Origin: Bryobacteraceae bacterium
GTDB taxonomy: Bacteria; Acidobacteriota; Terriglobia; Bryobacterales; Bryobacteraceae
DNA: 64,000 bases
NCBI GenBank assembly: GCA_026129905.1
Contig: JAHCHE010000002.1
Coordinates: 248,001 to 312,000, forward strand
Direction: 5' to 3'
Position numbers and translations under genes: made by a program. Below, piece by piece: positions 1 to 64,000 of the stretch; position 1 is the first letter of the stretch, and each line of letters opens with the position of its first letter. The notes under the pieces are model-generated. The model saw nothing but the letters and a program-made list of their open reading frames with translations, did no database searches and was not told where the DNA came from.

Positions 1-972
1 CGGCGCAGCGAGAAATTCGATGCGGACCCCTTCTTCGAGCGCGCCTTCGATTTCCGGGGCGATGGCCGGCATTTCGGCGCGGGTCCGGCGGTAAAGGATG
101 GTGACCTCGGCGCCAAGCCGCCGGCTGACGCGGGCGGCGTCGATGGCCGTATCTCCGCCGCCGATGACCAGCGCGCGCGCGCCGACGTCGACGGACTCGC
201 CGCTGTTGACGCGGTTCAGAAATTCGGTGCCCGTAAAAACATTGGCGGCGTCTTCTCCGGGCACGCGGAGCTGGATTCCCTTGTGCGCGCCGATGCCGAC
301 GAACACGGCCTGGTAGTCGCGGCGCAGGTCCTCGATCGAGATCTCCTTGCCGACGACGACGCGGAGCTTCAACTCGACGCCGAGATCGAGGATGCGTTGA
401 ATCTCGGCGTCCAAAACATCCCGGGGAAGGCGGTACCGTGGTATGCCATAACGGAGCATGCCACCGGGCTGGCTAAACGCTTCAAAAACGGTGACCGCAT
501 AGCCGCGGCGGGCAAGTTGGTATGCGCAGGAAAGTCCCGCCGGTCCGGCGCCGACCACGGCCACCTTCTCCGGGAATCTCTCTTCGGTGGTTCGGGAGAG
601 CGATAGATTTCGGGCGATGGCTAAATCGCCGATGTAGCGTTCCAGGGCGTTGACGGCGACCGCGCCGTCCTTGCCCGATCGGTTGCAGTTGTCCTCGCAC
701 GGATGAGGACAGACGCGGCCGCAGACGGCCGGAAACGGATTGCGCTCGACGATCGCGCGCCAGGCCATCTCGTAAGCCTGCTCGGGGGTGCGGCCATAGG
801 CTTCGGCCTGCGCGATGAGGGTGAGCCACCCGCGAATGTCGGCGCCGCTCGGACAGTTGCCGATGCAGGGCGGCGTTTTCGGGACGTACAGCGGACGCAG
901 GGGGCTGATTTGCCCTCCGGCCGGCGCCGTGGTCTTGATGATCGGCTTTTTGACGTCTTTGAACAGCGGCAT
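1..972 (-). CDS. dsrL: DsrL-like FAD/NAD(P)H Fe-S oxidoreductase, 3' end outside the window
   Basis: The visible 324 codons form the N-terminal half of a GltD-type flavoprotein. An N-terminal cysteine motif PPCIGNCPSGADIRGWL and a second cluster (CGRVCPHPCEDNC) precede an FAD Rossmann motif VAVVGAGPAGLSCAYQL and then a pyridine-nucleotide motif VIGGGDTAIDAAR followed by YRRTRAEMP. The ATG is preceded by AAAGGAG at a good distance. It lies 54 nt downstream of dsrB on the same strand, which is what makes DsrL the best name. Known DsrL couples DsrAB to NAD(P)(H), mostly in sulfur oxidisers but also in some predicted reducers or disproportionators. The C-terminal part that separates DsrL from GltD/NfnB-like proteins lies outside the window, so the assignment rests on motifs plus context. 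Confidence 0.75.
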   Translation of the reverse strand, partial: MPLFKDVKKPIIKTTAPAGGQISPLRPLYVPKTPPCIGNCPSGADIRGWLTLIAQAEAYGRTPEQAYEMAWRAIVERNPFPAVCGRVCPHPCEDNCNRSGKDGAVAVNALERYIGDLAIARNLSLSRTTEERFPEKVAVVGAGPAGLSCAYQLARRGYAVTVFEAFSQPGGMLRYGIPRYRLPRDVLDAEIQRILDLGVELKLRVVVGKEISIEDLRRDYQAVFVGIGAHKGIQLRVPGEDAANVFTGTEFLNRVNSGESVDVGARALVIGGGDTAIDAARVSRRLGAEVTILYRRTRAEMPAIAPEIEGALEEGVRIEFLAAP

Positions 973-992
973 TGGCTCACTCCTTTCGGCGT

Positions 993-1016
993 CGCCCGCC
1001 CGGCCGGGGGCGGGCG
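993..1016 (-). promoter_or_regulatory. GC hairpin between dsrB and dsrL
   Basis: Perfect 9-bp arms (CGCCCGCCC and GGGCGGGCG) around a 6-nt loop occupy most of the 54-nt gap between dsrB and the dsrL-like gene, just upstream of the dsrL ribosome binding site. No T-run follows, so it is more likely an mRNA processing or stability element, or a partial terminator, than a full intrinsic terminator. The structure is seen; the role is inferred. Confidence 0.45.
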
Positions 1017-1026
1017 CCGCCCGCGA

Positions 1027-2115
1027 TTAGAAGCGGATGTGCGTCGAGCGGGCGTACGTCAGCCCGGCGAACTTGAAGTCGTCGATGTGATACCGGGTAA
1101 ACGGAATGCCGGTCAGCTCGAAGAACTTCGGCCAGCCGACCCGTTCGATCCATTCGCCGAGCCGCTCGAAGCGCTTCGCGTTCTTGGCGTACACGTCGAC
1201 GATGTTCGCCACCGCCTGGACCACTTCCGGCCAGCGCGGCGGGTTGTTGGGCAGATACGGAATGGCCAGCTTGGTGAACTTCGGCGCGGTACGCGCGTTG
1301 CTGACCTTGCCGCCCACCCAGATGGAGATGCCATCGTTGTCCGGGTCGTTCATCGGCATGGCCGGGCAGACCGTGTAGCAGTTGCCGCAGTACATGCACT
1401 GCTCTTCGATTACTTCGACCGACTGCTTGCCACCCACGGTGGCCGGCCGGATGGCGCCGGTGGGACACGAGGAAATCAGCGTCGGCACCTCGCACACCTT
1501 CGGCAGCAGATCGTGCCGGATCTGCGGCGGCTTGCGGTGAATGCCGAGAATCGCGATATCGGAGCAGTGGACCGCGCCGCACATGTTCAGGCAGCAGGCG
1601 ACGGCGATGCGGAGCTTGGCGGGCAGCTTCTCCTGGACGAAATCCTCGTACAGCGCGTCCATCACCGACTTCACCAGGCCCGAAGCGTCGGTGGCCGAGG
1701 AGTGGCAGTGGACCCAGCCCTGCGTGTGGACGATGTTGCTGATCGAGTTGTTGGTGCCGCCGACCGGGAACCCTTCCGCGGCCAGTTCCTTCTTGAGCGG
1801 CTCGATGTTATCGGGATTGTCGAGAAGGAACTCGACGTTGTTGCGGCTGGTGAAGCGCAGGTAGCCGCCGCAGTACTTGTCGGCGAGGGAGGCAAACAGG
1901 CGCAGCGTCTGAATGCTGAGCAGGCGCGGGGACGCGGCGCGGACGCTGTAAATCCTGGCGCCCGACTCCGCGACGTGGCACAGCACGCCCGGGGCCAGGG
2001 TTTCATGGTACTTCCACTGGCCGTAGTTGCTCTTGATCACCGGGTGCAGGAAATTTTCGTAGTTCGGAGGCCCGATATCCGTAATTCGTTTCGGTTTGAT
2101 GGGTTGGCTTGCCAT
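1027..2115 (-). CDS. dsrB: Dissimilatory sulfite reductase subunit beta
   Basis: DsrB forms the alpha2beta2 cytoplasmic siroheme enzyme with DsrA and reduces sulfite with six electrons, or runs in reverse in sulfur oxidisers. The 362-residue length is normal. Siroheme/4Fe-4S ligand motifs are present: CHSSATD near residue 139 and CCLNMCG near 173. A ferredoxin insertion with CPTGAI and [12 protein letters not shown] follows. The gene starts 12 nt after the dsrA stop, so the two are translated together. The downstream dsrL-like gene is separated only by a hairpin. Whether this is a reductive or oxidative type cannot be settled without a tree; neighbouring dsrD and qmoABC favour the reductive type. 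Confidence 0.97.
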
Positions 2116-2127
2116 GATTGGATCTCC

Positions 2128-3324
2128 TTAGTTCCCGTTCGACTCGGACTTGGTCTGGAAGAAGACGTAGGGGTTGTCCCGCGGCGCCGAGATCATCTCG
2201 GGCGCCGGGTCCAGACCGATGGCGTCGAGGAAGTTCGCCATGCCGACGCGCTGGATCAATTCGCCGATGCGCTCCCGGTTCTTGCCGTACTCGTCCCAGA
2301 ACTCCCAGACCCGGCCGATCAGCTCCTTGACGGTTTCGAGGAGTTCGTCGGCGGGGATGAAGGGGATCAGGACGCTCGACAGCAGCGCGCCCTGGACGAT
2401 CGGCGCCTTGGATCCGATGAGGATGGTCGCGCCTCTCTCCTTGCCGGGCGCCAGGGCCTTGGGCATGGCGTTGATGCAGTGCATGCAGCGTACGCACTCG
2501 CGATTGTTGATGGTCAGCGTGGCGCCGTCCCAGTCCATGCAGCGGGTGGGGCAGCGGTCGCAGACGTCTTTCTGGATGTTCAATCCGCCGGCGGCGTAAG
2601 CGGCCACCGCGGCGTCGTCCTGCTGGATATCGTCCTTCCAAGTGCCGATGATCGACAGGTCGGCCCGCGCGATCGACGCCACGCAGTCGTTCGGGCAGGC
2701 GGCGCACTTGATCTTGAACTTATAGGGGAAGGGCGGGCGGTGCAGCTCGTCCTGGTACGCCATGGTGAGGTCGTAGCAGAGCTTCATCGAGTCGTAGCAG
2801 GCCCATTCGCAGCGCGCCTGCCCGAGGCAGCAGGAGGGCGTCCGCATCGAGGATCCGGAACCGCCCAGGTCGAATCCGGCTTCGGTCAGCTCCTTGAACG
2901 TCGGCTCCAGTTCGTTGGTCCTGGTCCCGAGGAAAATGATGTCGCCGGTGGAGCCGTGCATGTTGGTAAGGCCGGAGCCGTGGCGTTCCCATATGTCGCA
3001 CAAGGTGCGGATTGCGTCGCTGGTGTAGAACCAGCCCGAGGGCTGATTGACGCGGATCGTGTGGAAGTGGGCAACATTGGGAAACTGCTCGGGGATGTCG
3101 CTGTAGCGGCCGATAACGCCGCCGCCGTAGCCGAGCACGCCGACAATGCCGCCGTGCTTCCAGTGCCCCTTCTTCTCCTGGTAGGAGAGCTCAAGCTGCC
3201 CGAGGAGATCGTCGCAAACAGGACTGCCCTCCCGAGCTTTCTTGATCTCGGTGACGAAACTTGGCCACGGCCCGGTTTCGAGCTGGTCCAGCAGTTCCGT
3301 TTTCGGTTTTCCGTTATCGGCCAT
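2128..3324 (-). CDS. dsrA: Dissimilatory sulfite reductase subunit alpha
   Basis: Catalytic partner of DsrB, 398 residues, within the family range. The C-x5-C plus C-x3-C siroheme-cluster signature is visible as [11 protein letters not shown] and CAACPNDC, and a ferredoxin domain follows with CDRCPTRC and CVRCMHC. DsrAB yields the trisulfide of DsrC in the current mechanism; no dsrC is present in this window. The gene lies 31 nt downstream of qmoC, so the APS-reductase, Qmo and sulfite-reductase genes appear to form one transcription unit, an arrangement tighter than in most Desulfobacterota, where dsrAB is normally a separate locus. Confidence 0.97.
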
Positions 3325-3355
3325 ATGCCATTTCTCCTATGACTGCGCTAATCGA

Positions 3356-4465
3356 TCAAATACGTAGCCTGCGTTTCGGCTCCACGCTCGCCAGCGCCAC
3401 CGTCCGGTACAGGAAATGCGCGAACTTGGAATAGGGCGCCGAAAGGAACAGGGCGAACACGAGAACCAGGTGCACAAAATACACCGCGTACATCAACGTC
3501 TCGGCCTGCGCCAGCCGCGAGACCTGCGACAGGACTCCGGTCAGCGCGATCGCGGCGAGCGAGCCGAGAAAGAACCAGTCGAACCAACCGCTGGCCTGAC
3601 GCCTGGCCGGGTCCGACAGCCGGTCGGCGAGCAGAATCACGCTGCCGGCGAGGATGACGACGGCCGCCACGTTCGCGAAGATCTTGATCGCGCTGCCGAG
3701 CGGCAGCGGCGTCTCCATCACGCCGAACATCGTTCCGACGCCGATGACCGTGCCGACGGCGGCAAGCGCGACGAAGCCGGACAGCATCAGGACGTGGCCG
3801 GAGCGCCAGCGGCGCCGGTCCTGGCAGTCGCGCAGACGGCCGCCCACGACGGCGTCGGCGATCACCGGTATCAATCCGGGGAGGATCGGACCGCCGCCGG
3901 CCGCCTTCATCGCCTTGCCGAATCGCCAGACGCCGACCGCCATCGCCACCACGACAAAGCCCGAAAGCGCAAAGAAAACCGCTTCCAGGATCAGGATCGG
4001 AAACTGGTGGGCGAACTCCGGCGCCGCCTCCGCCGGCCCGCTGGGCGATAGCAGCGCGATGCCCAGGAACAGCAGCGCCGGGATGAGAAACACCACCGGC
4101 CAGGCTTTCGGCGTGGCGTACAGCCGCCCGAGGAATTGCGGGAAGGCGAAGTGGCGGATCGCCAGGTTGCGCAGCGCCCCGATCACGTCGCCCGGACGAG
4201 CCCCGCGCGGGCAGCGGCTGGTGCAATCGCCGCAGTTGTGGCACAACCACAACGCCGGATCCCGCAGCAGCGGCGTCTTCAACCCCCACTGGGCCTCCAG
4301 CATCTGCTTACGGGGGAACGGCGCGTTGTCCGGCGAAAGCGCGCAGACCGTCGAGCAGGTGGCGCACTGGAAGCACTTCTTGGCGTCACCGCCGCCGGCC
4401 GCTTCCAGATCCCGGAGAAACGCAACGTCCGGCTGAATGATCGTCGTGCGGGTGGCGGCTTCCAT
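3356..4465 (-). CDS. qmoC: Quinone-interacting membrane-bound oxidoreductase subunit QmoC
   Basis: QmoC anchors the Qmo complex in the membrane and passes electrons between menaquinol and QmoAB for APS reduction. The 369-residue protein begins with two HdrC-type 4Fe-4S motifs (CFQCATCSTVC and CHNCGDCTSRCP, residues about 31-90). A b-type-cytochrome-like membrane domain with about five or six hydrophobic helices follows. The start lies 3 nt after the qmoB stop, so coupled translation is likely. Length and domain order match characterised QmoC. Confidence 0.93.
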   Translation of the reverse strand: MEAATRTTIIQPDVAFLRDLEAAGGGDAKKCFQCATCSTVCALSPDNAPFPRKQMLEAQWGLKTPLLRDPALWLCHNCGDCTSRCPRGARPGDVIGALRNLAIRHFAFPQFLGRLYATPKAWPVVFLIPALLFLGIALLSPSGPAEAAPEFAHQFPILILEAVFFALSGFVVVAMAVGVWRFGKAMKAAGGGPILPGLIPVIADAVVGGRLRDCQDRRRWRSGHVLMLSGFVALAAVGTVIGVGTMFGVMETPLPLGSAIKIFANVAAVVILAGSVILLADRLSDPARRQASGWFDWFFLGSLAAIALTGVLSQVSRLAQAETLMYAVYFVHLVLVFALFLSAPYSKFAHFLYRTVALASVEPKRRLRI

Positions 4466-4468
4466 CGT

Positions 4469-6724
4469 TCAGAACCCCTTGTACGGATTGGGCCCGATCT
4501 CCCGGACTAGCTCCATGAACCCGTTCAGCAACTCCGGCAGCTTGCCGTACTCGTTGATGGCAAGCTGCGTCACCTGGATTCGCTCCGGCTCCAGTTGCAA
4601 CCGTTGGAGCGTCTCCTTCACGTTTTCCATGCGCCGGTTGGCGAGTTCGCTGCCCTTGACGAAGTGGCACTGGTAGTCGTCGCCGTACTTGCAGCCGATC
4701 AGCATCACCCCGTCGATGCCGCGCGACAGCGCGTCGGCGATCCAGACGATGTTCAGCGAGCCGAGGCACCTGAGCGGGATCACGCGCACGCCGGGGTCGT
4801 ACTGGAGGCGGTGGAAGCCGGCGATATCGAGCGCGGGGTAGGCGTCGTTCTCGCAAATGAAGGCCACCACCCGCGGTTTCTCCTCGTCTTCTTCGGGCAC
4901 CTCGATCGCTTTCACCATGGTGGCGATCATGTCCACCGAGTAGTTGGCGAACGAAATGATCCGTTCCGGGCAGGCGCCCATGCAGATGCCGCAGCGGCGG
5001 CAACGATAGATATTGGGGCGGGGCGTGCCTTTTTCGTCTTCGTCCAGGGCGCCGAACGGGCACTCCTCGGTGCAGCGCTTGCATTGCGTGCACCGCTGGA
5101 GGAAGAACGCGGGGAACGACTCGTCGCCCGCGCGGGGATGGACGGCGCGGCCCCGCGAGGCCAGCTCGATCGACTGGATCGCCTTCAGCGCGGCGCCGCG
5201 GGCGTCCTCTTCGGCGTGCGCGATGTCCATCGGCGAGCGCACGGCGCCGGCGGCGTATATGCCGGTGCGGCGCGTCTCGTACGGGAAGCAGACGAAGTGC
5301 GAATCGGGGAAGCCATTCGCGAGCGCCGGGAGGTCCGGTCCCTGACGGTAGGCGAGGTTCAGGATCTGCGTGCCCGCGTGCCGCTTCAGTTCGTCCGCTT
5401 TTCGCGACGCTTCGGCGCGCTGCGCCTCCGTCTGTCCCTTCACGGCTCTCGTCTGCGCGTCTTCGAGCGCGCGGATGGCTTCGCCGTCGGCGGAGTTCGG
5501 CGACATTCCCGTCGCAAGCACAACCAGATCGGCCATCAGCGCGACGGATTCGCCCAGGAGCGTGTTCTTCAGCGTCACGGAAAGCTTGCCGTCTCCGTTG
5601 GCGCCGACCGCCTCCACCTCCCCCTTTACGAAGAAGTTCAGCGGATCCTCCTGAACCTTGCGGTAGAACGCCTCACACTGACCCGGCGTCCGGATGTCCC
5701 GATAGACGACATAGACGCGCGCGTTCGGATTCTGCCGGCGGACGTAGCCGGCCTGCTTCAGCGTCGCCATGCAGCAGACCGACGAGCAGTAGGACAGGTG
5801 TTCCGGATCGCGCGAACCGGCGCACTGGATGAACACCACGTCCTCAGCCGGCTTCCCGTCGGAGGGGCGCGCCAGCCGGCCCTCGGCCGCCATCTTCTCC
5901 AGTTCGACATTGGTGACGACGTCGGGGCTCGCGCCGTAGCCGAGCCGCGTGAGCCGGGTGGCGTCGTATGGTTTCCAGCCGGTAGCCTCGACGATCGCGC
6001 CCGCGCGCACGTTGGTTGTGCCCGCTTCGGTGCGGATCGTGGCGTCGAACATGCCGGGCTGTCCTTGCACGCTCTCAACGCCGGCCGAGGTCAGGACGCG
6101 AATCCTCGGGTGATACAGCGCCCGGTCCGCCAGTTCCCGGACGCCGTCCGCGAGGGGTTCGGCGTACGGCGGCTGCGTCGGGAAGCGCTGCTTCAGCGTC
6201 GCGGCGAATCCTCCGAGCGTGGCCTGTTTCTCCACCAGCACGACGCCGTATCCGGCTTCCGCGGTCTCGAGCGCGGCCGTCAAACCCGCGGCGCCGCCGC
6301 CCACGACGAGCACATCACGCGAGATTTGATCCGACGCCGGGACCGGAGCTTCCGACTTGCGCGCCCGCGCCACGCCCATGCGCAGGTAGTCCTCGGCGAG
6401 CACCCGGGTGTCTTCATCGTTGGGCGCGTGGCTCCAGGCGACATGCTCGCGGAGGTTGACGCGCTCGACCACGGTTCGGGCGCCGAAATCGAAGGCTTCG
6501 GTCTTGACGCGGGGCGAGCACGCCGCCACGACCAGCGTGTTCACGGCGCCGGCGGCGAGATCCTTGCGGATCGTTTCCAGGCCCTCGCCGCCGCACAGGA
6601 ACGGATGGACGGTGGCGGCCTGCGCCTTGCATTCCTTCCGGGCGAGCGCAGCCAGCTTCGCCGCGTCGATCGACTCGGCGATCCCGCAGCCGCCGCAGAT
6701 ATAAACACCGATCTTCTTATCCAT
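4469..6724 (-). CDS. qmoB: Quinone-interacting membrane-bound oxidoreductase subunit QmoB
   Basis: QmoB is an HdrA-like flavoprotein with a C-terminal MvhD-like part, 751 residues here. It begins MDKKIGVYICGGCGIAES. The FAD-binding fold follows (DVLVVGGGAAGLTAALE, near residue 140), then the HdrA-type FIQCAGSRD and YCSSVCCM. Two ferredoxin motifs (CTQCKRCTEECP and CRRCGICMGACP, near 565-605) lead into an MvhD-like tail with LRCLGSLN and LIGCKYGDDYQC. I chose the ATG at 6724, which overlaps the qmoA stop by 8 nt, rather than a longer in-frame extension inside qmoA that lacks family similarity. Confidence 0.94.
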   Translation of the reverse strand: MDKKIGVYICGGCGIAESIDAAKLAALARKECKAQAATVHPFLCGGEGLETIRKDLAAGAVNTLVVAACSPRVKTEAFDFGARTVVERVNLREHVAWSHAPNDEDTRVLAEDYLRMGVARARKSEAPVPASDQISRDVLVVGGGAAGLTAALETAEAGYGVVLVEKQATLGGFAATLKQRFPTQPPYAEPLADGVRELADRALYHPRIRVLTSAGVESVQGQPGMFDATIRTEAGTTNVRAGAIVEATGWKPYDATRLTRLGYGASPDVVTNVELEKMAAEGRLARPSDGKPAEDVVFIQCAGSRDPEHLSYCSSVCCMATLKQAGYVRRQNPNARVYVVYRDIRTPGQCEAFYRKVQEDPLNFFVKGEVEAVGANGDGKLSVTLKNTLLGESVALMADLVVLATGMSPNSADGEAIRALEDAQTRAVKGQTEAQRAEASRKADELKRHAGTQILNLAYRQGPDLPALANGFPDSHFVCFPYETRRTGIYAAGAVRSPMDIAHAEEDARGAALKAIQSIELASRGRAVHPRAGDESFPAFFLQRCTQCKRCTEECPFGALDEDEKGTPRPNIYRCRRCGICMGACPERIISFANYSVDMIATMVKAIEVPEEDEEKPRVVAFICENDAYPALDIAGFHRLQYDPGVRVIPLRCLGSLNIVWIADALSRGIDGVMLIGCKYGDDYQCHFVKGSELANRRMENVKETLQRLQLEPERIQVTQLAINEYGKLPELLNGFMELVREIGPNPYKGF

Positions 6725-7970
6725 GGACGGCGCCTCTGACCACGTCTTGAATCGCTTCCAGCGCGGCGCCGGTCGCATCCTGGACCGAGGCCATCACCTC
6801 TTCGGGCCGCCGCACGCACCCGGCCGAGTAGAGGCCCGCCCGGCCGCCGGCGCCCGGCAGGAATTGGAACTCGTCCCGGACGAAACCGGCCGGTAAACCG
6901 CCGCTTTGGGGCACGATGCCGGTAGCCAGGACGACCAAGGACGCCCGGTGCGAGCGCTTGCGGCCCTGGAGAGCGTCCTCGGCCGTCACGAGCAGATCGC
7001 CGTCCTCGGCGGCCTCCACCTTCGCGACCTTGCCCTTGATCAGCTTGATGCAGTCGTCGGCCGCCACCCGCGCGTAGAAATCCTCGAGCCTGCCGCCGGC
7101 GCGAATGTCGATGTAGAAGATCGAGACGTCGGCTTCCGGGCATTCCGTTCGCACGTAGGTCGCCTGCTTCAGCGAAGCGGCGCAGCAAACGGCGGAACAG
7201 TACGGCAGGTGGTTGTCGTCCCTCGATCCCGCGCACTGGACAAAGACCACCGACCGGGGCGGCCGGCCGTCGGAAGGCCGCAGGATGCGCCCGCCGGTCG
7301 GGCCGTCGCGCGCCGCCATCCGCTCCATGATCACGTTGGTGACGACATTGGGATGCCTACCGAAACCGAGGTTGTCGATCTTCGCGGCGTCGTAGGGCGC
7401 CCAACCCGTCGCGGCGATCACCGCGGCCACGTCGAAGGTCCGCCGCTCGACAGGCTGATCGAGGTCGATCGCGCCGTACCGGCAGGCGTCCACGCACGCG
7501 CGGCAGCCGTTGGGGCAGGCCGGGCGGTCGATTGCGTAGAGCGGAGGAAACGCGTTCGCCGCCGGGATGTAGGCGGCCTTCGTCTTCTTGAGCCCGTAGT
7601 TGAAGTCGTCCGGCCGCTCGGCGGGACAGGCCTCGGCGCAGGCCCCGCAGGCGGTGCACGCGGAAGTTACGAAGCGGGGCGCGATTTTCACCGTCGCCTG
7701 GTAGCTGCCTGGCGTTCCGGCAAGCGATTCGAGTTCGGCTTGCGTCAGGACGGTGATCGCGGGGTTGTTCCGGATGCGCTTGTAGTTGATCTCGAGGCCG
7801 CAGGCCGGCGGGCAGAGCTTCGGGAAATAGAGGTGGGTCCGGGTCACGCGGCCGCCCAGGAACGGCGACTTCTCGATGAGTACAACCTGGCGCCCGGCCT
7901 CGGCCGCCTCCACCGCCGCGGTGATGCCGGAGATGCCGCCGCCGACGACGAGTATGGCTCGGGCGCTCAT
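6717..7970 (-). CDS. qmoA: Quinone-interacting membrane-bound oxidoreductase subunit QmoA
   Basis: QmoA is the second HdrA-like flavoprotein of the Qmo complex, 417 residues. It starts MSARAILVVGGGISGITAAVEAAEAG (FAD Rossmann motif), carries one HdrA cysteine cluster region (CTACGACAEACPAERP) and a second set near CPNGCRACVDAC. It then shows FVQCAGSRDDNH and the YCSAVCCAASLKQ stretch. The ATG at 7970 overlaps the TGA of the YkgJ-type gene by four bases (ATGA), which supports this start over a further-upstream one. It works with QmoBC to hand electrons to AprBA. Confidence 0.94.
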   Translation of the reverse strand: MSARAILVVGGGISGITAAVEAAEAGRQVVLIEKSPFLGGRVTRTHLYFPKLCPPACGLEINYKRIRNNPAITVLTQAELESLAGTPGSYQATVKIAPRFVTSACTACGACAEACPAERPDDFNYGLKKTKAAYIPAANAFPPLYAIDRPACPNGCRACVDACRYGAIDLDQPVERRTFDVAAVIAATGWAPYDAAKIDNLGFGRHPNVVTNVIMERMAARDGPTGGRILRPSDGRPPRSVVFVQCAGSRDDNHLPYCSAVCCAASLKQATYVRTECPEADVSIFYIDIRAGGRLEDFYARVAADDCIKLIKGKVAKVEAAEDGDLLVTAEDALQGRKRSHRASLVVLATGIVPQSGGLPAGFVRDEFQFLPGAGGRAGLYSAGCVRRPEEVMASVQDATGAALEAIQDVVRGAVHG

Positions 7971-8752
7971 CGGCGGGCCTCCACGGGCTGGCGGATCTTC
8001 ATGGTTTTTTCCTTGAAAAGGCAAAACCGGAGCCATTGCATGGCGAACTCGAGCAGCTCGTCGTCGTCGGAACGGAGCGCTTCGACCCGCGCTTCGTCCA
8101 CGATAAATCGATCGAGAAATCTTGTTTCGAACACGAATCGCCGGAACCGGTCCAGGTCGTAGCAGGCCATGTAGAACATGTCCGTCTGCGCCGGCGTCAA
8201 CTCGGCGCGGTCCCAGAATTCGTCGAGCGTGAGCGACTTGAAGGAGGCGCCCATCATTTCGTACTCTTCGGCGCCCTGGCCGGCGGTCCAGTCCCGAACG
8301 CTCACCGGCGGGCCGGCGTCATGGCCGGCGCAGAAGTCCTCCCGGATCAGGAAATGAAACGCGGTGTCCTTCGGGGTGGGGTTGCGGGGATCGGCGACGC
8401 CCAGAGGATACATGCGGCAAGCCCAGGGCCGGTCGGCATAGACGCCGCAGCCTTCCGGCGTCACGAACGGGCAGGCGAGCCCTTCGGGATTCATCCGGAG
8501 GATGGGGACAGGGAACTTCTGCCCACGCGTGAACGGGGCGATCGCGTAGCGGGTCAGAAACTCCGACGAATCCAGTCCGAGCGCCTTCTTGAGCCGCAGG
8601 ACGTCGTATGGCGTTAGGACGATCGAGACGTCGCGGCAGCACTGGTTGAAGCAGGGCAGGTCCTTCCCGCAGCGGAAGGCGAAACGGTCGTCGCGGCTCA
8701 TGCGCGGGCAGTCGCGAAGGATCGATTCCTCGGTCAGCAGCTCAGCGGGCAC
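7967..8752 (-). CDS. YkgJ-family cysteine-cluster protein inside the apr-qmo operon
   Basis: A 261-residue protein with the YkgJ/UPF0153 type cysteine cluster. FRCGKDLPCFNQCCRDVS (about residues 26-43) is followed by LACPFVTPEGCGVY and WACRMYPLG. These cysteines probably bind a metal or Fe-S centre. It overlaps both neighbours (11 nt with the zinc-ribbon gene, 4 nt with qmoA), so it is translationally built into the apr-qmo operon. No catalytic role is known for the family. Assembly, maturation or redox service to AprBA/Qmo is an inference from position only. Confidence 0.8.
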   Translation of the reverse strand: MPAELLTEESILRDCPRMSRDDRFAFRCGKDLPCFNQCCRDVSIVLTPYDVLRLKKALGLDSSEFLTRYAIAPFTRGQKFPVPILRMNPEGLACPFVTPEGCGVYADRPWACRMYPLGVADPRNPTPKDTAFHFLIREDFCAGHDAGPPVSVRDWTAGQGAEEYEMMGASFKSLTLDEFWDRAELTPAQTDMFYMACYDLDRFRRFVFETRFLDRFIVDEARVEALRSDDDELLEFAMQWLRFCLFKEKTMKIRQPVEARR

Positions 8753-9029
8753 TTGCGGCCTCCTCGGGAAGGATGTTCTCGCGCATCGCTTCTTTCGACC
8801 AGACCGGCAGCGGCCCCGTCTCGCCAGTGGCGGGATCGAGCCGGAAGCGGTAGGACGCGGTGACGTCGAAGCGCTCGTTCATCCACGCCCAGCCCCGGAC
8901 AAAGTAGGGGCACTCGTCGTTAAAGCAAACGTACTGATACTCGCCGCTCCAACTGCTGAGCTGGGGATTGGCCCACCGGCTCATCGGAGTCCGGCAGTGG
9001 GGGCAGCGGGCGTCAACCGGTTGCGTCAT
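8742..9029 (-). CDS. Small zinc-ribbon-like protein between aprA and qmoA
   Basis: A 95-residue protein starting MTQPVDARCPHCRTPMSRW. CPHC near residue 10 and CFNDEC near residue 34 form a CxxC...CxxxxC arrangement like the Ogr/Delta or zinc-ribbon fold. The conserved-looking segment ECPYFVRGWAWM follows. The start at 9029 is preferred because the preceding in-frame residues are low complexity. It begins 58 nt after aprA and overlaps the next gene by 11 nt. Function is unknown; a small metal-binding accessory of APS reductase or Qmo is a guess from position. Confidence 0.7.
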   Translation of the reverse strand: MTQPVDARCPHCRTPMSRWANPQLSSWSGEYQYVCFNDECPYFVRGWAWMNERFDVTASYRFRLDPATGETGPLPVWSKEAMRENILPEEAASAR

Positions 9030-9087
9030 AAGAATCTCAAGGTAGAGCGGGCGGGACGGCGGCCGTCCCGCCCGCCGCTCCATCAGG

Positions 9088-11025
9088 TCATCCGCCGAGC
9101 AGCTCGTGCTCTTTGGGTTGCGGGAAGATGTGCAGGATCGGCCTGGTCAGCACCTCCCACTGGTCGGTGTTCGGATGGTACTTGCAGTTGGCGAACACGT
9201 GCCACTGCTCGTCGTCGATCTTGGGTTTGTCGGCGCGGTAGTAATAGCCGGGCCAACGGGTTTCCTCACGGAACAGCAGCGTCCGGACGTGCGCCTCGGC
9301 CTGCCAGGTGCGGTGAACGTTTTCCCAGCAGCGCATCAGCTCGTGGAGGTTGGACGCGGCGAGCTTCTCGGCGTCTTCCTTCAGGAACGCGAGCAGCTCG
9401 AGCGCTTTGTTCAAGAGCGACTCGTTGGTTGTGAACTGCGCGGTGATGCCGGCGGCGTACTCGTCCATGAGCTTCTGGAGGCGGTACATGTACATCCGCG
9501 GCTTAATGTAGTTGGGGTTGACCTCGGGGTCGGTGGTCGCGCCCTTGAACTGCTCATAGACGTCGAGCGGCCTCAGGATCTGTTCCTTCAGCGCTTCGAG
9601 CGCGGCGGCATCGAGGTTCGGCATCGTATTGTTGTCGACGACGAACTTGACGGCCGCTTTCGCCGCGGCGCGCCCTTCGGCGTGCGAGCCGGAGGAGAAC
9701 TTGTGGCTGGAAGCGCCGGAGGCGTCGCCGGCGCAGAACAAGCCGGGAACGGTGGACATGTGGGCGTAGCCCCAGAAGTACTCCTTCTTCGTCTCGTCGG
9801 TTTGCAGGTCCTCGGGACCGCTGACCCAGGCGCCGGAAGCGCCGGAGTGAGAGCCGATGAAGTACGGTTCAGCGGCCGCGATTTCCGAGCTGCGCTCTTC
9901 GGGCTGCACGTTGGTGCCGGCCCAGAGGATCGCCTGGGAAATGGTCATGTCGAGGAAGTCTTCCCACGCCTCGGACTCGAGCTCCTTCATCTTTTTCTTG
10001 TAGGCCTTGTCGTCGTCCTTGTAGGTGGTGGCGATCTTCTTGATGGCCTCCTCGGTGCGCATGTAGATGGGGCCTTTGCCCTCCATCACGTCAAGCATGC
10101 CGAGGTAGTTGCGCAGGTTGGCGGGAATCGGTTTCACGCGGCCGTAGGGGGCCCAGTTTTCCAACTCGGCTCTGCGTTCCACCATGTATTCGCCGCCCAT
10201 GGCGTTGGTGGCCCGGGATTTGAACAGCAGGAACCAGGCGCCCACCGGTCCGTACGCGTCCTTGAACCGCACGGGGATGAAGCGGACTTCCTGGCAGGTC
10301 ATCTCGGCGCCGGCCTTCAGAGTGAAGTAGGCCGAGGATCCGGAGTTCCATGGCGGATACCAGGCGCGGCCCATGCCCTCGCCGGAACTGCGCGGCTTGA
10401 ACACGTGCACGGCGCCGCCCATGGCGACCAGCGTGGCTTTCGCCTTGAAGACGTAGAACTTCTCCTCGCGGACGGAGAAGCCGACCGCGCCGGCGCACCG
10501 CTCGCCGTCCATCAGCGGGCCGACGATGAAGATGCGCTCGTAGATTTCGCCGACGGCCTTGCCGTTGCCGGCCAGCAGGGCGTTTTTCGCCGCCTCGGCG
10601 ACGACGACCTTGTAGGACTCGCCGTTGATCATGAGCTGCCAGCGGCCTTCGTGCACATAGTTGCCGTTCTCGTCCTTCCAAATGGGCAGGCCCCATTTTT
10701 CGAACAGGTGAACGGTGGAATCAACGTGGCGGGCGATGTTGGCCACGAGGTCTTCGCGGGTGACGCCCATCAGGTCGTTGCGGACGTAATCGACATAGTC
10801 TTTGACGGTGTTCTTGCCGTCCCTGAGACCGACGTACTGGTTGATGGCCGACAGGCCCATCGCTACCGCGCCGGAACGGTCGACCGCGGCTTTGTCGACC
10901 AGGGTGACCTTGAGTCCGTTCTGGCGGGCCCAGTGGGCCGCTTCCACCGCCGCCCCGCAGGCGGCCATGCCGCCGCCCAGGATCAGAAGATCGGTTTCCA
11001 CTACTATCGTTTCAAAGTTGGCCAT
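9088..11025 (-). CDS. aprA: Adenylylsulfate (APS) reductase subunit alpha
   Basis: AprA carries FAD and reduces APS to AMP and sulfite in the cytoplasm. The 645-residue length and the N-terminal FAD motif DLLILGGGMAACGAAVEAA (residues about 12-30) fit. Internal segments include GMGRAWYPPWNSGSS, EVRFIPVRFKDAYGPVGAW and LFCAGDASGASSHKFSSGSH. It follows aprB by 12 nt, the standard BA order. Electrons arrive from the Qmo complex encoded downstream. Sequence type (reducer or oxidiser AprA) needs a tree. Confidence 0.97.
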   Translation of the reverse strand: MANFETIVVETDLLILGGGMAACGAAVEAAHWARQNGLKVTLVDKAAVDRSGAVAMGLSAINQYVGLRDGKNTVKDYVDYVRNDLMGVTREDLVANIARHVDSTVHLFEKWGLPIWKDENGNYVHEGRWQLMINGESYKVVVAEAAKNALLAGNGKAVGEIYERIFIVGPLMDGERCAGAVGFSVREEKFYVFKAKATLVAMGGAVHVFKPRSSGEGMGRAWYPPWNSGSSAYFTLKAGAEMTCQEVRFIPVRFKDAYGPVGAWFLLFKSRATNAMGGEYMVERRAELENWAPYGRVKPIPANLRNYLGMLDVMEGKGPIYMRTEEAIKKIATTYKDDDKAYKKKMKELESEAWEDFLDMTISQAILWAGTNVQPEERSSEIAAAEPYFIGSHSGASGAWVSGPEDLQTDETKKEYFWGYAHMSTVPGLFCAGDASGASSHKFSSGSHAEGRAAAKAAVKFVVDNNTMPNLDAAALEALKEQILRPLDVYEQFKGATTDPEVNPNYIKPRMYMYRLQKLMDEYAAGITAQFTTNESLLNKALELLAFLKEDAEKLAASNLHELMRCWENVHRTWQAEAHVRTLLFREETRWPGYYYRADKPKIDDEQWHVFANCKYHPNTDQWEVLTRPILHIFPQPKEHELLGG

Positions 11026-11037
11026 TGTGATCCTCCG

Positions 11038-11478
11038 TTAGTGTTTCAGCGTGAAGACCTCGGGCAATCCCAGCGAAGCCGGCTCGGTGAACAGAGCGGG
11101 GCTCGCCAGGTCCGCGGGGCTTTCAAACCCGCCGTCGGGCGCTGCTTCGCCTTCGGGCGTGGTGCGGATCGGGAACTTGAACCGCTTGATCGTTCCGTTG
11201 CGGAACTTCACGGTCCACATGATGGAATCGGTGGAACGCATCGGCGTGGCGGACGCGCCCAACGGGACGAAGTCGGCATAGCCGCGAACCTCGACGGCTT
11301 GCGTCGGGCATATCTTGACGCAGTTGTAGCACTCCCAACACATCGTGACGTCGCGGTTGTACGCCTTCATCGTCACTTTGTCGAGCGCCATCAGATCATT
11401 CGGGCAAATGTGCTGGCAGGCGGTTTTGTCGAGCGCCTTGCACCCATCGCACTTTTCCGGATTGACGTAACTGGGCAT
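11038..11478 (-). CDS. aprB: Adenylylsulfate (APS) reductase subunit beta
   Basis: A 146-residue two-cluster ferredoxin subunit that relays electrons to AprA. The cysteine motifs CDGCKALDKTACQHICP and CWECYNCVKICPTQAVEV bind two 4Fe-4S clusters. The following segment YADFVPLGASATPMRSTDS matches the AprB tail that clasps AprA. Its start lies 20 nt after the stop of the MarR-type gene, so the regulator and the whole apr-qmo-dsr operon may share a promoter upstream of 12104. Confidence 0.97.
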   Translation of the reverse strand: MPSYVNPEKCDGCKALDKTACQHICPNDLMALDKVTMKAYNRDVTMCWECYNCVKICPTQAVEVRGYADFVPLGASATPMRSTDSIMWTVKFRNGTIKRFKFPIRTTPEGEAAPDGGFESPADLASPALFTEPASLGLPEVFTLKH

Positions 11479-11498
11479 TCAACCACCTCTCTCTTGGT

Positions 11499-12104
11499 TT
11501 ATGGCGATCCGCCGGGACCGGCGGGCCGCACGTGTCTTTCGCTTTTGCGACGTTGATAGAAACAATTGCGCCGGCCCAGATCGCCGAACCTGCACCGGTC
11601 GCGATAGTAGATCTCGCACTGCATGCAGAGGTGATCCGGGTCGGAGCCATGGCCGACGATGGCGCCTGCCAGGCGGTCTAAGAGTTCAGCCGTGCGCTGA
11701 AGCTCCTGTTCGGAGAACTGCTCGAACACCTTCGCGGCGTAGCGGTCCCGCGCGGCCTCGTAGGCGTCGAGCAGGCGGCGACTGGCCTCAGTGAGGGAGA
11801 GCTGGCTCGACCGCCGGTCTCCCTGGATCTCATTCCGGCGGAGCAGGCGCCGCCGCACCAGCTTCTCCACGGCTTTGCTGGCGGCAGCGTTGCTGATCCC
11901 CAGGAAAGCCGCGACGTCTCCCACCGTGGTGAGCTCGTCGGTGTGAGCCACCAGGTACAACAGCTTGATCTGCGGGAACGTCAGCTTTTCGCCGGCTACT
12001 TCCCGGAGAATGGTCTTCTCCAAGACCTCGCGCACGCTCCAGGCTAGAACACGGGCGCTGCTCAGTAACTCGTTCGCGAGGTTAGCCGGGGTTGCGGTCT
12101 CCAT
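11499..12104 (-). CDS. MarR-type regulator with C-terminal cysteine cluster
   Basis: A 201-residue protein with a winged-helix MarR domain (residues about 20-145), including LTTVGDVAAFLGISNAAASK as the recognition region and RNEIQGDRRSSQLSLTE as the wing. After the domain comes a short tail with four cysteines in the order C-x2-C-x7-C-x9-C (LCMQCEIYYRDRCRF onward). These could bind a redox-sensitive metal or Fe-S centre. As first gene of the apr-qmo-dsr block it is the prime candidate for its regulator and for autoregulation. No target is proven. Confidence 0.85.
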   Translation of the reverse strand: METATPANLANELLSSARVLAWSVREVLEKTILREVAGEKLTFPQIKLLYLVAHTDELTTVGDVAAFLGISNAAASKAVEKLVRRRLLRRNEIQGDRRSSQLSLTEASRRLLDAYEAARDRYAAKVFEQFSEQELQRTAELLDRLAGAIVGHGSDPDHLCMQCEIYYRDRCRFGDLGRRNCFYQRRKSERHVRPAGPGGSP

Positions 12105-12139
12105 GGCGCAACAGGATATGCGGCTCTGAAAATCGATAT

Positions 12140-12178
12140 CCGTACGGTATTGTAAACCGGGTTAAATGTTTTGCGCAA
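12140..12178 (-). promoter_or_regulatory. Palindrome-rich candidate operator upstream of the MarR/apr operon
   Basis: Within 75 nt of the regulator start lie three short symmetric elements: CCGTACGG (12140-12147), TAAACCGGGTTAAA (12153-12166, inner arms AACC/GGTT) and TTGCGCAA (12171-12178). The segment between 12164 and 12210 is AT-rich against a GC-rich background, as expected for a promoter. Binding by the adjacent MarR-type protein is inferred. Confidence 0.35.
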
Positions 12179-12273
12179 TATTTTTTGTGATTTGGAAGAA
12201 TTAAATCGCGCAACGATAGTCTAGTAAATGGATAGACCAGAATAGTTTCTCCGACGCCGTGCGGCTCACCCAG

Positions 12274-12290
12274 TAAACCGATAAGGTTTA
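12274..12290. promoter_or_regulatory. Inverted repeat TAAACC-5nt-GGTTTA
   Basis: Perfect 6-bp arms around GATAA lie 13 nt past the stop codon of the cobA-type gene and about 170 nt upstream of the regulator gene. The left arm shares TAAACCG with the element at 12153. It may be a second operator half-set for the MarR-type regulator or a weak hairpin at the end of the methyltransferase gene; no T-run follows in either direction. Confidence 0.3.
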
Positions 12291-12303
12291 TCTAGAAAGT
12301 CTG

Positions 12304-14031
12304 TTAACCTCTCTTATTCGCGGTGATCAGCACCGTTCCACCAGATAGCAGCGTCGGCTCGACGCCGGAGAAGCCCAGCGCTTCCATCGCCTTCGCCGCT
12401 CTTTCCACGGACCAGGCCCGGCAACCGCCGCGCACCACGTGGCGGCCCAGCGTGGCCAGCGTCATCGCCGCGGACGGCGGAACGCCGGCGGGGGCGAATG
12501 CGTCGTGCAGCGCCAGCAGACCTCCAGGCCGGATCGCGGCCGCCGCCTCCAGCGCGCGCTGGATCTGGCCTCGTCGCGAGAAGGCGAGGAGGCTGGAGAA
12601 CAGGATGGCGTCGCACGAGCCGGGCCGCACCAGGTCCGCAGGCGGGCTGTGCGTCTGCCAGGGATTGGACGCCTCGATCTCCAGTGCGGGCCACCGCCGC
12701 CGCAGCGCGGCCCGGTACGCATCGCCTCCCCACCCGATCACCTGAAGGCGGCGTCGCCGCGCCAGGTTGAGCTTCTCGGCCACGCGGGGCGCGGCGAAGC
12801 GGGCGAGCGATTCGCACGCCTGCCGGAACAACTCCTCGTTGCCGTTAGTTGCCGCGTCGCGGCAGCCGTTCAAAGCGTATCGGGCAAGCTGGTCGGCGGG
12901 CTCGGACTGGGCGGCCAGGTAAAGCAACGCGGGCCGCAGCGTCCCGGGCGAGCCGGTCCGCAGGTAGGCGGACGCGAGTTCGAGGTTCCGATAGCCGTCC
13001 GGCCCGTATTCCAGCAGACCCAGTGACACCAGGACCTGAAGGATCTCGTCGAGCGCGAACGTGTTGAGGCCCCGGGAGAGGGCGATTTCGGACACCGACG
13101 TGAACTCCTCGAGCTGGTCGAACAACTCCAACAAGAGGGCCAACCGCAGCGCCTGTGTTCCGAGCCCGGCCGTCGCCAGTTGGAGCAACTGGTCCGGCGC
13201 GGGCGCCGGTTGCCGGGGAAGCCTCTGCCGGGCCAGGTCGCGCCGGCTCTGGATGAACTTTTGGCGCAACCGTACCACCTCGCCGATGACGAGCGTGGCC
13301 GGCGGATCGAGTCCGGCGCGCTCCACCTCGGCGGCGATGGTTTCCAGCGTGCCGGCGACCACCCGCTCGCTGGCCCAGAAGGCGCTCTGGATCATCGCCG
13401 CCGGCGTGCGGGGATCGCGTCCGTGCGCGATGAGTTGTTGCGCGATCCGTCCCACGCTGCGCACAGCCATCAGGAACACGAGCGTGTCGATCCGCGCCAA
13501 AGCGCCCCACTGGATTCGGTCCCGATTGGGGCCCGCCTCGTGGCCGGTGACGACGGTCACCGACGACGCCCAGTCGCGATGCGTTACCGGGATGCCGGCG
13601 CAGGCGGGCGCGGCCAGGGCGGAGGTCACGCCGGGAATAATCTCGAACGGAACGCCGTGTTCGGCCAGGTATTCGGCTTCCTCGCCTCCGCGCCCAAACA
13701 GGAACGGATCGCCGCCTTTGAGCCGCACCACGATCTTGTTCTCGCGGGCCTTGCCGGCCAGCAGGCGGTGGATCTCATCCTGGCGGGAGTCGTGGCGTCC
13801 CAGCGGCTTGCCCATGTAGATGCGCTCGGCCGAGGGTTTCACCAGGGCAAGGGCCTCTTCCTGAATCAGCCGGTCGTAGACCACGACATCGCATATTTTC
13901 AGTAGTTCCGCGGCTTTCACGGTGAGCAGTTCCGGGTGTCCCGGCCCCGCCCCCACCAGGTATACTTTTCCCGTCCGCGATTCCGCGCTCGCCGAATCGA
14001 TGCTCATTCGCCGCGTCGCGATCCTCCGCAT
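12304..14031 (-). CDS. cobA: Uroporphyrinogen-III C-methyltransferase fused to a second methyltransferase-like domain
   Basis: The N-terminal part (to about residue 260) is a SUMT: KVYLVGAGPGHPELLTVKA, VVRLKGGDPFLFGRGGEEA and GIPVTHRDWASSVTVVTGH are all present. It makes precorrin-2, the precursor of siroheme needed by DsrAB. The remaining 300 residues are not the usual HemD. They hold a winged-helix-like segment (LLELFDQLEEFTSVSEIAL) and then a class I methyltransferase-like segment ending GGLLALHDAFAPAG, resembling O-methyltransferases with a dimerisation domain. The start is either ATG 14031 or ATG 14007; the longer TTG extension is unlikely. Its place upstream of the apr-qmo-dsr block suits siroheme supply. 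Confidence 0.85.
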   Translation of the reverse strand: MRRIATRRMSIDSASAESRTGKVYLVGAGPGHPELLTVKAAELLKICDVVVYDRLIQEEALALVKPSAERIYMGKPLGRHDSRQDEIHRLLAGKARENKIVVRLKGGDPFLFGRGGEEAEYLAEHGVPFEIIPGVTSALAAPACAGIPVTHRDWASSVTVVTGHEAGPNRDRIQWGALARIDTLVFLMAVRSVGRIAQQLIAHGRDPRTPAAMIQSAFWASERVVAGTLETIAAEVERAGLDPPATLVIGEVVRLRQKFIQSRRDLARQRLPRQPAPAPDQLLQLATAGLGTQALRLALLLELFDQLEEFTSVSEIALSRGLNTFALDEILQVLVSLGLLEYGPDGYRNLELASAYLRTGSPGTLRPALLYLAAQSEPADQLARYALNGCRDAATNGNEELFRQACESLARFAAPRVAEKLNLARRRRLQVIGWGGDAYRAALRRRWPALEIEASNPWQTHSPPADLVRPGSCDAILFSSLLAFSRRGQIQRALEAAAAIRPGGLLALHDAFAPAGVPPSAAMTLATLGRHVVRGGCRAWSVERAAKAMEALGFSGVEPTLLSGGTVLITANKRG

Positions 14032-14193
14032 ACATGATATCACTACCTTAAAGTCCTGTTTGAACAAAGTGCGAATCGTCTTGGAATGCGGCGGGCGTTC
14101 GTGGTATGCTTTTTCAGGACTAAGAGAGCCGAAGTAACGTTGGTATGCGCAGGAGAAAGAGAATGAAACGATGCGGGTTCTTCTGCCGCTCGC

Positions 14194-14245
14194 CGGAACC
14201 GGCGGCGCCTTCGTCCCGGTAAATGACGCCGGGACGCCGGTTCCG
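14194..14245. promoter_or_regulatory. Nested stem structure in the divergent intergenic region
   Basis: Outer arms CGGAACCGGC / GCCGGTTCCG (10 bp, extendable) enclose an asymmetric bulge and inner arms GTCCCGG (14213-14219) / CCGGGAC (14229-14235) with a 9-nt loop. It lies in the 519-nt gap between the cobA-type gene (minus) and the small membrane protein gene (plus). It does not show the conserved boxes of cobalamin, SAM or molybdenum-cofactor riboswitches that I know. Function unknown. Apart from this and the hairpin at 14425, nothing supportable was seen in this gap. Confidence 0.45.
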
Positions 14246-14424
14246 ATGACGCCGGGCTCTTCGCTCGGGGAGGCTTTCTCCTCGGCGAGAGCAGCCGCGC
14301 GCTTCCGCTCAGGCAGTCTCGACGCTCAACGCGACGGCGTTTGCCGAACGTGCGGAGCATACAGCCGTTTCTGCTCACTGCCTTCCCCCGTCGAACTCCT
14401 CTTTCAACATGTTTACAGCGCCCT

Positions 14425-14468
14425 GGCGGCGGTCCCGGCCGGGGGCGGACGCGCCCGGGACCGCCGCC
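14425..14468. promoter_or_regulatory. Long GC hairpin upstream of the permease operon
   Basis: Perfect 14-bp arms (GGCGGCGGTCCCGG and its complement) around a 16-nt loop, ending 82 nt before the start of the small membrane protein gene at 14551. It would sit in the 5' leader of the plus-strand sulfur operon. It has no T-run and so is not a simple terminator. Confidence 0.45.
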
Positions 14469-14550
14469 GGCGAGGCATTCCGCGCAGCGGCCACGCACGG
14501 CGTATCGCGCGCCGGCGCCGGAGGCGGGACGCGCTCGTGGAGGTACTCCG

Positions 14551-14841
14551 ATGACGCACTGGCAATGGATCAGGACCCTGGCGATCGCCGTCCTTTTCGC
14601 GCCGGCCCTTTGGGCCGCCGGCGGCGGAGGCGCGGAAACGATCGTGCTGGTGGCCGACAGCCGCCGCTACGCCGGGTGGAAAGCCTGGTGGATGAACCTG
14701 TACAACGAAAGCCACCTGTACTTCGCGATCTTCACGATCGTGGTCGTTCCGACGGTGGGCCTGATTCTTGGAAAGGCGACCGACTGGCTGATGGCGCGGA
14801 CCGGGATCAACCTGAAGTCGCGCATTCTGGCCGAGCACTGA
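14551..14841 (+). CDS. Small membrane protein preceding the TauE/SafE permease
   Basis: A 96-residue protein with a signal-like first segment (LAIAVLFAPALWAAGGG) and one clear transmembrane helix (IFTIVVVPTVGLILGKATDW). The ATG follows GGAGG at seven bases. It lies 19 nt upstream of the permease gene. Small membrane partners beside DUF81/TauE-SafE permeases are known in sulfate reducers, but I cannot name this one. A subunit or stabiliser of the transporter is the likely role. Confidence 0.7.
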   Translation: MTHWQWIRTLAIAVLFAPALWAAGGGGAETIVLVADSRRYAGWKAWWMNLYNESHLYFAIFTIVVVPTVGLILGKATDWLMARTGINLKSRILAEH

Positions 14842-14860
14842 TTTCGCTGCGGAGATACGC

Positions 14861-15934
14861 ATGGACTGGCTTTATATCGACATGCCGATCGCCGGCTTCC
14901 CGATTTTCTGGCCGGGGCTAATCGTGCTCGGCTTCGGGGTCGGCCTCATCGGCGGCTTCTTCGGGATGGGGGGCGGGTGGATGGTCACGCCCGGCTTGAA
15001 CATCCTTGGATTCCCCATGGCGTTCGCCATCGGTACCGACATCACCCACATGGCCGGCAAGTCTCTGATTTCGACGCTGCGGCACGGGCGGTTCGGCAAC
15101 GTCGACTACCGGCTGGGCCTGATCATGGTGTTCGGAACGGTGGGCGGCTTTGAAGCCGGCGCGCAACTGGTGATGTGGCTGGAACGGATCGGGAAGGTGG
15201 ACTTCTACGTCCGTCACGGTTATCTCGTGCTGCTGGCGCTGATCGCGTGGCTGGTCTTCACCGACATCGTTCGCAAGCGGCGCAAGGACCGCGAGGCGAT
15301 CGCGGCCGGACGCCAGGTGGACAGCCTTTCGACGGGAATCGAGTGGCACAAGCGGCTCCACAAGCTCCGGATCCCGCCGATCGTGCACTTCAAGCAGGCT
15401 GGAATTCGCTGCTCGGCCTGGCTGCCGATCGGCGTGAGCTTCATCACCGGGTTGCTGGCGGGCGTGCTCGGCATCGGCGGGGGCCTGATCCGGATGCCGG
15501 CGTTGATCTACCTGATCGGGTGTCCGACGCACGTCGCGGTCGGTACCGACCTGTTCGAGGTGGCGATCTCGGGTTTGTACGGCGCCGGATCGTACTCCTA
15601 CAAGGGCCGCACCGAACTGCTGGCGGCGCTGGTGATGCTGGTGGGGGCGTCTGTCGGCGCCCAGATCGGGACGGTGGCCACCAAGTACGTGCGCGGCTAC
15701 GGGATCCGCATCTTCTTCGGGATCGCCGTCGTCGGCTGCGCCGTGTCCATCGTGTTCAAGCTGTTCGCCGACGCGTTTCCCTCCGCCAGGAGCCTGCTGG
15801 ATCTTTCCGCCACGGTGCTGATTCTCGGCCTGGTGACGAGCCTGTCGCTCTACATTCTCATCAGGTTCATCCAAGGCGCGCGCCAGGAACTGGCGATGAA
15901 AAGACAGTCGGAGTCCGCCCACGCGGTCAGGTGA
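14861..15934 (+). CDS. TauE/SafE (DUF81) family permease, candidate sulfate or sulfite transporter
   Basis: A 357-residue polytopic membrane protein with the family's two repeated glycine-rich halves: GFGVGLIGGFFGMGGGWMV near residue 25 and GLLAGVLGIGGGLIRMPAL near 200. Each is followed by a GTD motif (AIGTDITHM, AVGTDLFEV). About eight to nine helices are visible, with a cytoplasmic charged loop (IVRKRRKDREA) in the middle. Family members export or import sulfur oxyanions and organosulfonates. Position at the head of a block with dsrD, dsrN and sat favours sulfate uptake, though direction is not shown by sequence. Confidence 0.88.
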   Translation: MDWLYIDMPIAGFPIFWPGLIVLGFGVGLIGGFFGMGGGWMVTPGLNILGFPMAFAIGTDITHMAGKSLISTLRHGRFGNVDYRLGLIMVFGTVGGFEAGAQLVMWLERIGKVDFYVRHGYLVLLALIAWLVFTDIVRKRRKDREAIAAGRQVDSLSTGIEWHKRLHKLRIPPIVHFKQAGIRCSAWLPIGVSFITGLLAGVLGIGGGLIRMPALIYLIGCPTHVAVGTDLFEVAISGLYGAGSYSYKGRTELLAALVMLVGASVGAQIGTVATKYVRGYGIRIFFGIAVVGCAVSIVFKLFADAFPSARSLLDLSATVLILGLVTSLSLYILIRFIQGARQELAMKRQSESAHAVR

Positions 15935-16542
15935 TGGCTATGAAGACCTCGAAGCGCTTGATTCCTTTCGTGGCCGCCGGCCTCCTATCGGCCTTCCTGC
16001 AAGGTTGCGGCGAATTCGGACAGGTCGATCAGGGTCAGGTCGTCGAATACGACGCCCAGGCCGGCGCGGTGACGCTGATAAGGGATTCCAACTATCAGAA
16101 TCCGGGCCGGCCGCGGTTCGACGTGCTTCCTCCGGTGAAGGTGCGCGTGCCGGTGAACCCGAAAGAGATGGGTCCCGAGCCGGAAGCCGGCCGGCTGCTC
16201 GATATCGATATTCAGCAAAGGAAAATCGTGTTCTACGACGCCTCCGCCGGACAGTTGCGGACATTGGAATATACGCCGGTTGAGGTACACGAGCGCGTGT
16301 CGAGCAACGACCCGCGCGTCAGCGGGCGGGCTTTTCCCATCGTCGACCGGGAGAAGTCGACCGTGACGCTGTATTCGCGCCGTCAACGCCTGTTGGTCAC
16401 CGTTCGAATCGCGCCCGAGCACCTGGCTCAGCCGCACGAGGTTTGGAAGGCCGGCGACGAAGTCCGGTACTACTACAAGGAGCCCGGTCAAGCATTGCGC
16501 ATGATGAACGTAACGAAGACCGATCTCACGTCGAGAGGCTGA
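15934..16542 (+). CDS. Lipoprotein following the permease
   Basis: A 202-residue protein whose start overlaps the permease stop (TGATG). The N-terminus MKTSKRLIPFVAAGLL leads to a lipobox around LQGCGEF, so the mature protein is probably anchored by a lipid-modified cysteine. No enzyme motif is seen; the rest is beta-rich. It resembles lipoproteins found next to TauE/SafE permeases in sulfate-reducing bacteria (DUF4881-like, from memory and not checked). A second in-frame ATG at 15940 is an equally good start. Confidence 0.75.
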   Translation: MAMKTSKRLIPFVAAGLLSAFLQGCGEFGQVDQGQVVEYDAQAGAVTLIRDSNYQNPGRPRFDVLPPVKVRVPVNPKEMGPEPEAGRLLDIDIQQRKIVFYDASAGQLRTLEYTPVEVHERVSSNDPRVSGRAFPIVDREKSTVTLYSRRQRLLVTVRIAPEHLAQPHEVWKAGDEVRYYYKEPGQALRMMNVTKTDLTSRG

Positions 16543-16561
16543 GAAGCTGAGGGTCATGGCG

Positions 16562-16567
16562 TATAAT
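16562..16567 (+). promoter_or_regulatory. Candidate -10 element ahead of dsrD
   Basis: A perfect TATAAT lies 53 nt upstream of the dsrD start in a notably AT-rich 60-nt stretch between two GC-rich genes. No convincing -35 box is visible. It may give dsrD-dsrN-sat a promoter independent of the permease genes. Confidence 0.45.
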
Positions 16568-16619
16568 ATAGCTGGACTAGTAAAGATATTTTGATCCCAT
16601 TACCTGTTTTGGAGGGCTT

Positions 16620-16862
16620 ATGACGAAAGTTACGGTCGAGACGCTCGCCGGCGACATGTACCAAATGGTTGCGGAATGCGCGGGCAAGAAGAATCTGAAG
16701 CCCGGCGACCTGACCAAGGCCATGATCGCCAAATACGGCGAGGAAGGTTGCAGCAAGGAAGACTGCAAACTCGCGATCCGCGAGCTGGTCGAGTCCGGAC
16801 GGTGCGTCTACAGCTATCTCGGCGGCTCCTACATCCAGCTACCGCCGAAAGAAGCCGAGTGA
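16620..16862 (+). CDS. dsrD: DsrD-like allosteric activator of sulfite reductase
   Basis: An 80-residue protein with the winged-helix size and pattern of DsrD. The helical stretch DLTKAMIAKYGEEGCSKED is followed by LAIRELVESGRCVYSYLGGS, corresponding to the conserved C-terminal wing. DsrD binds no DNA but has been shown to stimulate DsrAB in reducers, and it is used as a marker of the reductive pathway. The start has a strong GGAGGG site. dsrN follows after 7 nt, the classical D-N order, although here dsrAB lie on the other strand 13 kb away. Identity rests on size, pattern and context. Confidence 0.82.
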   Translation: MTKVTVETLAGDMYQMVAECAGKKNLKPGDLTKAMIAKYGEEGCSKEDCKLAIRELVESGRCVYSYLGGSYIQLPPKEAE

Positions 16863-16869
16863 AATCCGC

Positions 16870-18342
16870 GTGAAGGGCCCTCTGGCGGTTCCGCGACTGG
16901 TAGTGGCCGGCGCGTCGGGCAGTTCCGGCAAGACGCTGGTGTCCCTCGGCCTGGCGCTCGCCGCGCGTTCGGCCGGCGTGGCGGTGCGCGCCTTTAAGAA
17001 AGGGCCGGACTACATCGACGCGGCATGGCTCTCGTGGGCCACGGGCCATCCGGCGCGGAACCTTGACACGCAATTGATGGGGTTTCCGGCCGCCGCCGCG
17101 TGCTTCGCGCGGCGCGCCGTCCCGGATGGCGTGAACGTGGTGGAAGGCAACCGGGGACTGTTCGACGGTTCGGACGCGCGGGGAACGCACAGTACGGCGG
17201 AACTCGCCAAGTTGCTGGATGCGCCGGTGGTTCTGGCGCTCAACGCCGCCAAGATGACGCGGACGGCCGCGGCATGGGTGCTTGGCTGCCAGCGAATGGA
17301 TCCGGCTCTGGAGGTGACGGGGGTCATTCTTAACAATGTCGCAACCGGGCGGCATGAGCGGGTGGCCCGCGAGGCGATCGAGTCGGTATGCGGCGTCCCT
17401 GTCCTGGGCGCGATCCCCCGCATCGCGGATGAGGCGATGCTTCCGCAACGCCATCTCGGTCTGGCGCCTCCGGAAGAGTTTCACCACGCCGACGCGCTGG
17501 CAAAGCTTTTGCGGACGGCGTACGGTCACGTGGACCTGGAACGGCTGCTGGCGATTGCCCGGCGGGCGCGTCCGATGTGGCTGGAGCCATTTCCGCGGCA
17601 TACGAACTTGCGCCCGTCCAGGGGCGGCGCGAGCCCCCGGATCGGTTATCTCCGGGATTCGGCGTTTACGTTTTATTACCCGGATAACCTGGAAGCCCTC
17701 GAAGACGCCGGGGCGCGCCTGGCCGCGATTTCCTCGCTCGATGCAGGCCGGCTGCCGGAGGATCTGGACGCGTTGTACATCGGCGGAGGCTTCCCGGAAA
17801 CGCACGCCGCCCGGCTGGCGGCCAATCGCGGTTTCCTTGCCAGTGTCGCGGCCGCCGCCGGCCGCGGATTGCCCATCTACGCCGAGTGTGGAGGCTTGAT
17901 GCTGCTGGCCAGGGCGATTCACTGGCAGGGGCGGGCGTACGCGATGGCGGGCGTTCTGCCGTTCGACGTGAAGGTCCATCCCACGCCGCGAGGCCACGGC
18001 TACGCCGAACTGCGCGTCGACCGAACGAACCCGTTTTTCCCGGTGGGGCTGACTCTGAAGGGGCACGAATTCCACTACTCGGCGATCGCGCTCGATGGCG
18101 CCGCGCCGGCGACCGCGTGCGCCGTCTCGCGCGGGACGGGTTGTTTCGATCGCCGGGACGGGGTGCTCGCCGGCAACGTCTGGGCAGGCTACACGCACCT
18201 TCACGCGGCGGCCACGCCCGAATGGGCGGAAGGAATGGTTGATGCGGCTTTCGCACGCTCCCCCGGGCGCGCCGGCGCCGGATACATCGACACAGCAGTC
18301 TCAGACACGGAAATCTTGGTTAAGGAGGTTCTAATTCAATGA
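16870..18342 (+). CDS. dsrN: Siroheme amidase DsrN (CbiA-type cobyrinate a,c-diamide synthase family)
   Basis: A 490-residue glutamine-dependent amidotransferase. The N-terminal P-loop part has [18 protein letters not shown] and [13 protein letters not shown]. The C-terminal class I glutaminase-like part has [14 protein letters not shown], the nucleophile region [11 protein letters not shown], and a late histidine in GHEFHYSAI. In dsr loci this enzyme amidates siroheme for DsrAB. The GTG start at 16870 lies 7 nt after dsrD and the stop overlaps sat by four bases. Confidence 0.92.
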
Positions 18343-19601
18343 GTAAACTGGTGCTCCCGCACGGGAGCCAGGAACTGAAACCCCTTCTGCTCGACGGTCA
18401 GGCGCGAGCGGACGAATTGGCCAAGGCCGAGGGACTCAAGCGGGTCCCGATGACCAGCCGGGAAACGAGCGACCTCATCATGATGGGGATCGGCGCGTTC
18501 ACCCCGCTCGACGGGTTCATGGGCCGGGAGGACTGGCAGGGCGTCTGCGACGACTACGCCATGCCGACAAAGAAAGGCCTGTTCTGGCCGATTCCGATCA
18601 CCCTTTCAGCCGAGGAGAGCTACGCGGCTTCGATCGCCATTGGCGAAGAAGTGGCGCTCTGGGACGTCGAGACCGAGTCGATCATGGGCACGATGAAGGT
18701 CGCCGAGAAGTACTCGATCGACAAGGAGCACGAGTGCAGGCAGGTCTTCCGCACGGTCGATCCGGCGCACCCCGGCGTCCAGAAGGTGATGGAACAGGGC
18801 GCGGTGAACCTGGCCGGACCGGTGAAGGTCGTTTCCGAGTCGTACTATCCGCAGATGTTCGAGGGCATCTACCAACGGCCGGTCGAAGCGCGCAAGATCT
18901 TCGAGGAGCGCGGCTGGAACACCGTAGCCGCTCTTCAACTCCGCAACCCCATGCACGGCTCTCACGCGTACCTGGCCTGGATCGCCATCGAAGTCTGCGA
19001 CGGCGTCTACGTTCACCAGCTCGTCGGCAAGTTGAAGCCGGGCGACATTCCGGCCGAGGTCCGCGTGAAGGCCATTGACGCGCTGGTCAACAAATATTTC
19101 CGCAAGGACCGCGTGGTGCAGGGCGGCTATCCGATGGAGATGCGCTACGCCGGACCGCGCGAAGCGCTGCTGCATGCGGTGTTCCGTCAGAACTACGGCT
19201 GCTCGCACCTGATCGTGGGGCGCGATCACGCCGGCGTAGGCGACTACTACGGCCCGTTCGACGCGCAGAAGATCTTCAGCGAGATCCCGCCCGACGCCCT
19301 GCTGCTGCGGCCCCTGGCGATGGACTGGACGTTCTACTGCTACGAGTGCGGCTCGATGGCGTCGATGAAGACCTGCCCGCACGAGAGCAAAGCCGTCATC
19401 GACGAGAACGGCGCCTACAAGGGCGGCGCCCGGTTGTTGCTTTCCGGGACCATGCTGCGCAAGCTGATGAGCGAGGGCAAGCCGGTGCCGCCGGAATTCT
19501 CCAAGCCCGAGGTCATCGCCGTTTTGAAGGAATACTACGACCAACTGGAGGAGAAGGTGGAGGTGAAACTCCACGGTTTCGCCACCGGCACAAAGAGCTG
19601 A
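18339..19601 (+). CDS. sat: Sulfate adenylyltransferase (ATP sulfurylase)
   Basis: Activates sulfate to APS, the substrate of AprBA, or makes ATP from APS in the oxidative direction. The 420-residue single-domain form fits the dissimilatory/archaeal type. ATP-binding motifs [13 protein letters not shown] (near residue 203) and GRDHAGVG (near 294) are intact. A cysteine-rich C-terminal segment ([15 protein letters not shown]) is of the kind that binds zinc in some homologues. The ATG overlaps the dsrN stop and has an AAGGAGG site. A strong nested hairpin follows the stop. Confidence 0.97.
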
Positions 19602-19607
19602 GACGCG

Positions 19608-19676
19608 CGCCGGCGCCCGGCGCTCAGCGGCGGTTGTTCCTCCGGAGGCGGGCCGCTGAACGCCTCGGCGCCGGCG
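19608..19676 (+). promoter_or_regulatory. Three-tier nested hairpin after sat
   Basis: Outer arms CGCCGGCGCC (19608-19617) / GGCGCCGGCG (19667-19676), middle arms TCAGCGGC (19624-19631) / GCCGCTGA (19652-19659) and the inner palindrome CCTCCGGAGG (19639-19648) form one stacked structure. It fills the 100-nt gap between sat and the macro-domain gene. There is no T-run. It could separate expression of the sat part from the downstream electron-transfer genes by partial termination or mRNA stabilisation. Confidence 0.5.
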
Positions 19677-19701
19677 GACCGGTTTACGCGCGGAGGCGCC
19701 T

Positions 19702-20250
19702 ATGACTGCGACAGCGGCCACTGAGCCGATCGAGAAGACCATCCACCGGTCGGCGCTCCGGCTGGAACGCGGCGACCTGACCCAGCTTGAAGTGGACGCC
19801 ATCGTTTTCTACGCCAAGGAGACTCTGGAACTCGGCTCCGGCTTCGGGGGAGCGATCCACGCGCGGGGCGGCGAGACGATCAAGAAAGAACTGGCCGCGC
19901 TCGGCCCGGTGGCGGTAGGCGAGGCGGTGACCACCACCGCCGGCAGGCTGCCCGCGAAGTGGATCGTCCATGCCTGCGGCCCGAAGTTTCAGGAGCCGGA
20001 CATGGAAGCGAAGCTGCGCCGGTGCATGTTGTCGGCCCTGCGGGCGGCCGAGGAGCGAGGGGCGAAAACCATCGCCTTTCCCCCGATGGGGGCCGGCTTC
20101 TATGGAGTGCCGCTCGAACGGTGCGCCCGCGCGATGCTGGAAGCAATCCGCGAATTTCTGGCCGCGGGCGGCGCGCTGGAAGCCATTGTCGTCTGCGTGG
20201 CGGACCGGCGCGAGTACGGGGCGTTTCGCCCGCTTTTCGAGGGGCTATAA
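19702..20250 (+). CDS. Divergent macro-domain protein
   Basis: A 182-residue single macro domain. ERGDLTQLEVDAIVFYA aligns with the usual strand leading to NAAN, but here the position reads FYAKE. The loop GSGFGGAIHARGG and the second phosphate loop FPPMGAGFYGVPLE are kept. Macro domains bind ADP-ribose and related adenosine diphosphates; loss of the canonical asparagine suggests altered or no hydrolase activity. It is co-directional, 11 nt from the next gene, and sits between sat and the DsrMK-like genes. A link to nucleotide by-products of sulfate activation is speculation. Confidence 0.85.
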   Translation: MTATAATEPIEKTIHRSALRLERGDLTQLEVDAIVFYAKETLELGSGFGGAIHARGGETIKKELAALGPVAVGEAVTTTAGRLPAKWIVHACGPKFQEPDMEAKLRRCMLSALRAAEERGAKTIAFPPMGAGFYGVPLERCARAMLEAIREFLAAGGALEAIVVCVADRREYGAFRPLFEGL

Positions 20251-20261
20251 GGGAGGACGCG

Positions 20262-20951
20262 ATGCACGAACCCAGTCCGTTTCTGGATTTCGCGCAAGAC
20301 AAGCTGCAGATCGGGGCGCTGTTGTTCATGGCCCTGGTCTATTCGCTAAAGATCCGCTGGATACTCAAGTTCCCGGCCGGCCGCGACCGCCAGGCGCCGA
20401 GCGGGAATCCGGAGAAAAACGCCTCACGGGGCGCCTGGTACTCGCTGCTGAACATCGCCATGCCGTGGGCCATGCCCAGCACCCGCAACCGCCCGCTCTT
20501 CTACGCGCAATTTGTCGCGTTTCATCTCGGCGTGGCGGCTTCCATCCTGATGTCGTTCCTGATACCATACGCGCCGCGGACCATCGCCTCGGCCCCGGCC
20601 GTCCTGGCGCTCCAGGTCGTCTTCGCCATGGCCTGCATCGTTGGGATTCTGCGGCTGTACCGGCGGATCGCCGATCCGTACATCCGCGCCATCAGTTCGC
20701 CCGACGATTACTTTTCGCTCGCCCTGCTGATCGTCTGGCTGGGCTTCAGCTTTCTGGCGGCGCCCAACCGGCCCGCGGAAGGCGAACGCGCGTTGATCGC
20801 CTATTTCCTGCTGACTGCGTTCTTCCTCGTGTACGTTCCGTTCAGCAAGATTTCGCACTACCTCTACTATCCGTTCGCGCGATGGTACCTCGGCAAGACG
20901 CTAGGGCATCGCGGCGTGTACCCCGTCCAACGCCAGGAAGCCGGCGCCTAG
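20262..20951 (+). CDS. DsrM/NarI-like membrane subunit, first copy
   Basis: A 229-residue protein with about five transmembrane helices (for example IGALLFMALVYSLKI and FVAFHLGVAASILMSFLI). It resembles the gamma-subunit-type cytochrome b partner of HdrD-like Fe-S proteins (DsrM, TmcC, HdrE). Histidines in the helices could bind heme. The closing helix region VPFSKISHYLYYPFARWYLG matches the family. The ATG at 20262 lies 11 nt after the macro gene. Its partner is the Fe-S receiver fusion 12 nt downstream. Confidence 0.8.
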   Translation: MHEPSPFLDFAQDKLQIGALLFMALVYSLKIRWILKFPAGRDRQAPSGNPEKNASRGAWYSLLNIAMPWAMPSTRNRPLFYAQFVAFHLGVAASILMSFLIPYAPRTIASAPAVLALQVVFAMACIVGILRLYRRIADPYIRAISSPDDYFSLALLIVWLGFSFLAAPNRPAEGERALIAYFLLTAFFLVYVPFSKISHYLYYPFARWYLGKTLGHRGVYPVQRQEAGA

Positions 20952-20963
20952 AAGGAGAAGCGC

Positions 20964-22697
20964 ATGCCCCCAGCCAGGTCCTACAAAGCGCAAAAAGTCA
21001 TCGACCGGTTCCAGCAGAAGCTCAACCGGCAGGCGATGCTGTCGCTCGCCGCCTGCGTGCATTGCGGCCTGTGCACGGACCAGTGCCATTACGTGCTTGC
21101 GAACCCCGGCGACCCCACCTACGCTCCGGCCTACAAAGCCGACCGCTTGCGAAAGCTTTTCAAGGCGCACGTGGATTGGACCGGGCGCCTCATCCCGCGG
21201 TGGGTCGGCGGCCGCAGCGTCTATTCCGACGAGGAACTGGAAGAACTTAAGGATGTCGTTTTCGGCAAGTGCACCAACTGCCGCCGCTGTTCGCTCAACT
21301 GCCCGATGGGCGTCGACATGGCTTCCTTCAACCGTCTGGCGCGCGGGCTGCTGGTGCATGTGGGCGTGATGCCCGAGGGCGTCGCGGTGGTCGCCAAGGA
21401 TCAGTGGGAAATCGGCAACCAGATGGGCGTGCTGAAGGAAGACTACCTCGAGACGCTTCAGTGGATGGAAGAGGAGCTGCAATCGGAATACAACGATCCC
21501 TCGATCCGCATTCCGGTGGACAAGAGGGACGCCGAGATCGTCTACGCGATCAATCCCCGCGAGGCGAAGTACGACCCGCGGACGATCGGCGAAGCGGCGG
21601 CCATCTTCCATTTCGCCGGCGAGAACTGGACCATGGCCAGCGAGGGCTGGGACATGACCAACTTCGGGTTGTTCAACGGCGACGACGAACTCGGCGCGGC
21701 GTGCGCGGCGCGCGTCTACGACGCGGTGGAAGGCTTGCGCGGCCGCAAGCTCGTCGTTTCCGAATGCGGGCACGGATACCGCTCGACGCGCTGCGAGGGA
21801 CCGAACTGGGCGCGGCGGGACCTGAAGTTCGAAATGGAAAGCTCCGTCGTCACCATGCTCCGCTACATCAAGGAAGGCCGGATCGCGGTGGACAAGACGC
21901 GCAACCCGCTTCCGGCCACCTACCACGACTCGTGCAACAACGCGCGGAGTTGCGGCATGACCGAGGAGCCCCGCGAACTGCTCCGCCTGGTCACCACGGA
22001 TTTCCGCGAGATGTACCCGAACCGGGCCGAGAACTTCTGCTGCACGGGCGGGGGCGGAGCGATGTCGATGTCCGAGTACGCCCCGCGCCGCCTGAAGTCG
22101 GCGAAGGTCAAGGCGGACCAGCTCCGGGCGACCGGAGCGAAGGTGGTGGTCACCTCCTGTCACAACTGCGTGGACGGCCTGTTCGACCTCATCCGCCATT
22201 ACAAGCTGGACATGCAGGTGAAGCTCCTGGTGAGCCTGGTCGCCAATGCCTTGACGCCGCCGGAGCGCCGGATCAAGCGGCGGCCGCTGGAGGGCTTCCG
22301 CATCCTGGTGATCGACGACGAGCCCGACGTCCGGATCTACCTGTCGAAGCTCTTCGAGGAGAACGGATGCGCGGTGACCGACGCGCCGGACGCCAACCAG
22401 GCCATGCGCGCCATTCGCGCCCAGCCGCCCGATCTCATCACCCTGGACCTCGTCCTGCCCAAGAAGACGGGCGAAAAGCTCTATTGGGAACTGAAGAAGG
22501 ACGAGCGCTTCGCGCGCATCCCGATCGTGGTCGTTTCCGGCTACGCGGCCATCGACCATCCGAAGATCGACTTCCACAAGTTCATCGCCGAAAAAGCTCT
22601 TCCGCCTCCGGAGGGCTTCCTGGAAAAGCCGGTGGACGTCGAGAAGCTGATCGAAACCGTCCATCAGTCGCTGCTGGAAAGCCGGTTCTCCGGCTAG
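20964..22697 (+). CDS. DsrK/HdrD-like Fe-S oxidoreductase with C-terminal receiver domain
   Basis: A 577-residue fusion. Residues about 25-115 hold two ferredoxin clusters (CVHCGLCTDQC and CTNCRRCSLNCP). Two CCG-type cysteine-rich motifs follow (TYHDSCNNARSCG with FCCTGGGG, then TSCHNCVDG), as in HdrD, TmcB and DsrK, which bind the catalytic non-cubane cluster. From about residue 445 a full CheY-like receiver begins: LVIDDEPDVR, the phosphoacceptor strand LITLDLVLP, VVVSG and FLEKPVD. The receiver closely resembles the stand-alone one at 23763. A response-regulator domain on a respiratory Fe-S subunit implies phosphorylation control. There is no stop between the parts and no sign of a frameshift artefact. 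Confidence 0.9.
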   Translation: MPPARSYKAQKVIDRFQQKLNRQAMLSLAACVHCGLCTDQCHYVLANPGDPTYAPAYKADRLRKLFKAHVDWTGRLIPRWVGGRSVYSDEELEELKDVVFGKCTNCRRCSLNCPMGVDMASFNRLARGLLVHVGVMPEGVAVVAKDQWEIGNQMGVLKEDYLETLQWMEEELQSEYNDPSIRIPVDKRDAEIVYAINPREAKYDPRTIGEAAAIFHFAGENWTMASEGWDMTNFGLFNGDDELGAACAARVYDAVEGLRGRKLVVSECGHGYRSTRCEGPNWARRDLKFEMESSVVTMLRYIKEGRIAVDKTRNPLPATYHDSCNNARSCGMTEEPRELLRLVTTDFREMYPNRAENFCCTGGGGAMSMSEYAPRRLKSAKVKADQLRATGAKVVVTSCHNCVDGLFDLIRHYKLDMQVKLLVSLVANALTPPERRIKRRPLEGFRILVIDDEPDVRIYLSKLFEENGCAVTDAPDANQAMRAIRAQPPDLITLDLVLPKKTGEKLYWELKKDERFARIPIVVVSGYAAIDHPKIDFHKFIAEKALPPPEGFLEKPVDVEKLIETVHQSLLESRFSG

Positions 22698-22710
22698 TGA
22701 GGGATCCCCG

Positions 22711-23766
22711 ATGGCGGATGCCGGCCTGAAGCCCTGCCGCAACCTGATCGACGAGGTCCCGTGTTTTATCTCGGTGCAGGACCGCGATCTGCGGATCATC
22801 GAGGCCAATCGTACGTTCGTCGAGAGCTTCGGCTCGCGAATAGGGGCGCACTGCTACGAGGTATACAAGCGGCGGAGCGACCGGTGCCCCGACTGTCCCG
22901 TGCTGGAAACCTTCGACGACGGCAAGCGCCACGCGGACGAGCACGTCTGGATCGACAGCTCCGGCAAGGAGATGTACGTCGTCGTGCACACCTCCCCGAT
23001 CCGCGATTCGCTCGGCGAGATCACGGCGGTGATGGAAGTTTCCGACGATATCACGGAACTCCGCACCTTGCAGGACAAACTGGCCGCGCTCGGCGGCCTC
23101 GTTAGCAGCATCGCGCACAGCATCAAGAACATGCTCGAAGGTCTGCGCGGCGGCGTTTACATCGTGAACCTCGGCCTGCGCGACAACAACCAGCGCGACA
23201 TCCGCACCGGCTGGGAGATGGTCGAGAGGAACGTCGGGCGGCTGTCGGCCATGATCCTCGACATGCTCTACTGCTCCAAGGACCGGGCGCCGCGCCGGCT
23301 GCCCGTCTCCGTTTCGGCGGTGGCAAAAGAGGTCGCGCAGTTGTTCGCGCCGCGCGCCGCCGAGCGTTCCATCCGCCTGGATGCGGAGATCGCCGGCGAA
23401 GCGCTGACCGTCCCGGGCGAGCCCAAAGACGTTCACTCGCTTATTTCGAACCTGCTGGCCAATGCCATCGACGCGTGCGCCGCCGACGAGAGCGACGACA
23501 AGGAATCCCGCGTCGTCGTCCGGGTTCTCTCGGAAGGCAACCATGCGGTCGTCGAAGTGGAAGACAACGGACCCGGAATGGACGACGAGACCCGCGCCCG
23601 GCTGTTCAGCCGGTTCTTTTCCACCAAGGGCGGCCTGGGCACCGGTCTGGGACTGATGGTGGCGCACAAGGTGGCCACCGAGCACGGCGGAACCATCGCT
23701 GTGCGATCCGCTCCCGGTGAAGGAGCGACTTTCACCGTGCGGCTTCCGATGGAGGTTCATCAATGA
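22711..23766 (+). CDS. Cytoplasmic PAS-domain sensor histidine kinase with Cys-rich PAS
   Basis: A 351-residue kinase without transmembrane segments. An N-terminal PAS domain (residues about 8-115) contains CYEVYKRRSDRCPDCPV, three cysteines suited to bind a redox cofactor or metal. The H-box is SIAHSIKNMLEGL (about 133-145). HATPase boxes are LLANAIDACA, VEDNGPGMDDE and GTGLGLMVAHKVA. The gene lies 13 nt after the receiver fusion and overlaps the next receiver gene (ATGA). It probably phosphorylates both receivers in response to cellular redox or sulfur state. Confidence 0.92.
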   Translation: MADAGLKPCRNLIDEVPCFISVQDRDLRIIEANRTFVESFGSRIGAHCYEVYKRRSDRCPDCPVLETFDDGKRHADEHVWIDSSGKEMYVVVHTSPIRDSLGEITAVMEVSDDITELRTLQDKLAALGGLVSSIAHSIKNMLEGLRGGVYIVNLGLRDNNQRDIRTGWEMVERNVGRLSAMILDMLYCSKDRAPRRLPVSVSAVAKEVAQLFAPRAAERSIRLDAEIAGEALTVPGEPKDVHSLISNLLANAIDACAADESDDKESRVVVRVLSEGNHAVVEVEDNGPGMDDETRARLFSRFFSTKGGLGTGLGLMVAHKVATEHGGTIAVRSAPGEGATFTVRLPMEVHQ

Positions 23767-24152
23767 AGAAGATCCTGGTTGTGGACGACGAGCAGGACGT
23801 CCGCGTGTACCTGACGCGGCTGTTCGAAGAAAACGGCTACCAGGTCTCCTGCGCCGGCGACGGCGACAAGGCTCTCGATGCGCTCGGCGCCGACAAGCCC
23901 GATCTCATCACGCTCGACATCTCGATGCCCCACAAGTCCGGGGCGAAATTCTATCGCCAGGTCCGGTCGGAGCCGGAATTGAGCGGCATTCCGGTCGTAC
24001 TGGTGACTGGCGTCACCGGTCCCACCGGGGATCCGGCCGACACCGAACGATTCTACAGCACGCGGCGCGGCGTTCCCCGCCCGGACGGCTTTGTCGCCAA
24101 ACCGATCGACCGGGACGAAATGATCGCCGTCGTCAAGCGGCTTATCGGGTGA
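23763..24152 (+). CDS. Stand-alone receiver-domain response regulator
   Basis: A 129-residue single CheY-like domain: ILVVDDEQDVRVYL, the phosphoacceptor strand LITLDISMP, VVLVTG and FVAKPID. It has no DNA-binding output. It is nearly collinear with the receiver fused to the upstream Fe-S protein, including an insertion before the last strand (RRGVPRPDGFVAKP against ALPPPEGFLEKP), so the two arose by duplication. It could act as a phosphate sink or dock onto the second DsrMK-like module immediately downstream. Confidence 0.9.
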   Translation: MKKILVVDDEQDVRVYLTRLFEENGYQVSCAGDGDKALDALGADKPDLITLDISMPHKSGAKFYRQVRSEPELSGIPVVLVTGVTGPTGDPADTERFYSTRRGVPRPDGFVAKPIDRDEMIAVVKRLIG

Positions 24153-24156
24153 CCCA

Positions 24157-25047
24157 ATGGCTATCGTCTTATCCTTTGCTATTTATGGCGCGGCGCTGGT
24201 ATTTATTCTCGGCTGCGCCATGCGGGCATGGAAGTATGCGCGCATGCCCGTTCACCTCAGGTGGGAACTCTACCCGGTTCCGCACGAGGAGCCCGAGCTG
24301 GTGGGACACGGCGGCTCGTCCTTCGAGACGCTGAACTGGTGGAACAAGCCGGCGCGCTTTCACCTCTGGGGCGAGGTGCGGTTCATGGTTCCCGAGATGG
24401 TGTTCCTCAAGGGGCTTTGGGAATTCAACCGGCGGCTGTGGCTGTGCTCGTTTCCGTTTCACTTTGGACTTTACCTGCTGGCGGCCGCGGCGGCGCTCCT
24501 GTTGGTAACGCCCGAGCGATGGTCTTGGGCATATGAGGCCACGGCGGTCGCCGGTTCGGCGCTCGCCATTGGCGGCGCGGCGGGGCTGCTGATCCGCCGG
24601 CTGGCCACGCGCGAGTTGCGGATCTACACCAGGCCCGGGGACATCTTTAACCTTGCGTTTTTCATCGTGACGCTGTGCCTGCTGCTGGCCGCCTGGGCCT
24701 CGCAGCCGTCCGGAACGCCCGGACTGCGCACGATTCTTGGGAGCCTGCTGACGTTCGATTCCGCCGTCCAGGTTCCGCCGTTGCTGGCGGCCGGCTTGGG
24801 TCTTGCGGCCCTGCTGGCGGCGTACATACCCTTCACCCATATGTCGCATTTCATCGCCAAGTACTTCACGTACCACTCCGTGCGTTGGGACGATTCCTCC
24901 GTCTTCCGGGATCCCGACCTGCCGCGCAAGATCGCCCAGTACCTATCGTACCGGCCGGCGTGGTCGGCGCCGCACATCGGCGCGAATGGGACGAAAACCT
25001 GGGCTGACGTGGCCGCCGCCAATCCGGCGCGCGAGGGAAAGCGATGA
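24157..25047 (+). CDS. dsrM: DsrM/NarI-like membrane subunit, second copy
   Basis: A 296-residue membrane protein with about five or six helices, starting with an uncleaved helix (LSFAIYGAALVFILGCAM). Segments such as PFHFGLYLLAAAA and PFTHMSHFIAKYFTYHSVRWDD carry histidines placed like heme ligands in NarI/DsrM. The cytoplasmic piece MVFLKGLWEFNRRLW is typical of DsrM-like proteins. Its stop overlaps the start of the DsrK-like gene (ATGA), the usual MK coupling. Assignment to true DsrM rather than TmcC/HmcE is uncertain because dsrJOP are not adjacent. Confidence 0.78.
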   Translation: MAIVLSFAIYGAALVFILGCAMRAWKYARMPVHLRWELYPVPHEEPELVGHGGSSFETLNWWNKPARFHLWGEVRFMVPEMVFLKGLWEFNRRLWLCSFPFHFGLYLLAAAAALLLVTPERWSWAYEATAVAGSALAIGGAAGLLIRRLATRELRIYTRPGDIFNLAFFIVTLCLLLAAWASQPSGTPGLRTILGSLLTFDSAVQVPPLLAAGLGLAALLAAYIPFTHMSHFIAKYFTYHSVRWDDSSVFRDPDLPRKIAQYLSYRPAWSAPHIGANGTKTWADVAAANPAREGKR

Positions 25048-26651
25048 AGCAACCGGACAGCCTGAACGAAATGTCACGCGAGGAGCGTTCCCCGCTGGCG
25101 CACCTGGAGAACGAGGATCTGATGCCGCTGCCGGCGCCCCTCGATTCGCCCGCGAAGGACCACAACTGGACGGCGCTCTCCGAGCAGACCCGCGAGCGCT
25201 ACGAGTGTGGCCTGGACGACACCTGCGCGGTGAGCGTGCCAAAGCCGAAAAACCGCCAGGAGGAGGACGAACTCGTCGCGAAGTTCCTCTCCGGCCTGGA
25301 CAAGCTTTTCACTCAGGAAAACAACTGGACGTTCCTCCAGCCGCTGGTCCTCACGATGGAGCACTGCGCGCAGTGCCAGACCTGCTCGGAGGCCTGCCAC
25401 ATCTTTGAGGCCAGCGGCGGCAACGAGCTGTACCGTCCCACGTACCGCTCGGAAATCCTCCGGCGGCTCTATTTCAAGTACGTTCAGGGCGGAGGGCTGC
25501 TATCGGCATGGCAACACGGGGATATCCGTCTCAACTGGCCGCTGGTGGCGCGGCTGATCGAACTGTCCTATCGCTGCAACCTCTGCCGGCGGTGCGCGCA
25601 GACCTGCCCCATCGGAGCGGACAACGGACTCGTGGCGCACGAGCTACGCAAGCTGTTCAGCCAGGAAATGGGCATCGCGGCCAAAGAGCTTCACGACAAC
25701 GGCACCATGTTGCAGCTTAAGGCCGGCTCGTCCACCGGCATGAACGCCGAAGCGGTGAAGGACAACATCGACTTCATCGACGAGGACATCAGCGAGAAGA
25801 CCGGCATCGCGGTGAAGACGCCGTGGGATGTCGAAGGGGCCGACGTTCTGCTGATCCACAACGCCGGCGAAATCCTGGCCTGGCCCGAGAACCCGGGCGC
25901 GTTCGCGCTGATCCTCGATGCGGCCGGCATCTCCTGGACGCTGTCCTCGGAGCTGGCCGCCTACGACTCGGTGAATTACGGTCTCTGGTACGACGACGCG
26001 CAGTTCGCGCGCGTTGCCGTCAAGCACGCCGAGGCGGCGCGCAAGCTCAAAGTGAAGAAGATCGTCCTGGGCGAGTGCGGGCATGCGCACAAGGCGCTCG
26101 CCGTCATCGCCGATCGCGTGCTGACGGGCGAACTGGCGATTCCGCGCGAAAGCTCGATGACCCTGCTGCGCGACATCGTCATGAGCGGCCGGCTGACGCT
26201 CAATCCCTCGCGCAACGACTTTCCCGTTACCCTGCATGACCCGTGCAACCTCGTGCGGCTGATGGGCGTGGTAGAGCCGCAGCGGGAGATCGTGCGCGCC
26301 ATCTGTCCCCGGTTTCGCGAGATGGAGCCGCACGGCGTCGACAACTTCTGCTGCGGCGGCGGCAGCGGCTTCGCGATCATGAGCGGCCACAACTTCCAGG
26401 ACTGGCGCTTCCACGTCTCGGGCCGGAAGAAGCTGGAGCAGATCCTCAACGCTTTCTCCGATTGCCTGGAACCGGAGACGCCCAAGTACATCTGCGCGCC
26501 GTGCAGCAACTGCAAGGGCCAGTTCCGCGACATGCTGGCCTACTATCGGCTCTGGGACAAGCACCGTATCCTGTACGGCGGCCTGGTCGAGCTGATCGTG
26601 AACGCCATGACGGACGTGAAGCCCGGCTTCATCGAATGGGAATGGCATTGA
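25044..26651 (+). CDS. dsrK: DsrK/HdrD-like Fe-S oxidoreductase, second copy without receiver
   Basis: A 535-residue Fe-S protein with ferredoxin motifs CAQCQTCSEACH (near 111-122) and CNLCRRCAQTCPIG (near 178-190). CCG-type motifs LHDPCNLVRLMG with NFCCGGGSG and CAPCSNCKGQF form the HdrD-like catalytic cluster region. In sulfur-metabolising organisms DsrK is thought to reduce the DsrC trisulfide with electrons from DsrM. A long acidic N-terminal extension (about 100 residues) precedes the first cluster. It pairs with the overlapping membrane gene upstream. Confidence 0.83.
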   Translation: MKQPDSLNEMSREERSPLAHLENEDLMPLPAPLDSPAKDHNWTALSEQTRERYECGLDDTCAVSVPKPKNRQEEDELVAKFLSGLDKLFTQENNWTFLQPLVLTMEHCAQCQTCSEACHIFEASGGNELYRPTYRSEILRRLYFKYVQGGGLLSAWQHGDIRLNWPLVARLIELSYRCNLCRRCAQTCPIGADNGLVAHELRKLFSQEMGIAAKELHDNGTMLQLKAGSSTGMNAEAVKDNIDFIDEDISEKTGIAVKTPWDVEGADVLLIHNAGEILAWPENPGAFALILDAAGISWTLSSELAAYDSVNYGLWYDDAQFARVAVKHAEAARKLKVKKIVLGECGHAHKALAVIADRVLTGELAIPRESSMTLLRDIVMSGRLTLNPSRNDFPVTLHDPCNLVRLMGVVEPQREIVRAICPRFREMEPHGVDNFCCGGGSGFAIMSGHNFQDWRFHVSGRKKLEQILNAFSDCLEPETPKYICAPCSNCKGQFRDMLAYYRLWDKHRILYGGLVELIVNAMTDVKPGFIEWEWH

Positions 26652-26699
26652 TGGCGACCGATAGCCGGAGGTCACCCGCCGCCCGGTAGAATCGAGGTA

Positions 26700-28034
26700 G
26701 TGGGCGATTCACATCGCGTCGTCATTCTGGGAGGGGGATTCGGCGGCCTCTATGCGGCGCGAGCCCTGCGCCGCGCCGGCGTTCAGGTCACGCTGATCGA
26801 CCGGCGGAACTTCCATCTTTTCCAGCCGCTGCTGTACCAGGTGGCCACCGGGGGCTTGTCGCCCGGCGATATCGCCGCTCCGCTGCGCGCGGTGCTGCGC
26901 AAGCAGAAGAACGCGCGGGTGTTCCTGGCCGAAGCCAGGGATCTCGACGCGGAGCAGCGTCGCGTCATCCTCGACGATGCCTACGTGGAATATGACACGC
27001 TTGTCGTCTCCGTCGGCGCCAGGAATCATTACTTCGGGCACGACGAATGGGGAGAATTCGCCCCCGGGTTAAAGACGATCGAGGATGCCACCGAGATCCG
27101 CAGCCGGGTGCTGATGGCGTTTGAAGCGGCCGAGCGCGAGCCGGACCCCGAAGCGCGCCGCGCCTGGTTGACCTTTGTCGTGGTGGGCGGGGGACCGACC
27201 GGGGTGGAACTCGCCGGGGCGCTGGGCGAGATCGCCAACGACACGCTAAAGGACGACTTTCGTTCGTTCCGGCCGGAGGAATCATCGATCCTACTGGTCG
27301 AGCACGACTCGCGAATTCTTCCTCCTTATCCCGAGAAGCTGTCGGTCAAAGCGGAGAACGCCCTCATCCGCCTTTCGGCGCGCTGCATCACCGGAACGAG
27401 GGTCACGGCCATCGACGGGGAGGGAGTGGAACTCGCCGGTCCGGCGGGAACCTACCGCATCCGGTCGCGCACCGTGCTATGGGCCGCCGGCGTGGCGGCT
27501 TCCCCGTTCGGCGAGGCGCTGGCCAGGCGCGCGGGCGCGCAACTGGATCGGAAAGGACGCGTGGTGGTAGGGCCGGACCTGTCCATCCCGGACCATCCCG
27601 AAATCTTCGTGATCGGCGATCTCGCCAACGCCCGGGGCGGCGACGGGAATCCGCTCCCGGGAGTGGCGCCGGTGGCGATGCAGCAGGGCCGCTATGTGGG
27701 CCGCGCGATCATCGACAGGCTCGCGGGCCGGACCGTCGAACCGTTTCGATACCGCGACAAGGGCAATCTCGCTACCATCGGCAGAGCCGCCGCAGTGGCG
27801 GACCTGGGCCCGCTTCATTTCAACGGGTTCGCCGCCTGGGTGACCTGGTTGTTCGTTCACCTGATGTACCTGGTGGGGTTCCAAAACCGGGTGCTCGTTC
27901 TGGTGCAGTGGGCGTTTCACTATCTGACCCACAATCGCGGGGCGAGATTGATCGGCCCGCCTCCCGCGGGCCCCTCCCCTTCGGTCGACGGCGATGCTAC
28001 TGCACTGCGCCGCCAGACACCGGCTCGAGCCTGA
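26700..28034 (+). CDS. ndh: Type II NADH:quinone oxidoreductase
   Basis: A 444-residue NDH-2. FAD motif VVILGGGFGGLYAARAL, NADH motif VVVGGGPTGVELAGALGE and the late FAD segment FVIGDLANARGGDG are intact. AVAMQQGRY-like quinone-site context appears as GVAPVAMQQGRYVGRAI, and a hydrophobic C-terminal helix pair (AAWVTWLFVHLMYLVGF) anchors it to the membrane. The GTG start lies 48 nt after the DsrK-like gene, so it may be co-transcribed and feed the menaquinone pool that Qmo and the DsrM-like proteins use. Confidence 0.93.
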   Translation: MGDSHRVVILGGGFGGLYAARALRRAGVQVTLIDRRNFHLFQPLLYQVATGGLSPGDIAAPLRAVLRKQKNARVFLAEARDLDAEQRRVILDDAYVEYDTLVVSVGARNHYFGHDEWGEFAPGLKTIEDATEIRSRVLMAFEAAEREPDPEARRAWLTFVVVGGGPTGVELAGALGEIANDTLKDDFRSFRPEESSILLVEHDSRILPPYPEKLSVKAENALIRLSARCITGTRVTAIDGEGVELAGPAGTYRIRSRTVLWAAGVAASPFGEALARRAGAQLDRKGRVVVGPDLSIPDHPEIFVIGDLANARGGDGNPLPGVAPVAMQQGRYVGRAIIDRLAGRTVEPFRYRDKGNLATIGRAAAVADLGPLHFNGFAAWVTWLFVHLMYLVGFQNRVLVLVQWAFHYLTHNRGARLIGPPPAGPSPSVDGDATALRRQTPARA

Positions 28035-28296
28035 TCGCGCCGAAGGTGGCCTCGTACTGCATGATGTTCTGCTGGAGCAGGTTCGCCAGCGCCTTGGCCT
28101 GCTGGGGGCTAAGATAGACCCCCTGGAAATTGGCGATGGTGACGCTCTCCGGTGAGGTCTGATTGAGCGTACCGAAAACAAGGAAAAAATCCCACAGGTT
28201 CGCGCGCACCTGGATGCTGTTGGCGTAGCCTTCCCGGTAATCGGCCGTATTGGCCACCTGAACCTGCGCGGGCTGCGGCTGAAACGGTTGACTCAT
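27997..28296 (-). CDS. DUF3467 family protein
   Basis: A 99-residue protein with the DUF3467 core YANSIQVRANLWDFFLVFG and FQGVYLSPQQAKALANLLQQ. No function is known for the family. Its 3' end overlaps the ndh 3' end by 38 nt on the opposite strand. It is divergent from the bicupin gene, sharing a 63-nt promoter gap. Confidence 0.85.
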   Translation of the reverse strand: MSQPFQPQPAQVQVANTADYREGYANSIQVRANLWDFFLVFGTLNQTSPESVTIANFQGVYLSPQQAKALANLLQQNIMQYEATFGAIRLEPVSGGAVQ

Positions 28297-28359
28297 AGTG
28301 CTGGCCGCTATTGTGCCATACAGTTGCGGCGCCCGAGCGTTCCGTCATAGAATCCAACC

Positions 28360-29244
28360 GTGCCAATACTACTTAGAGTTCTTTCGATCGCTTTGCCCGC
28401 GCTGATCGCGGCCGCCTTGCTGTCGGCAGCCGAGCGCAGGGTAGACCCCACCTTCCTCCGCCGCAGCGTTCCCGAACTCAAGGAACGGAAGCTGGAGAGC
28501 ATCAGCACCCCCACGTGTCACTATCGCCCGATCTTCGGAGAAGGCGACGAGGAGACCCGGATCGTCCGCAGTCTCGCTCGCTTCGCGGAGATCACCGTCG
28601 ATCCGGGCGGCAATTGCCTGGAAGTCACCCACGCCCGCCAGGAAGAGGTTTACGTCATCCTCGAGGGCGAAGGGACCCTGCTATACGGCGACGGCCAGCA
28701 CGCCGTGCGCAAGCACGATTTCATGTACCTTCCCCCGACGGTCCGGCATCGGATCGCGAATTCCTCCGCCGCGCCGCTCCGTCTCCTGGTTTACGGCTAC
28801 CGAATCCCGCAGGAGATGGAGATCACGGTCCCGGACGGCCTCATGAAAGCCTCGATCGACGAGGTCCCCCTCCAGGTTGTGGGAGGCCATCCCCCCAGCG
28901 CGAAATTCCGGCTGCTGATGGGAACCACCGAAAGCAAGCGCGACAAGATCGCCGCGGCGCACGTCCTCACCAGCCTCTTTGTGATGGAGTTCGAGCCGGG
29001 CGGCACCAATTTCCCGCACCATCATGAAACCGAGGAGGAGGTCTACTATCTTTGGACCGGAACCGGGGACATGGTGGCGGGCGGAGGAATGGACGGCATC
29101 GAAGGAAAGCACCCCGCGCAGCCCGGCGACGCCTATTTCGTCCGCCTGAATTGCACGGTAGGCTTCTACGCCTCCAGCGCCCCAGGGTCGGAGAAGGCGC
29201 GCATCATCGCCGCGCGCTCGCTGTTTCCCTTCCGCCGCCGTTAG
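28360..29244 (+). CDS. Secreted bicupin protein
   Basis: A 294-residue protein starting at GTG with a hydrophobic signal-like segment (SIALPALIAAALLSAAERR). Two cupin folds follow: the first around THARQEEVYVILEGEGTL, the second around HHHETEEEVYYLWTGTGDM with a good metal-binding HxH...E set. The first copy lacks the full histidine pair, so only one site probably binds metal. Substrate is unknown. Confidence 0.78.
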   Translation: MPILLRVLSIALPALIAAALLSAAERRVDPTFLRRSVPELKERKLESISTPTCHYRPIFGEGDEETRIVRSLARFAEITVDPGGNCLEVTHARQEEVYVILEGEGTLLYGDGQHAVRKHDFMYLPPTVRHRIANSSAAPLRLLVYGYRIPQEMEITVPDGLMKASIDEVPLQVVGGHPPSAKFRLLMGTTESKRDKIAAAHVLTSLFVMEFEPGGTNFPHHHETEEEVYYLWTGTGDMVAGGGMDGIEGKHPAQPGDAYFVRLNCTVGFYASSAPGSEKARIIAARSLFPFRRR

Positions 29245-29322
29245 CGCCCGGACCCTCGAAAGCGACGCTTTCTCGACAACGGCAATCCAGACCTGTTTAT
29301 ACTTAATAACCAGGAGCGTTCT

Positions 29323-30495
29323 ATGAGCTTTCATCCGTCCCGCCGCCATTTTCTCAACGCAGGCCTGATGATGCCCGCCGCGAGCCTGTCCGCGACAACC
29401 ACCTCGTCGTCGCGCGTCCCGGATTCCGCGGTTGGCGCCTTCCAACAGGAGATCAAGCTTGCATACCGGCCGCTCGGTAAGACCGGCCTTAGACCGACCG
29501 CCGTCGGCTTCGGCTGCATGATCACCTCCGATCCCACGGTGATCGAAAAAGCGGCGGACCTCGGCGTCAACTACTTCGACACCGCCCGCGGCTACCAGAA
29601 CGGGAACAACGAGAAGATGGTCGGCGCGGCGTTGAAGAGCTATCGGAAGCGAGTCCTGATCTCCACCAAAACTCACGCCGACACGAAAGCCGCCCTGTTG
29701 GAGCAACTGGAAACGAGCCTGCGCGAACTCGGTACGGACTACGTCGATGTCTGGTATATGCACGCAAAGAGCAAGCCGGAGCAGATCACCGACGAGCACG
29801 TTTCCGCCATCGAGACGGCCAAACAAGAGGGCAAAATCCGCTTCGCCGGCGTCAGCACCCATTCCGGACAGGCGACGCTTCTGCCCGGACTTGCCACAAA
29901 TCCCCACATTGACGTGATCCTCGCCGCCTACAACTTCACGATGGACCCGCAGATGACCGCCGCTGTCGCCCAGGCCCGCCAGGCAGGCAAGGGCGTCGTT
30001 GGGATGAAAGTGATGGCGGGCGGGTTCCGCCGGCTCAAGCCCGGCGACGCGCTCTATCCGAAGCTTCAGAAGGAAGGCGCCATGCTGGCGGCTCTCAAGT
30101 GGGTTTTGAACGATAAGAACGTCGATACGACGATCCCGAGCATCACCGACATGGACCAGTTGGACGAGAACCTGCGCGCGATGCGCGAGCCTTACGCCGC
30201 CGCCGACCAGGCGCTGCTGGCCCGCCAAATGGAGTACATCCGGCCGCTGTACTGCCGCATGTGCGGCGCCTGCGACGGGCGCTGCCCGGAGGGTCTTCCC
30301 GTCTCCGACATCCTGCGCCATCTTTCCTACGCCGAAGGCTACGGCCAATTTCGATTGGGGCGCGAGAGCTTTCTGGAATTGCCCGAAAGCCTGCGCGACG
30401 TCCGCTGCGCCGACTGCGCCGAGTGCGCCATCCAGTGCCCGAACGGCGTCCACATCGCCTCGCGTCTGGCCCGCGCCCAGGAGTTGTTCGCCTGA
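29323..30495 (+). CDS. Tat-exported aldo/keto reductase with C-terminal Fe-S motifs
   Basis: A 390-residue protein. A twin-arginine type leader (SRRHFLNAGLMMPAASL) is followed by the AKR barrel (RPLGKTGLRPTAVGFGCM, YFDTARGYQNGNNEKMVG, WYMHAK). The C-terminus holds two CxxCxxxC motifs (CRMCGACDGRCPEGLP and CADCAECAIQCPNGV) of ferredoxin type. Such Fe-S AKRs are common in Acidobacteriota and Planctomycetes, but substrates are unknown. Confidence 0.88.
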   Translation: MSFHPSRRHFLNAGLMMPAASLSATTTSSSRVPDSAVGAFQQEIKLAYRPLGKTGLRPTAVGFGCMITSDPTVIEKAADLGVNYFDTARGYQNGNNEKMVGAALKSYRKRVLISTKTHADTKAALLEQLETSLRELGTDYVDVWYMHAKSKPEQITDEHVSAIETAKQEGKIRFAGVSTHSGQATLLPGLATNPHIDVILAAYNFTMDPQMTAAVAQARQAGKGVVGMKVMAGGFRRLKPGDALYPKLQKEGAMLAALKWVLNDKNVDTTIPSITDMDQLDENLRAMREPYAAADQALLARQMEYIRPLYCRMCGACDGRCPEGLPVSDILRHLSYAEGYGQFRLGRESFLELPESLRDVRCADCAECAIQCPNGVHIASRLARAQELFA

Positions 30496-30513
30496 GCCGG
30501 CGAGAGTCTGAGA

Positions 30514-30553
30514 CTTCACCACAGAGCCGCGGAGAACGCAGAGAAGACGGCGG
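30514..30553. repeat. Degenerate CACAGAG-type dispersed repeat
   Basis: The stretch CACCACAGAGCCGCGGAG with a following AACGCAGAGAAG resembles the widespread intergenic repeat built from ACAGAG/GGAGAAC units found in many environmental genomes. It is one degraded copy at the start of a 523-nt gap (30496-31018) that holds no gene, only this repeat, two partial copies of the repeat described at 31706 and the vapBC operator. Confidence 0.35.
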
Positions 30554-30580
30554 AGAGTCTTAGGCCACGGCCGCAGACTC

Positions 30581-30627
30581 GGTGACCACCAATTGGAAGA
30601 AAGTGGGTATCCCCTTGACTCAGGTAA
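30581..30627. repeat. Partial repeat copy A' upstream of vapBC
   Basis: GGTGACCACCAATTGGAAGA and the following TATCCCCTTGACTCAG match 31683-31725 (GGTGACAACCAATTCGAAGA ... TACCCCTATCGACTCAA) with scattered changes. It is the 5' half of the unit that is complete downstream of vapC. Confidence 0.55.
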
Positions 30628-30780
30628 CCCCTACAGGTTGGGGTTTGGCCTTGGTTTGGCCTTCGCCGGCGCTGGGTGGACGATCCGGCTATAAGGGGAC
30701 CGGGTCAACCGTTTCGGCTTGCGGCCATCGCAGGCGCGCCGAGTGTGCTCGGCACGCTTCCTCTGTGCTGAAGTTTGCTT

Positions 30781-30854
30781 CTATGCCCCTGTCGGCTGAA
30801 CAACTTAGCGCGCTTTTTCTCGCATCGACCCATCCTTTTCTTGGCTGCCCCGCG
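30781..30854. repeat. Imperfect direct repeat, left copy flanking vapBC
   Basis: This 74-nt segment aligns with 31706-31780 at roughly 80 percent by eye. The cores TTAGCGCGCTTTTTC and TTCTTGGCTGCCCCGCG are identical or nearly so. The copies bracket the toxin-antitoxin pair at 31019-31641, consistent with insertion or recombination between repeats. Confidence 0.65.
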
Positions 30855-30983
30855 CCCGTGATCGTTACGCTGCTTTGAGAGATGCGATCCTGTGCAGCGT
30901 CCGCGCGGAGTCGATTCCATGCCGCGGTGATTCTGCTGAGCGGTCTCGCCCATGCGCCGACATCGTTCCAGCAACAACCGCTC

Positions 30984-30999
30984 ACACATTATGCTGTGT
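30984..30999 (+). promoter_or_regulatory. Inverted repeat operator ahead of vapB
   Basis: ACACA-TTATGC-TGTGT lies 20 nt before the vapB ATG in an AT-rich promoter stretch. VapB antitoxins autoregulate through such short inverted repeats; binding here is inferred. Confidence 0.5.
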
Positions 31000-31018
31000 A
31001 AAATATAGAAAGACCGCT

Positions 31019-31225
31019 ATGCCCACAAACCTTGCCATTGACGACCGGCTGATCGGCGAGGCCGTACGGCTTGGGGGCCACCGCACCAAGAAAGACGCCG
31101 TAAACGCGGCGCTTGCCGAATACGTTCGTAGACGCAAGCAGCAGCGGATCCTGTCTCTGTTTGGAACGATCGATTACGACCCGAATTACGACTACAAACG
31201 CGAGCGCACGGCCAAACCGCGATGA
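31019..31225 (+). CDS. vapB: VapB-family antitoxin
   Basis: A 68-residue antitoxin of the VapB type (PF09957-like): MPTNLAIDDRLIGEAVRLGG, then the helix TKKDAVNAALAEYVRRR and the toxin-neutralising tail FGTIDYDPNYDYK. It overlaps the toxin gene by four bases (ATGA). Length is normal and the pair looks intact. Confidence 0.9.
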   Translation: MPTNLAIDDRLIGEAVRLGGHRTKKDAVNAALAEYVRRRKQQRILSLFGTIDYDPNYDYKRERTAKPR

Positions 31226-31641
31226 AGGTTCTGGTGGACACGTCCGTCTGGTCGCTCGCGCTGCGGCGCCAGCCCCGCGACCTCAATTCACGGGAAAACC
31301 TACTCGTTAATGAGCTGACCGAGCTTGTGCAAGAAGGCCGCGCCGGAATGATTGGCCTCATCCGCCAGGAACTGCTATCGGGAATCAAGAGCAGCGCCCA
31401 ATTCGAGAAACTGCGGAGGACGCTTCGGGCGTTCCCCGATGAGCCGGTTAGCTTCGAAGATCACGAAGCGGCGGCGAAAGCCAGCAATACCTGCCGGGCA
31501 GGCGGTGTCGCCGCCACGACTGTGGATAGGCTGATCTGCGCCGTGGCGCACGGGCGGGGCATGACTGTCTTCACCACGGACGCCGATTTCGACGAGTATG
31601 CGCGCCACCTCCCCCTAAGACTGCATTCCGTGCCGCGATGA
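31222..31641 (+). CDS. vapC: VapC-family PIN-domain toxin
   Basis: A 139-residue PIN ribonuclease. The acidic residues are present: D in KVLVDTSVWSLAL, E in IRQELLSGI, D in ATTVDRLICAVA and D in FTTDADFDEYA. VapC toxins cut tRNA or rRNA and are blocked by VapB. The pair sits between imperfect direct repeats. Confidence 0.92.
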   Translation: MKVLVDTSVWSLALRRQPRDLNSRENLLVNELTELVQEGRAGMIGLIRQELLSGIKSSAQFEKLRRTLRAFPDEPVSFEDHEAAAKASNTCRAGGVAATTVDRLICAVAHGRGMTVFTTDADFDEYARHLPLRLHSVPR

Positions 31642-31705
31642 GGCAGGCGACCGCGACCGATCGCAGGGTGCTCTTCCCCTCCGGTGACAACCAATTCGAA
31701 GAATT

Positions 31706-31780
31706 TTATACCCCTATCGACTCAACAGCTTAGCGCGCTTTTTCCCCCATGGGCCCCATCCGTTTCTTGGCTGCCCCGCG
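31706..31780. repeat. Imperfect direct repeat, right copy flanking vapBC
   Basis: Partner of 30781-30854, continuous upstream (from 31683) with the unit found separately at 30581. The right copy therefore looks like the complete, older unit and the left side like a rearranged one. Confidence 0.65.
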
Positions 31781-31781
31781 C

Positions 31782-31787
31782 TATAAT
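31782..31787 (+). promoter_or_regulatory. Candidate -10 element of the Uma2 leader
   Basis: A perfect TATAAT directly after the repeat. A transcript starting near 31793 would run only about 50 nt before the intrinsic terminator at 31843. A clear -35 box is not visible. Confidence 0.4.
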
Positions 31788-31798
31788 CCGTTCGAAAG

Positions 31799-31843
31799 CA
31801 GGTTCCGCCCTGCCGCGCCGGGTTCGCCCGGCTTCTTTTTTTT
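31799..31843 (+). terminator. Tandem hairpins with T-run just before the Uma2 start
   Basis: A first hairpin GCAGG-6nt-CCTGC is followed by GCCGGG-TTCG-CCCGGC and then TTCTTTTTTTT. The second is a textbook intrinsic terminator with a stable TTCG loop. It ends 12 nt before the ATG of the Uma2-family gene, between its apparent promoter and its coding region, so it may act as an attenuator or end a short RNA. Confidence 0.75.
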
Positions 31844-31855
31844 GAGGTATTCCAA

Positions 31856-32365
31856 ATGGAACACGACGCGCTGGTATCCCGCCGGAAGTACCTGGCGACG
31901 AATTTTCGCCCGGACCGCGAGTACGTCGACGGTCACCTCGTGGAACGCAACGTTGCCGAGCGCGAACACGGCATCATCCACTCCCGCCTGGCCGGCCGTC
32001 TCCAGGCCTTACGCGATTGCGGCCTCGCCGTGGCCGAGGAGCGGCGCCTTCAGGTGTCCCACTCCCGCTACCGGGTGCCCGACGTCTGTCTCGTGGAAGG
32101 CCGCCTGCCCGACGAACAGGTCTTCACCACGCCTCCTCGCGTCTGCATCGAGGTCGTCTCCCGCGACGACACGATGACCGAAATGCAGGAGCGCATCGAC
32201 GACTATCTAGCTTTCGGCGTCCCGTCGGTCTGGCTGGTCGATCCCCGCCGCCGCTGCGTCTCGGTCTACACCGCCGAGGGCAGCCGCGATTCGAAAGAGG
32301 GCCTGCTGCCCTCCGGCATCCCGAACCTCGATATCCCCCTCGCCGACATCTTCGCCCCGATGTAG
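31856..32365 (+). CDS. Uma2-family (DUF820) restriction-like endonuclease fold protein
   Basis: A 169-residue protein with the Uma2 pattern: DREYVDGHLVERNV near the start, the catalytic-type strand YRVPDVCLVEGRLPDE and VCIEVVSRDDTMTEMQERI, then FGVPSVWLVDPRRRCV. The PD-(D/E)xK-like D and E are present, but members of this family have no settled biological role. It is preceded by a leader terminator. Confidence 0.85.
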   Translation: MEHDALVSRRKYLATNFRPDREYVDGHLVERNVAEREHGIIHSRLAGRLQALRDCGLAVAEERRLQVSHSRYRVPDVCLVEGRLPDEQVFTTPPRVCIEVVSRDDTMTEMQERIDDYLAFGVPSVWLVDPRRRCVSVYTAEGSRDSKEGLLPSGIPNLDIPLADIFAPM

Positions 32366-32416
32366 ACTCGCGGTCAGGCTGCCCCGCCCCCCTCGGCCTC
32401 CAGGCCGCGTCCCGGC

Positions 32417-33433
32417 TCAGGTTGCCGACGCCGGCGGGTGCGCCGCCGGCGATCCCTGGTGCGTGGCCATCGTCTCGTGAGCGTCCCGGTGGATCTCATG
32501 CAACCGCATCCGGGTCGCGATCAGCGCGACGAATCCCGCCAGCCACAGCGGCAAGGTGACCACCAGGAACAGCAGCGTGGCGAATGCCGTGGCGTCCATC
32601 TTGTCGACGCCGAACAGTTGCAGCCCCACGATCGTAAAGAACTGGAACGACCCGACATTGCCGGGCGCCTGCGGCGGAATACTCCCCAGCCGCAGGATCA
32701 CCAGGACGACGCCCGCCGCCCAAAACGACAGGTCAATGCCGTACCCCTGCACCAGCGCGAAGATCGGGATAATCTGCAAAGCCAGGTACAGAAAGCTGAC
32801 CAGGATCGAGAACGCAAACGATCGGGAACTGCCCATCGAGTGAAGCCCGTCGATGACGGCGTGCAGCACCCTGCTCCACCGGCTCCGCGACATGGTTTCC
32901 TTGGCGTGGCTCTTATGCAGCACCGCCCACGCCAGCAGCAACCCGAAGGCCACCAGCACTCCTGCCAGGATCTGGCTCGCCGCCATCAGCACCCGGGGGA
33001 GTTCCACGAACTGCGCGACGATGTAGAAGCCCGCCACCAGCCACGCCCCGTCGAACAGACGCTCCGTCACCGCCGACGAGACGACGACGGAGAAGGGCAG
33101 CTTCGACCAGCGGCCTAGGAGGTAGCAGCGAATCACCTCCCCGCTGCGCAGCGGCAGGATCTCATTGGCGAACAGACCAATGTAGATCGCCTGGATGCTC
33201 TTGACCAGCCGTACCCGCGCCAGCGGCCGCAACAGCAGGCTCCACCTCCAGCCCTGCACCATGTACACCAGCACGTCGGCCAGCACGGCCACCGTGATCC
33301 AACGCCAGTCCGTCCGCATCAACTTCGGCAATTCGGCTTTCCAGTCGAAACCGTAGTAGACCCAGATCAGGCAAGCGAGCGAGACAGCGTACCCGGCGGC
33401 TGGAATCGTCCAGCGCGGTATCTTAATGCTCAA
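32417..33433 (-). CDS. Lysylphosphatidylglycerol synthetase/flippase-like membrane protein
   Basis: A 338-residue polytopic protein of the UPF0104/AglD type with about eight helices. Signature segments are GLFANEILPLRSGEVIRCYLLG and LRLGSIPPQAPGNVGSFQF, the family's two RxGE and PGNVG-like motifs. The family moves or modifies lipids, or flips glycolipid intermediates. It is convergent with the Uma2 gene and lies upstream of no obvious partner. Confidence 0.83.
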   Translation of the reverse strand: MSIKIPRWTIPAAGYAVSLACLIWVYYGFDWKAELPKLMRTDWRWITVAVLADVLVYMVQGWRWSLLLRPLARVRLVKSIQAIYIGLFANEILPLRSGEVIRCYLLGRWSKLPFSVVVSSAVTERLFDGAWLVAGFYIVAQFVELPRVLMAASQILAGVLVAFGLLLAWAVLHKSHAKETMSRSRWSRVLHAVIDGLHSMGSSRSFAFSILVSFLYLALQIIPIFALVQGYGIDLSFWAAGVVLVILRLGSIPPQAPGNVGSFQFFTIVGLQLFGVDKMDATAFATLLFLVVTLPLWLAGFVALIATRMRLHEIHRDAHETMATHQGSPAAHPPASAT

Positions 33434-33497
33434 GTCTCATCATGGCATCAAAGTCGCGGCAGGAACAATCCCGCGTCCAAACCGGCTGTGGCGGCGG

Positions 33498-35174
33498 CTA
33501 ATCGTAGCTCTCCCACGGCGGACGCGTGAACCTCGGCGCTGCCTCCCGCCCGAACCGCGGAGGCGGCAGTCCGGTCTCGAACGCTCCGATGTCCGGCGCC
33601 GCTCCCGTGAATTCGTCGTTGAATCCCGGCAGGCGGACGCCTGCGTCTGTGGCCGGGTTCTTGACTTGCACGAGAGGATCGGTGATGGCGATGGTCCGGC
33701 CGCCGCGGACGAACTCGACGCGCCCCCACTGGATACGGTTCATCGCCGGCGCAAGGAACCACTCGAGGCCCTCGCTCGGGAGAAACATCGATTGCACGAT
33801 CCCGCCGCCCAGGTAGCCTCCGGTGAGGTCGTTCTGAAAATCGTTCGGCGGCGCCCCCCGGTCGCTCGGGTAGGTCCGGCCGCGGGCGTAGAAGATGTTG
33901 TTGCGGCTCACCGCGTTGTGCAATTCGTGGCTGCTGAACACGTCCAGCGCGCCTTTCGGTTGCAGCGCCGTGTTGTGGAAAATGAACCGGTATCCGAGCC
34001 CGGTGCTGACGCGCTCGCCGCCGATATTCAGATAATTCATGCCCGTTTTGATCATCATGCCCCCGGAAGGATCCCGGTGCGAAACGCGGCTCTCGCCGAA
34101 CACGTTGCGGAAAACGTACAGCGGCCCCATCGACGTCGCCGCCGTCGCCACGTGCACGAACGTGTGGTGGATGTAATTGCTCCAGATCCGCACGTTCATG
34201 TTCGCGCCCTCGCTCTCGATGGCGTCGTCCCAGCAGTGCGAGACGATGTTGCCGTAGATGTCCGAATCCCGGTTCGGACTCCCCTTGAAGCTGTAATTGC
34301 TCGCGCCGCCGATGCCGTCGTTATAGCCGTGGTCCTCCGTCGAGCGGATGGTGTTGTAGCGGATCACGTTGCCCCCGCGCGAATCGATCAACGTGACGCC
34401 CTGCGGACCGGAGGGATGGCCGGACTCCCAGTCGTTCGCGCCGCCGCGCGGATACTCGATCAGGTTCCGCTGGATCACCAGGCTGCCCGCGTCGTTCTCG
34501 GCGTAGACGGCGCTGTCGGACCCGGTCAGCACGCCCCACACGCGCGCCCCGCCCGCGCGGCCCCATCCGGTGATGTGGCAGTCTTCCACCACAACATGCT
34601 GAACGCCGCCGCGGATGAGCACGCCGTGAATCGCCGCGTTCTTCAGTTCGAGGCCGCGCAGGATGACGTAGTCGGCCTCCACCACCACGTTATAGTCCGC
34701 GAGGTTGAACACGTCGCTGACGGACCTCTTTCCCGGAGCGGGCGCGATCAGATGCCATCCGTCCGCGGTTCCGCCCTCTCGGATCACCAGCGGCTGATCC
34801 GTGGTTCCTCCGTCCAGGTAGGTCGTCCTGCCGATCGGAAACGTCTCGCTGCGCGTTCGCGCCTGGAACTCCACCCGGTCCCCTCCGGCCTCCAGCCGGA
34901 TCGCGTACTCCGTATCGGGCGTTAGGCCGACCAGCGAACCCCGGTACTGCCGTTCGCGCTCGTCGTAAGCCAGCGGATAGCCTTCCCGCCACTCCCCGCC
35001 CGCCGGACGGTAGTGCACGCGGCAGCCCTCCGGCGCGGCGCCCCGGTTGTAGTACAGGCCGAGCGACTCGAATGTCGGCGCGGCCCACGCCTCCGGATCG
35101 GCGCCGGACGCTGTGGCCGCCAGCGCAACGGCAAGCGCTCCTGCCGTAATCGCGTTCCTGTGGTTTCTCCTCAT
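33498..35174 (-). CDS. Secreted right-handed beta-helix protein
   Basis: A 558-residue protein with a signal peptide (AITAGALAVALAATASGAD) and a central series of short beta-helix rungs (VVVEADYVILRGLELKNAAI, NVIRYNTIRSTEDHGYNDG, IYGNIVSHCWDDAIESEGAN) typical of pectate-lyase-like folds. A fibronectin-like start precedes the helix. It is probably an extracellular polysaccharide-active or binding protein; the substrate cannot be read from sequence. Confidence 0.8.
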   Translation of the reverse strand: MRRNHRNAITAGALAVALAATASGADPEAWAAPTFESLGLYYNRGAAPEGCRVHYRPAGGEWREGYPLAYDERERQYRGSLVGLTPDTEYAIRLEAGGDRVEFQARTRSETFPIGRTTYLDGGTTDQPLVIREGGTADGWHLIAPAPGKRSVSDVFNLADYNVVVEADYVILRGLELKNAAIHGVLIRGGVQHVVVEDCHITGWGRAGGARVWGVLTGSDSAVYAENDAGSLVIQRNLIEYPRGGANDWESGHPSGPQGVTLIDSRGGNVIRYNTIRSTEDHGYNDGIGGASNYSFKGSPNRDSDIYGNIVSHCWDDAIESEGANMNVRIWSNYIHHTFVHVATAATSMGPLYVFRNVFGESRVSHRDPSGGMMIKTGMNYLNIGGERVSTGLGYRFIFHNTALQPKGALDVFSSHELHNAVSRNNIFYARGRTYPSDRGAPPNDFQNDLTGGYLGGGIVQSMFLPSEGLEWFLAPAMNRIQWGRVEFVRGGRTIAITDPLVQVKNPATDAGVRLPGFNDEFTGAAPDIGAFETGLPPPRFGREAAPRFTRPPWESYD

Positions 35175-35207
35175 GTCCTTCGGTGCGTACTCAGGCAGGA
35201 TATCGCC

Positions 35208-37148
35208 CTACCGGCTGGAAAATCCCGCTCCGATCAGGATCATGCCCAACGTGCGCCGGTCCCCTGGCGGCGAAAACGCACGGTCGACGGCGATCTCGAG
35301 CGAAGCGCTTTCCGCCCCCGTCTTCACCGGCGCCGCCGACCATAGCGTGTAGAGCCCCGGTCCTTCGTAGCGGGCCTCCGCCACCGGGTTTCCGTCAATC
35401 GACGCCGAGACCTGGCGCGCCGGTGCCTGGCCGGCCAGGTATAGCTCCACGCGGATGGGTTGAGGGTCCGGCGGGCTCTTCAGCAGGATCACCGCCCGGT
35501 CGCTCATCCAGCGCGTCTTGCCATCTTCCAGTTGGTACACGCCGCTGACGATCTGGCTCTCGGCTTCCGGCGCGTTCATCGGCAGATACGAAAGCTCCGG
35601 CTTGCGCTCCACCACCGCCTGCGCCACCACCTCGTCGATAGGCCCGAGCACGAAATCGAACGGCCGGTATCCGAGCGTCACCGTCGAGTACGCCGACTTC
35701 ACGCCGAGTCCGATCGTCCGCAGGGGGACGTCGGATGTCACGGCCTTGGCGGCCAGCGGCGTCAGGACGCCTCCTCCGGTGGTGAACGATACCGGGTAGG
35801 CGATCTTGCTAGTCAGCACCACCTCGCCCGGCCGCACCGGCTGGCTTTCGATCAGCGGAAGCCCGCCCTCGGCCTCGGCGTAGTACCGCAGCGCCCACTC
35901 GGCGTTGATCCACACCCGGCGGTGTTCGAACTCCGAGCGCAGCCCCGCCACAAACGACCGGTACGCGTCCCAGTGCTGGTAGTTCATCGCGCTGAGCCCG
36001 AGGCCGACCAACGCCTGCGCCGCGACGCCCGCCGCCAGCAACGCCTTGCGCCCGGCCAACTGCCGGCTAACCAGCAGGGCCGCCGGCGCCGCGATCGGCA
36101 GCAAGTAGCGCGCCGAGCCGGCGAAAAACAGCGCCAGCGCTCCCCCAAAGAAGATCAGCGTCCAGACCGCGAGAAAAACAGCGTCCGGGTCTTCCCGGCG
36201 GACCAGGCGCGCGGCGCACCAGGCCAGCGCCAGGACTCCCGTGCCGACGCTCAGCCAGAACAGCGGATGCGGGTCGGCGAGCAGCGCTCCGGCCAGCGCG
36301 GCCGCCCCAGCTGCCATCCAGATCCACCGCCCGGCGCGGCCAAACGCGGCCCAGGCCAGCGCGGGAAACACCAACCAGCCCGCGTGGACGGTGAGCGCCA
36401 CGGCGTTTTGCAGCTTGCTGGAAAGCGTCTGAAACCCGAAGCCGGCGAGGTAGCCCGCCAGCACGGCCGCCGGCGCCGATCCGCTCATCGCCCGCTCGTA
36501 AAGCTGCCACGCGCCGGGCGCAAGCACGGGCGCGAGCAGGACGGCCCAGCCCGGCGCCCAGCTCCGGCGGCGCATCCACAGGTAGACCCCGAGGATCGGC
36601 ACGAGCGCGGCCGCCTGGTACGCCGTCAGCCCGGCCAACGCCATGCTGAACGCCGCCGCGCACAACAGCGGGCGCGAGCGCCGGTCGGCCGCGGCAACGT
36701 ACAGCGCCGCCGACGCCATCCAGAACGCCAGGTGCGGCACGTCCGTCTCGAACGAGTTCCCGTTCACCACGAAGGCGGGCGTCGCCAGGAACAGCAGCGT
36801 CGCCCAGGCCGGCGCCGGCGAGAAGCGCCGCGCCAGCGACCACATCGCCAGCGCCGCGATCAGCGAGAACACGATGTAGGCGGCGTGAAACGGAACCTCA
36901 TGGACGTCGCCGAACACGGCCAGCAGCGCCGCCAGCGCCCAGATGTTCAGCGGCGGGTGCGGGTGTCCCCGCGCGTCCACCATCTTTCCGAGGAAGACGT
37001 ATTGGAAGTTCGTCGGGCGAAGCGGGTCCACCTGCGCGTGCATCGCCCCGGCCAGGTAGTTGTAGTCGTCCCCTTGAACCGCCTGGTTCAGAAAAGGTAG
37101 ACGCAGGAGCAGGACAACCAGGACGATCGCCGCGAGCCGCGCGCGCAT
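35208..37148 (-). CDS. GT39/ArnT-like membrane glycosyltransferase
   Basis: A 646-residue protein with about ten to twelve helices. The early loop contains the acidic pair QGDDYNYL and later HPHPPLNIW, as in polyprenol-phosphate-sugar-dependent transferases of the PMT/ArnT clan. A C-terminal soluble beta-rich domain follows. I chose the ATG at 37148 (MRARLAAIVLVVLLL) over a longer in-frame start. It lies next to the MGDG-synthase-like gene, so a cell-envelope role is likely. Confidence 0.78.
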   Translation of the reverse strand: MRARLAAIVLVVLLLRLPFLNQAVQGDDYNYLAGAMHAQVDPLRPTNFQYVFLGKMVDARGHPHPPLNIWALAALLAVFGDVHEVPFHAAYIVFSLIAALAMWSLARRFSPAPAWATLLFLATPAFVVNGNSFETDVPHLAFWMASAALYVAAADRRSRPLLCAAAFSMALAGLTAYQAAALVPILGVYLWMRRRSWAPGWAVLLAPVLAPGAWQLYERAMSGSAPAAVLAGYLAGFGFQTLSSKLQNAVALTVHAGWLVFPALAWAAFGRAGRWIWMAAGAAALAGALLADPHPLFWLSVGTGVLALAWCAARLVRREDPDAVFLAVWTLIFFGGALALFFAGSARYLLPIAAPAALLVSRQLAGRKALLAAGVAAQALVGLGLSAMNYQHWDAYRSFVAGLRSEFEHRRVWINAEWALRYYAEAEGGLPLIESQPVRPGEVVLTSKIAYPVSFTTGGGVLTPLAAKAVTSDVPLRTIGLGVKSAYSTVTLGYRPFDFVLGPIDEVVAQAVVERKPELSYLPMNAPEAESQIVSGVYQLEDGKTRWMSDRAVILLKSPPDPQPIRVELYLAGQAPARQVSASIDGNPVAEARYEGPGLYTLWSAAPVKTGAESASLEIAVDRAFSPPGDRRTLGMILIGAGFSSR

Positions 37149-37189
37149 ACCAACCTGCGATTGTACTGCCTCGCCCACTCCCGCACGCG

Positions 37190-38359
37190 CTACGGGCCGC
37201 TGCGCGCGCCGGCGGTCCGTCCCGCCCCCTCGAGGATCTCGTTCAGCATCTCGGGGATCTCAAAGACGGCGCGGTTGTCCACCTTGCGCGCGGCCTCGCG
37301 AAGGCGTTCGTACGTGGCCGGCTCGAGCAGCCGTTCCATCGCGGGGCCGATGCGGCGGAAGCTCGGAATGGCGATTCCCACCTGGTTCTCCTCCACCCAG
37401 CGCGCGTTGAACCGTTCCTGCGGCATGGTCCAGGCGTTCCGTTCGACGATGACGGGCAGTTTCATCGCGAGCGCCTCGCTGATGCTGCCGGGACCGGGCT
37501 TGCCGATGAGGAAATCCGAGAGCTGCATGTAGTATGGAATCTCGCTCGTAAATCTCTCCACCAACCTGGGGACCCGGCTGGGCAGCGCGCGGATTCTCTC
37601 CGCCAGCTTTGCGTTTCTCCCGCAGATGAAAATGAGCTGAAACTCCCGTCCCGTTTCCTGCGCCCGGCGCGCGATTTCGAGCATCGCCGGCGAGCCGTGC
37701 CCGCCAAACAGCACGAGGCCCGTTGGCGCGTCGGGCTTCAGTCCCAGCCGCACTCGCTCCGCGGTCCTGTCGATAGGCCGCGGCTCATAGAACTGCGGCC
37801 GCAGAATCATCCCGGACGCCTGGCGGATCTTTTCCGGCGGGACGCCGATCTCCCTAGCCTGTTCGGCGGCGCGCGGCGTTCCGCAGATCACGTACTGGTC
37901 CTGCCGCTCAATCCAGAAGTGCGGCGGATAATCCGCGAAATCGGTGAGAATCGTGACAAAAGGCGCGCCCGGCCTCGCGGCGCCGAAGGCCTCGAACAGC
38001 GCTCGGTTGAAGTTCGGGATTAGCGACACCGCCATGTCCGGCGGATCGGCGCCCCAGAATCGCTTCAGCATGCGCACCTGGCTCGGATGATAGAGCCGGA
38101 TCGCCCCGTGCAGCGCCCGAAGCAGCGCCGACATGCCGATGGTCCAGCCGTTCTTCAGCAGGAGATTGTAGCCGTCCTGGATCTGCAGTCCGGTCGTTTT
38201 GCGAAGGACGTCGATCTCGTCCAGCAGTTCCTGGAGGTTCACCAGGCGGACTTCCCAGGGCCGGCCCTGCCGGGCGACGACGTCCCGCAAAGCCGTGGCT
38301 GCCGCGCGGTGACCGCCGCCGGCATCGAAGTAGAAGAAGTCGACTTTTCGCGGCAACAC
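37190..38359 (-). CDS. MGDG-synthase-like GT28 glycosyltransferase
   Basis: A 389-residue enzyme with the monogalactosyldiacylglycerol synthase pattern. FFYFDAGGGHRAAATAL is at the N-terminus, and the donor-binding half has LVLFGGHGSPAMLEIARR, LIFICGRNAKLAERIRAL and FLIGKPGPGSISEALAMKLP. It probably adds a sugar to diacylglycerol or a related lipid. It is divergent from the PAP2 gene, with 227 nt between them. Confidence 0.85.
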   Translation of the reverse strand: MLPRKVDFFYFDAGGGHRAAATALRDVVARQGRPWEVRLVNLQELLDEIDVLRKTTGLQIQDGYNLLLKNGWTIGMSALLRALHGAIRLYHPSQVRMLKRFWGADPPDMAVSLIPNFNRALFEAFGAARPGAPFVTILTDFADYPPHFWIERQDQYVICGTPRAAEQAREIGVPPEKIRQASGMILRPQFYEPRPIDRTAERVRLGLKPDAPTGLVLFGGHGSPAMLEIARRAQETGREFQLIFICGRNAKLAERIRALPSRVPRLVERFTSEIPYYMQLSDFLIGKPGPGSISEALAMKLPVIVERNAWTMPQERFNARWVEENQVGIAIPSFRRIGPAMERLLEPATYERLREAARKVDNRAVFEIPEMLNEILEGAGRTAGARSGP

Positions 38360-38586
38360 CCCATCCTATCGGACGTTGAGACCGAATTAACCGCGCGAGC
38401 GGAGGGTTCGGCCTTTTTTCATTGTGGTTTCGCGCTCCCGTCATCGCTCTGTAACCAGTGGGGCCGATAACGGAAGTAGAAGACCGCTGGCGGCCGTTTT
38501 AACGGATTCGCTAGACTGGACTTAGCGCCCCTCGGCGAAAGAACTGGGGGATACGCAGCGTCGTCGGCGGTCTTTCGGAGACCGCC

Positions 38587-39123
38587 ATGACGCTGGCTAA
38601 CGCAATGCTCGAATTCGTCAAAGCGCGGGATCATCGTCTGATGCGCCGCGTTAATGGCTGGAGCGCCCCCAAGTGGGTGCGCATCTGGATGATCTGCGCC
38701 ACGCGCGGCGGCGACGGCTGGCTTTGGTACGCGATGGCAGCGGCGATCCTGCTGTTCGGAGGGACGAATCGCTTCGCGGCGGCCGGCGCGGCCGGGTTGG
38801 CCTCCGGCCTGGGCATCGTGGTGTTCCTGTGGCTGAAGCGGTTGACGGGCCGGCGCAGGCCTTGCTACCTCGAGCCGCACTGCTGGGCAAAGCTGCTGCC
38901 GCCGGACCAGTTCTCCTTTCCTTCCGGCCATTCGATCACGGCCTTCGCCGTGGCGACGTCGCTAAGCCTGTTCTATCCTTCGCTAATGGCTGGGCTGCTG
39001 TTCTGCGCGGTGAGCGTGGCGATCTCCCGCATCCTCCTCGGCATGCACTTCCTTAGCGATGTCGTGGTGGGCTGCCTGCTTGGCGCGTCGCTCGGTTACT
39101 GGTCGTTCACCGTGTTCGCCTGA
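38587..39123 (+). CDS. PAP2-family membrane phosphatase
   Basis: A 178-residue membrane enzyme with the complete acid-phosphatase signature: KRLTGRRRPC, FPSGHSITAF and SRILLGMHFLSDVVVG. Likely substrates are undecaprenyl pyrophosphate or phosphatidate/PGP. With the neighbouring glycolipid synthase, diacylglycerol supply is plausible. Confidence 0.9.
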   Translation: MTLANAMLEFVKARDHRLMRRVNGWSAPKWVRIWMICATRGGDGWLWYAMAAAILLFGGTNRFAAAGAAGLASGLGIVVFLWLKRLTGRRRPCYLEPHCWAKLLPPDQFSFPSGHSITAFAVATSLSLFYPSLMAGLLFCAVSVAISRILLGMHFLSDVVVGCLLGASLGYWSFTVFA

Positions 39124-39178
39124 AGCGCGGCTGGGCGGCGGGGCTATAGTAAAGTCGTGAGGCTTTAAGTCCCGGTTC

Positions 39179-40093
39179 ATGTTGCTCCGCGGCGCGCTCC
39201 TGTTCCTGTCCCGGCGCAAATCGCTTCGCGCGTGGGTGGAGACCTCGCGCTTCGCGCGCAAGCTGACCCGCCGCTTCGTGGCCGGCGAGACGCTCGAAGA
39301 AGGTCTGGCGGTCTGCGCCCGGCTCAACCAGGAGGGCATCCTGGCCACGCTGGACCACCTGGGCGAGAATGTCTCCTCCATCGAGGAAGGCGCCCGAACG
39401 CGCGACGCCTACCTGGCCGCGCTGGACGCAATTGCCGAACGGCGCCTCCAGTCCACCGTCTCTATCAAACTCACCCACTTCGGGCTGGACTTCTCCGAGG
39501 AGATCTGCCGCCGCTATGTCGAGGCTGTGGTCGCCCTAGCCCATCGATATGGCAACGCCGTGGAGATCGACATGGAGTCCGCCGGCTACGTAGACCGCAC
39601 GCTGGACGTGGTTGTCGAAACGCAGCAAGCTTGCGGGTGCGTCCGCGCGGTGATCCAGGCCTATCTGCGCCGTAGCGAGAACGACATCCGCGACCTCTGC
39701 CGGCGCCGCGTTCCCGTGCGCCTGTGCAAGGGCGCCTACAAGGAGCCGCCCGAGATCGCCTTCCCGAGAAAACGCGACGTCGACGCCAACTACCTCCGGT
39801 TGGCCGGCATCCTCCTGGAAGAAGGCGTCAATCCGGCGTTCGCCACCCACGACGAAAGGATTATCGCCGAGGTGATCCGGCGGGTTCGCGACCGCCGCCT
39901 GGCCCCCGAGGGTCTCGAGTTTCAGATGCTTTACGGGATCCGAAAAAGCCTCCAGCGGCAGCTTGTCCGGGACGGCTTCCGCGTCCGGCTCTACGTGCCC
40001 TACGGCGTCGCGTGGTACCCCTACTTTATGCGGCGGCTGGCTGAGCGCCCGGCGAACCTCGTTTTCCTCTTGCGCAACCTCGCGCGCCGGTAG
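39179..40093 (+). CDS. putA: Proline dehydrogenase
   Basis: A 304-residue monofunctional FAD enzyme that oxidises proline to pyrroline-5-carboxylate. Conserved segments are VSIKLTHFGLDF, VEIDMESAGYVDRTL, VRLCKGAYKEP, AFATHDERII, LEFQMLYGI and YVPYGVAWYPYFMRRLAERP. Length fits the Deinococcus/Gram-positive PRODH class. No P5C dehydrogenase is adjacent. Confidence 0.94.
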   Translation: MLLRGALLFLSRRKSLRAWVETSRFARKLTRRFVAGETLEEGLAVCARLNQEGILATLDHLGENVSSIEEGARTRDAYLAALDAIAERRLQSTVSIKLTHFGLDFSEEICRRYVEAVVALAHRYGNAVEIDMESAGYVDRTLDVVVETQQACGCVRAVIQAYLRRSENDIRDLCRRRVPVRLCKGAYKEPPEIAFPRKRDVDANYLRLAGILLEEGVNPAFATHDERIIAEVIRRVRDRRLAPEGLEFQMLYGIRKSLQRQLVRDGFRVRLYVPYGVAWYPYFMRRLAERPANLVFLLRNLARR

Positions 40094-40198
40094 CCGGCGC
40101 CGCGCGGTCCGCTTGGGAACTCCCGGCGTATACTGGTGTCCAAACCGAGAGAACCGATGATGCCGCCGGCGAAAACTGGACGGAGGGTGAGCTGATCC

Positions 40199-40537
40199 AT
40201 GGCCAGAAAATGGCGCGTTGCGGGAGCGATCGCGATCCTGGCAGTGCTGGCGGCGGGAGCGGCGCTGCTGACGCCTGCCTACTGGCGGAATCTGCGCTTC
40301 GAGCAGTACCTGGAAAACCTGGTCTCGGAAGCCGACATCGAGAAACGTCCGGATGACTTTGTGCGGGTGGCGGTGGCCGGCCGCGCCGCCTCGCTCGGTA
40401 TTCCACTTCGGCCGGAAGACGTGCGGGTCGACCGCGGCGCCGGCCGGTTGCGCATCGAAACTAGGTACGTTGTTCGCGTCGACGTGCCGATTTACACCGT
40501 CGACCTGCATTTTCGCGCCAATAGCGGCGCCAGGTAG
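40199..40537 (+). CDS. Small single-pass membrane protein of unknown function
   Basis: A 112-residue protein with one N-terminal helix (VAGAIAILAVLAAGAALL) and a soluble remainder ending in beta strands (RLRIETRYVVRVDVPIYTVD). It resembles DUF4845-type small proteins common in Acidobacteriota. It sits 59 nt before the PBP gene, so a minor envelope role is possible. Confidence 0.65.
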   Translation: MARKWRVAGAIAILAVLAAGAALLTPAYWRNLRFEQYLENLVSEADIEKRPDDFVRVAVAGRAASLGIPLRPEDVRVDRGAGRLRIETRYVVRVDVPIYTVDLHFRANSGAR

Positions 40538-40596
40538 CGTTGGTCCGGACGGCCGGCGAGGTGGCCGTGAGAAGATAGTATCAAGAGGAAGAGCTG

Positions 40597-43140
40597 TTGG
40601 ACGCGCGTAAGCGGAATCGACCCGAAACCGGGCGAAAGGGCAGTGGTGCAAACAAACGCCGCTTGCGGGATATTTTCCGGCATCCACTGGCCGGCCATCC
40701 GATTGCCAAGGGCCTGCTGATCGCCGGCGTCGTCGGCGTCACGCTGGCCTTCATCGCTCTGAGCGTCGCCTACCTTCGGTTCGCCCAGATCATCGACGAG
40801 AAGCTCGAGGCCGGACCGATTTCGAACTCGGCGATGCTGTTCGCCGCTCCGCGAAAGGTCGCTGTCGGCGACGACGTGGACATTGAGGAGATCGTCGGCC
40901 AGCTTCGCGCCAGCGGCTACACCGATTCCCGCTCGAACCGCCTCGGCTGGTACAACGTCCGTCCGGACGCGGTCGAGATCTTCCCGGGAAAGGACTCGTT
41001 CGCTCCCGGAGAAGGCGCCGTGATCAAGTTCACCGGCCGCCGGGTCTCGCAGATTATCTCGCTGCGCGACAACACCGACCGCACCGAGCACCTGCTCGAA
41101 CCGGAACTGCTCACCAACCTGTTCGATCGCGACCGCAAGAAACGACGGATCGTCGCCTTCCACGACCTGCCGAAAACGCTAGTGAACGCGGTGATCGCCG
41201 CGGAGGACAAACGCTTCTTTCAGCACGCTGGGTTCGACCCGATCCGCGTGCTCAAGGCGGCTTACGTCAACGTAAGGGAGGAGCGGATCTCACAGGGGGC
41301 CTCCACTCTCTCGATGCAGCTCGCCGGCGACCTCTGGCTCGACCGCAAGGAGCGGACCTGGAGGCGAAAAGCCGGCGAGGTCCTGATCACGCTACACCTG
41401 GAGCGGAAGCTGACCAAGGAGCAGATCTTCGAGTACTATGCCAACCAGATCTATCTCGGCAACGTGGGCAGTTTCTCGATCCATGGATTCGGCCAGGCGG
41501 CCCAGGCATACTTCAACAAGGACATTCGCCATCTGACGCTGCCGGAGGCCGCGCTGCTGGCGGGTCTGCCGCGCGGCCCCAACCTGTACAATCCTTTCCG
41601 GAATTCCGCGCGGGCCAAGGCGCGCCGCGACTGGGTGCTGGATCAGATGCTGGAGAACGGCGCGATTGGCGAGCCCGAGTACCGGGAGGCGATCGATGCG
41701 CCGCTCGGGGTTGCCGCCGGCGGCGCCGACGCCGGAGACGCCCCGTACTTCGTCGACCTCGCCTACAACTGGCTCCGCCAGCGCTACCCCTCGCTGGACT
41801 TCCAGTCGCAGGGCTATCGGATCTACACCACCCTGGACATGAACCTCCAGCGGGAAGCCGTCGAAGCGCTGCGGGTGGGACTGAAGGAAGTGGACGACCG
41901 CTGCCGCCGCTTGGGGCGGACGCGCGAAAAAGGCTGGCCCGAAGTGCAGGCGGCGCTGGTGGCGCTGGATCCCCGGACGGGCGCGGTCCGGGCCCTGGTG
42001 GGAGGCCGACACTATGGCGGCAGCCAGTTGAATCGCGCGCTGGCCAAGCGCCCGCCGGGCAGCGTTTTTAAACCGTTCGTTTTCGCCACGGCGCTGAACA
42101 CGGCGCTCGAGGACACGCCCTATGTCCTGACGACAACCACGCACGTCGCCGACGAGCCGACCACCTTCTGGTTCGACGACAAGCCGTACGAGCCGAAAGC
42201 TTACCAGGAGACTTATTTCGGCGACGTCACCCTGCGCCGCGCGTTGGCCAAGAGCCTCAACGTCCCCACCGTGCGCGTCGCCGAGATGGTCGGCTACGAC
42301 CACGTGGTGGACCTGGCCCGGCGCTGCGGCCTGAACATGAATATCCTGCCGACTCCCGCCGTCGCCCTCGGCTCCTACGAGGTGACGCCGCTGGAGATCG
42401 CCGGCGCCTACACCGTGTTCGCCAACCGGGGCGAGGTTCTGAAACCTTACCAGGTTCAGATGATTCGGGAGACGGACGGCGAGCCGCTATTCGAGAGCGC
42501 CCCGGCGGCGACGCCGGTACTGGACCCCCGGGTCGCCTACCTGATGGTGGATCTGCTGCAGGAGGTGTTGCGGAGCGGAACCGGCGTCCGGGCGCGGGCG
42601 CTCGGATTCTCCGCCCCGGCGGCCGGCAAGACCGGCTCCTCCCACGACGGCTGGTTCGCCGGATTTACGTCCGAGTTGCTGTCGATTGTCTGGGTCGGCT
42701 ACGACGACTACCGCGACATCAAAATGGAAGGGGCCCAGACGGCGCTTCCGATCTGGACGGAGTTCATGAAGAGGGCGCTCAACTATCGCGAATACCGCAA
42801 GGCGAAGCCGTTCGAGGCGCCCGACGGCATCGTGAACGTTGAGGTCGATCCCGTGAGCGGGAAACTGGCGGCCGGCGGCTGCGGGTCGTCGCCCCAGAAG
42901 GAAGTATTCATCGCCGGGACGCAGCCCGTGGAAATGTGCGACGGCCGCGGCACACAGGTGGCCGGCTGGCAGGTGGGCGCCGACGAGCCCGCCCTCGTCG
43001 CCGCCAGCGGCGGCAAGCCCCGCGTGGCCGTTCGCCGTCCGGTGGACTTCCCCACCGGCCGGGGGGAGCCGCCCAAAGAACAGGAACCGAAGCCCAAGAA
43101 AAAAGGATTCTTCGGTCGGATTTTGGATATATTTAGGTAG
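40597..43140 (+). CDS. Bifunctional class A penicillin-binding protein (PBP1)
   Basis: An 847-residue peptidoglycan synthase with a short cytoplasmic tail, one helix (IAKGLLIAGVVGVTLAFIAL) and a UB2H-like segment. The GT51 domain has AAEDKRFFQHAGFDP and SQGASTLSMQLAGDLW. The transpeptidase domain has the SxxK in PPGSVFKPFV, SLN in LAKSLNVPT and KTG in AGKTGSSHDGWF. The TTG start at 40597 has a good AGAGGAAGAG site. The layout resembles PBP1B more than PBP1A. Confidence 0.93.
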   Translation: MDARKRNRPETGRKGSGANKRRLRDIFRHPLAGHPIAKGLLIAGVVGVTLAFIALSVAYLRFAQIIDEKLEAGPISNSAMLFAAPRKVAVGDDVDIEEIVGQLRASGYTDSRSNRLGWYNVRPDAVEIFPGKDSFAPGEGAVIKFTGRRVSQIISLRDNTDRTEHLLEPELLTNLFDRDRKKRRIVAFHDLPKTLVNAVIAAEDKRFFQHAGFDPIRVLKAAYVNVREERISQGASTLSMQLAGDLWLDRKERTWRRKAGEVLITLHLERKLTKEQIFEYYANQIYLGNVGSFSIHGFGQAAQAYFNKDIRHLTLPEAALLAGLPRGPNLYNPFRNSARAKARRDWVLDQMLENGAIGEPEYREAIDAPLGVAAGGADAGDAPYFVDLAYNWLRQRYPSLDFQSQGYRIYTTLDMNLQREAVEALRVGLKEVDDRCRRLGRTREKGWPEVQAALVALDPRTGAVRALVGGRHYGGSQLNRALAKRPPGSVFKPFVFATALNTALEDTPYVLTTTTHVADEPTTFWFDDKPYEPKAYQETYFGDVTLRRALAKSLNVPTVRVAEMVGYDHVVDLARRCGLNMNILPTPAVALGSYEVTPLEIAGAYTVFANRGEVLKPYQVQMIRETDGEPLFESAPAATPVLDPRVAYLMVDLLQEVLRSGTGVRARALGFSAPAAGKTGSSHDGWFAGFTSELLSIVWVGYDDYRDIKMEGAQTALPIWTEFMKRALNYREYRKAKPFEAPDGIVNVEVDPVSGKLAAGGCGSSPQKEVFIAGTQPVEMCDGRGTQVAGWQVGADEPALVAASGGKPRVAVRRPVDFPTGRGEPPKEQEPKPKKKGFFGRILDIFR

Positions 43141-43159
43141 AGGCAAAAAGGAGGCCGCC

Positions 43160-43969
43160 ATGGCTTTCACTCGTCAGATTGTTCTGGCTGTCGTGGCCGC
43201 GGGCTTCGGCCTGGCGCAGACGACAACCTCCCCCGCCGCCGCCCAGCAGCCCATCGAAAACGCCAACCTGCGGGAGACCACGGACCGTTCCGTGATCACG
43301 CCGGTGGAAGGTCCCACGGAATTGACCGCCCACAAGCGAGGCGACATTCTGATGGCCCGTAAAATGTACCGCGAGGCCATCGAGACCTACCAGGAGGGCG
43401 TCAAGGAAGCGGCGGTGATGTACAACAAGCTCGGCATTGCCTACCATCACCTCAACGACTTCGACAAGGCTCTCGAATACTACAACCAATCCCTGCGGCT
43501 CAACCCGTCCTATTCGGAGGCGATGAACAACATCGGCACCGTCTACTACGCCAAAAAGAACGCCAAACGTGCTATAGCCGAGTATCAAAAAGCGCTCAAG
43601 TTCGCGCCGAATTCCGCATCGATTTACAGCAATTTAGGCACCGCGCTTTTCGCCCGCAAGAAATATGACGCCGCGTTCGGCGCCTGGCAAAAGGCGTTCG
43701 AACTCGATCCGGAGGTGTTCGAACGGCGGTCCGGCTACGGCACGCTGCTCCAGGAGCGGAGCGTCGAGGAACGGGCCAAGTTCCACTTCTACCTCGCCAA
43801 GACCTACGCCAAGGCGGGCCAGAACGATCGCGCCCTCCTCTACATTCGCAAAGCGCTCGAAGAAGGGTTCTCCGATAAGGACAAGATCCGGAAAGACCCG
43901 GATTTCCAGGCGCTGGCCGGCAGCCAGGAGTTCGAAACGCTGCTCACCATGGAACACAAGGTCCTCTGA
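43160..43969 (+). CDS. Secreted or periplasmic TPR protein
   Basis: A 269-residue protein with a signal-like N-terminus (IVLAVVAAGFGLAQTTTS) and about five tetratricopeptide repeats (for example YNKLGIAYHHLNDFDKALEY and MNNIGTVYYAKKNAKRAIAE). It starts 19 nt after the PBP1 stop with an AAGGAGG site, suggesting a scaffold role in cell-wall synthesis. A partner cannot be named. Confidence 0.85.
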   Translation: MAFTRQIVLAVVAAGFGLAQTTTSPAAAQQPIENANLRETTDRSVITPVEGPTELTAHKRGDILMARKMYREAIETYQEGVKEAAVMYNKLGIAYHHLNDFDKALEYYNQSLRLNPSYSEAMNNIGTVYYAKKNAKRAIAEYQKALKFAPNSASIYSNLGTALFARKKYDAAFGAWQKAFELDPEVFERRSGYGTLLQERSVEERAKFHFYLAKTYAKAGQNDRALLYIRKALEEGFSDKDKIRKDPDFQALAGSQEFETLLTMEHKVL

Positions 43970-44026
43970 GCCCGCGCGGTCTGTTCCGGGGGCCAGGGGC
44001 GGAAGCACGGGGCCGAACGCTCCGAT

Positions 44027-44101
44027 TCAGAGCGGCATCCAAACCAGCCGGTTGTTCCACTCCTCGGCTTCGCTGGCGGCCCAGGTCAGCAAGAGGTCAT
44101 C
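44027..44101 (-). pseudogene. C-terminal fragment of a DUF5615-like toxin
   Basis: Twenty-four codons reading DDLLLTWAASEAEEWNNRLV and ending WMPL plus stop match, from memory, the tail of PIN-like proteins that follow DUF433 antitoxins. The body of the gene is missing. It directly follows, and overlaps, the DUF433 remnant in the expected order. Confidence 0.45.
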
Positions 44102-44618
44102 TGACTTTCATGACCCGCGCGTCGTGACCTGGCGATGAAGTCCGCGTTCCGGCGGCGGGATTCAGCTTCCAGTTTGAGGGATCGTTCTTCCCCTTTGCGG
44201 AGATACTCGTCTAGCATCCCCTGATTGGCGAGATAGTAGGCGATCGCGCCGTATACCTGCTCCAGAGTCAGAGTGGGGTAGTTCTCGGTGATGCTCTCGG
44301 GAGAGAGCCCTTCCCGGAAGTCATGGACGATCGAATCGAGCGACACGCGGCTGCCGGCCACCCGGAGACCTTCTTCGACTTCCTGGAGGAATCTGGGCGG
44401 CAGCGAACCAATCAGTCGGGTGAGCTTCGTGCGATCGACAGTGGTGACCTGATGGCAAACAGCGACGCTCGCCTTCGTCAAACCGCGGCGCCCGCCGGGA
44501 GTCCGACTACAGTCGGCCCGCGCTTCGCTTGCGCCGTAGACGTGGAAACGGGGACCACGACAATCGACCTCCAGCCCGTCGTTTGGGCAAACGCGTCATG
44601 GGACACAACGATCACGGG
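44086..44618 (-). pseudogene. Chimeric remnant: mazF toxin joined to a DUF433 gene
   Basis: From 44618 the frame reads the middle of a MazF toxin (IVVSHDAFAQTTGWRSIVVV, VSTSTAQAKRGPTVVGLPAG) up to a stop at 44478. After a one-base frameshift near 44481 it continues as the MazF C-terminus (LTKASVAVCHQVTTVDRTKL and LPPRFLQEVEEGLRV). At about 44358 it passes straight into a DUF433 protein lacking its N-terminus (AGSRVSLDSIVHDFREGLSP, TLTLEQVYGAIAYYLANQG). The N-terminus of MazF and the start of DUF433 are gone, so at least two deletions and one frameshift are visible. Confidence 0.7.
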
Positions 44619-44773
44619 TCCAACGAGTGGTCCAGGTCGAGCTCCGTGCCGGCCACTTCGGCCGCGTAAGCGGCGATCGCATCGTGCCTGGCCTTCCGAG
44701 CCTGGTCTCGGAGCCAGGTCTCAGTGGCTTCGCGGGCAAGCGTCGTAGCCGGCAGTTGCGAGCGCTCTGCCTC
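44612..44773 (-). pseudogene. C-terminal fragment of the cognate mazE-like antitoxin
   Basis: An open stretch with REATETWLRDQARKARHDAI and AYAAEVAGTELDLDHSLDP then stop matches the tail of ribbon-helix-helix antitoxins that precede mazF. It has no start codon or DNA-binding part. Its stop overlaps the mazF remnant, showing that the join removed the antitoxin end and the toxin start. From here to 44822 nothing more was seen. Confidence 0.6.
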
Positions 44774-44822
44774 TGGCCGGATACTTACGTCATTCTCTGG
44801 TGGCAGTCACAGGCCGCCTGCC

Positions 44823-46217
44823 TCAGGCCGAAGCCGCGGGGCCTTTGCGCCGCCACAGGTAGTACACCGGAATGCCGAGGAGAACGATGATCAGGCCCGG
44901 CCAGGTGTAGCGCGGCTTGTAGATGAGCAGTACGATCTCGATGAACGTCGCCGCGGCGATATAGATCGCTGGCGTGACGGGGTAGCCGAGCGCGCGGTAC
45001 GGCCGCGGGGCGTCTGGCAGACGGCGGCGCAGCACATAGACGCCCACGATCGTCTGGATGTAAAACAGCAGCACCGCGAACATCACGTAATCCAGCAGTT
45101 CGCTATAGGTGCCGCTGAGGGTCAGCAGGCAGGCCCAGGCGCCCTGGACCACAAGCGAGATCACCGGCGTGTGGGTTTTCGCATCCACCCGCGCCACCTG
45201 GCGGAAGAACAGCCCGTCGCGCGCCATCGCGTAGTAGATCCTGGCGCCCGCCAGCGTCAGGCCGTTGATGCACCCGAACGTCGATACCATGATCGCGATC
45301 GCCATCACCTGCACGGCCGACGGACCCAGGACCACCGACACGGCCGCCGTCGCGACGCGGTCCTCGCTGGCGGTCTGGATCTGCTCCAGCGGCAGCAGGT
45401 GGAGGTACGCCAGGTTCGTGGCCAGGTAAAGCAGGCAGATCACGCTGACGCCGATGCCCAACGCCAGCGGCAGGTTGCGCTTCGGATTGCGAACCTCTTC
45501 GCCGGTAAATGTAACGTTATTCCAGGCGTCGGCCGAGAAAAGGGCGCCTACCATGCTGACGCCGACCGCCTGAAGCGCCGTCCAGCCCCACTCCGTTCCG
45601 CCCCAGAAATCCGTGAAATTCCGCGCCGCCTCCGGATTGCGGTAGAAAAGGCCCAGGCCGGCCAGCGCCACCAGCGCTCCAGTCTTGGCAATGGTGAACA
45701 GGTTCTGAACGATCGCGCCCTCCCGCAGCCCCCGCGTGTTGACCCACGTCAGGACGAGAATGACGGCGATGGCGAGCAGGTGCTGGGCGCTGAAGCCGCC
45801 GCCGCCCATCGGCAGCAGGTAGTTGTCGGCGGCAAACCACGGAATCAGCACGGCGGTGTACCGCGCGAAAGCCATCGCCACGGCGGCGATCGTCCCGGTC
45901 TGGATCACCAGGAACATCGTCCAGCCGTACAGAAAGCCGCTGAGCGGGCCGAACGCCTCGCGCAGGTAGACGTACTGGCCGCCGGCCCTTGGCATCATCG
46001 CCGCCAGTTCGCCGTAGCTGATCGCCCCGATCAGGGTCATCACCGTGGTGACCACCCAGGGCATCATCATCAGCCCGGGCGAACCGGTCTGGCGGGCAAT
46101 GTCGGCGGCGACGATGAAGATGCCCGAGCCGATCATGGACCCCATCACGATCGTGGTGGCGTCCAGCAGTCCCAGCCCTTTGATCAGACCGGCTTTCGTT
46201 TCAGCAGTTGTTGCCAT
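44823..46217 (-). CDS. APC-family amino acid permease
   Basis: A 464-residue transporter with twelve predicted helices. The first helix signature TTIVMGSMIGSGIFIVAADI and GGQYVYLREAFGPLSGFLYGW are typical of the APC superfamily (LAT-like). The substrate cannot be told. The start overlaps the thiE 3' end by 34 nt, so it belongs to the S9 peptidase-thiE-permease operon. Confidence 0.9.
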   Translation of the reverse strand: MATTAETKAGLIKGLGLLDATTIVMGSMIGSGIFIVAADIARQTGSPGLMMMPWVVTTVMTLIGAISYGELAAMMPRAGGQYVYLREAFGPLSGFLYGWTMFLVIQTGTIAAVAMAFARYTAVLIPWFAADNYLLPMGGGGFSAQHLLAIAVILVLTWVNTRGLREGAIVQNLFTIAKTGALVALAGLGLFYRNPEAARNFTDFWGGTEWGWTALQAVGVSMVGALFSADAWNNVTFTGEEVRNPKRNLPLALGIGVSVICLLYLATNLAYLHLLPLEQIQTASEDRVATAAVSVVLGPSAVQVMAIAIMVSTFGCINGLTLAGARIYYAMARDGLFFRQVARVDAKTHTPVISLVVQGAWACLLTLSGTYSELLDYVMFAVLLFYIQTIVGVYVLRRRLPDAPRPYRALGYPVTPAIYIAAATFIEIVLLIYKPRYTWPGLIIVLLGIPVYYLWRRKGPAASA

Positions 46218-46828
46218 TCTTCCATCCGGCGGCGAAGCGATTCCCAGGCGCAGGGTTCCGGAAACAGGTCTCCGATCACGGCCACCGAATCGGCCCCCGA
46301 CGCGAGCACTGATAGCGCATTGTCTCTAGTAATTCCCCCGATCGCAACCAGCGGCCGCCGGGTCAGTGCCCGCAGCCGGCGGAGTTCGTCGAGGCCGAGC
46401 GACGGATCGGGGTCGCGCTTGGAGCCGGTGGGGAAGACCGGGCCCAGCGCGAGATAGTCGACCCCTTCTTCCTCGGCCGCCTTCAATTGCGCCTCGTTGT
46501 GGGTGGAAAAGCCGACGAGCGCTTCCGGTCCCAGAATCCGCCGGGCCATCGCGGGCGGCAGGTCGTCCTGTCCCAGGTGAACGCCCGCTGCGAGCAGCCG
46601 CGCGATGTCGGCGCGGTCGTCTACGATCCACACGGCGCCGAACTTCCGGCAGAGTTCCCCGGCGCGCTCCGCCTCCTCGAACACGCCGCGCGAGAAATGG
46701 CCTTTGTGGCGCAACTGGAGAATGCGCGCTCCGCCCTCGAGCATCGCCTCGGCCGCGGCGGCGATGGCAATCCCACGCTTCGCGGCCGTCTCCGCGTCGA
46801 GGATGGGATACAGCGGCGGGAGCGTCAT
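46184..46828 (-). CDS. thiE: Thiamine-phosphate synthase
   Basis: A 214-residue TIM-barrel protein that joins HMP-PP and thiazole phosphate. Motifs seen: ARILQLRHKG, VDDRADIARLLAAG, HLGQDDLP, STHNEAQLKAAE, YLALGPVFPTGSK and AIGGITRDNAL. The ATG at 46828 overlaps the stop of the peptidase gene (ATGA), preferred over a longer start inside that gene. A TenI-like activity cannot be excluded. Confidence 0.88.
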   Translation of the reverse strand: MTLPPLYPILDAETAAKRGIAIAAAAEAMLEGGARILQLRHKGHFSRGVFEEAERAGELCRKFGAVWIVDDRADIARLLAAGVHLGQDDLPPAMARRILGPEALVGFSTHNEAQLKAAEEEGVDYLALGPVFPTGSKRDPDPSLGLDELRRLRALTRRPLVAIGGITRDNALSVLASGADSVAVIGDLFPEPCAWESLRRRMEEWQQLLKRKPV

Positions 46829-48990
46829 TTGAGGTGACGGTCGAACCATTCCGTGGTCCGCCGGCAGGCATCGATCCACGTCTCGTCGCGTACGAATCCG
46901 TGGCTTTCCTCCGGGTAGTAGATCTGGCCGAACTCCTTACCCTCCTGGATCAGCTTCTGCGAGAGCTGCACGGCGTCCTGAAACAGCACGTTGTCGTCGA
47001 TCATGCCGTGCACGATGAGGAGGCGGTTCTTCAGCATGCCCGAGAAAGTGATGGGGGAGCTGCGGCGGTAGGCTTCCGGATTCTCGCGCGGCGTGTTCAG
47101 CCGCTGGCGCGTGTAGCCGGCGTTGTAGTTTTCCCAGTCGTTCACCGAAGCCCAGGAAGAACCCGCCTGGAACTCGTCCGGCGCGAGGAACATGGCCATA
47201 TTGGTCATGAAGCCGCCGTAGCTGACGCCCCAGATGCCGACCCGCCGCATGTCGATGTTGCCCAGTCCCGCGAGGTAATCGACGCCACCGAGCACATCCT
47301 GGAGATCGAGGCCGCCCATGTGAAGGTAGACCTCCGAGCGCCAGTCGCGCCCGTATCCGCTGCTGCCCCGGTAGTCGAGGTCCATGATCACGTAGCCGCG
47401 GTTGGCGAGGTACGAATTGTAGGCGTAGCGGAGATCGTGATAGCTGCCCCACTGCTTCAACACGCTGGTGGCGATGCCCGCGCCATGGATGAAGAACACG
47501 GCGGGCCACTTCTTCCCGGCGGGGTATCCGGGGGGAAGGAGCATCTTGGCGGCCACCGTTTTCCCGTCGCCGCGCGAGGGGAAATGGAGGAATTTCGTCT
47601 CGGGCCACGGGTAGGCCTCGAATTCGTCCGGGCGCCGCGTGACGCGGTCTTCGCCCACCCAGAGCTCAACCGGGGTGTTCAGACCGGCGATGAGCCAGGC
47701 CGTCCGCGCGCCGTCTTCGGAAACCAGGCCCAGGTTGATCCCTTCGCGGCGGGAGAGCTTCTCTTTGCCGGAACCGTCCGGTCGTATCCGGTAGAAGTGG
47801 CGCTCCGAAGTCCCTTCTTCGGTGGAGGCGTAGTAGATGTAGTCGCCGGCCCACTGCGGCGCGAACCCTTCGCCGAAGCTGAAGCGTTCCGGCCGCGCCT
47901 CCCACGCGCCGCGGGTCACTTGTACCGCTTCGCCGCCCTCGGTCGGGGCACGGTAGATGTGCGCCCATCCATCCTTCTCGCTGAGGAAGAACAGTTGCTT
48001 CGAATCGGGCGACCAGCCGAATTCGGACCAGTAGACCCAACGCGGGTCGTGTTCCTCCCACACCAGCGCCGCTTTCCCGTTGGACGCGTTCACGGCCAGC
48101 AGCCGCTCATCCTTCATGGAAGGGTGCACCAGCCGGAGCGCGAAGGCGGAGGAATCGTCCGCCCACTCGGGCGCGCTGAGGTAACCCTTGCCCTCCCACT
48201 CGCCAAGGTCGACGGGAACGGGCTTGCCGCCTTCGGACGGGATGAGAAAGACCTCGTGCGGCGGAGGTTCGTCGCCGGCGAGGGTACGCGTGAACAGCCG
48301 CGCGGTCACGACCCGTCCCGAGTAGTTCGGCAGCGGCATCTGCCGTTGCTTGCCCTTCCGCGCAATACAGGCGAACCGGGCGGCGTCGGGCGACCAGCGG
48401 CAGGCGATCAGTTCGTCTTCGCCTTCGATTGCCGTCACCTGCCAGAGTTGGCCGTTGGCGAGGTTCTGCACGTAGGCCTGACCGGCTCGGATGAAGGCAA
48501 CCTTCGTTGCGTCCGGCGAAAGCTGAGGAGAGCGTTCGACGTCCTTCGTGCGCGTCAGTCGCAGCGGCGGCGCGGCGCCGCCGACATCCACGATGAACAG
48601 CTCGCCGCAGTACGAGAACGCGACCACGGCGCCATCGCGGGAGACATCGAACTCGGCGATCCCCTCGCGCGGTTCCAGATACAGCTTACGGCGGTCGTCC
48701 CTTTCCGCTTCCGATAGCAGCAGATCGTCGGCGAACGATTCCAGGTTTGTCAACCGCTCGAGCTTCTTCCCGTCCGGCCGATACGCGTAAAGATCCAGGA
48801 AACGGTTGCCCTTCGCGTTCCAGAGAAACACGAGGGTGTGACCCTGTTTGGACCAGCTCACGTTCCTCGGCGCCGTTCCCCAGATATAGGGGCGCGCGAA
48901 GAGCTTCTCAAGCGGGAGTTCCTCGGCGGTCCCGCAGAGGCAGACGGCGAGCGCAACGAGCGGAAAGCGGACCCTCATCGGCAACTCCAT
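46825..48990 (-). CDS. Secreted S9-family prolyl oligopeptidase / dipeptidyl peptidase
   Basis: A 721-residue peptidase. After a signal peptide (VRFPLVALAVCLCGTAEE) comes a DPP IV-type beta-propeller (WSPDAARFACIARKG, WSPDSKQLFFLSEKDGW) and an alpha/beta hydrolase domain. The catalytic residues are in IWGVSYGGFMTN (Ser), HGMIDDNVLF (Asp) and EESHGFVRDE (His). It degrades peptides in the periplasm or outside, matching the downstream amino acid permease. Confidence 0.93.
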   Translation of the reverse strand: MELPMRVRFPLVALAVCLCGTAEELPLEKLFARPYIWGTAPRNVSWSKQGHTLVFLWNAKGNRFLDLYAYRPDGKKLERLTNLESFADDLLLSEAERDDRRKLYLEPREGIAEFDVSRDGAVVAFSYCGELFIVDVGGAAPPLRLTRTKDVERSPQLSPDATKVAFIRAGQAYVQNLANGQLWQVTAIEGEDELIACRWSPDAARFACIARKGKQRQMPLPNYSGRVVTARLFTRTLAGDEPPPHEVFLIPSEGGKPVPVDLGEWEGKGYLSAPEWADDSSAFALRLVHPSMKDERLLAVNASNGKAALVWEEHDPRWVYWSEFGWSPDSKQLFFLSEKDGWAHIYRAPTEGGEAVQVTRGAWEARPERFSFGEGFAPQWAGDYIYYASTEEGTSERHFYRIRPDGSGKEKLSRREGINLGLVSEDGARTAWLIAGLNTPVELWVGEDRVTRRPDEFEAYPWPETKFLHFPSRGDGKTVAAKMLLPPGYPAGKKWPAVFFIHGAGIATSVLKQWGSYHDLRYAYNSYLANRGYVIMDLDYRGSSGYGRDWRSEVYLHMGGLDLQDVLGGVDYLAGLGNIDMRRVGIWGVSYGGFMTNMAMFLAPDEFQAGSSWASVNDWENYNAGYTRQRLNTPRENPEAYRRSSPITFSGMLKNRLLIVHGMIDDNVLFQDAVQLSQKLIQEGKEFGQIYYPEESHGFVRDETWIDACRRTTEWFDRHLK

Positions 48991-49034
48991 GATATGCGAA
49001 GGGCCGGCGGTACAATCGAAGCAGAGGGGCGCGA

Positions 49035-49625
49035 GTGAAGCTGGTTGTCGTCGGCGGGCAGAGCCGCGGCGTCGGGAAGACGTCGGTGGCCGCGAGCATC
49101 ATCGAGGCGACGCGGGAACTCGGCTGGACCGCTTTCAAGATCACCCAATACGGGCACGGCGTCTGCTCGATCAACGGCGGCGCCTGCGCTTGCGCGGTGG
49201 AAGACCCGGCCTGTCCCTACGCCATTACCCCCGAATGCAACCTCGACGGCCGCTCCGACACCTCGCGCTTTCTGAAAGCCGGCGCAGCCGACGCGTTCTG
49301 GGTCCGTGCGCGAATGGGTCAACTGGCCGCCGTCATCCCGGAACTGCAGCGCCTGATCGAGCCGCGCGAGTTCGTGATTATGGAGTCCAACAGCGCATTG
49401 GAGTTCTTCCGGCCGGACCTGTACCTTTCGGTCTTACACCCCGAAGTCGCGGACTTCAAGGCGAGTTGCCGGCGCTACCTGCGGCGTGCGGACGCCTACG
49501 TCGTGAGCGGCCCTTCGCGGGAGATCGGCGGACGCCCGGCATTCTCCGTCAGTCCGCCGTCGTACTTCAGCCCCGAGATCCTGCGGTTCGTTCAGCGGAG
49601 TCTGACTTCAGCGGCCGTAGCGTGA
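49035..49625 (+). CDS. P-loop NTPase resembling MobB
   Basis: A 196-residue protein with a Walker A motif GGQSRGVGKTSVAASIIEA at the N-terminus and a cysteine-rich stretch (CACAVEDPACPYAITPEC). The MobB family binds GTP and assists molybdopterin guanine dinucleotide supply. The convergent molybdopterin oxidoreductase next door supports but does not prove this. The 3' ends overlap by 59 nt. Confidence 0.7.
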   Translation: MKLVVVGGQSRGVGKTSVAASIIEATRELGWTAFKITQYGHGVCSINGGACACAVEDPACPYAITPECNLDGRSDTSRFLKAGAADAFWVRARMGQLAAVIPELQRLIEPREFVIMESNSALEFFRPDLYLSVLHPEVADFKASCRRYLRRADAYVVSGPSREIGGRPAFSVSPPSYFSPEILRFVQRSLTSAAVA

Positions 49626-51828
49626 CGCGGGCGTTGTAGTCCGGGATCCCGACCGTTTCGTCCACGCGGTCGTGCGGCAGCAGCGGCAGCAACTCCGGCC
49701 AGTGGCCTTGCAGCGTGCCCGGCGCGACGTCGGCGACGAACGCGCGGCCGCGGTACTCGCCGACCTCGTTCGCCACCACAACCGGATCGCCGGTGCGGAG
49801 TCCGAGTTCCCGCGCGTCGGAGGGCGAGACGAAGATGTGGTCCCGTTCGGCGCCCGTCAGAGGATCGCGGTGTCGCTGCACCATCGAGTTGAACTGCTTG
49901 CCGCGGCGCGTCGCCAGCACGAAGGGATGCCGCTCATCCCGCTCGAGGCGAGGCGGCGCAACCGGGACGAAGCGGGCCTTGCGGTCCGGCGTCGGGAATT
50001 CGCGGTTGGCGCAAAGCATGGGGCCGCCCCACTGGAACTGGTCGCCCTGCCGGCGGAGTCCAGCAATGCCCGCGTAGAAGGGGATGGCGCGGGCGATTTC
50101 CTCGCGAATCGCGCCGCCGCTTTCGAAGTGCAGCCGGTCATACTTCTCGGGTTTGACCGCGCGCGCGAAGTCCAGCAGGATTTCCCACTCCGAGCGCGCC
50201 TCGCCCACGTCATGGCCGGGGATGTAGGGCGAAAAGATCACGCGCCGCTCGGTGGTGGTCTCCGTGCCGCCGTCCTTCTGCTCGTAGCGCGTGTGGGCGG
50301 GCAGCAGGTAGACGACTTCCGCCGGGTCGATGAGCATCTGCGGGGTAACGACGATGTCGGTGTGGACGCGCAGAGGGAGTTTGCCGAGGGCGGCCTCAAC
50401 CCGGTCCGGCTGCGGCATCGTGCCGAGAAAGTTGCCCCCGATGGCGTACAGGCCATCAAGTTCGCCCCGCAGCGCGGCTTCGAGCGCTTGCACGGTGTTC
50501 AATCCGGGTCGGGACGGAACGTCGAAGCCCCACAGTTCGGAAAAGCGGCGGGCATTCTCCTCGTTTACGGGAAGGCCGCCCGGAAGCGCGGTAGCGTACG
50601 CGCCCATCTCGGCGCCGCCCTGGACGCCGGAATGGCCGCGGATCGGCATCATGCCGCAGCCGGGCCGTCCGACGTACTCGCGGAGCAGCCCGAGGTTCAC
50701 GATGCCGGTGATGGCCTGCGTGCCGTGGGTGTGCTGGGTGATGCCCATCGACCAGACGAAGATGCCGCAGTCGGCTTCGGCAAGCTCGCGGGCGAAGGCT
50801 TCGGCGTCCGCGATGCTTAGGCCTGCCGCGGCGAGCAGTTCGTCCATCGGCTGTTCGTCGAGCGACCGTTTCAGCTCGTCGAAGCCCGCAGTGGCGCTAT
50901 CGATGAACTCCTGTTTCACCCAGCCCCGTTCGATGAGGATCTTCTGAACGGCGTTGACGAAGGCGAGGTCCGCGCCGACCTTCACCAGCCACGTGCGGTC
51001 CGTCATCTTCGTGCCGAACAGGGCGGAGGCGGGGGTCGACGGCACCCAATAGCGCTGCATTCCCGGCTCACGGTAGGCGTTCACCAGCAGGACGCGGGCG
51101 CCGCGGCGGCGGGCCTCGTCGAGGTACTTCATCGTCACCGGCTGGTCGTTGGCGGCGTTGGATCCGAAGAAGACGATGACGTCGGCGTCGTACCAGTCGG
51201 CGTACGAACAGGTGGTTGCGGAGACGCCCAGCGTGCGGCGCAGCGCCGCGGTACTGGGGGCATGGCACAGGCGCGCGGAGTTGTCCACGTTGGGCGAGCC
51301 CAGGTAGCGCATCGCCTTCTGCGCCACGTAATAGACCTCGTTGGTGATGCCGCGGCTGGTGAGATAGAGGAACGTGCGGGCTGGATCGAAGGCGCGCCAG
51401 CGCAGCCCAGCGTCGCGCCAGACCTCGTCCCAGCTCACGCGCGTGAAACCACGCTCGCCCTTGCGGCGGCGCATGGGGTAGCCGAGACGTCCGGTTTCGA
51501 GCCATTCGCGGGCCGTGCGTCCGCGAACGGCGGCGACGTCGGCGAGGATCGCGTGATCGAAGGCGGGCATGGTGTTGAGCCGGAGCAGTTCGAGGCGCAC
51601 CATGCACAGGTGCGCGCCCTCCATGGTCCAGTCCTTGAGCCCGCTGGTTCCCAGAGCGCAGCCGTCGCAGACGCCCTGGGTGAGCACGCGCCAGGCGTAG
51701 GAAAGGTTGTCCCGGTTCTGCCAGGCCACCCTCGCCATCTCGAGGTAGTGATGCGGCTTGACGTGGCCGATGCCGAACAGGGCCGGACTGGCCGCCAGTT
51801 GCCGGAACGAACGCGGCTTACGAGGCAT
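49567..51828 (-). CDS. Molybdopterin oxidoreductase, FdhF/YdeP-like
   Basis: A 753-residue enzyme. The N-terminal part has CDGCALGTSGL with only part of a cluster motif, then the molybdopterin domain with RLCHAPSTAALRRTLG, VIVFFGSNAANDQPV and GIFVWSMGITQHTHGTQAI. The C-terminal dinucleotide-binding domain contains TRRGKQFNSMVQ and DHIFVSPSDARELGL. This group is annotated as formate dehydrogenase alpha-like and depends on FdhD, but substrates are mostly untested. No selenocysteine codon was found. Confidence 0.88.
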   Translation of the reverse strand: MPRKPRSFRQLAASPALFGIGHVKPHHYLEMARVAWQNRDNLSYAWRVLTQGVCDGCALGTSGLKDWTMEGAHLCMVRLELLRLNTMPAFDHAILADVAAVRGRTAREWLETGRLGYPMRRRKGERGFTRVSWDEVWRDAGLRWRAFDPARTFLYLTSRGITNEVYYVAQKAMRYLGSPNVDNSARLCHAPSTAALRRTLGVSATTCSYADWYDADVIVFFGSNAANDQPVTMKYLDEARRRGARVLLVNAYREPGMQRYWVPSTPASALFGTKMTDRTWLVKVGADLAFVNAVQKILIERGWVKQEFIDSATAGFDELKRSLDEQPMDELLAAAGLSIADAEAFARELAEADCGIFVWSMGITQHTHGTQAITGIVNLGLLREYVGRPGCGMMPIRGHSGVQGGAEMGAYATALPGGLPVNEENARRFSELWGFDVPSRPGLNTVQALEAALRGELDGLYAIGGNFLGTMPQPDRVEAALGKLPLRVHTDIVVTPQMLIDPAEVVYLLPAHTRYEQKDGGTETTTERRVIFSPYIPGHDVGEARSEWEILLDFARAVKPEKYDRLHFESGGAIREEIARAIPFYAGIAGLRRQGDQFQWGGPMLCANREFPTPDRKARFVPVAPPRLERDERHPFVLATRRGKQFNSMVQRHRDPLTGAERDHIFVSPSDARELGLRTGDPVVVANEVGEYRGRAFVADVAPGTLQGHWPELLPLLPHDRVDETVGIPDYNARVTLRPLKSDSAERTAGSRG

Positions 51829-51900
51829 TCTGGTGACGGACCCCTCCCGGCGCGAAGACGCATCCCCTCATGGCTGTATTCTACTGTGCGCCGGGCGCGC

Positions 51901-52938
51901 TTACGCGGTGGCGCCGCCGCAACTGGAGCCGGCGCCGGCGGTGCAACCGTAGCAATGCTGTCCGGTGACGATGCGGCGGCGGGCCAGCACGGCAAGGTCG
52001 AAATCGCGTATGTGCGTGGGCGCGCCGTGGTTTACGGTGAGCTCGATCATCTGGTTGAAGTCGCAGTCGTAGAGGACGCCGTCCCAGCCTATGGAGAGCG
52101 TGTAGCGGCACATGACGGCGGCCGCCGCGCGCGGATTGTAGGCCTGAATCAGCCGTTGCATGTAGCCGTCGTAATTGCCGGTGCGCAGCAGGAATTCGAG
52201 AAACCGGCTGATCGGCATGTTGGCGATCGTGTAGAGGCGGTTGAACTCGACCCCGTGACGGCGGCGGAGTTCGCGCCGGAAATCCGCTTCGACGGCATGC
52301 TGCGCCGGCGGGAGAAAAGCGCCGGTCGGGTTGTAGACGAGGTTGAGCTGGAGGGCGCCGTCCGGCGCTCCGTAGCCGAGGCCGTTCAGCAGCCGCAGGG
52401 CCTGGATCGATTTCTCGAATACGTTTTCGCCGCGCTGGGCGTCCGTGCGTTCGGCGCTGTAATGCGGAAGGCTCGCCACCACCTCCACCTGTCGCGCGGC
52501 GAGAAACTCCGCCAGGTCCGCCTGCGACGGCAGGAGTAGAACCGTCAGGTTGCAGCGGTCCATGACGCGTCGTCCCTGGCGCTTAGCCTCGTCGACGATC
52601 CAGCGGAAATTCGGGTTCAATTCGGGAGCGCCGCCGGTGATATCGACGACCGGAATATCGGTTGGCGCCAGCTTTTTCATGCAGAGTTCCGCGGTTTCGC
52701 GGCTCATGATCTCCCGGCGGTCCGGTCCGGCATCCACGTGACAATGGCGGCAGGTCTGGTTACAAAGCTTGCCGACATTGAGCTGGAAGACCTGAATTCC
52801 GGTAGCCAGGAGCGGGTGCAGGCCGGAGCCCGCCAGCGCCTGGTGGAACGGCTTCACCGGCGCGCCGGGCTGGTTGAGAATCCTCAACTGCCCGGCCGCC
52901 GCGGCGAGCGGGTGATTGGTCCCTTTGAGAGTGGGCAC
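51901..52938 (-). CDS. arsS: Arsenosugar-type radical SAM protein ArsS
   Basis: A 345-residue radical SAM enzyme with the CxxxCxxC motif as CNQTCRHCHVDAGPDRRE. VVDITGGAPELNPNFRW and LHRCNLTVL-like context (DRCNLTVLLLPSQADL) follow. The C-terminus has HCYGCTAGAGSSCGG, the ArsS tail, with cysteine where some homologues have selenocysteine. ArsS is proposed to transfer the deoxyadenosyl group in arsenosugar synthesis. No arsM methyltransferase is in the window, so the substrate here may differ. Confidence 0.9.
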   Translation of the reverse strand: MPTLKGTNHPLAAAAGQLRILNQPGAPVKPFHQALAGSGLHPLLATGIQVFQLNVGKLCNQTCRHCHVDAGPDRREIMSRETAELCMKKLAPTDIPVVDITGGAPELNPNFRWIVDEAKRQGRRVMDRCNLTVLLLPSQADLAEFLAARQVEVVASLPHYSAERTDAQRGENVFEKSIQALRLLNGLGYGAPDGALQLNLVYNPTGAFLPPAQHAVEADFRRELRRRHGVEFNRLYTIANMPISRFLEFLLRTGNYDGYMQRLIQAYNPRAAAAVMCRYTLSIGWDGVLYDCDFNQMIELTVNHGAPTHIRDFDLAVLARRRIVTGQHCYGCTAGAGSSCGGATA

Positions 52939-52947
52939 CGCGCGCCT

Positions 52948-53280
52948 CTACATGCTCAACTTGTCGGCGACATTGCGCATTTGCAGACCGTGAACCAGGC
53001 TGGCGCCGCCGCGGATGGCGGTGGCGACGTGAACCGCTTCCGTCATTTGCGTCAGATCGGAGCCTTTTTCGAGGCAATCCTGGCTGTACGCGTCAATGCA
53101 GTACGGGCACTGGACCGCGTGCGCGACGGCGAGGGCAATCAGACTCTTTTCCCGCTGCGTCAAGGCGCCTTCGGCGAAAACCGCGGAATACCAGTCCTGA
53201 AACTTCCGCCACAATTCCGGCGCGTGGCCGCCCATTTCGGCGAATCGCGGCAGATCGTGCTCGTGATAGTAGCTGGACAT
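52948..53280 (-). CDS. AhpD/carboxymuconolactone-decarboxylase-like protein paired with arsS
   Basis: A 110-residue alpha-helical protein with the AhpD redox motif as VQCPYCIDAYSQDCLEKG and EAVHVATAIRGGASLVHG. It lies 9 nt upstream of arsS, the pairing described for arsenosugar-associated peroxidase-like proteins. It probably acts as a thiol-dependent peroxidase or disulfide reductase. Confidence 0.88.
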   Translation of the reverse strand: MSSYYHEHDLPRFAEMGGHAPELWRKFQDWYSAVFAEGALTQREKSLIALAVAHAVQCPYCIDAYSQDCLEKGSDLTQMTEAVHVATAIRGGASLVHGLQMRNVADKLSM

Positions 53281-53291
53281 CAGAGTCCAGT

Positions 53292-54287
53292 CTACTGCCT
53301 TACCGCCATCCGGCGAACCGCCAGGATCAACACGTCGTCGGCTCGGGGGACGCCGGCGCGGAAGTTCTCCAGATCCTCGGCGATAGCGGCGGCAAGCTGG
53401 CGGGCGGTGGCGCCCCGCTGCGCGGCGAGCGCCTCGATCAGCCGGTCCATTCCGTATTCGGCGCCGTCACGGCTGCGGGCTTCCGTGACGCCGTCGGTGT
53501 AAAGAACCAGGCAATCGCCCGGCTCGAGACGGCAGCGAACAGCCGGGTACTGGCTGGAACAAAACATGCCCAAAGGCAGCCCGGAACTCTCGATTACCGA
53601 GACGCCGTCGCGCCGCACCACCAGGGCCGGGCAATGGCCGGCGTTGCACAACTCGACCTCGCCGGAATGGCGGGCCCAGCCGCAGGCCAGCGTGGCGTAG
53701 GACGATGGCAGGGTACTTTCGCAGAACAGCCGGTTCGCCTGCGACATGGCCTGCATCAGCGGCATGCCAACCGAAACGAGGCTGCGGAAAATGGCATGCA
53801 GGTGCGACATCAGCAGCGAGGCGGCGACGCCTTTGCCGGAGATGTCGCCGGCGGCGAAGAAGAGTCCTTCGCCGTTGTCGGGCCGGATGATGTCGCAGTA
53901 GTCTCCGCTGACGACGGAGGCGGGCACGTATCGGAAGTGGCTTTCCCAATCGCCGGCTGCCGCTTCGGCCGAGGGCAGGAGGGCGGCCTGAATGCGCGCG
54001 CTCAGCGCCAGGTCCTGCTCGAGGGCCTGCCGCTCGCGCTGGTCGAGGTGATCGAGGCAGAAGCGCGTCAGCGGATCGGCCATCAGGCGCTCGGGCTCGA
54101 TCGGGTCGCGGCACGTTTCACAAAGACCGAACGTGCCCTGATCCAGGCGCGCCAGGGCGCCGTCCACGTCCGCGAGCAAGCGGGAGAGATCTTCGGCCCG
54201 CGGCTGCGCCGTCAAGGCCGATTCGAGCCTCCTGCGCCGTTCCAGCAGTTCGGTACGAAAGAAAGAAGGTTGCGCCGGCTGAGCCAT
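53292..54287 (-). CDS. DksA/TraR-type finger fused to a PP2C (SpoIIE/RsbU) phosphatase
   Basis: A 331-residue fusion. Residues about 8-90 resemble DksA/TraR: a helical pair, then FGLCETCRDPIEPERLMADP with RFCLDHL. From about 95 onward is a PP2C domain of the RsbU type (VSGDYCDIIRP, FAAGDISGKGVAASLLM, CNAGHCPALVV, LYTDGVTEARS, ADDVLILAV) with its metal-binding aspartates. It probably dephosphorylates an anti-sigma antagonist. It is 3 nt downstream of the LysR gene. Confidence 0.88.
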   Translation of the reverse strand: MAQPAQPSFFRTELLERRRRLESALTAQPRAEDLSRLLADVDGALARLDQGTFGLCETCRDPIEPERLMADPLTRFCLDHLDQRERQALEQDLALSARIQAALLPSAEAAAGDWESHFRYVPASVVSGDYCDIIRPDNGEGLFFAAGDISGKGVAASLLMSHLHAIFRSLVSVGMPLMQAMSQANRLFCESTLPSSYATLACGWARHSGEVELCNAGHCPALVVRRDGVSVIESSGLPLGMFCSSQYPAVRCRLEPGDCLVLYTDGVTEARSRDGAEYGMDRLIEALAAQRGATARQLAAAIAEDLENFRAGVPRADDVLILAVRRMAVRQ

Positions 54288-54290
54288 ACG

Positions 54291-55175
54291 TTAATTGTGA
54301 TCCTGCGTCTTCAATATTTCCAGGAATGCGCGGGCCGCGTGACTCAGCGCGCGCCGGGCGGGGTAGACCAGGCGAATCTTGCGTTCGACGGAAAGCTCTT
54401 CGACTTTGACCTCGCGGAGCGTTCCCCGTTGTAGCTCCTGCTCGACGCACATGCGCGGCAGAAACGCCACGCCCTCGTTGCGCTGCACCATTTTCCGGAT
54501 GGTTTCGACCGTCGGCATTTCCACGTCCATGTTCAGGGGGACCTTGTGCCTTTGAAACGCGCGCAAGACGACGTCGCGGTATGGACTGACGACATTGTGC
54601 GCGATGAAGGTTTCCATGCCCAACTCCGTGATGGTCACCGAGGCGCGATCGGCGAAGCGGTGCTCAGGAGGCACCACGAAGGCCAAGTGATCGGTGTAAA
54701 TCACGGTCGCGATAAGGTTCTCGTCGTTGGGATCGTAACTGATGACGCCAAGCTCCAGGTCGCCGTCCAGGAGTTGCCCCGGGATGCGGCTGGACAGGCT
54801 GCGGCGCACCTCGACCCGCACCTTCGGGTACTGGCGACGGTACCGGCCGATGTGCCGGAGCAGGTAAAGGCTGGTGGATTCGTTGGCCCCGATGGTGAGG
54901 CGCCCGGCCGAATTGTCGCGGAGCTCGGCCAGCGAGGTGTCGAGTTCCCGCTGGAGGTTTTCGAAACGGCGAGAGTAGTCGAGAACGATGCGCCCCGCGT
55001 CGGTGAGCAGCAGTTCCTTGGCGGACCGGTCGATCAGTTTCTCGCCCAGTTCTTTCTCGAGGCGCTGGACGGCCAGCGAAACGGCGGGTTGGGTTCGGGA
55101 GAGTTTTTCGGCCGCGCGGGAGAAGCTTTTCTCCGTCGCGACGGCCAGGAAAACCTTCAGGAGGAAGAACTCCAT
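54291..55175 (-). CDS. LysR-family transcriptional regulator
   Basis: A 294-residue LTTR. The N-terminal winged helix MEFFLLKVFLAVATEKSFSR with LSRTQPAVSLAVQRLEKELG is followed by the substrate-binding domain (GRLTIGANESTSLYLLRHIG, ELGVISYDPND). I prefer the ATG at 55175 over an in-frame GTG at 55211. It shares direction and close spacing with the PP2C, AhpD-like and arsS genes. Confidence 0.92.
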   Translation of the reverse strand: MEFFLLKVFLAVATEKSFSRAAEKLSRTQPAVSLAVQRLEKELGEKLIDRSAKELLLTDAGRIVLDYSRRFENLQRELDTSLAELRDNSAGRLTIGANESTSLYLLRHIGRYRRQYPKVRVEVRRSLSSRIPGQLLDGDLELGVISYDPNDENLIATVIYTDHLAFVVPPEHRFADRASVTITELGMETFIAHNVVSPYRDVVLRAFQRHKVPLNMDVEMPTVETIRKMVQRNEGVAFLPRMCVEQELQRGTLREVKVEELSVERKIRLVYPARRALSHAARAFLEILKTQDHN

Positions 55176-55306
55176 GGCTCCGATAAATTCGAACAGAGCC
55201 AAGTATAACACCGGCTAATCGGGAAGGCGGCGGAAAGTCCCACGCTATCTGATTGTCAGCGAGTTGGCGCTCACGGACTTCTTCGGCGCTGGAAGGCGAA
55301 GCCGGT

Positions 55307-58300
55307 TTACTTACACTTGCCCGCGGCGCCTGCGTTGTAGATCGCCCGGATCTCCGCTCCACTCAGCGCGCGGCCGAAGATCGCCGTCTCGTCAACGAGG
55401 CCGTCGAAGGGCCGGATGATGTAGGAATCTTCACGTCCGATCTGCACGCTGTGATTGGTCGCGAAAATTGCGCCCGGCGCGGTCAACGATGCAACGGACT
55501 GTCCATTGACGTACAACGCGTACTGACCGCTTGTTGCATCAAAGGTCATGGCAACGTGCGTCCACGTATTCAGCGGGATCGTCCCACCCTCGATATGCGG
55601 CTCGAGGGGACCGGATTGATGAATGGCGCTGAATAACCGGATGGCGCCTCCGCTTTCGATGAGCCAGAGACCATAGGAATCCGAGTCCGGCGTGTCGCCG
55701 AAGTTTTGTGCCCATTTCGTGACGATTGCCGCCATCGGTGGTCCGGCCGAGGCTGTGCGCACAGTGCGCGGATGGATCCACGCCTCAATGGTGATTCCGG
55801 CTGTCAGCCTCAGGTTGGCCGGATTGCCTATCTGGACGTGTCCCGTGCTGCCGTTGAAATCAAACGCCTGTCCCACGCGGCCTGTCGCGAATGAGGCGCT
55901 TCCTTGTAGCGCGCCGTTGTTGCCCCCCGTCCGATCCAACGCGTTGCCGTCGCCGGTCCACCAGCTCACCAGGTTGGGCGCCGGATTGACGCACGCCGCC
56001 CCACCGCCGGAACCGTCTCCGGTGACGTTCACCTGAACGGCGGGCCGGGCGGGATCGTTACTGGCGATCAATAACGCGCCCGTCTGCGCTCCAGCGATGG
56101 AGGGCAGGAAACGCACCGGTACCGCCAGGTTGAGTCCCGGGGCGACGTTGAAAGGCGTCGCGATCGCTGCCGTGAACAGAACGTTCGTGCTGGCAATGGA
56201 ATTTACGGTAAGCGCGGCGGCGCCGCTGTTGCGAATGGTTAGCGTCAAGTCTTTCGCCTGACCGACGGCCACGCTGCCGAAGTCGAGGCTTGACGGCGTA
56301 ACCGAAATCGCGGGAGTAGGCGCCGCTTGACCGGCGACCCGGAGGTTCACGGCCGGGCTCGCGGCGTCGCCGAATCGGGCCACAAGGGGAAGCACGTTTC
56401 CCAGGGGCAGAATGGACGGCAGCTTGATGTTGATCTGCACCAAGCCAACCAGGCCGGGCGTCAGCCCGGCGAACAGCACCTCAGCGGGAGCGCCGCCGAC
56501 AGTAACGGTGGGCGTGATCTTCGCCTCCGCCGGAGGCGAAGCCGGAGAAGGATGGCCGCTGGCAGGCCGGTTACTGAGCAGCGCGACGCCGGTCGCATAG
56601 ACGATCAGCGCTTCATTCGCCACAGCCGGATTGTCCGGCGTGACGAGCCGGTTGTCGGCATGCACGACGATCGGATCGAGCGTCGTCGCATCCCGGGCAT
56701 AGGTGAAGATTCCCGGCGCATATTCCGCCATTGGCGCCGCCTGCGCCGCGCCGGGAGTACCGTCCCGCGTCACAATGAACGGCGCGCTGCCTGCGGCTGG
56801 CGCTTCGAAGGGCACCTGGAGATTAATCTGCGACGGCGACACGTAGATGAGGGGCGCCGCGATGCCGCCGACCGTTACGCCGGTTCCGGCCAATGATGTG
56901 GGCAGCGGCAAGCGATCCGCCGAGGCCGTGCCGCCGGCAAGATTCGATCCGAAGATGGTCGCGAGGCTGCCGGGCGCCAGCGGCGTCTGGAAGCTCGCGG
57001 CGTTAGCAATGCCGCCCGCCTGGATTTGCGGCGCGCCGGTCGCGCCGCCGCCCGAGCCGCGCAGCGCGACGGTAATCCAACTCCGCGCCGCGTCGTTGCT
57101 TCCAATCGTAAGCGTGCTGTTCCATGGCCCCGGCTCCGCCGGCGTGAATCGCAGAACCACGTCTGCCGTCTGGGCCGGCTTGAGAGTGAAAGGCGCGCGC
57201 GGAGAAGCGGCGGTAATCTCCGCATCCGGACTGCTGATCGAGGTCACATTCAAGTCAGCCGGACCGGAATTGCTCAGGCGCAGGACCCTCTCGGATGTTT
57301 GCGACACCGGGACCGGCCCGAAGTCGACGGCCTCCGATGAGACGTCCGCCTTCGGGCCCGGCGCCTGGATCACATAAGCCTCCGTCTGGCCAGCGTCAGG
57401 TCTGGAATCGGCAAGTGGAATGGCGGGATCGTCCAGGTACGTCAGCAAGACATCGCGAATCGCAAACGGGCCGTTTCCCCGTAGCGCAACAAGATCGGGC
57501 CGGGAAAAAGCGAGCGCAACGCTATTGTCGCCATTGGCAAGCGTCGCCAGCGCCGTCGACGTAATCCTTGCGCCGGTGGCGGCGGCCAGCGTCGCGGCCG
57601 CCTGGTAGTTGCCTGGCGTACTTGCGCTGAGCTTGAGATCGAGGACTACGCGGTCGATGGCTCCATCGCCGTTGCCGTCCACCCCTGCGTCGCGGAGAGA
57701 GACGATCGTTGCGAGTGGAGGCTGCACGCGGAACGTGGTTGCGACCGTCCGGCTGTACGCCGCTCCGGCGGTGGAGACGCCGGTCACCCGCATCGCCGCG
57801 GTGAAATTCCCGGCGACGGTGGCTTTGAAGGCGCCGCTGTAGATGCCATCGCGCGGCGCAGCGTCGTAGTCGCCCAGATCTTCGAGGATCAGTTCGACTG
57901 GGGCAAGGGCCGCGTTCTGAGGATTCCCGATCCTGACCCTGGCGCTGGCGTTCAGCGCCGGCCGGTCTCCGTCGAACACAAGACCGGACAAGACCACCGT
58001 ATCGCCAACCGCATAGCTGGGCGCGTTGGTGAGAATTCCCGCCCGAAGGCCGGAACTGGAAAAGTACGACGCGATGACGGCAATGTCACCGCCGGCGCCG
58101 GACGCGTCGAACTTGATCTGGTACCGCCCGGGCGGCGCCCCTGGCGGCAGTTTCACCAGCGTCTGTGTTCCCGGGATGGCCAGGGCGCTAGGAAGATAGG
58201 AGCCGTGCAGCGTCGCGCCGGTCAGAACCGTGTAGGAATAGCCACGCGATTCGGCGTTGGACTCGTTGATCTCGAGACCACCCGGAATCAGCAGCGAAAC

Positions 58301-58504
58301 CGCTACTCCCGCCTTGTTCACCACAGCCTGGAACAAATCGCCGCCGCCCGCCGCCGGATCCGCGGTAAACTCCACCAATGCCGGGCTGGACCCCGCCGCA
58401 ATCGTCGCCGCGCGCGTGTCCTGGTTCGTCAGCGGCGCGTCGAGCGTCTGGGCGCGAGCGCCGCCGTACAGAAGGATAGCCGTCACAAACAGTTCTCGCG
58501 TCAT
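55307..58504 (-). CDS. Large secreted multidomain protein: vWA-free adhesion-like, TIGR03437-like and LamG domains
   Basis: A 1065-residue protein with a signal peptide (LFVTAILLYGGARAQ). It holds an X-linked beta-sandwich N-terminal half and choice-of-anchor-D type repeats (DVSSEAVDFGPVPVSQTSER, SSLDFGSVAVGQAKDLTLTI). Between them is a Solibacter-type domain (AGGIANAASFQTPLAPGSLA, GTGVTVGGIAAPLIYVSPSQ). A C-terminal LamG/concanavalin-like domain follows (NLVSWWTGDGNALDRTGG, GHVQIGNPANLRLTAGITIE). It is probably an extracellular adhesin or carbohydrate-binding protein. The Solibacter-type domain is the best lineage marker in the window. Confidence 0.85.
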   Translation of the reverse strand: MTRELFVTAILLYGGARAQTLDAPLTNQDTRAATIAAGSSPALVEFTADPAAGGGDLFQAVVNKAGVAVSLLIPGGLEINESNAESRGYSYTVLTGATLHGSYLPSALAIPGTQTLVKLPPGAPPGRYQIKFDASGAGGDIAVIASYFSSSGLRAGILTNAPSYAVGDTVVLSGLVFDGDRPALNASARVRIGNPQNAALAPVELILEDLGDYDAAPRDGIYSGAFKATVAGNFTAAMRVTGVSTAGAAYSRTVATTFRVQPPLATIVSLRDAGVDGNGDGAIDRVVLDLKLSASTPGNYQAAATLAAATGARITSTALATLANGDNSVALAFSRPDLVALRGNGPFAIRDVLLTYLDDPAIPLADSRPDAGQTEAYVIQAPGPKADVSSEAVDFGPVPVSQTSERVLRLSNSGPADLNVTSISSPDAEITAASPRAPFTLKPAQTADVVLRFTPAEPGPWNSTLTIGSNDAARSWITVALRGSGGGATGAPQIQAGGIANAASFQTPLAPGSLATIFGSNLAGGTASADRLPLPTSLAGTGVTVGGIAAPLIYVSPSQINLQVPFEAPAAGSAPFIVTRDGTPGAAQAAPMAEYAPGIFTYARDATTLDPIVVHADNRLVTPDNPAVANEALIVYATGVALLSNRPASGHPSPASPPAEAKITPTVTVGGAPAEVLFAGLTPGLVGLVQINIKLPSILPLGNVLPLVARFGDAASPAVNLRVAGQAAPTPAISVTPSSLDFGSVAVGQAKDLTLTIRNSGAAALTVNSIASTNVLFTAAIATPFNVAPGLNLAVPVRFLPSIAGAQTGALLIASNDPARPAVQVNVTGDGSGGGAACVNPAPNLVSWWTGDGNALDRTGGNNGALQGSASFATGRVGQAFDFNGSTGHVQIGNPANLRLTAGITIEAWIHPRTVRTASAGPPMAAIVTKWAQNFGDTPDSDSYGLWLIESGGAIRLFSAIHQSGPLEPHIEGGTIPLNTWTHVAMTFDATSGQYALYVNGQSVASLTAPGAIFATNHSVQIGREDSYIIRPFDGLVDETAIFGRALSGAEIRAIYNAGAAGKCK

Positions 58505-58510
58505 GGAGTT

Positions 58511-60643
58511 CTATCGAGTTCGCTGCGCCTTCCGGATCGCTTCGATGGCGATCAACGCCGCCTCACGGGTGGCAACGGTGGAGTGATTGGCCTTCAAGCG
58601 GTGGATGTCTCCCTCAACCTGTCCCTTAAGCTGCTCGACCAGGTAGCTGCCGCTGGCATGAGTGACGCAGAAATCGTTGAGTTGAAATACTTGTGTGGGA
58701 GTCTCCTTCACCACCGGCACCGTAGTTCCCGTGGGCGTTTTGTAGGATTCAACCCGCGTACGGGCGACATACCCGATGATGCGGTATACCTGTTCCACGC
58801 CCAAAGTGAACTTGGTCTCCATCATCGAACCTTGCCCGGGGATGCCTTCGGTTTCGTTAAAAGAAATGGTCGGATTGCCCGCCGCGGATTGGCTATCGTC
58901 CAGGTTGGCGTCCGCCACGACGTTCGTGTATCTGACCGGAAGGGTTTCGCCGTCAACGGTCATTTGGCGCGGCAGCAACGGTATGTTCTTCTGGTTGAAT
59001 CTTTCGACCTCGGAAACCCGCAAGCTGGGCGTCCCCTTCCCGGGCGGGAATTCTTGCGAGATTGTAGTGCGTGTCTTGTCGTCGGACCACAGAGCGCTGG
59101 CGCCAACCGCGTCAATCTGATAGTCCGGGCCCGAGGAGCCCGCGTGCACTCCGCTGAGAGTGGTTAGTGAGAGGATCGCGAAATTCGCCGGCGCTTTGCG
59201 AGCCATGAAATCCCTCACGTCCAGCGCGCCTTTGCTATGCGCCAGCAGGTGGACGCGCCGGGCGCCAAACTCAGCCGCAATCTCCGGGATCTTTTTCCCC
59301 AGCAGATCGCCATGCGCTTCCGTGGTGTCGGTCGGCATGCTGATGCTGTTATCGAAGGGGATCCCCGCCTCGGCAAACGATTGAATCACGTTGGACTTCA
59401 TTTGCAGACGGGCGCCCGTACCCTCGTCCAGAACGGCCCCAGACCAGAACTCCCCACCTTTTCCGTCATCGCCTTGTCCGTTGCCGTGTACCATGATGAC
59501 CGGAGCAATCGCACCGAAACTCAGCTCAACCCAGTCGATGATCGTACACCACGATTCTTTTGTGACGCCGCCGCTGACGGGGTCGATGACAATCTCCAGT
59601 TCGTTGTCGCCCGGGGCAGGCTTTTGCCCTCGAATCCGGCGGCCGAAGCGGGCAACGGTGGCAAAAAACGTCACCGAGTTCAAAGTCCACTCTCCAGGTT
59701 TGCCCTTGACATACTGCGCCCCGTCCGGGTTGTCGTTCCCGTTGAGCCGTACGCGATCCCGGAGCCGGCGCGTCCCCCCAGGCAGGAGGGCGTGGAACAC
59801 CGGCATCCGCAAAGTGACATTCGACACCGAAGAGAGAGAGCGTGTGTCGCTCAACAGATGCTGACTGTCTACTTCGCCCACCACCCGGTCTACCGGGATG
59901 ACGATCCGCAGCGGTCCGTCGGACCTCTTGGCGCAGGCCGTCTTCAGCCCCGGACCGGTCTCGACCACAAATCGCGAATCGGTGGCCGGTTCCGGCGAGT
60001 ATGGGTTCGGGGGAGGGTTTACCGAGCAGGGCGAGGCGGCCCTCTGCCGCGTGCTGGCTTCGGGAGACAGGTTCATTTCCGGTGGGCAGTCGGAGGTGAA
60101 CTGCCAGCGGAAACGCACGAGGAACCGGATCTCGGAACTGTTGAACTCGGATCCCGGCGTGATCGGCAGCCGGAAGGAGACCCGGACCTGGAGGTACCCG
60201 GCCGATTGGTTCGGGTCGAATGCGATGCTTTCCAGGCTTAGAGGCAGGCTGGCCCCTTCGCCCTGCCGCGGCCCCCCGGCGGTAAAGGCGACGATTTCGA
60301 TGAGACGCGCGCCAGTCAATGCCGTGTTGACGCTGAACGGCTGCGGCGTGGTGAAGCGCAGGTCCGTTGCGCCGGTGACGCCGGTGAGCGACTCCGGAGC
60401 CACGACGGCGATGGTTCCCGATCCCGTTACGTTGTTATTTGTGGTGACGCTGATCTGGAGGGATCCAACGGAAGCTGCGTGCGTGTAGGTGAAAAACGGG
60501 GCCCCAAGCGCCCCATGGGTGACTTCAACGAGCTCCGGTTCCAGCGGCGCGAGCGCGTACGTGTCCTGGGCGACAGCCTGGACCGCAACAAGAGAAAGCA
60601 AAAGGCCGGGGACAAACAGCTCCGGCGAACGGCGAAGACGCAT
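58511..60643 (-). CDS. Secreted alpha/beta-hydrolase (lipase-like) protein
   Basis: A 710-residue protein with a signal peptide (ELFVPGLLLSLVAVQAVAQ). The first half is beta-rich. The hydrolase part begins at IAPVIMVHGNGQGDDGKGG, and the nucleophile elbow is VHLLAHSKGALDVRDF (AHSKG, GxSxG-like). It resembles PGAP1-like/lipase class proteins. The ATG at 60643 is chosen because longer frames run antisense through the divergent regulator. It lies 6 nt downstream of nothing and is followed by the secreted protein gene 6 nt later. Confidence 0.75.
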   Translation of the reverse strand: MRLRRSPELFVPGLLLSLVAVQAVAQDTYALAPLEPELVEVTHGALGAPFFTYTHAASVGSLQISVTTNNNVTGSGTIAVVAPESLTGVTGATDLRFTTPQPFSVNTALTGARLIEIVAFTAGGPRQGEGASLPLSLESIAFDPNQSAGYLQVRVSFRLPITPGSEFNSSEIRFLVRFRWQFTSDCPPEMNLSPEASTRQRAASPCSVNPPPNPYSPEPATDSRFVVETGPGLKTACAKRSDGPLRIVIPVDRVVGEVDSQHLLSDTRSLSSVSNVTLRMPVFHALLPGGTRRLRDRVRLNGNDNPDGAQYVKGKPGEWTLNSVTFFATVARFGRRIRGQKPAPGDNELEIVIDPVSGGVTKESWCTIIDWVELSFGAIAPVIMVHGNGQGDDGKGGEFWSGAVLDEGTGARLQMKSNVIQSFAEAGIPFDNSISMPTDTTEAHGDLLGKKIPEIAAEFGARRVHLLAHSKGALDVRDFMARKAPANFAILSLTTLSGVHAGSSGPDYQIDAVGASALWSDDKTRTTISQEFPPGKGTPSLRVSEVERFNQKNIPLLPRQMTVDGETLPVRYTNVVADANLDDSQSAAGNPTISFNETEGIPGQGSMMETKFTLGVEQVYRIIGYVARTRVESYKTPTGTTVPVVKETPTQVFQLNDFCVTHASGSYLVEQLKGQVEGDIHRLKANHSTVATREAALIAIEAIRKAQRTR

Positions 60644-60772
60644 GGTGAACGCTCCGCAACCGATGCGCCTGGGCGGCTGCGCAGCCCGGACCGTGCTAGA
60701 CTTGGTAACCACCGTCATAGCGTAACGGGGACCGGCTGACGGAGGAATGAGCAGAACCTGATTTTTTGTTGA

Positions 60773-62608
60773 ATGCCCCTTGATCTGGGTCCAAGGGATA
60801 TGGCCGCTGTTTCCACGCCGCGCGTCTATCGTGTAGGCGATATTGAGGTTGATGCCGCACGAGGACTCCTGCGCCGGAACGGCCTCGAGGTCCACGTCAA
60901 ACCGAAGACCTTCCGGATCCTGCAGTACCTTCTCGCCGCGCGGGACCGCCTCGTTTCCAGGGAAGAACTCATGGAAGAGTTCTGGAAGGGCACAGCGGTC
61001 ACCGACGACGCTCTGGCGCAGTGCATCGCCGAGCTGCGGCGCGCCTTGGGGGACAGCGCCCGCAATCCGATGTATCTCCGGACTGTCCCAAAGCTGGGGT
61101 ATCGGTTTGTCGCCTCCGTGGAGGAGAATCCCAGCCAGGCGGCTGCCGTCAATGACGCACCGTCGCCGGAACTCGCCAAGCCGTCCCGGCGCCAGCCACG
61201 ATGGCATTGGGGCGCGACCGCCGCCGCTGCGCTGTCTGTGGCTGCTGTTTTTGCCGTCTTGGCAAAACAACCCAAAGAGGGCCGGGAACCCAAATATGGC
61301 GAGGTCGCCTGGTGGAAGCTCGATGAAGGGGACGGCACAGTGATCCGTGACGCCTTGCATGGCGCTGCCGTCCTACCGGCGGGCGTTTCCTGGATACCCG
61401 GCGTGTCGGGATCCGCTCTTCGTTTCACCGGACTGGACACCCACGTGCTAGGGACGGCGGCAGGCAGCATGCCGCGCGGCGCCGCGCCTCGCACGCTGAC
61501 GGCGTGGATCAGAACAAGCACGACGAACGGCGATGCAACCACGTTTTTTCAATACGGCAGCGCACGATCTCACGTCGCGGCTGACGCCTTCTTTCTGCTG
61601 CTTCACCAAACCGGGCGGGCCGCATTCGGGAACTACTATCGATCGGTCTCTTCCCGCCACCGCCTTGACGATGGCCTTTGGCATCACGTCGCCGGCGTTG
61701 TGGATCAGGGTCGGATTCGGCTGGTTGTCGACGGAGACTACCAGGCGGAAGCGTCCGTCGGTGAAACCCTCGATCCCGGCGATGTTTCCAACTGGGCCAT
61801 CGGCCGCGCGGTTTGGGGAGGAACCAGTTTCCGCGGCGATATCGACGACATCCGCGTCTATGAACGCTCCTTGCGCGACGCCGAGATAAACGGTCTCTAT
61901 CGCTGCATGTCGCGTGTCGTGGATATGGAGGCCGAAGGGCGGGGGCCCTATTACTTCGCTTCGGTGTTTGGCGACAATGTTGACCTGACTCCGCCGCTCC
62001 CAGGCGAGGGTTCCACCCGTGTGCGTAATCGACCCGGTGACCTGGGAGGCATCATGTTCGTGCGGCCGCCGCCCGACTGCGCCATGCAGGAATTGCGTGG
62101 CAGCGACGTCGGCCAGGACCTTTCGATCCAAGTCGAACTGCGCGTACCGCCGGGCCCTGGGGGCGAGGTCACGGAAGCCGGACCGTATTTCCGCTGCCGG
62201 CGGTCGGCGCCTGGCGATGGCATCGTTGGAGGAACCAGCGCAGGTTACTGGGTGCAGCTTCGCAGTACCGGGCAGGTGCGCGTCAGGCGTTTGCACCCGG
62301 TAGCAATCGTGGCGTACAGCGAGACTCCGCAGCAGTTCGATCCAACGGTCTTTCACGAACTCGAGATCGCCGTCAAAGGGGAGGCCCTTGAAGTAACTCT
62401 GGATCGACGGCTGGTCCTGTTCGATCAAGGCGGAATCATGCGTTCCGCCGTGCACATACCGCCTGCGTGGAACACGGCGTCTCCCCCTGGCTCAAACCGC
62501 GGCAGCGCCGGAATCGCCTTTGGCTCTGAACCGTACCGCAACCGCGCCGGCGGCCAGGAAGCACGGAACATCCGCCTCAAACCGTACCGTCGTCCGCGCG
62601 AGGATTAG
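60773..62608 (+). CDS. CadC/ToxR-type membrane regulator with extracytoplasmic LamG domain
   Basis: A 611-residue one-component regulator. Residues about 20-120 are an OmpR/PhoB winged helix (YRVGDIEVDAARGLLRRNG, VSREELMEEFWKGTAVTDDA, YLRTVPKLGYRFVA). A single helix near 155 (ATAAAALSVAAVFAVLA) follows. The outer part begins with a LamG-like domain (VAWWKLDEGDGTVIRDALHG, LTAWIRTSTTNGDATTF, DDGLWHHVAGVVDQGRIRL), then further beta-rich sequence. ATG 60800 is an alternative start. It is divergent from the lipase gene, with 129 nt between. Confidence 0.88.
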   Translation: MPLDLGPRDMAAVSTPRVYRVGDIEVDAARGLLRRNGLEVHVKPKTFRILQYLLAARDRLVSREELMEEFWKGTAVTDDALAQCIAELRRALGDSARNPMYLRTVPKLGYRFVASVEENPSQAAAVNDAPSPELAKPSRRQPRWHWGATAAAALSVAAVFAVLAKQPKEGREPKYGEVAWWKLDEGDGTVIRDALHGAAVLPAGVSWIPGVSGSALRFTGLDTHVLGTAAGSMPRGAAPRTLTAWIRTSTTNGDATTFFQYGSARSHVAADAFFLLLHQTGRAAFGNYYRSVSSRHRLDDGLWHHVAGVVDQGRIRLVVDGDYQAEASVGETLDPGDVSNWAIGRAVWGGTSFRGDIDDIRVYERSLRDAEINGLYRCMSRVVDMEAEGRGPYYFASVFGDNVDLTPPLPGEGSTRVRNRPGDLGGIMFVRPPPDCAMQELRGSDVGQDLSIQVELRVPPGPGGEVTEAGPYFRCRRSAPGDGIVGGTSAGYWVQLRSTGQVRVRRLHPVAIVAYSETPQQFDPTVFHELEIAVKGEALEVTLDRRLVLFDQGGIMRSAVHIPPAWNTASPPGSNRGSAGIAFGSEPYRNRAGGQEARNIRLKPYRRPRED

Positions 62609-62667
62609 CCCCTCGCCCGGCGGACGCCGCCGCCTCGGATTCGAGGCGCAGGCCGGCAGATAGAAGG

Positions 62668-62702
62668 CAGCGCGCGCGGCCGGCCGGGGGGCCGCGGCGC
62701 TG
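62668..62702. terminator. GC hairpin between convergent genes
   Basis: Outer arms CAGCGC / GCGCTG and inner arms GCGGCC / GGCCGC with a small bulge lie between the regulator stop (62608) and the end of the minus-strand gene (62724). Symmetry suits a bidirectional terminator, though no T-run follows. Confidence 0.45.
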
Positions 62703-62723
62703 CAAACATTGAACGAGAACCGG

Positions 62724-63614
62724 TTACCCGTTGATGAGCCGCAAGGCGAGCAGTTGCTGGACGTTTGCGTCGATTCGACCGAGCGTTTCGGCCTGCTGAA
62801 CGGACAGGCCGCCGGCCGGAACGGATGGCGCCGGGTTGTAGTCGGACTCCCTGTCTTTCCGGTAGACAAGCACCGCCATCGGATGGCGCAGATAAAGGGC
62901 TTCCTGAGGGAACAGGGGCCGGCATGGAATGGGGATCTCGGGCCGGGGATCCTGCTCGCCGGTGTCCTGCGAGAAGCTGACCCAGCGGGGACCGGACGTA
63001 GTGATTGCCCACTCGCCCGGAGAGCCGACGCCTTCGCGGTTCCGGTCCTGAATGAGGGCCGAAGCGCTGTGAAAATCGGAACCGATCTTGATGAGCCAAC
63101 GCCGGCGAGTTTCGCTCTGCCAGTCGATCCGGAACGGACCGGCGACGAACGACTGGCCTTCAACCACTTCACCGACCTTCAATTCGGCGACGATGGCCTC
63201 GGCTTCGGCCTTGTGACAGAGCGTCGCCGGGTTCAGTGGCTGAGGCGCGCCGCCGGCGAGGTTGACGACAACGGCGGTCGTCGGCTCGACGACGTATTTC
63301 GGATAGACATACTTGCCGGGCAAGTTCGGCGACGCGGCTTCCCGGGCTGTGATTCTGAATTTCTGGAAACTCCTTGTTGCGGGATCGAAATAGTCGTATT
63401 CGACCATGCGAGTATCCGGATTCGCGACGCCATCCAGCGCCGACGTATCGGCCCAGCGCTTGATCTGGCGATTCCGGTCCCAAGCCGGCGCCTGTTCCTT
63501 GAACTGCTGTTCCCAAGTGAGCCGGTTTTGCCGGTCAAACAGGAACAGACGGTCAACTGGGTAGAACGGCTCGTCAGGCAACGTCAGGACCTTAGGCTTG
63601 CTAACGAACGACAC
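62724..63614 (-). CDS. Protein of unknown function
   Basis: A 296-residue soluble-looking protein with no signal peptide, helix or motif I recognise. It begins VSFVSKPKVLTLPDEPFYPVD; the GTG at 63614 is chosen because GAGGAGG lies six bases upstream, while longer frames lack a site. Segments such as RMVEYDYFDPATRSFQKF and NLPGKYVYPKYVVEPTT suggest a beta-rich fold. No neighbour gives a role. Confidence 0.65.
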   Translation of the reverse strand: MSFVSKPKVLTLPDEPFYPVDRLFLFDRQNRLTWEQQFKEQAPAWDRNRQIKRWADTSALDGVANPDTRMVEYDYFDPATRSFQKFRITAREAASPNLPGKYVYPKYVVEPTTAVVVNLAGGAPQPLNPATLCHKAEAEAIVAELKVGEVVEGQSFVAGPFRIDWQSETRRRWLIKIGSDFHSASALIQDRNREGVGSPGEWAITTSGPRWVSFSQDTGEQDPRPEIPIPCRPLFPQEALYLRHPMAVLVYRKDRESDYNPAPSVPAGGLSVQQAETLGRIDANVQQLLALRLING

Positions 63615-63823
63615 AATAACCTCCTCAGCGCGCGCGGCGAGCCCTGCGCGCACCGTCAAATGGAAAACAATTCGTGAGTAGGGCAGCGCCTTGGACCGGC
63701 GTTGCACACCAGGGGCTCGCCGGCTTCCATGGTAACGCGGGACCCGGCGCCAGCCTCCGTCCGCCCGCTTTAACTCATTGAAAACATGGGGCGAAATTTC
63801 GAGAGACTGCTTGTGACCCGCGA

Positions 63824-63967
63824 TTCATCACTGCGTCGGCGATGAAAGGAGACCGTGAACGCTGTCTCGAAGCCGGCATGGACGACTATCTCAGCAAGCC
63901 GCTGCACCCGGACACGCTCCACCGGATGCTGGCCCGGTGCGCTCCGTCCGCCGCCGCCGTGTCCTGA
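63824..63967 (+). pseudogene. C-terminal remnant of a receiver (REC) domain
   Basis: The frame reads [18 protein letters not shown] then [20 protein letters not shown] to a stop at 63967. This matches the last two strands and helix of a CheY-like domain as found at the end of hybrid histidine kinases, including the conserved lysine in SKP. The upstream frame (63791-63823) shows no receiver sequence, so the rest of the gene is lost. No other feature was found between 63708 and 64000. Confidence 0.6.
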
Positions 63968-64000
63968 CCGGCGCATCCGGTCCGGCTATTTGCGCCAGAA

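Follow-up and report, generated by a model that had tools for sequence, protein, structure and literature searches.

A receiver domain fused to a respiratory Fe-S subunit, next to a PAS histidine kinase, in sulfate-respiring bacteria: a candidate for direct phospho-control of electron flow

What do a histidine kinase and two receivers control when they are encoded among membrane electron-transfer pairs, with no transcription factor in the same six genes? The question is raised by positions 20262-26651 of the window, i.e. the whole 64,000-nucleotide stretch of Bryobacteraceae DNA analysed here. The original prediction described six tightly spaced or overlapping genes, in which two DsrMK-type membrane/Fe-S pairs flank a cytoplasmic kinase and a bare receiver, the first Fe-S subunit itself ending in a complete receiver domain (REC). 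All six open reading frames are indeed present, in the order M1, K1-REC, soluble PAS kinase, bare REC, M2 and K2, with gaps of 12, 13, -4, 4 and -4 nt, and the true start of the unit lies one gene 5' of M1, at a macro-domain gene separated from it by 11 nt.

Composition and surroundings of the gene unit

The features of the window to which we refer are:

1027-11478, reverse strand: sulfate-reduction cluster dsrB, dsrA, qmoC/B/A, aprA, aprB (NIR_SIR domains; DsrA 589 bits; qmoC and aprAB over their cut-offs)
18339-19601, forward strand: sat, ATP sulfurylase (PF01747, E=1e-79)
19702-20250, forward strand: macro-domain protein, 182 aa (PF01661, E=4e-29)
20262-20951, forward strand: M1, NarI/HmcE/TmcC-like membrane cytochrome b subunit, 229 aa (HmcE E=1e-15, TmcC E=8e-12, both under the cut-offs)
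20964-22697, forward strand: K1-REC, Fe-S/CCG subunit with C-terminal REC (Pfam Fer4, CCG and Response_reg)
22303-22674, forward strand: REC of K1-REC, residues 447-570, phospho-acceptor D495 (Pfam Response_reg 447-566)
22711-23766, forward strand: soluble PAS histidine kinase, 351 aa, H136 (Pfam PAS and HATPase_c)
23763-24152, forward strand: bare REC, 129 aa, phospho-acceptor D52 (Response_reg as sole domain, E=5e-21)
24157-25047, forward strand: M2, NarI-like membrane subunit, 296 aa, with conserved His (PF02665, E=2e-9)
25044-26651, forward strand: K2, DsrK-like Fe-S/CCG subunit without REC, 535 aa (DsrK 326 bits, cut-off 400)

The neighbours run in the order sat, macro-domain gene, M1, K1-REC, kinase, bare REC, M2, K2 and an NDH-2-like gene, and the upstream sat links the unit to sulfate activation. 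The macro-domain gene is a conserved part of this arrangement, being found in 21 of the 27 loci of other genomes that carry the K1-REC fusion and in one of 26 loci with unfused K1. A scan for promoters and terminators retrieved no sigma-70-like promoter, and terminator-like sites were no commoner than chance.

M1 is NarI-like, with a Pfam match slightly under the cut-off, about five transmembrane segments and two invariant histidines (H88 and H199). K1 belongs to the CCG/HdrD-type superfamily, having two CX2CX2CX3C motifs and a CX34CCX38CXXC CCG motif (PF02754, Fer4), and its eight ferredoxin cysteines and its CCG cysteines (31-41, 103-113, 324, 359-360, 399 and 402) are conserved wherever the alignment is readable. 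The DsrMK label originally given to both pairs stands in part: K2, which shares 62-84% identity with the K2 of other loci, is closest to DsrK, whereas for the first pair HmcE/F and TmcC/B are nearer than DsrM/K, no NCBIfam family cut-off being reached. Membership in the known complexes was rejected in each case. K1 scored 340 bits with HmcF (cut-off 750) and the unit has no cytochrome c or NrfD gene; it scored 300 bits with TmcB (cut-off 735) and no TmcA-like gene is in the unit; and with DsrK (NF045796, cut-off 400) K1 and K2 reached 246 and 326 bits, no DsrJ, DsrO or DsrP being found among the neighbours. The canonical DsrK of this genome is encoded separately (G000:C12:243990-245444, 737 bits).

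The fused receiver, the bare receiver and the kinase

K1-REC consists of a core with two [4Fe-4S] motifs and the CCG region (residues ~1-435), a linker, and the REC (~445-570; Pfam Response_reg, E=6e-17), whose active site is complete: D451, D452, the phospho-acceptor D495, S525 and K555. These positions, with S or T at 525, are invariant in 17 of the 17 fused loci aligned, and the acidic pair, phospho-acceptor, T/S and K that mark a phosphorylatable receiver are kept by the bare RECs too, in agreement with the anticipated retention of the phospho-acceptor in homologues. The fusion extends well past a single contig, occurring in 27 further genomes (28 in total) of at least six phyla, which include Acidobacteriota, Planctomycetota, Armatimonadota, Bacteroidota/Ignavibacteriota, Poribacteria and Abyssobacteria. 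It is far beyond chance because of these 27 further loci, which rule out an assembly artefact as well, a frameshift in K1 being seen only in L062 among those aligned. In a structure model of K1-REC (pLDDT 83) the REC is predicted to fold as DivK/CheY and the core as the CCG region of EtfD. The linker varies in length in the alignment and is modelled in part with pLDDT <50, which is equally compatible with loose tethering of the REC and with rigid allostery; modelling returned no confident REC-K1 interface.

The second receiver is a bare domain, as predicted, and is a close relative of the fused one. Their alpha1 helices, the element by which receivers are matched to a kinase, are identical at 12 of 16 positions, against at most 6 of 16 in 48 other RECs of the genome, and in the tree both group with RECs that neighbour K2 and an Hmc-like complex, in one clade (98/99) separate from those 48; tree and helix comparison cover the 48 own-genome receivers, and L008 and probably L164 entered as poor translations. 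For both, the best-scoring NCBIfam receiver family is the 'DVU0259 family' (NF045717), with 108 bits for the bare and 85 for the fused REC, under the cut-off of 160. A bare REC accompanies 20 of the 27 fused loci and none of the 26 unfused ones. It is not found nearby at L069, L072-L074 and L121, so that at L072-L074 and L121 the fused REC is the sole receiver of its subfamily that was found next to the kinase.

No transmembrane segment is predicted in the kinase, in line with the cytoplasmic location first proposed. The protein retains H136 in 17/17 loci and the N and G boxes in the alignments, its HATPase_c domain is matched with E=3e-27, and its model (pLDDT 84) suggests the fold of HK853-type kinases. 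On the other hand, no Pfam match to HisKA was obtained in the kinase and the residue following the phospho-accepting His is S/T/G/A rather than acidic, so its autokinase activity is putative. One PAS domain is present here and two in nearly all relatives; the invariant PAS cysteines 18, 48, 59 and 62 form a pattern that would be suited to redox or metal sensing.

The original prediction called for the co-occurrence of fusion and PAS kinase to be counted. A kinase homologue adjoins 26 of the 27 fused K1 genes, the exception lying at a contig end, and 0 of the 26 unfused ones (Fisher P=3e-14, over rows that are not phylogenetically independent). AprA is encoded in 27/28 genomes with the fusion vs 0/27 with an unfused K1, and DsrA in most of the former vs 1/27 of the latter. 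Unfused K1s from genomes lacking AprA and DsrA are nested inside the fused clade (100/99, 100/98), whence REC, kinase, bare REC and Dsr/Apr are jointly absent there. Nonetheless, nine AprA-positive genomes of the same family have no K1-REC, which is therefore not essential for sulfate reduction.

Direct control of electron flow and its alternatives

These comparisons of sequence give good support to signalling from kinase to Fe-S subunit, because kinase and fusion co-occur and are co-absent and because the kinase-recognition helix is common to both RECs. M1-K1 would be a two-subunit oxidoreductase on the menaquinol side, of the Hmc/Tmc/DsrMK superfamily, in which electrons may pass from heme b of M1 to the [4Fe-4S] clusters of K1 and on to the non-cubane Fe-S site of the CCG region, where a DsrC-family protein could serve as thiol/disulfide/trisulfide partner. 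K1 would double as a response regulator: the cytoplasmic kinase next door, its PAS domains perhaps perceiving a redox or metal signal, would phosphorylate D495 of the fused REC as well as the bare REC. Phosphorylation of the former may then alter, in either direction, the activity of K1, its docking to the partner or its assembly, by which electron flow into sulfite reduction would be set directly and fast, and the bare REC could either target the sister pair, M2-K2, in trans or serve as phosphate sink. Direct phospho-control of K1 by its own kinase is the best-supported reading of the locus, and as an overall explanation we hold it to be slightly favoured over its negation. The more general proposal, in which the respiratory Fe-S subunit is itself the response regulator, phosphorylated by a redox-sensing kinase as a post-translational switch of membrane electron flow to DsrC, and in which bare RECs beside Hmc, Tmc and DsrMK2 act likewise in trans, is put forward tentatively, at somewhat less than an even chance.

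As for the destination of the electrons, gating of the flow to sulfite reduction is suggested indirectly by the co-occurrence with AprA and DsrA and by DsrC. In DsrAB-less relatives a two-Cys DsrC gene adjoins unfused M1-K1, in 22 of 26 loci, which points to DsrC as the redox partner; no DsrC gene was found beside the fused loci. DsrC is the most likely partner of M1-K1 and, by extension, may be that of the fused form. In DsrAB-less Acidobacteriota these DsrC-M1-K1 gene sets suggest that a respiratory module linked to DsrC exists apart from sulfite reduction.

The signal could also travel the other way, the REC holding the kinase at the respiratory complex, with K1-REC as the sensor input for redox load and the bare REC carrying the output to gene expression. 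The bare REC in 20/27 fused loci, the PAS cysteines compatible with a redox sensor, and the genes rrf1 and rrf2, which lie downstream of hmc and regulate it in D. vulgaris according to PMC10924467, citing Keon 1997, all speak for such an arrangement. The claimed lack of a transcription-factor output is true for the six genes here, but an Rrf2-type factor is encoded at the loci of 13 of the 27 fused relatives, so a transcriptional branch may exist and could form part of the output in them. Nevertheless, we regard the reverse direction as unlikely: the aligned copies of the fused REC keep all catalytic residues, as expected of a phospho-acceptor and not of a mere dock, at L069, L072-L074 and L121 there is no bare REC in the vicinity to carry an output, and no transcription factor belongs to the unit here.

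Phosphate-sink circuits with two receivers per kinase are a known arrangement, and the presence of two related RECs next to a single kinase, their kinase-facing helices being very similar, would suit one in which the fused REC drains phosphate and sharpens the bare-REC output while K1 catalysis is unaffected. A sink needs no covalent bond to an Fe-S electron-transfer subunit, however, and makes little sense at L072-L074 and L121, where no output receiver is nearby; we consider it distinctly improbable. Still less credible is a structural or relic REC serving assembly or stability of the complex while the kinase controls something else: REC domains can be dimerisation modules, and the linker and surface loops are variable, but the phospho-acceptor, acidic pair, T/S and K are conserved over at least six phyla, and kinase and REC are absent jointly.

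In many sulfate-respiring bacteria, of at least six phyla, an electron-carrying membrane enzyme bears a fused switch domain and has its sensor kinase encoded next door, which suggests that the enzyme may be switched directly, bypassing gene expression. The arrangement offers a direct, testable model of how anaerobic respiration may be controlled after translation, and a handful of proteins in which to look for it.

Relation to known respiratory and signalling systems

Kinases and receivers beside Hmc and Tmc are already known: histidine kinases and response regulators adjoin these complexes in Desulfovibrio and its relatives among the Desulfobacterota (PMC5109826), the rrf1 and rrf2 genes mentioned above being one such case of regulators of hmc expression. 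For Tmc a role as electron supplier of the sulfite pathway, with DsrC as a possible intermediary, has been proposed (PMC4215793). Our comparison with Desulfovibrio, drawn from NCBIfam models and papers, finds a homologous cytochrome b and CCG Fe-S pair; it differs in that the unit here has no genes for a periplasmic cytochrome, NrfD or TmcD, that the CCG subunit bears a fused REC and that a second M-K pair follows. The receiver on the redox subunit may be new: the literature searched, whose coverage mostly excluded subscription papers, describes no fusion of a REC to DsrK, HdrD, HmcF or TmcB. The kinases and single-domain receivers that accompany Hmc and Tmc have so far been read as regulators of gene expression; the occurrence of the same receiver subfamily as a fusion to a redox subunit is evidence from nature that receivers of this kind contact the complex itself.

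With DsrMK of the menaquinol:DsrC-trisulfide oxidoreductase DsrMKJOP the unit shares its subunit architecture, its host genomes, a K2 closest to DsrK and, through unfused K1 relatives, the adjacency of DsrC-family genes; K1, in contrast, scores best with HmcF, and DsrK carries no REC. The dsrM2K2 genes, extra M-K pairs of sulfur-metabolising peatland Acidobacteria (Hausmann et al. 2018, PMC6018796), probably correspond to M2-K2 here, as judged from their description, and the text examined mentions neither receiver nor kinase with them. Among signalling proteins, CheB and the GGDEF/EAL regulators likewise have a REC covalently joined to an enzyme under the control of a kinase. Their outputs are signalling enzymes and their REC is mostly N-terminal, whereas here the REC is C-terminal and its output would be an electron-transfer subunit of respiration; if this proves true, the outputs of response regulators would be extended to an energy-conserving respiratory enzyme.

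Make-up and genomic setting of the unit

The window comes from contig C12 in a genome of 8.57 Mb, and the nearest named relatives of its K1-REC, an Fe-S/CCG subunit with a C-terminal receiver (REC), belong to Bryobacterales/Solibacteraceae Acidobacteriota. A sulfate-reduction gene set is found inside the window, with a canonical DsrK (737 bits) and DsrC encoded just to its left:

1027-3324, minus strand: dsrAB, part of the sulfate-reduction gene set
within the window, minus strand: qmoCBA and aprAB, part of the same set
directly upstream of the unit, plus strand: a dsrN/cobB-type gene, sat and a macro-domain gene
20262-26651, plus strand: the unit, i.e. M1, K1-REC, PAS kinase, bare REC, M2 and K2

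The aprAB/qmo cluster is adjoined by a gene (12304-14067) whose product joins a uroporphyrin-III methylase-type domain to an O-methyltransferase dimerisation domain. The six tightly coupled ORFs of the unit (gaps of 12, 13, -4, 4 and -4 nt) lie where the original prediction had placed them, and its domain assignments were confirmed with Pfam. Both membrane/Fe-S pairs had also been described as DsrMK-like; this holds for the second, whose K2 is closest to DsrK (326 bits; TmcB 188, HmcF 164), but not for the first, whose K1 is closest to HmcF (340 bits; TmcB 300, DsrK 246), all these NCBIfam scores being below cut-off. This ranking identifies the unit, at the sequence level, as one Hmc/Tmc-type pair bearing REC plus one DsrK-type pair. 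The top NCBIfam receiver family, for fused and bare REC alike, is named after DVU0259, which we take to be located in the tmc region of D. vulgaris.

Distribution and history of the fusion

The full fusion was retrieved from 5 of 200 same-family genomes, from 16 loci of named GTDB genomes (54-79% identity; Acidobacteriota, Planctomycetota, Armatimonadota, Bacteroidota/Ignavibacteriota, Poribacteria and Abyssobacteria) and from 11 further loci in a 396-genome Acidobacteriota sample. The acidic pair, phospho-acceptor, S/T and K of REC do not vary across 17 aligned loci, nor do the eight ferredoxin and the CCG cysteines of K1 wherever the stretch is readable. In one MAG a frameshift, probably an assembly error, splits K1-REC (homologous locus L062:10001-11713).

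K1 is adjoined by a homologue of the window kinase (score of at least 240 bits against it) in 26/27 fused vs 0/26 unfused loci (Fisher P=3e-14, loci not being independent); in the one fused locus without it, the contig breaks off within K1-REC. The bare REC occurs in 20/27 vs 0/26 loci and the macro-domain gene in 21/27 vs 1/26. The latter (19702-20250 in the window) is a conserved companion of M1-K1, lying upstream of M1 in those 21 loci, and is also present at L076:4944-5525, a locus devoid of REC and kinase. Five unfused loci (L124-L126, L130, L131) carry instead, directly upstream of M1, an OmpR-type regulator and a HAMP/HisKA membrane kinase (domains checked in L125 and L131).

AprA, in some cases split or at contig edges, was found in 27/28 fused vs 0/27 unfused genomes, the single fused genome without it being 67% complete; DsrA is present in nearly all fused genomes vs 1/27 unfused ones. 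The K1-core tree places the eight nearest unfused proteins within the fused clade, and every one of them comes from a genome lacking AprA and DsrA. The simplest history would be that the fusion arose once and that REC, kinase, bare REC and sulfate-reduction genes were later lost together, although two independent fusions may have occurred.

Kinase and receivers

A single clade (98/99), separate from 48 other RECs of the window's genome, unites the fused REC and the bare REC with the RECs adjacent to K2 and the one adjacent to an Hmc-like complex. The fused and bare RECs of the window are reciprocal best matches (107 bits; next own RECs 57 and 63) and have in common 12 of 16 residues of helix alpha1, the kinase-facing helix, any other REC reaching at most 6. 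These sequences thus support a reading in which two sibling receivers, one belonging to the redox subunit, share a single dedicated kinase. In L072-L074 and L121 the kinase was found with no bare REC of this subfamily next to it, so that its only local partner in evidence is the fused REC. Bare RECs of the subfamily directly beside M2-K2 in five loci (L068:8972-9478, L071:6267-6734, L114:10310-10684, L145:139-513, L146:1570-1947) suggest that K2 is served by its own receiver in trans.

The phospho-accepting His of the kinase is invariant in 17/17 aligned loci, and PAS cysteines C18, C48, C59 and C62 in all 16 kinases with a complete PAS; the C-X(10-11)-C-X2-C motif recurs in related kinases beside Hmc-like complexes. 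The window kinase (22711-23766) has a single PAS, nearly all relatives having two with the same cysteine pattern. It gave no HisKA match in Pfam, and its His is not followed by the usual acidic residue; its autokinase activity is therefore to be regarded with caution. In one locus (L114:7351-8802) K1-REC is separated from its usual kinase by a receiver and a further, divergent kinase with a weak HATPase_c match.

Redox partner and relation to known systems

AlphaFold predicts K1-REC as two well-formed parts, an EtfD-like CCG core and a DivK-like REC (pLDDT 83, pTM 0.68, part of the linker <50), with no reliable interface between them. Phosphorylation of D495, the REC phospho-acceptor, could alter how K1 transfers electrons, docks its partner or assembles. 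Unfused M1-K1 is accompanied in 22/26 loci, from DsrAB-less Acidobacteriota, by a DsrC-family gene that encodes both C-terminal cysteines, usually in the same direction and within 720 nt, which suggests that M1-K1 has DsrC as its cytoplasmic partner; the same role has been proposed for DsrC in Tmc (PMC4215793; PMC10553843). Minimal DsrC-M1-K1 sets in Acidobacteriota without DsrA/AprA (L124-L126, L130, L131, L133-L144, L147, L148) could constitute a respiratory module that is linked to DsrC and does not depend on sulfite reductase. In L074 an apparent dsrMKJOP set lies a few kb downstream of the M1-K1REC-kinase unit, with an RsbRD_N-domain protein (13350-13862) between kinase and set.

Same-phylum relatives also encode an Hmc-like complex (L051:6765-13993, L149:237-7784), including a CCG subunit and NrfD fused to a class III cytochrome c, with a PAS kinase and then one or two bare RECs downstream. 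Paralogous dsrM2K2 genes are known from peatland Acidobacteria (PMC6018796), described there in passages that do not refer to receivers. Kinases, receivers and Rrf2 regulators are documented beside Hmc/Tmc complexes (PMC5109826; PMC10924467), and Rrf2 genes likewise occur in 13/27 fused loci. Therefore, the association of kinases and receivers with Hmc/Tmc-type complexes is already known; what is new here is the covalent REC-K1 fusion and its wide, coupled conservation.
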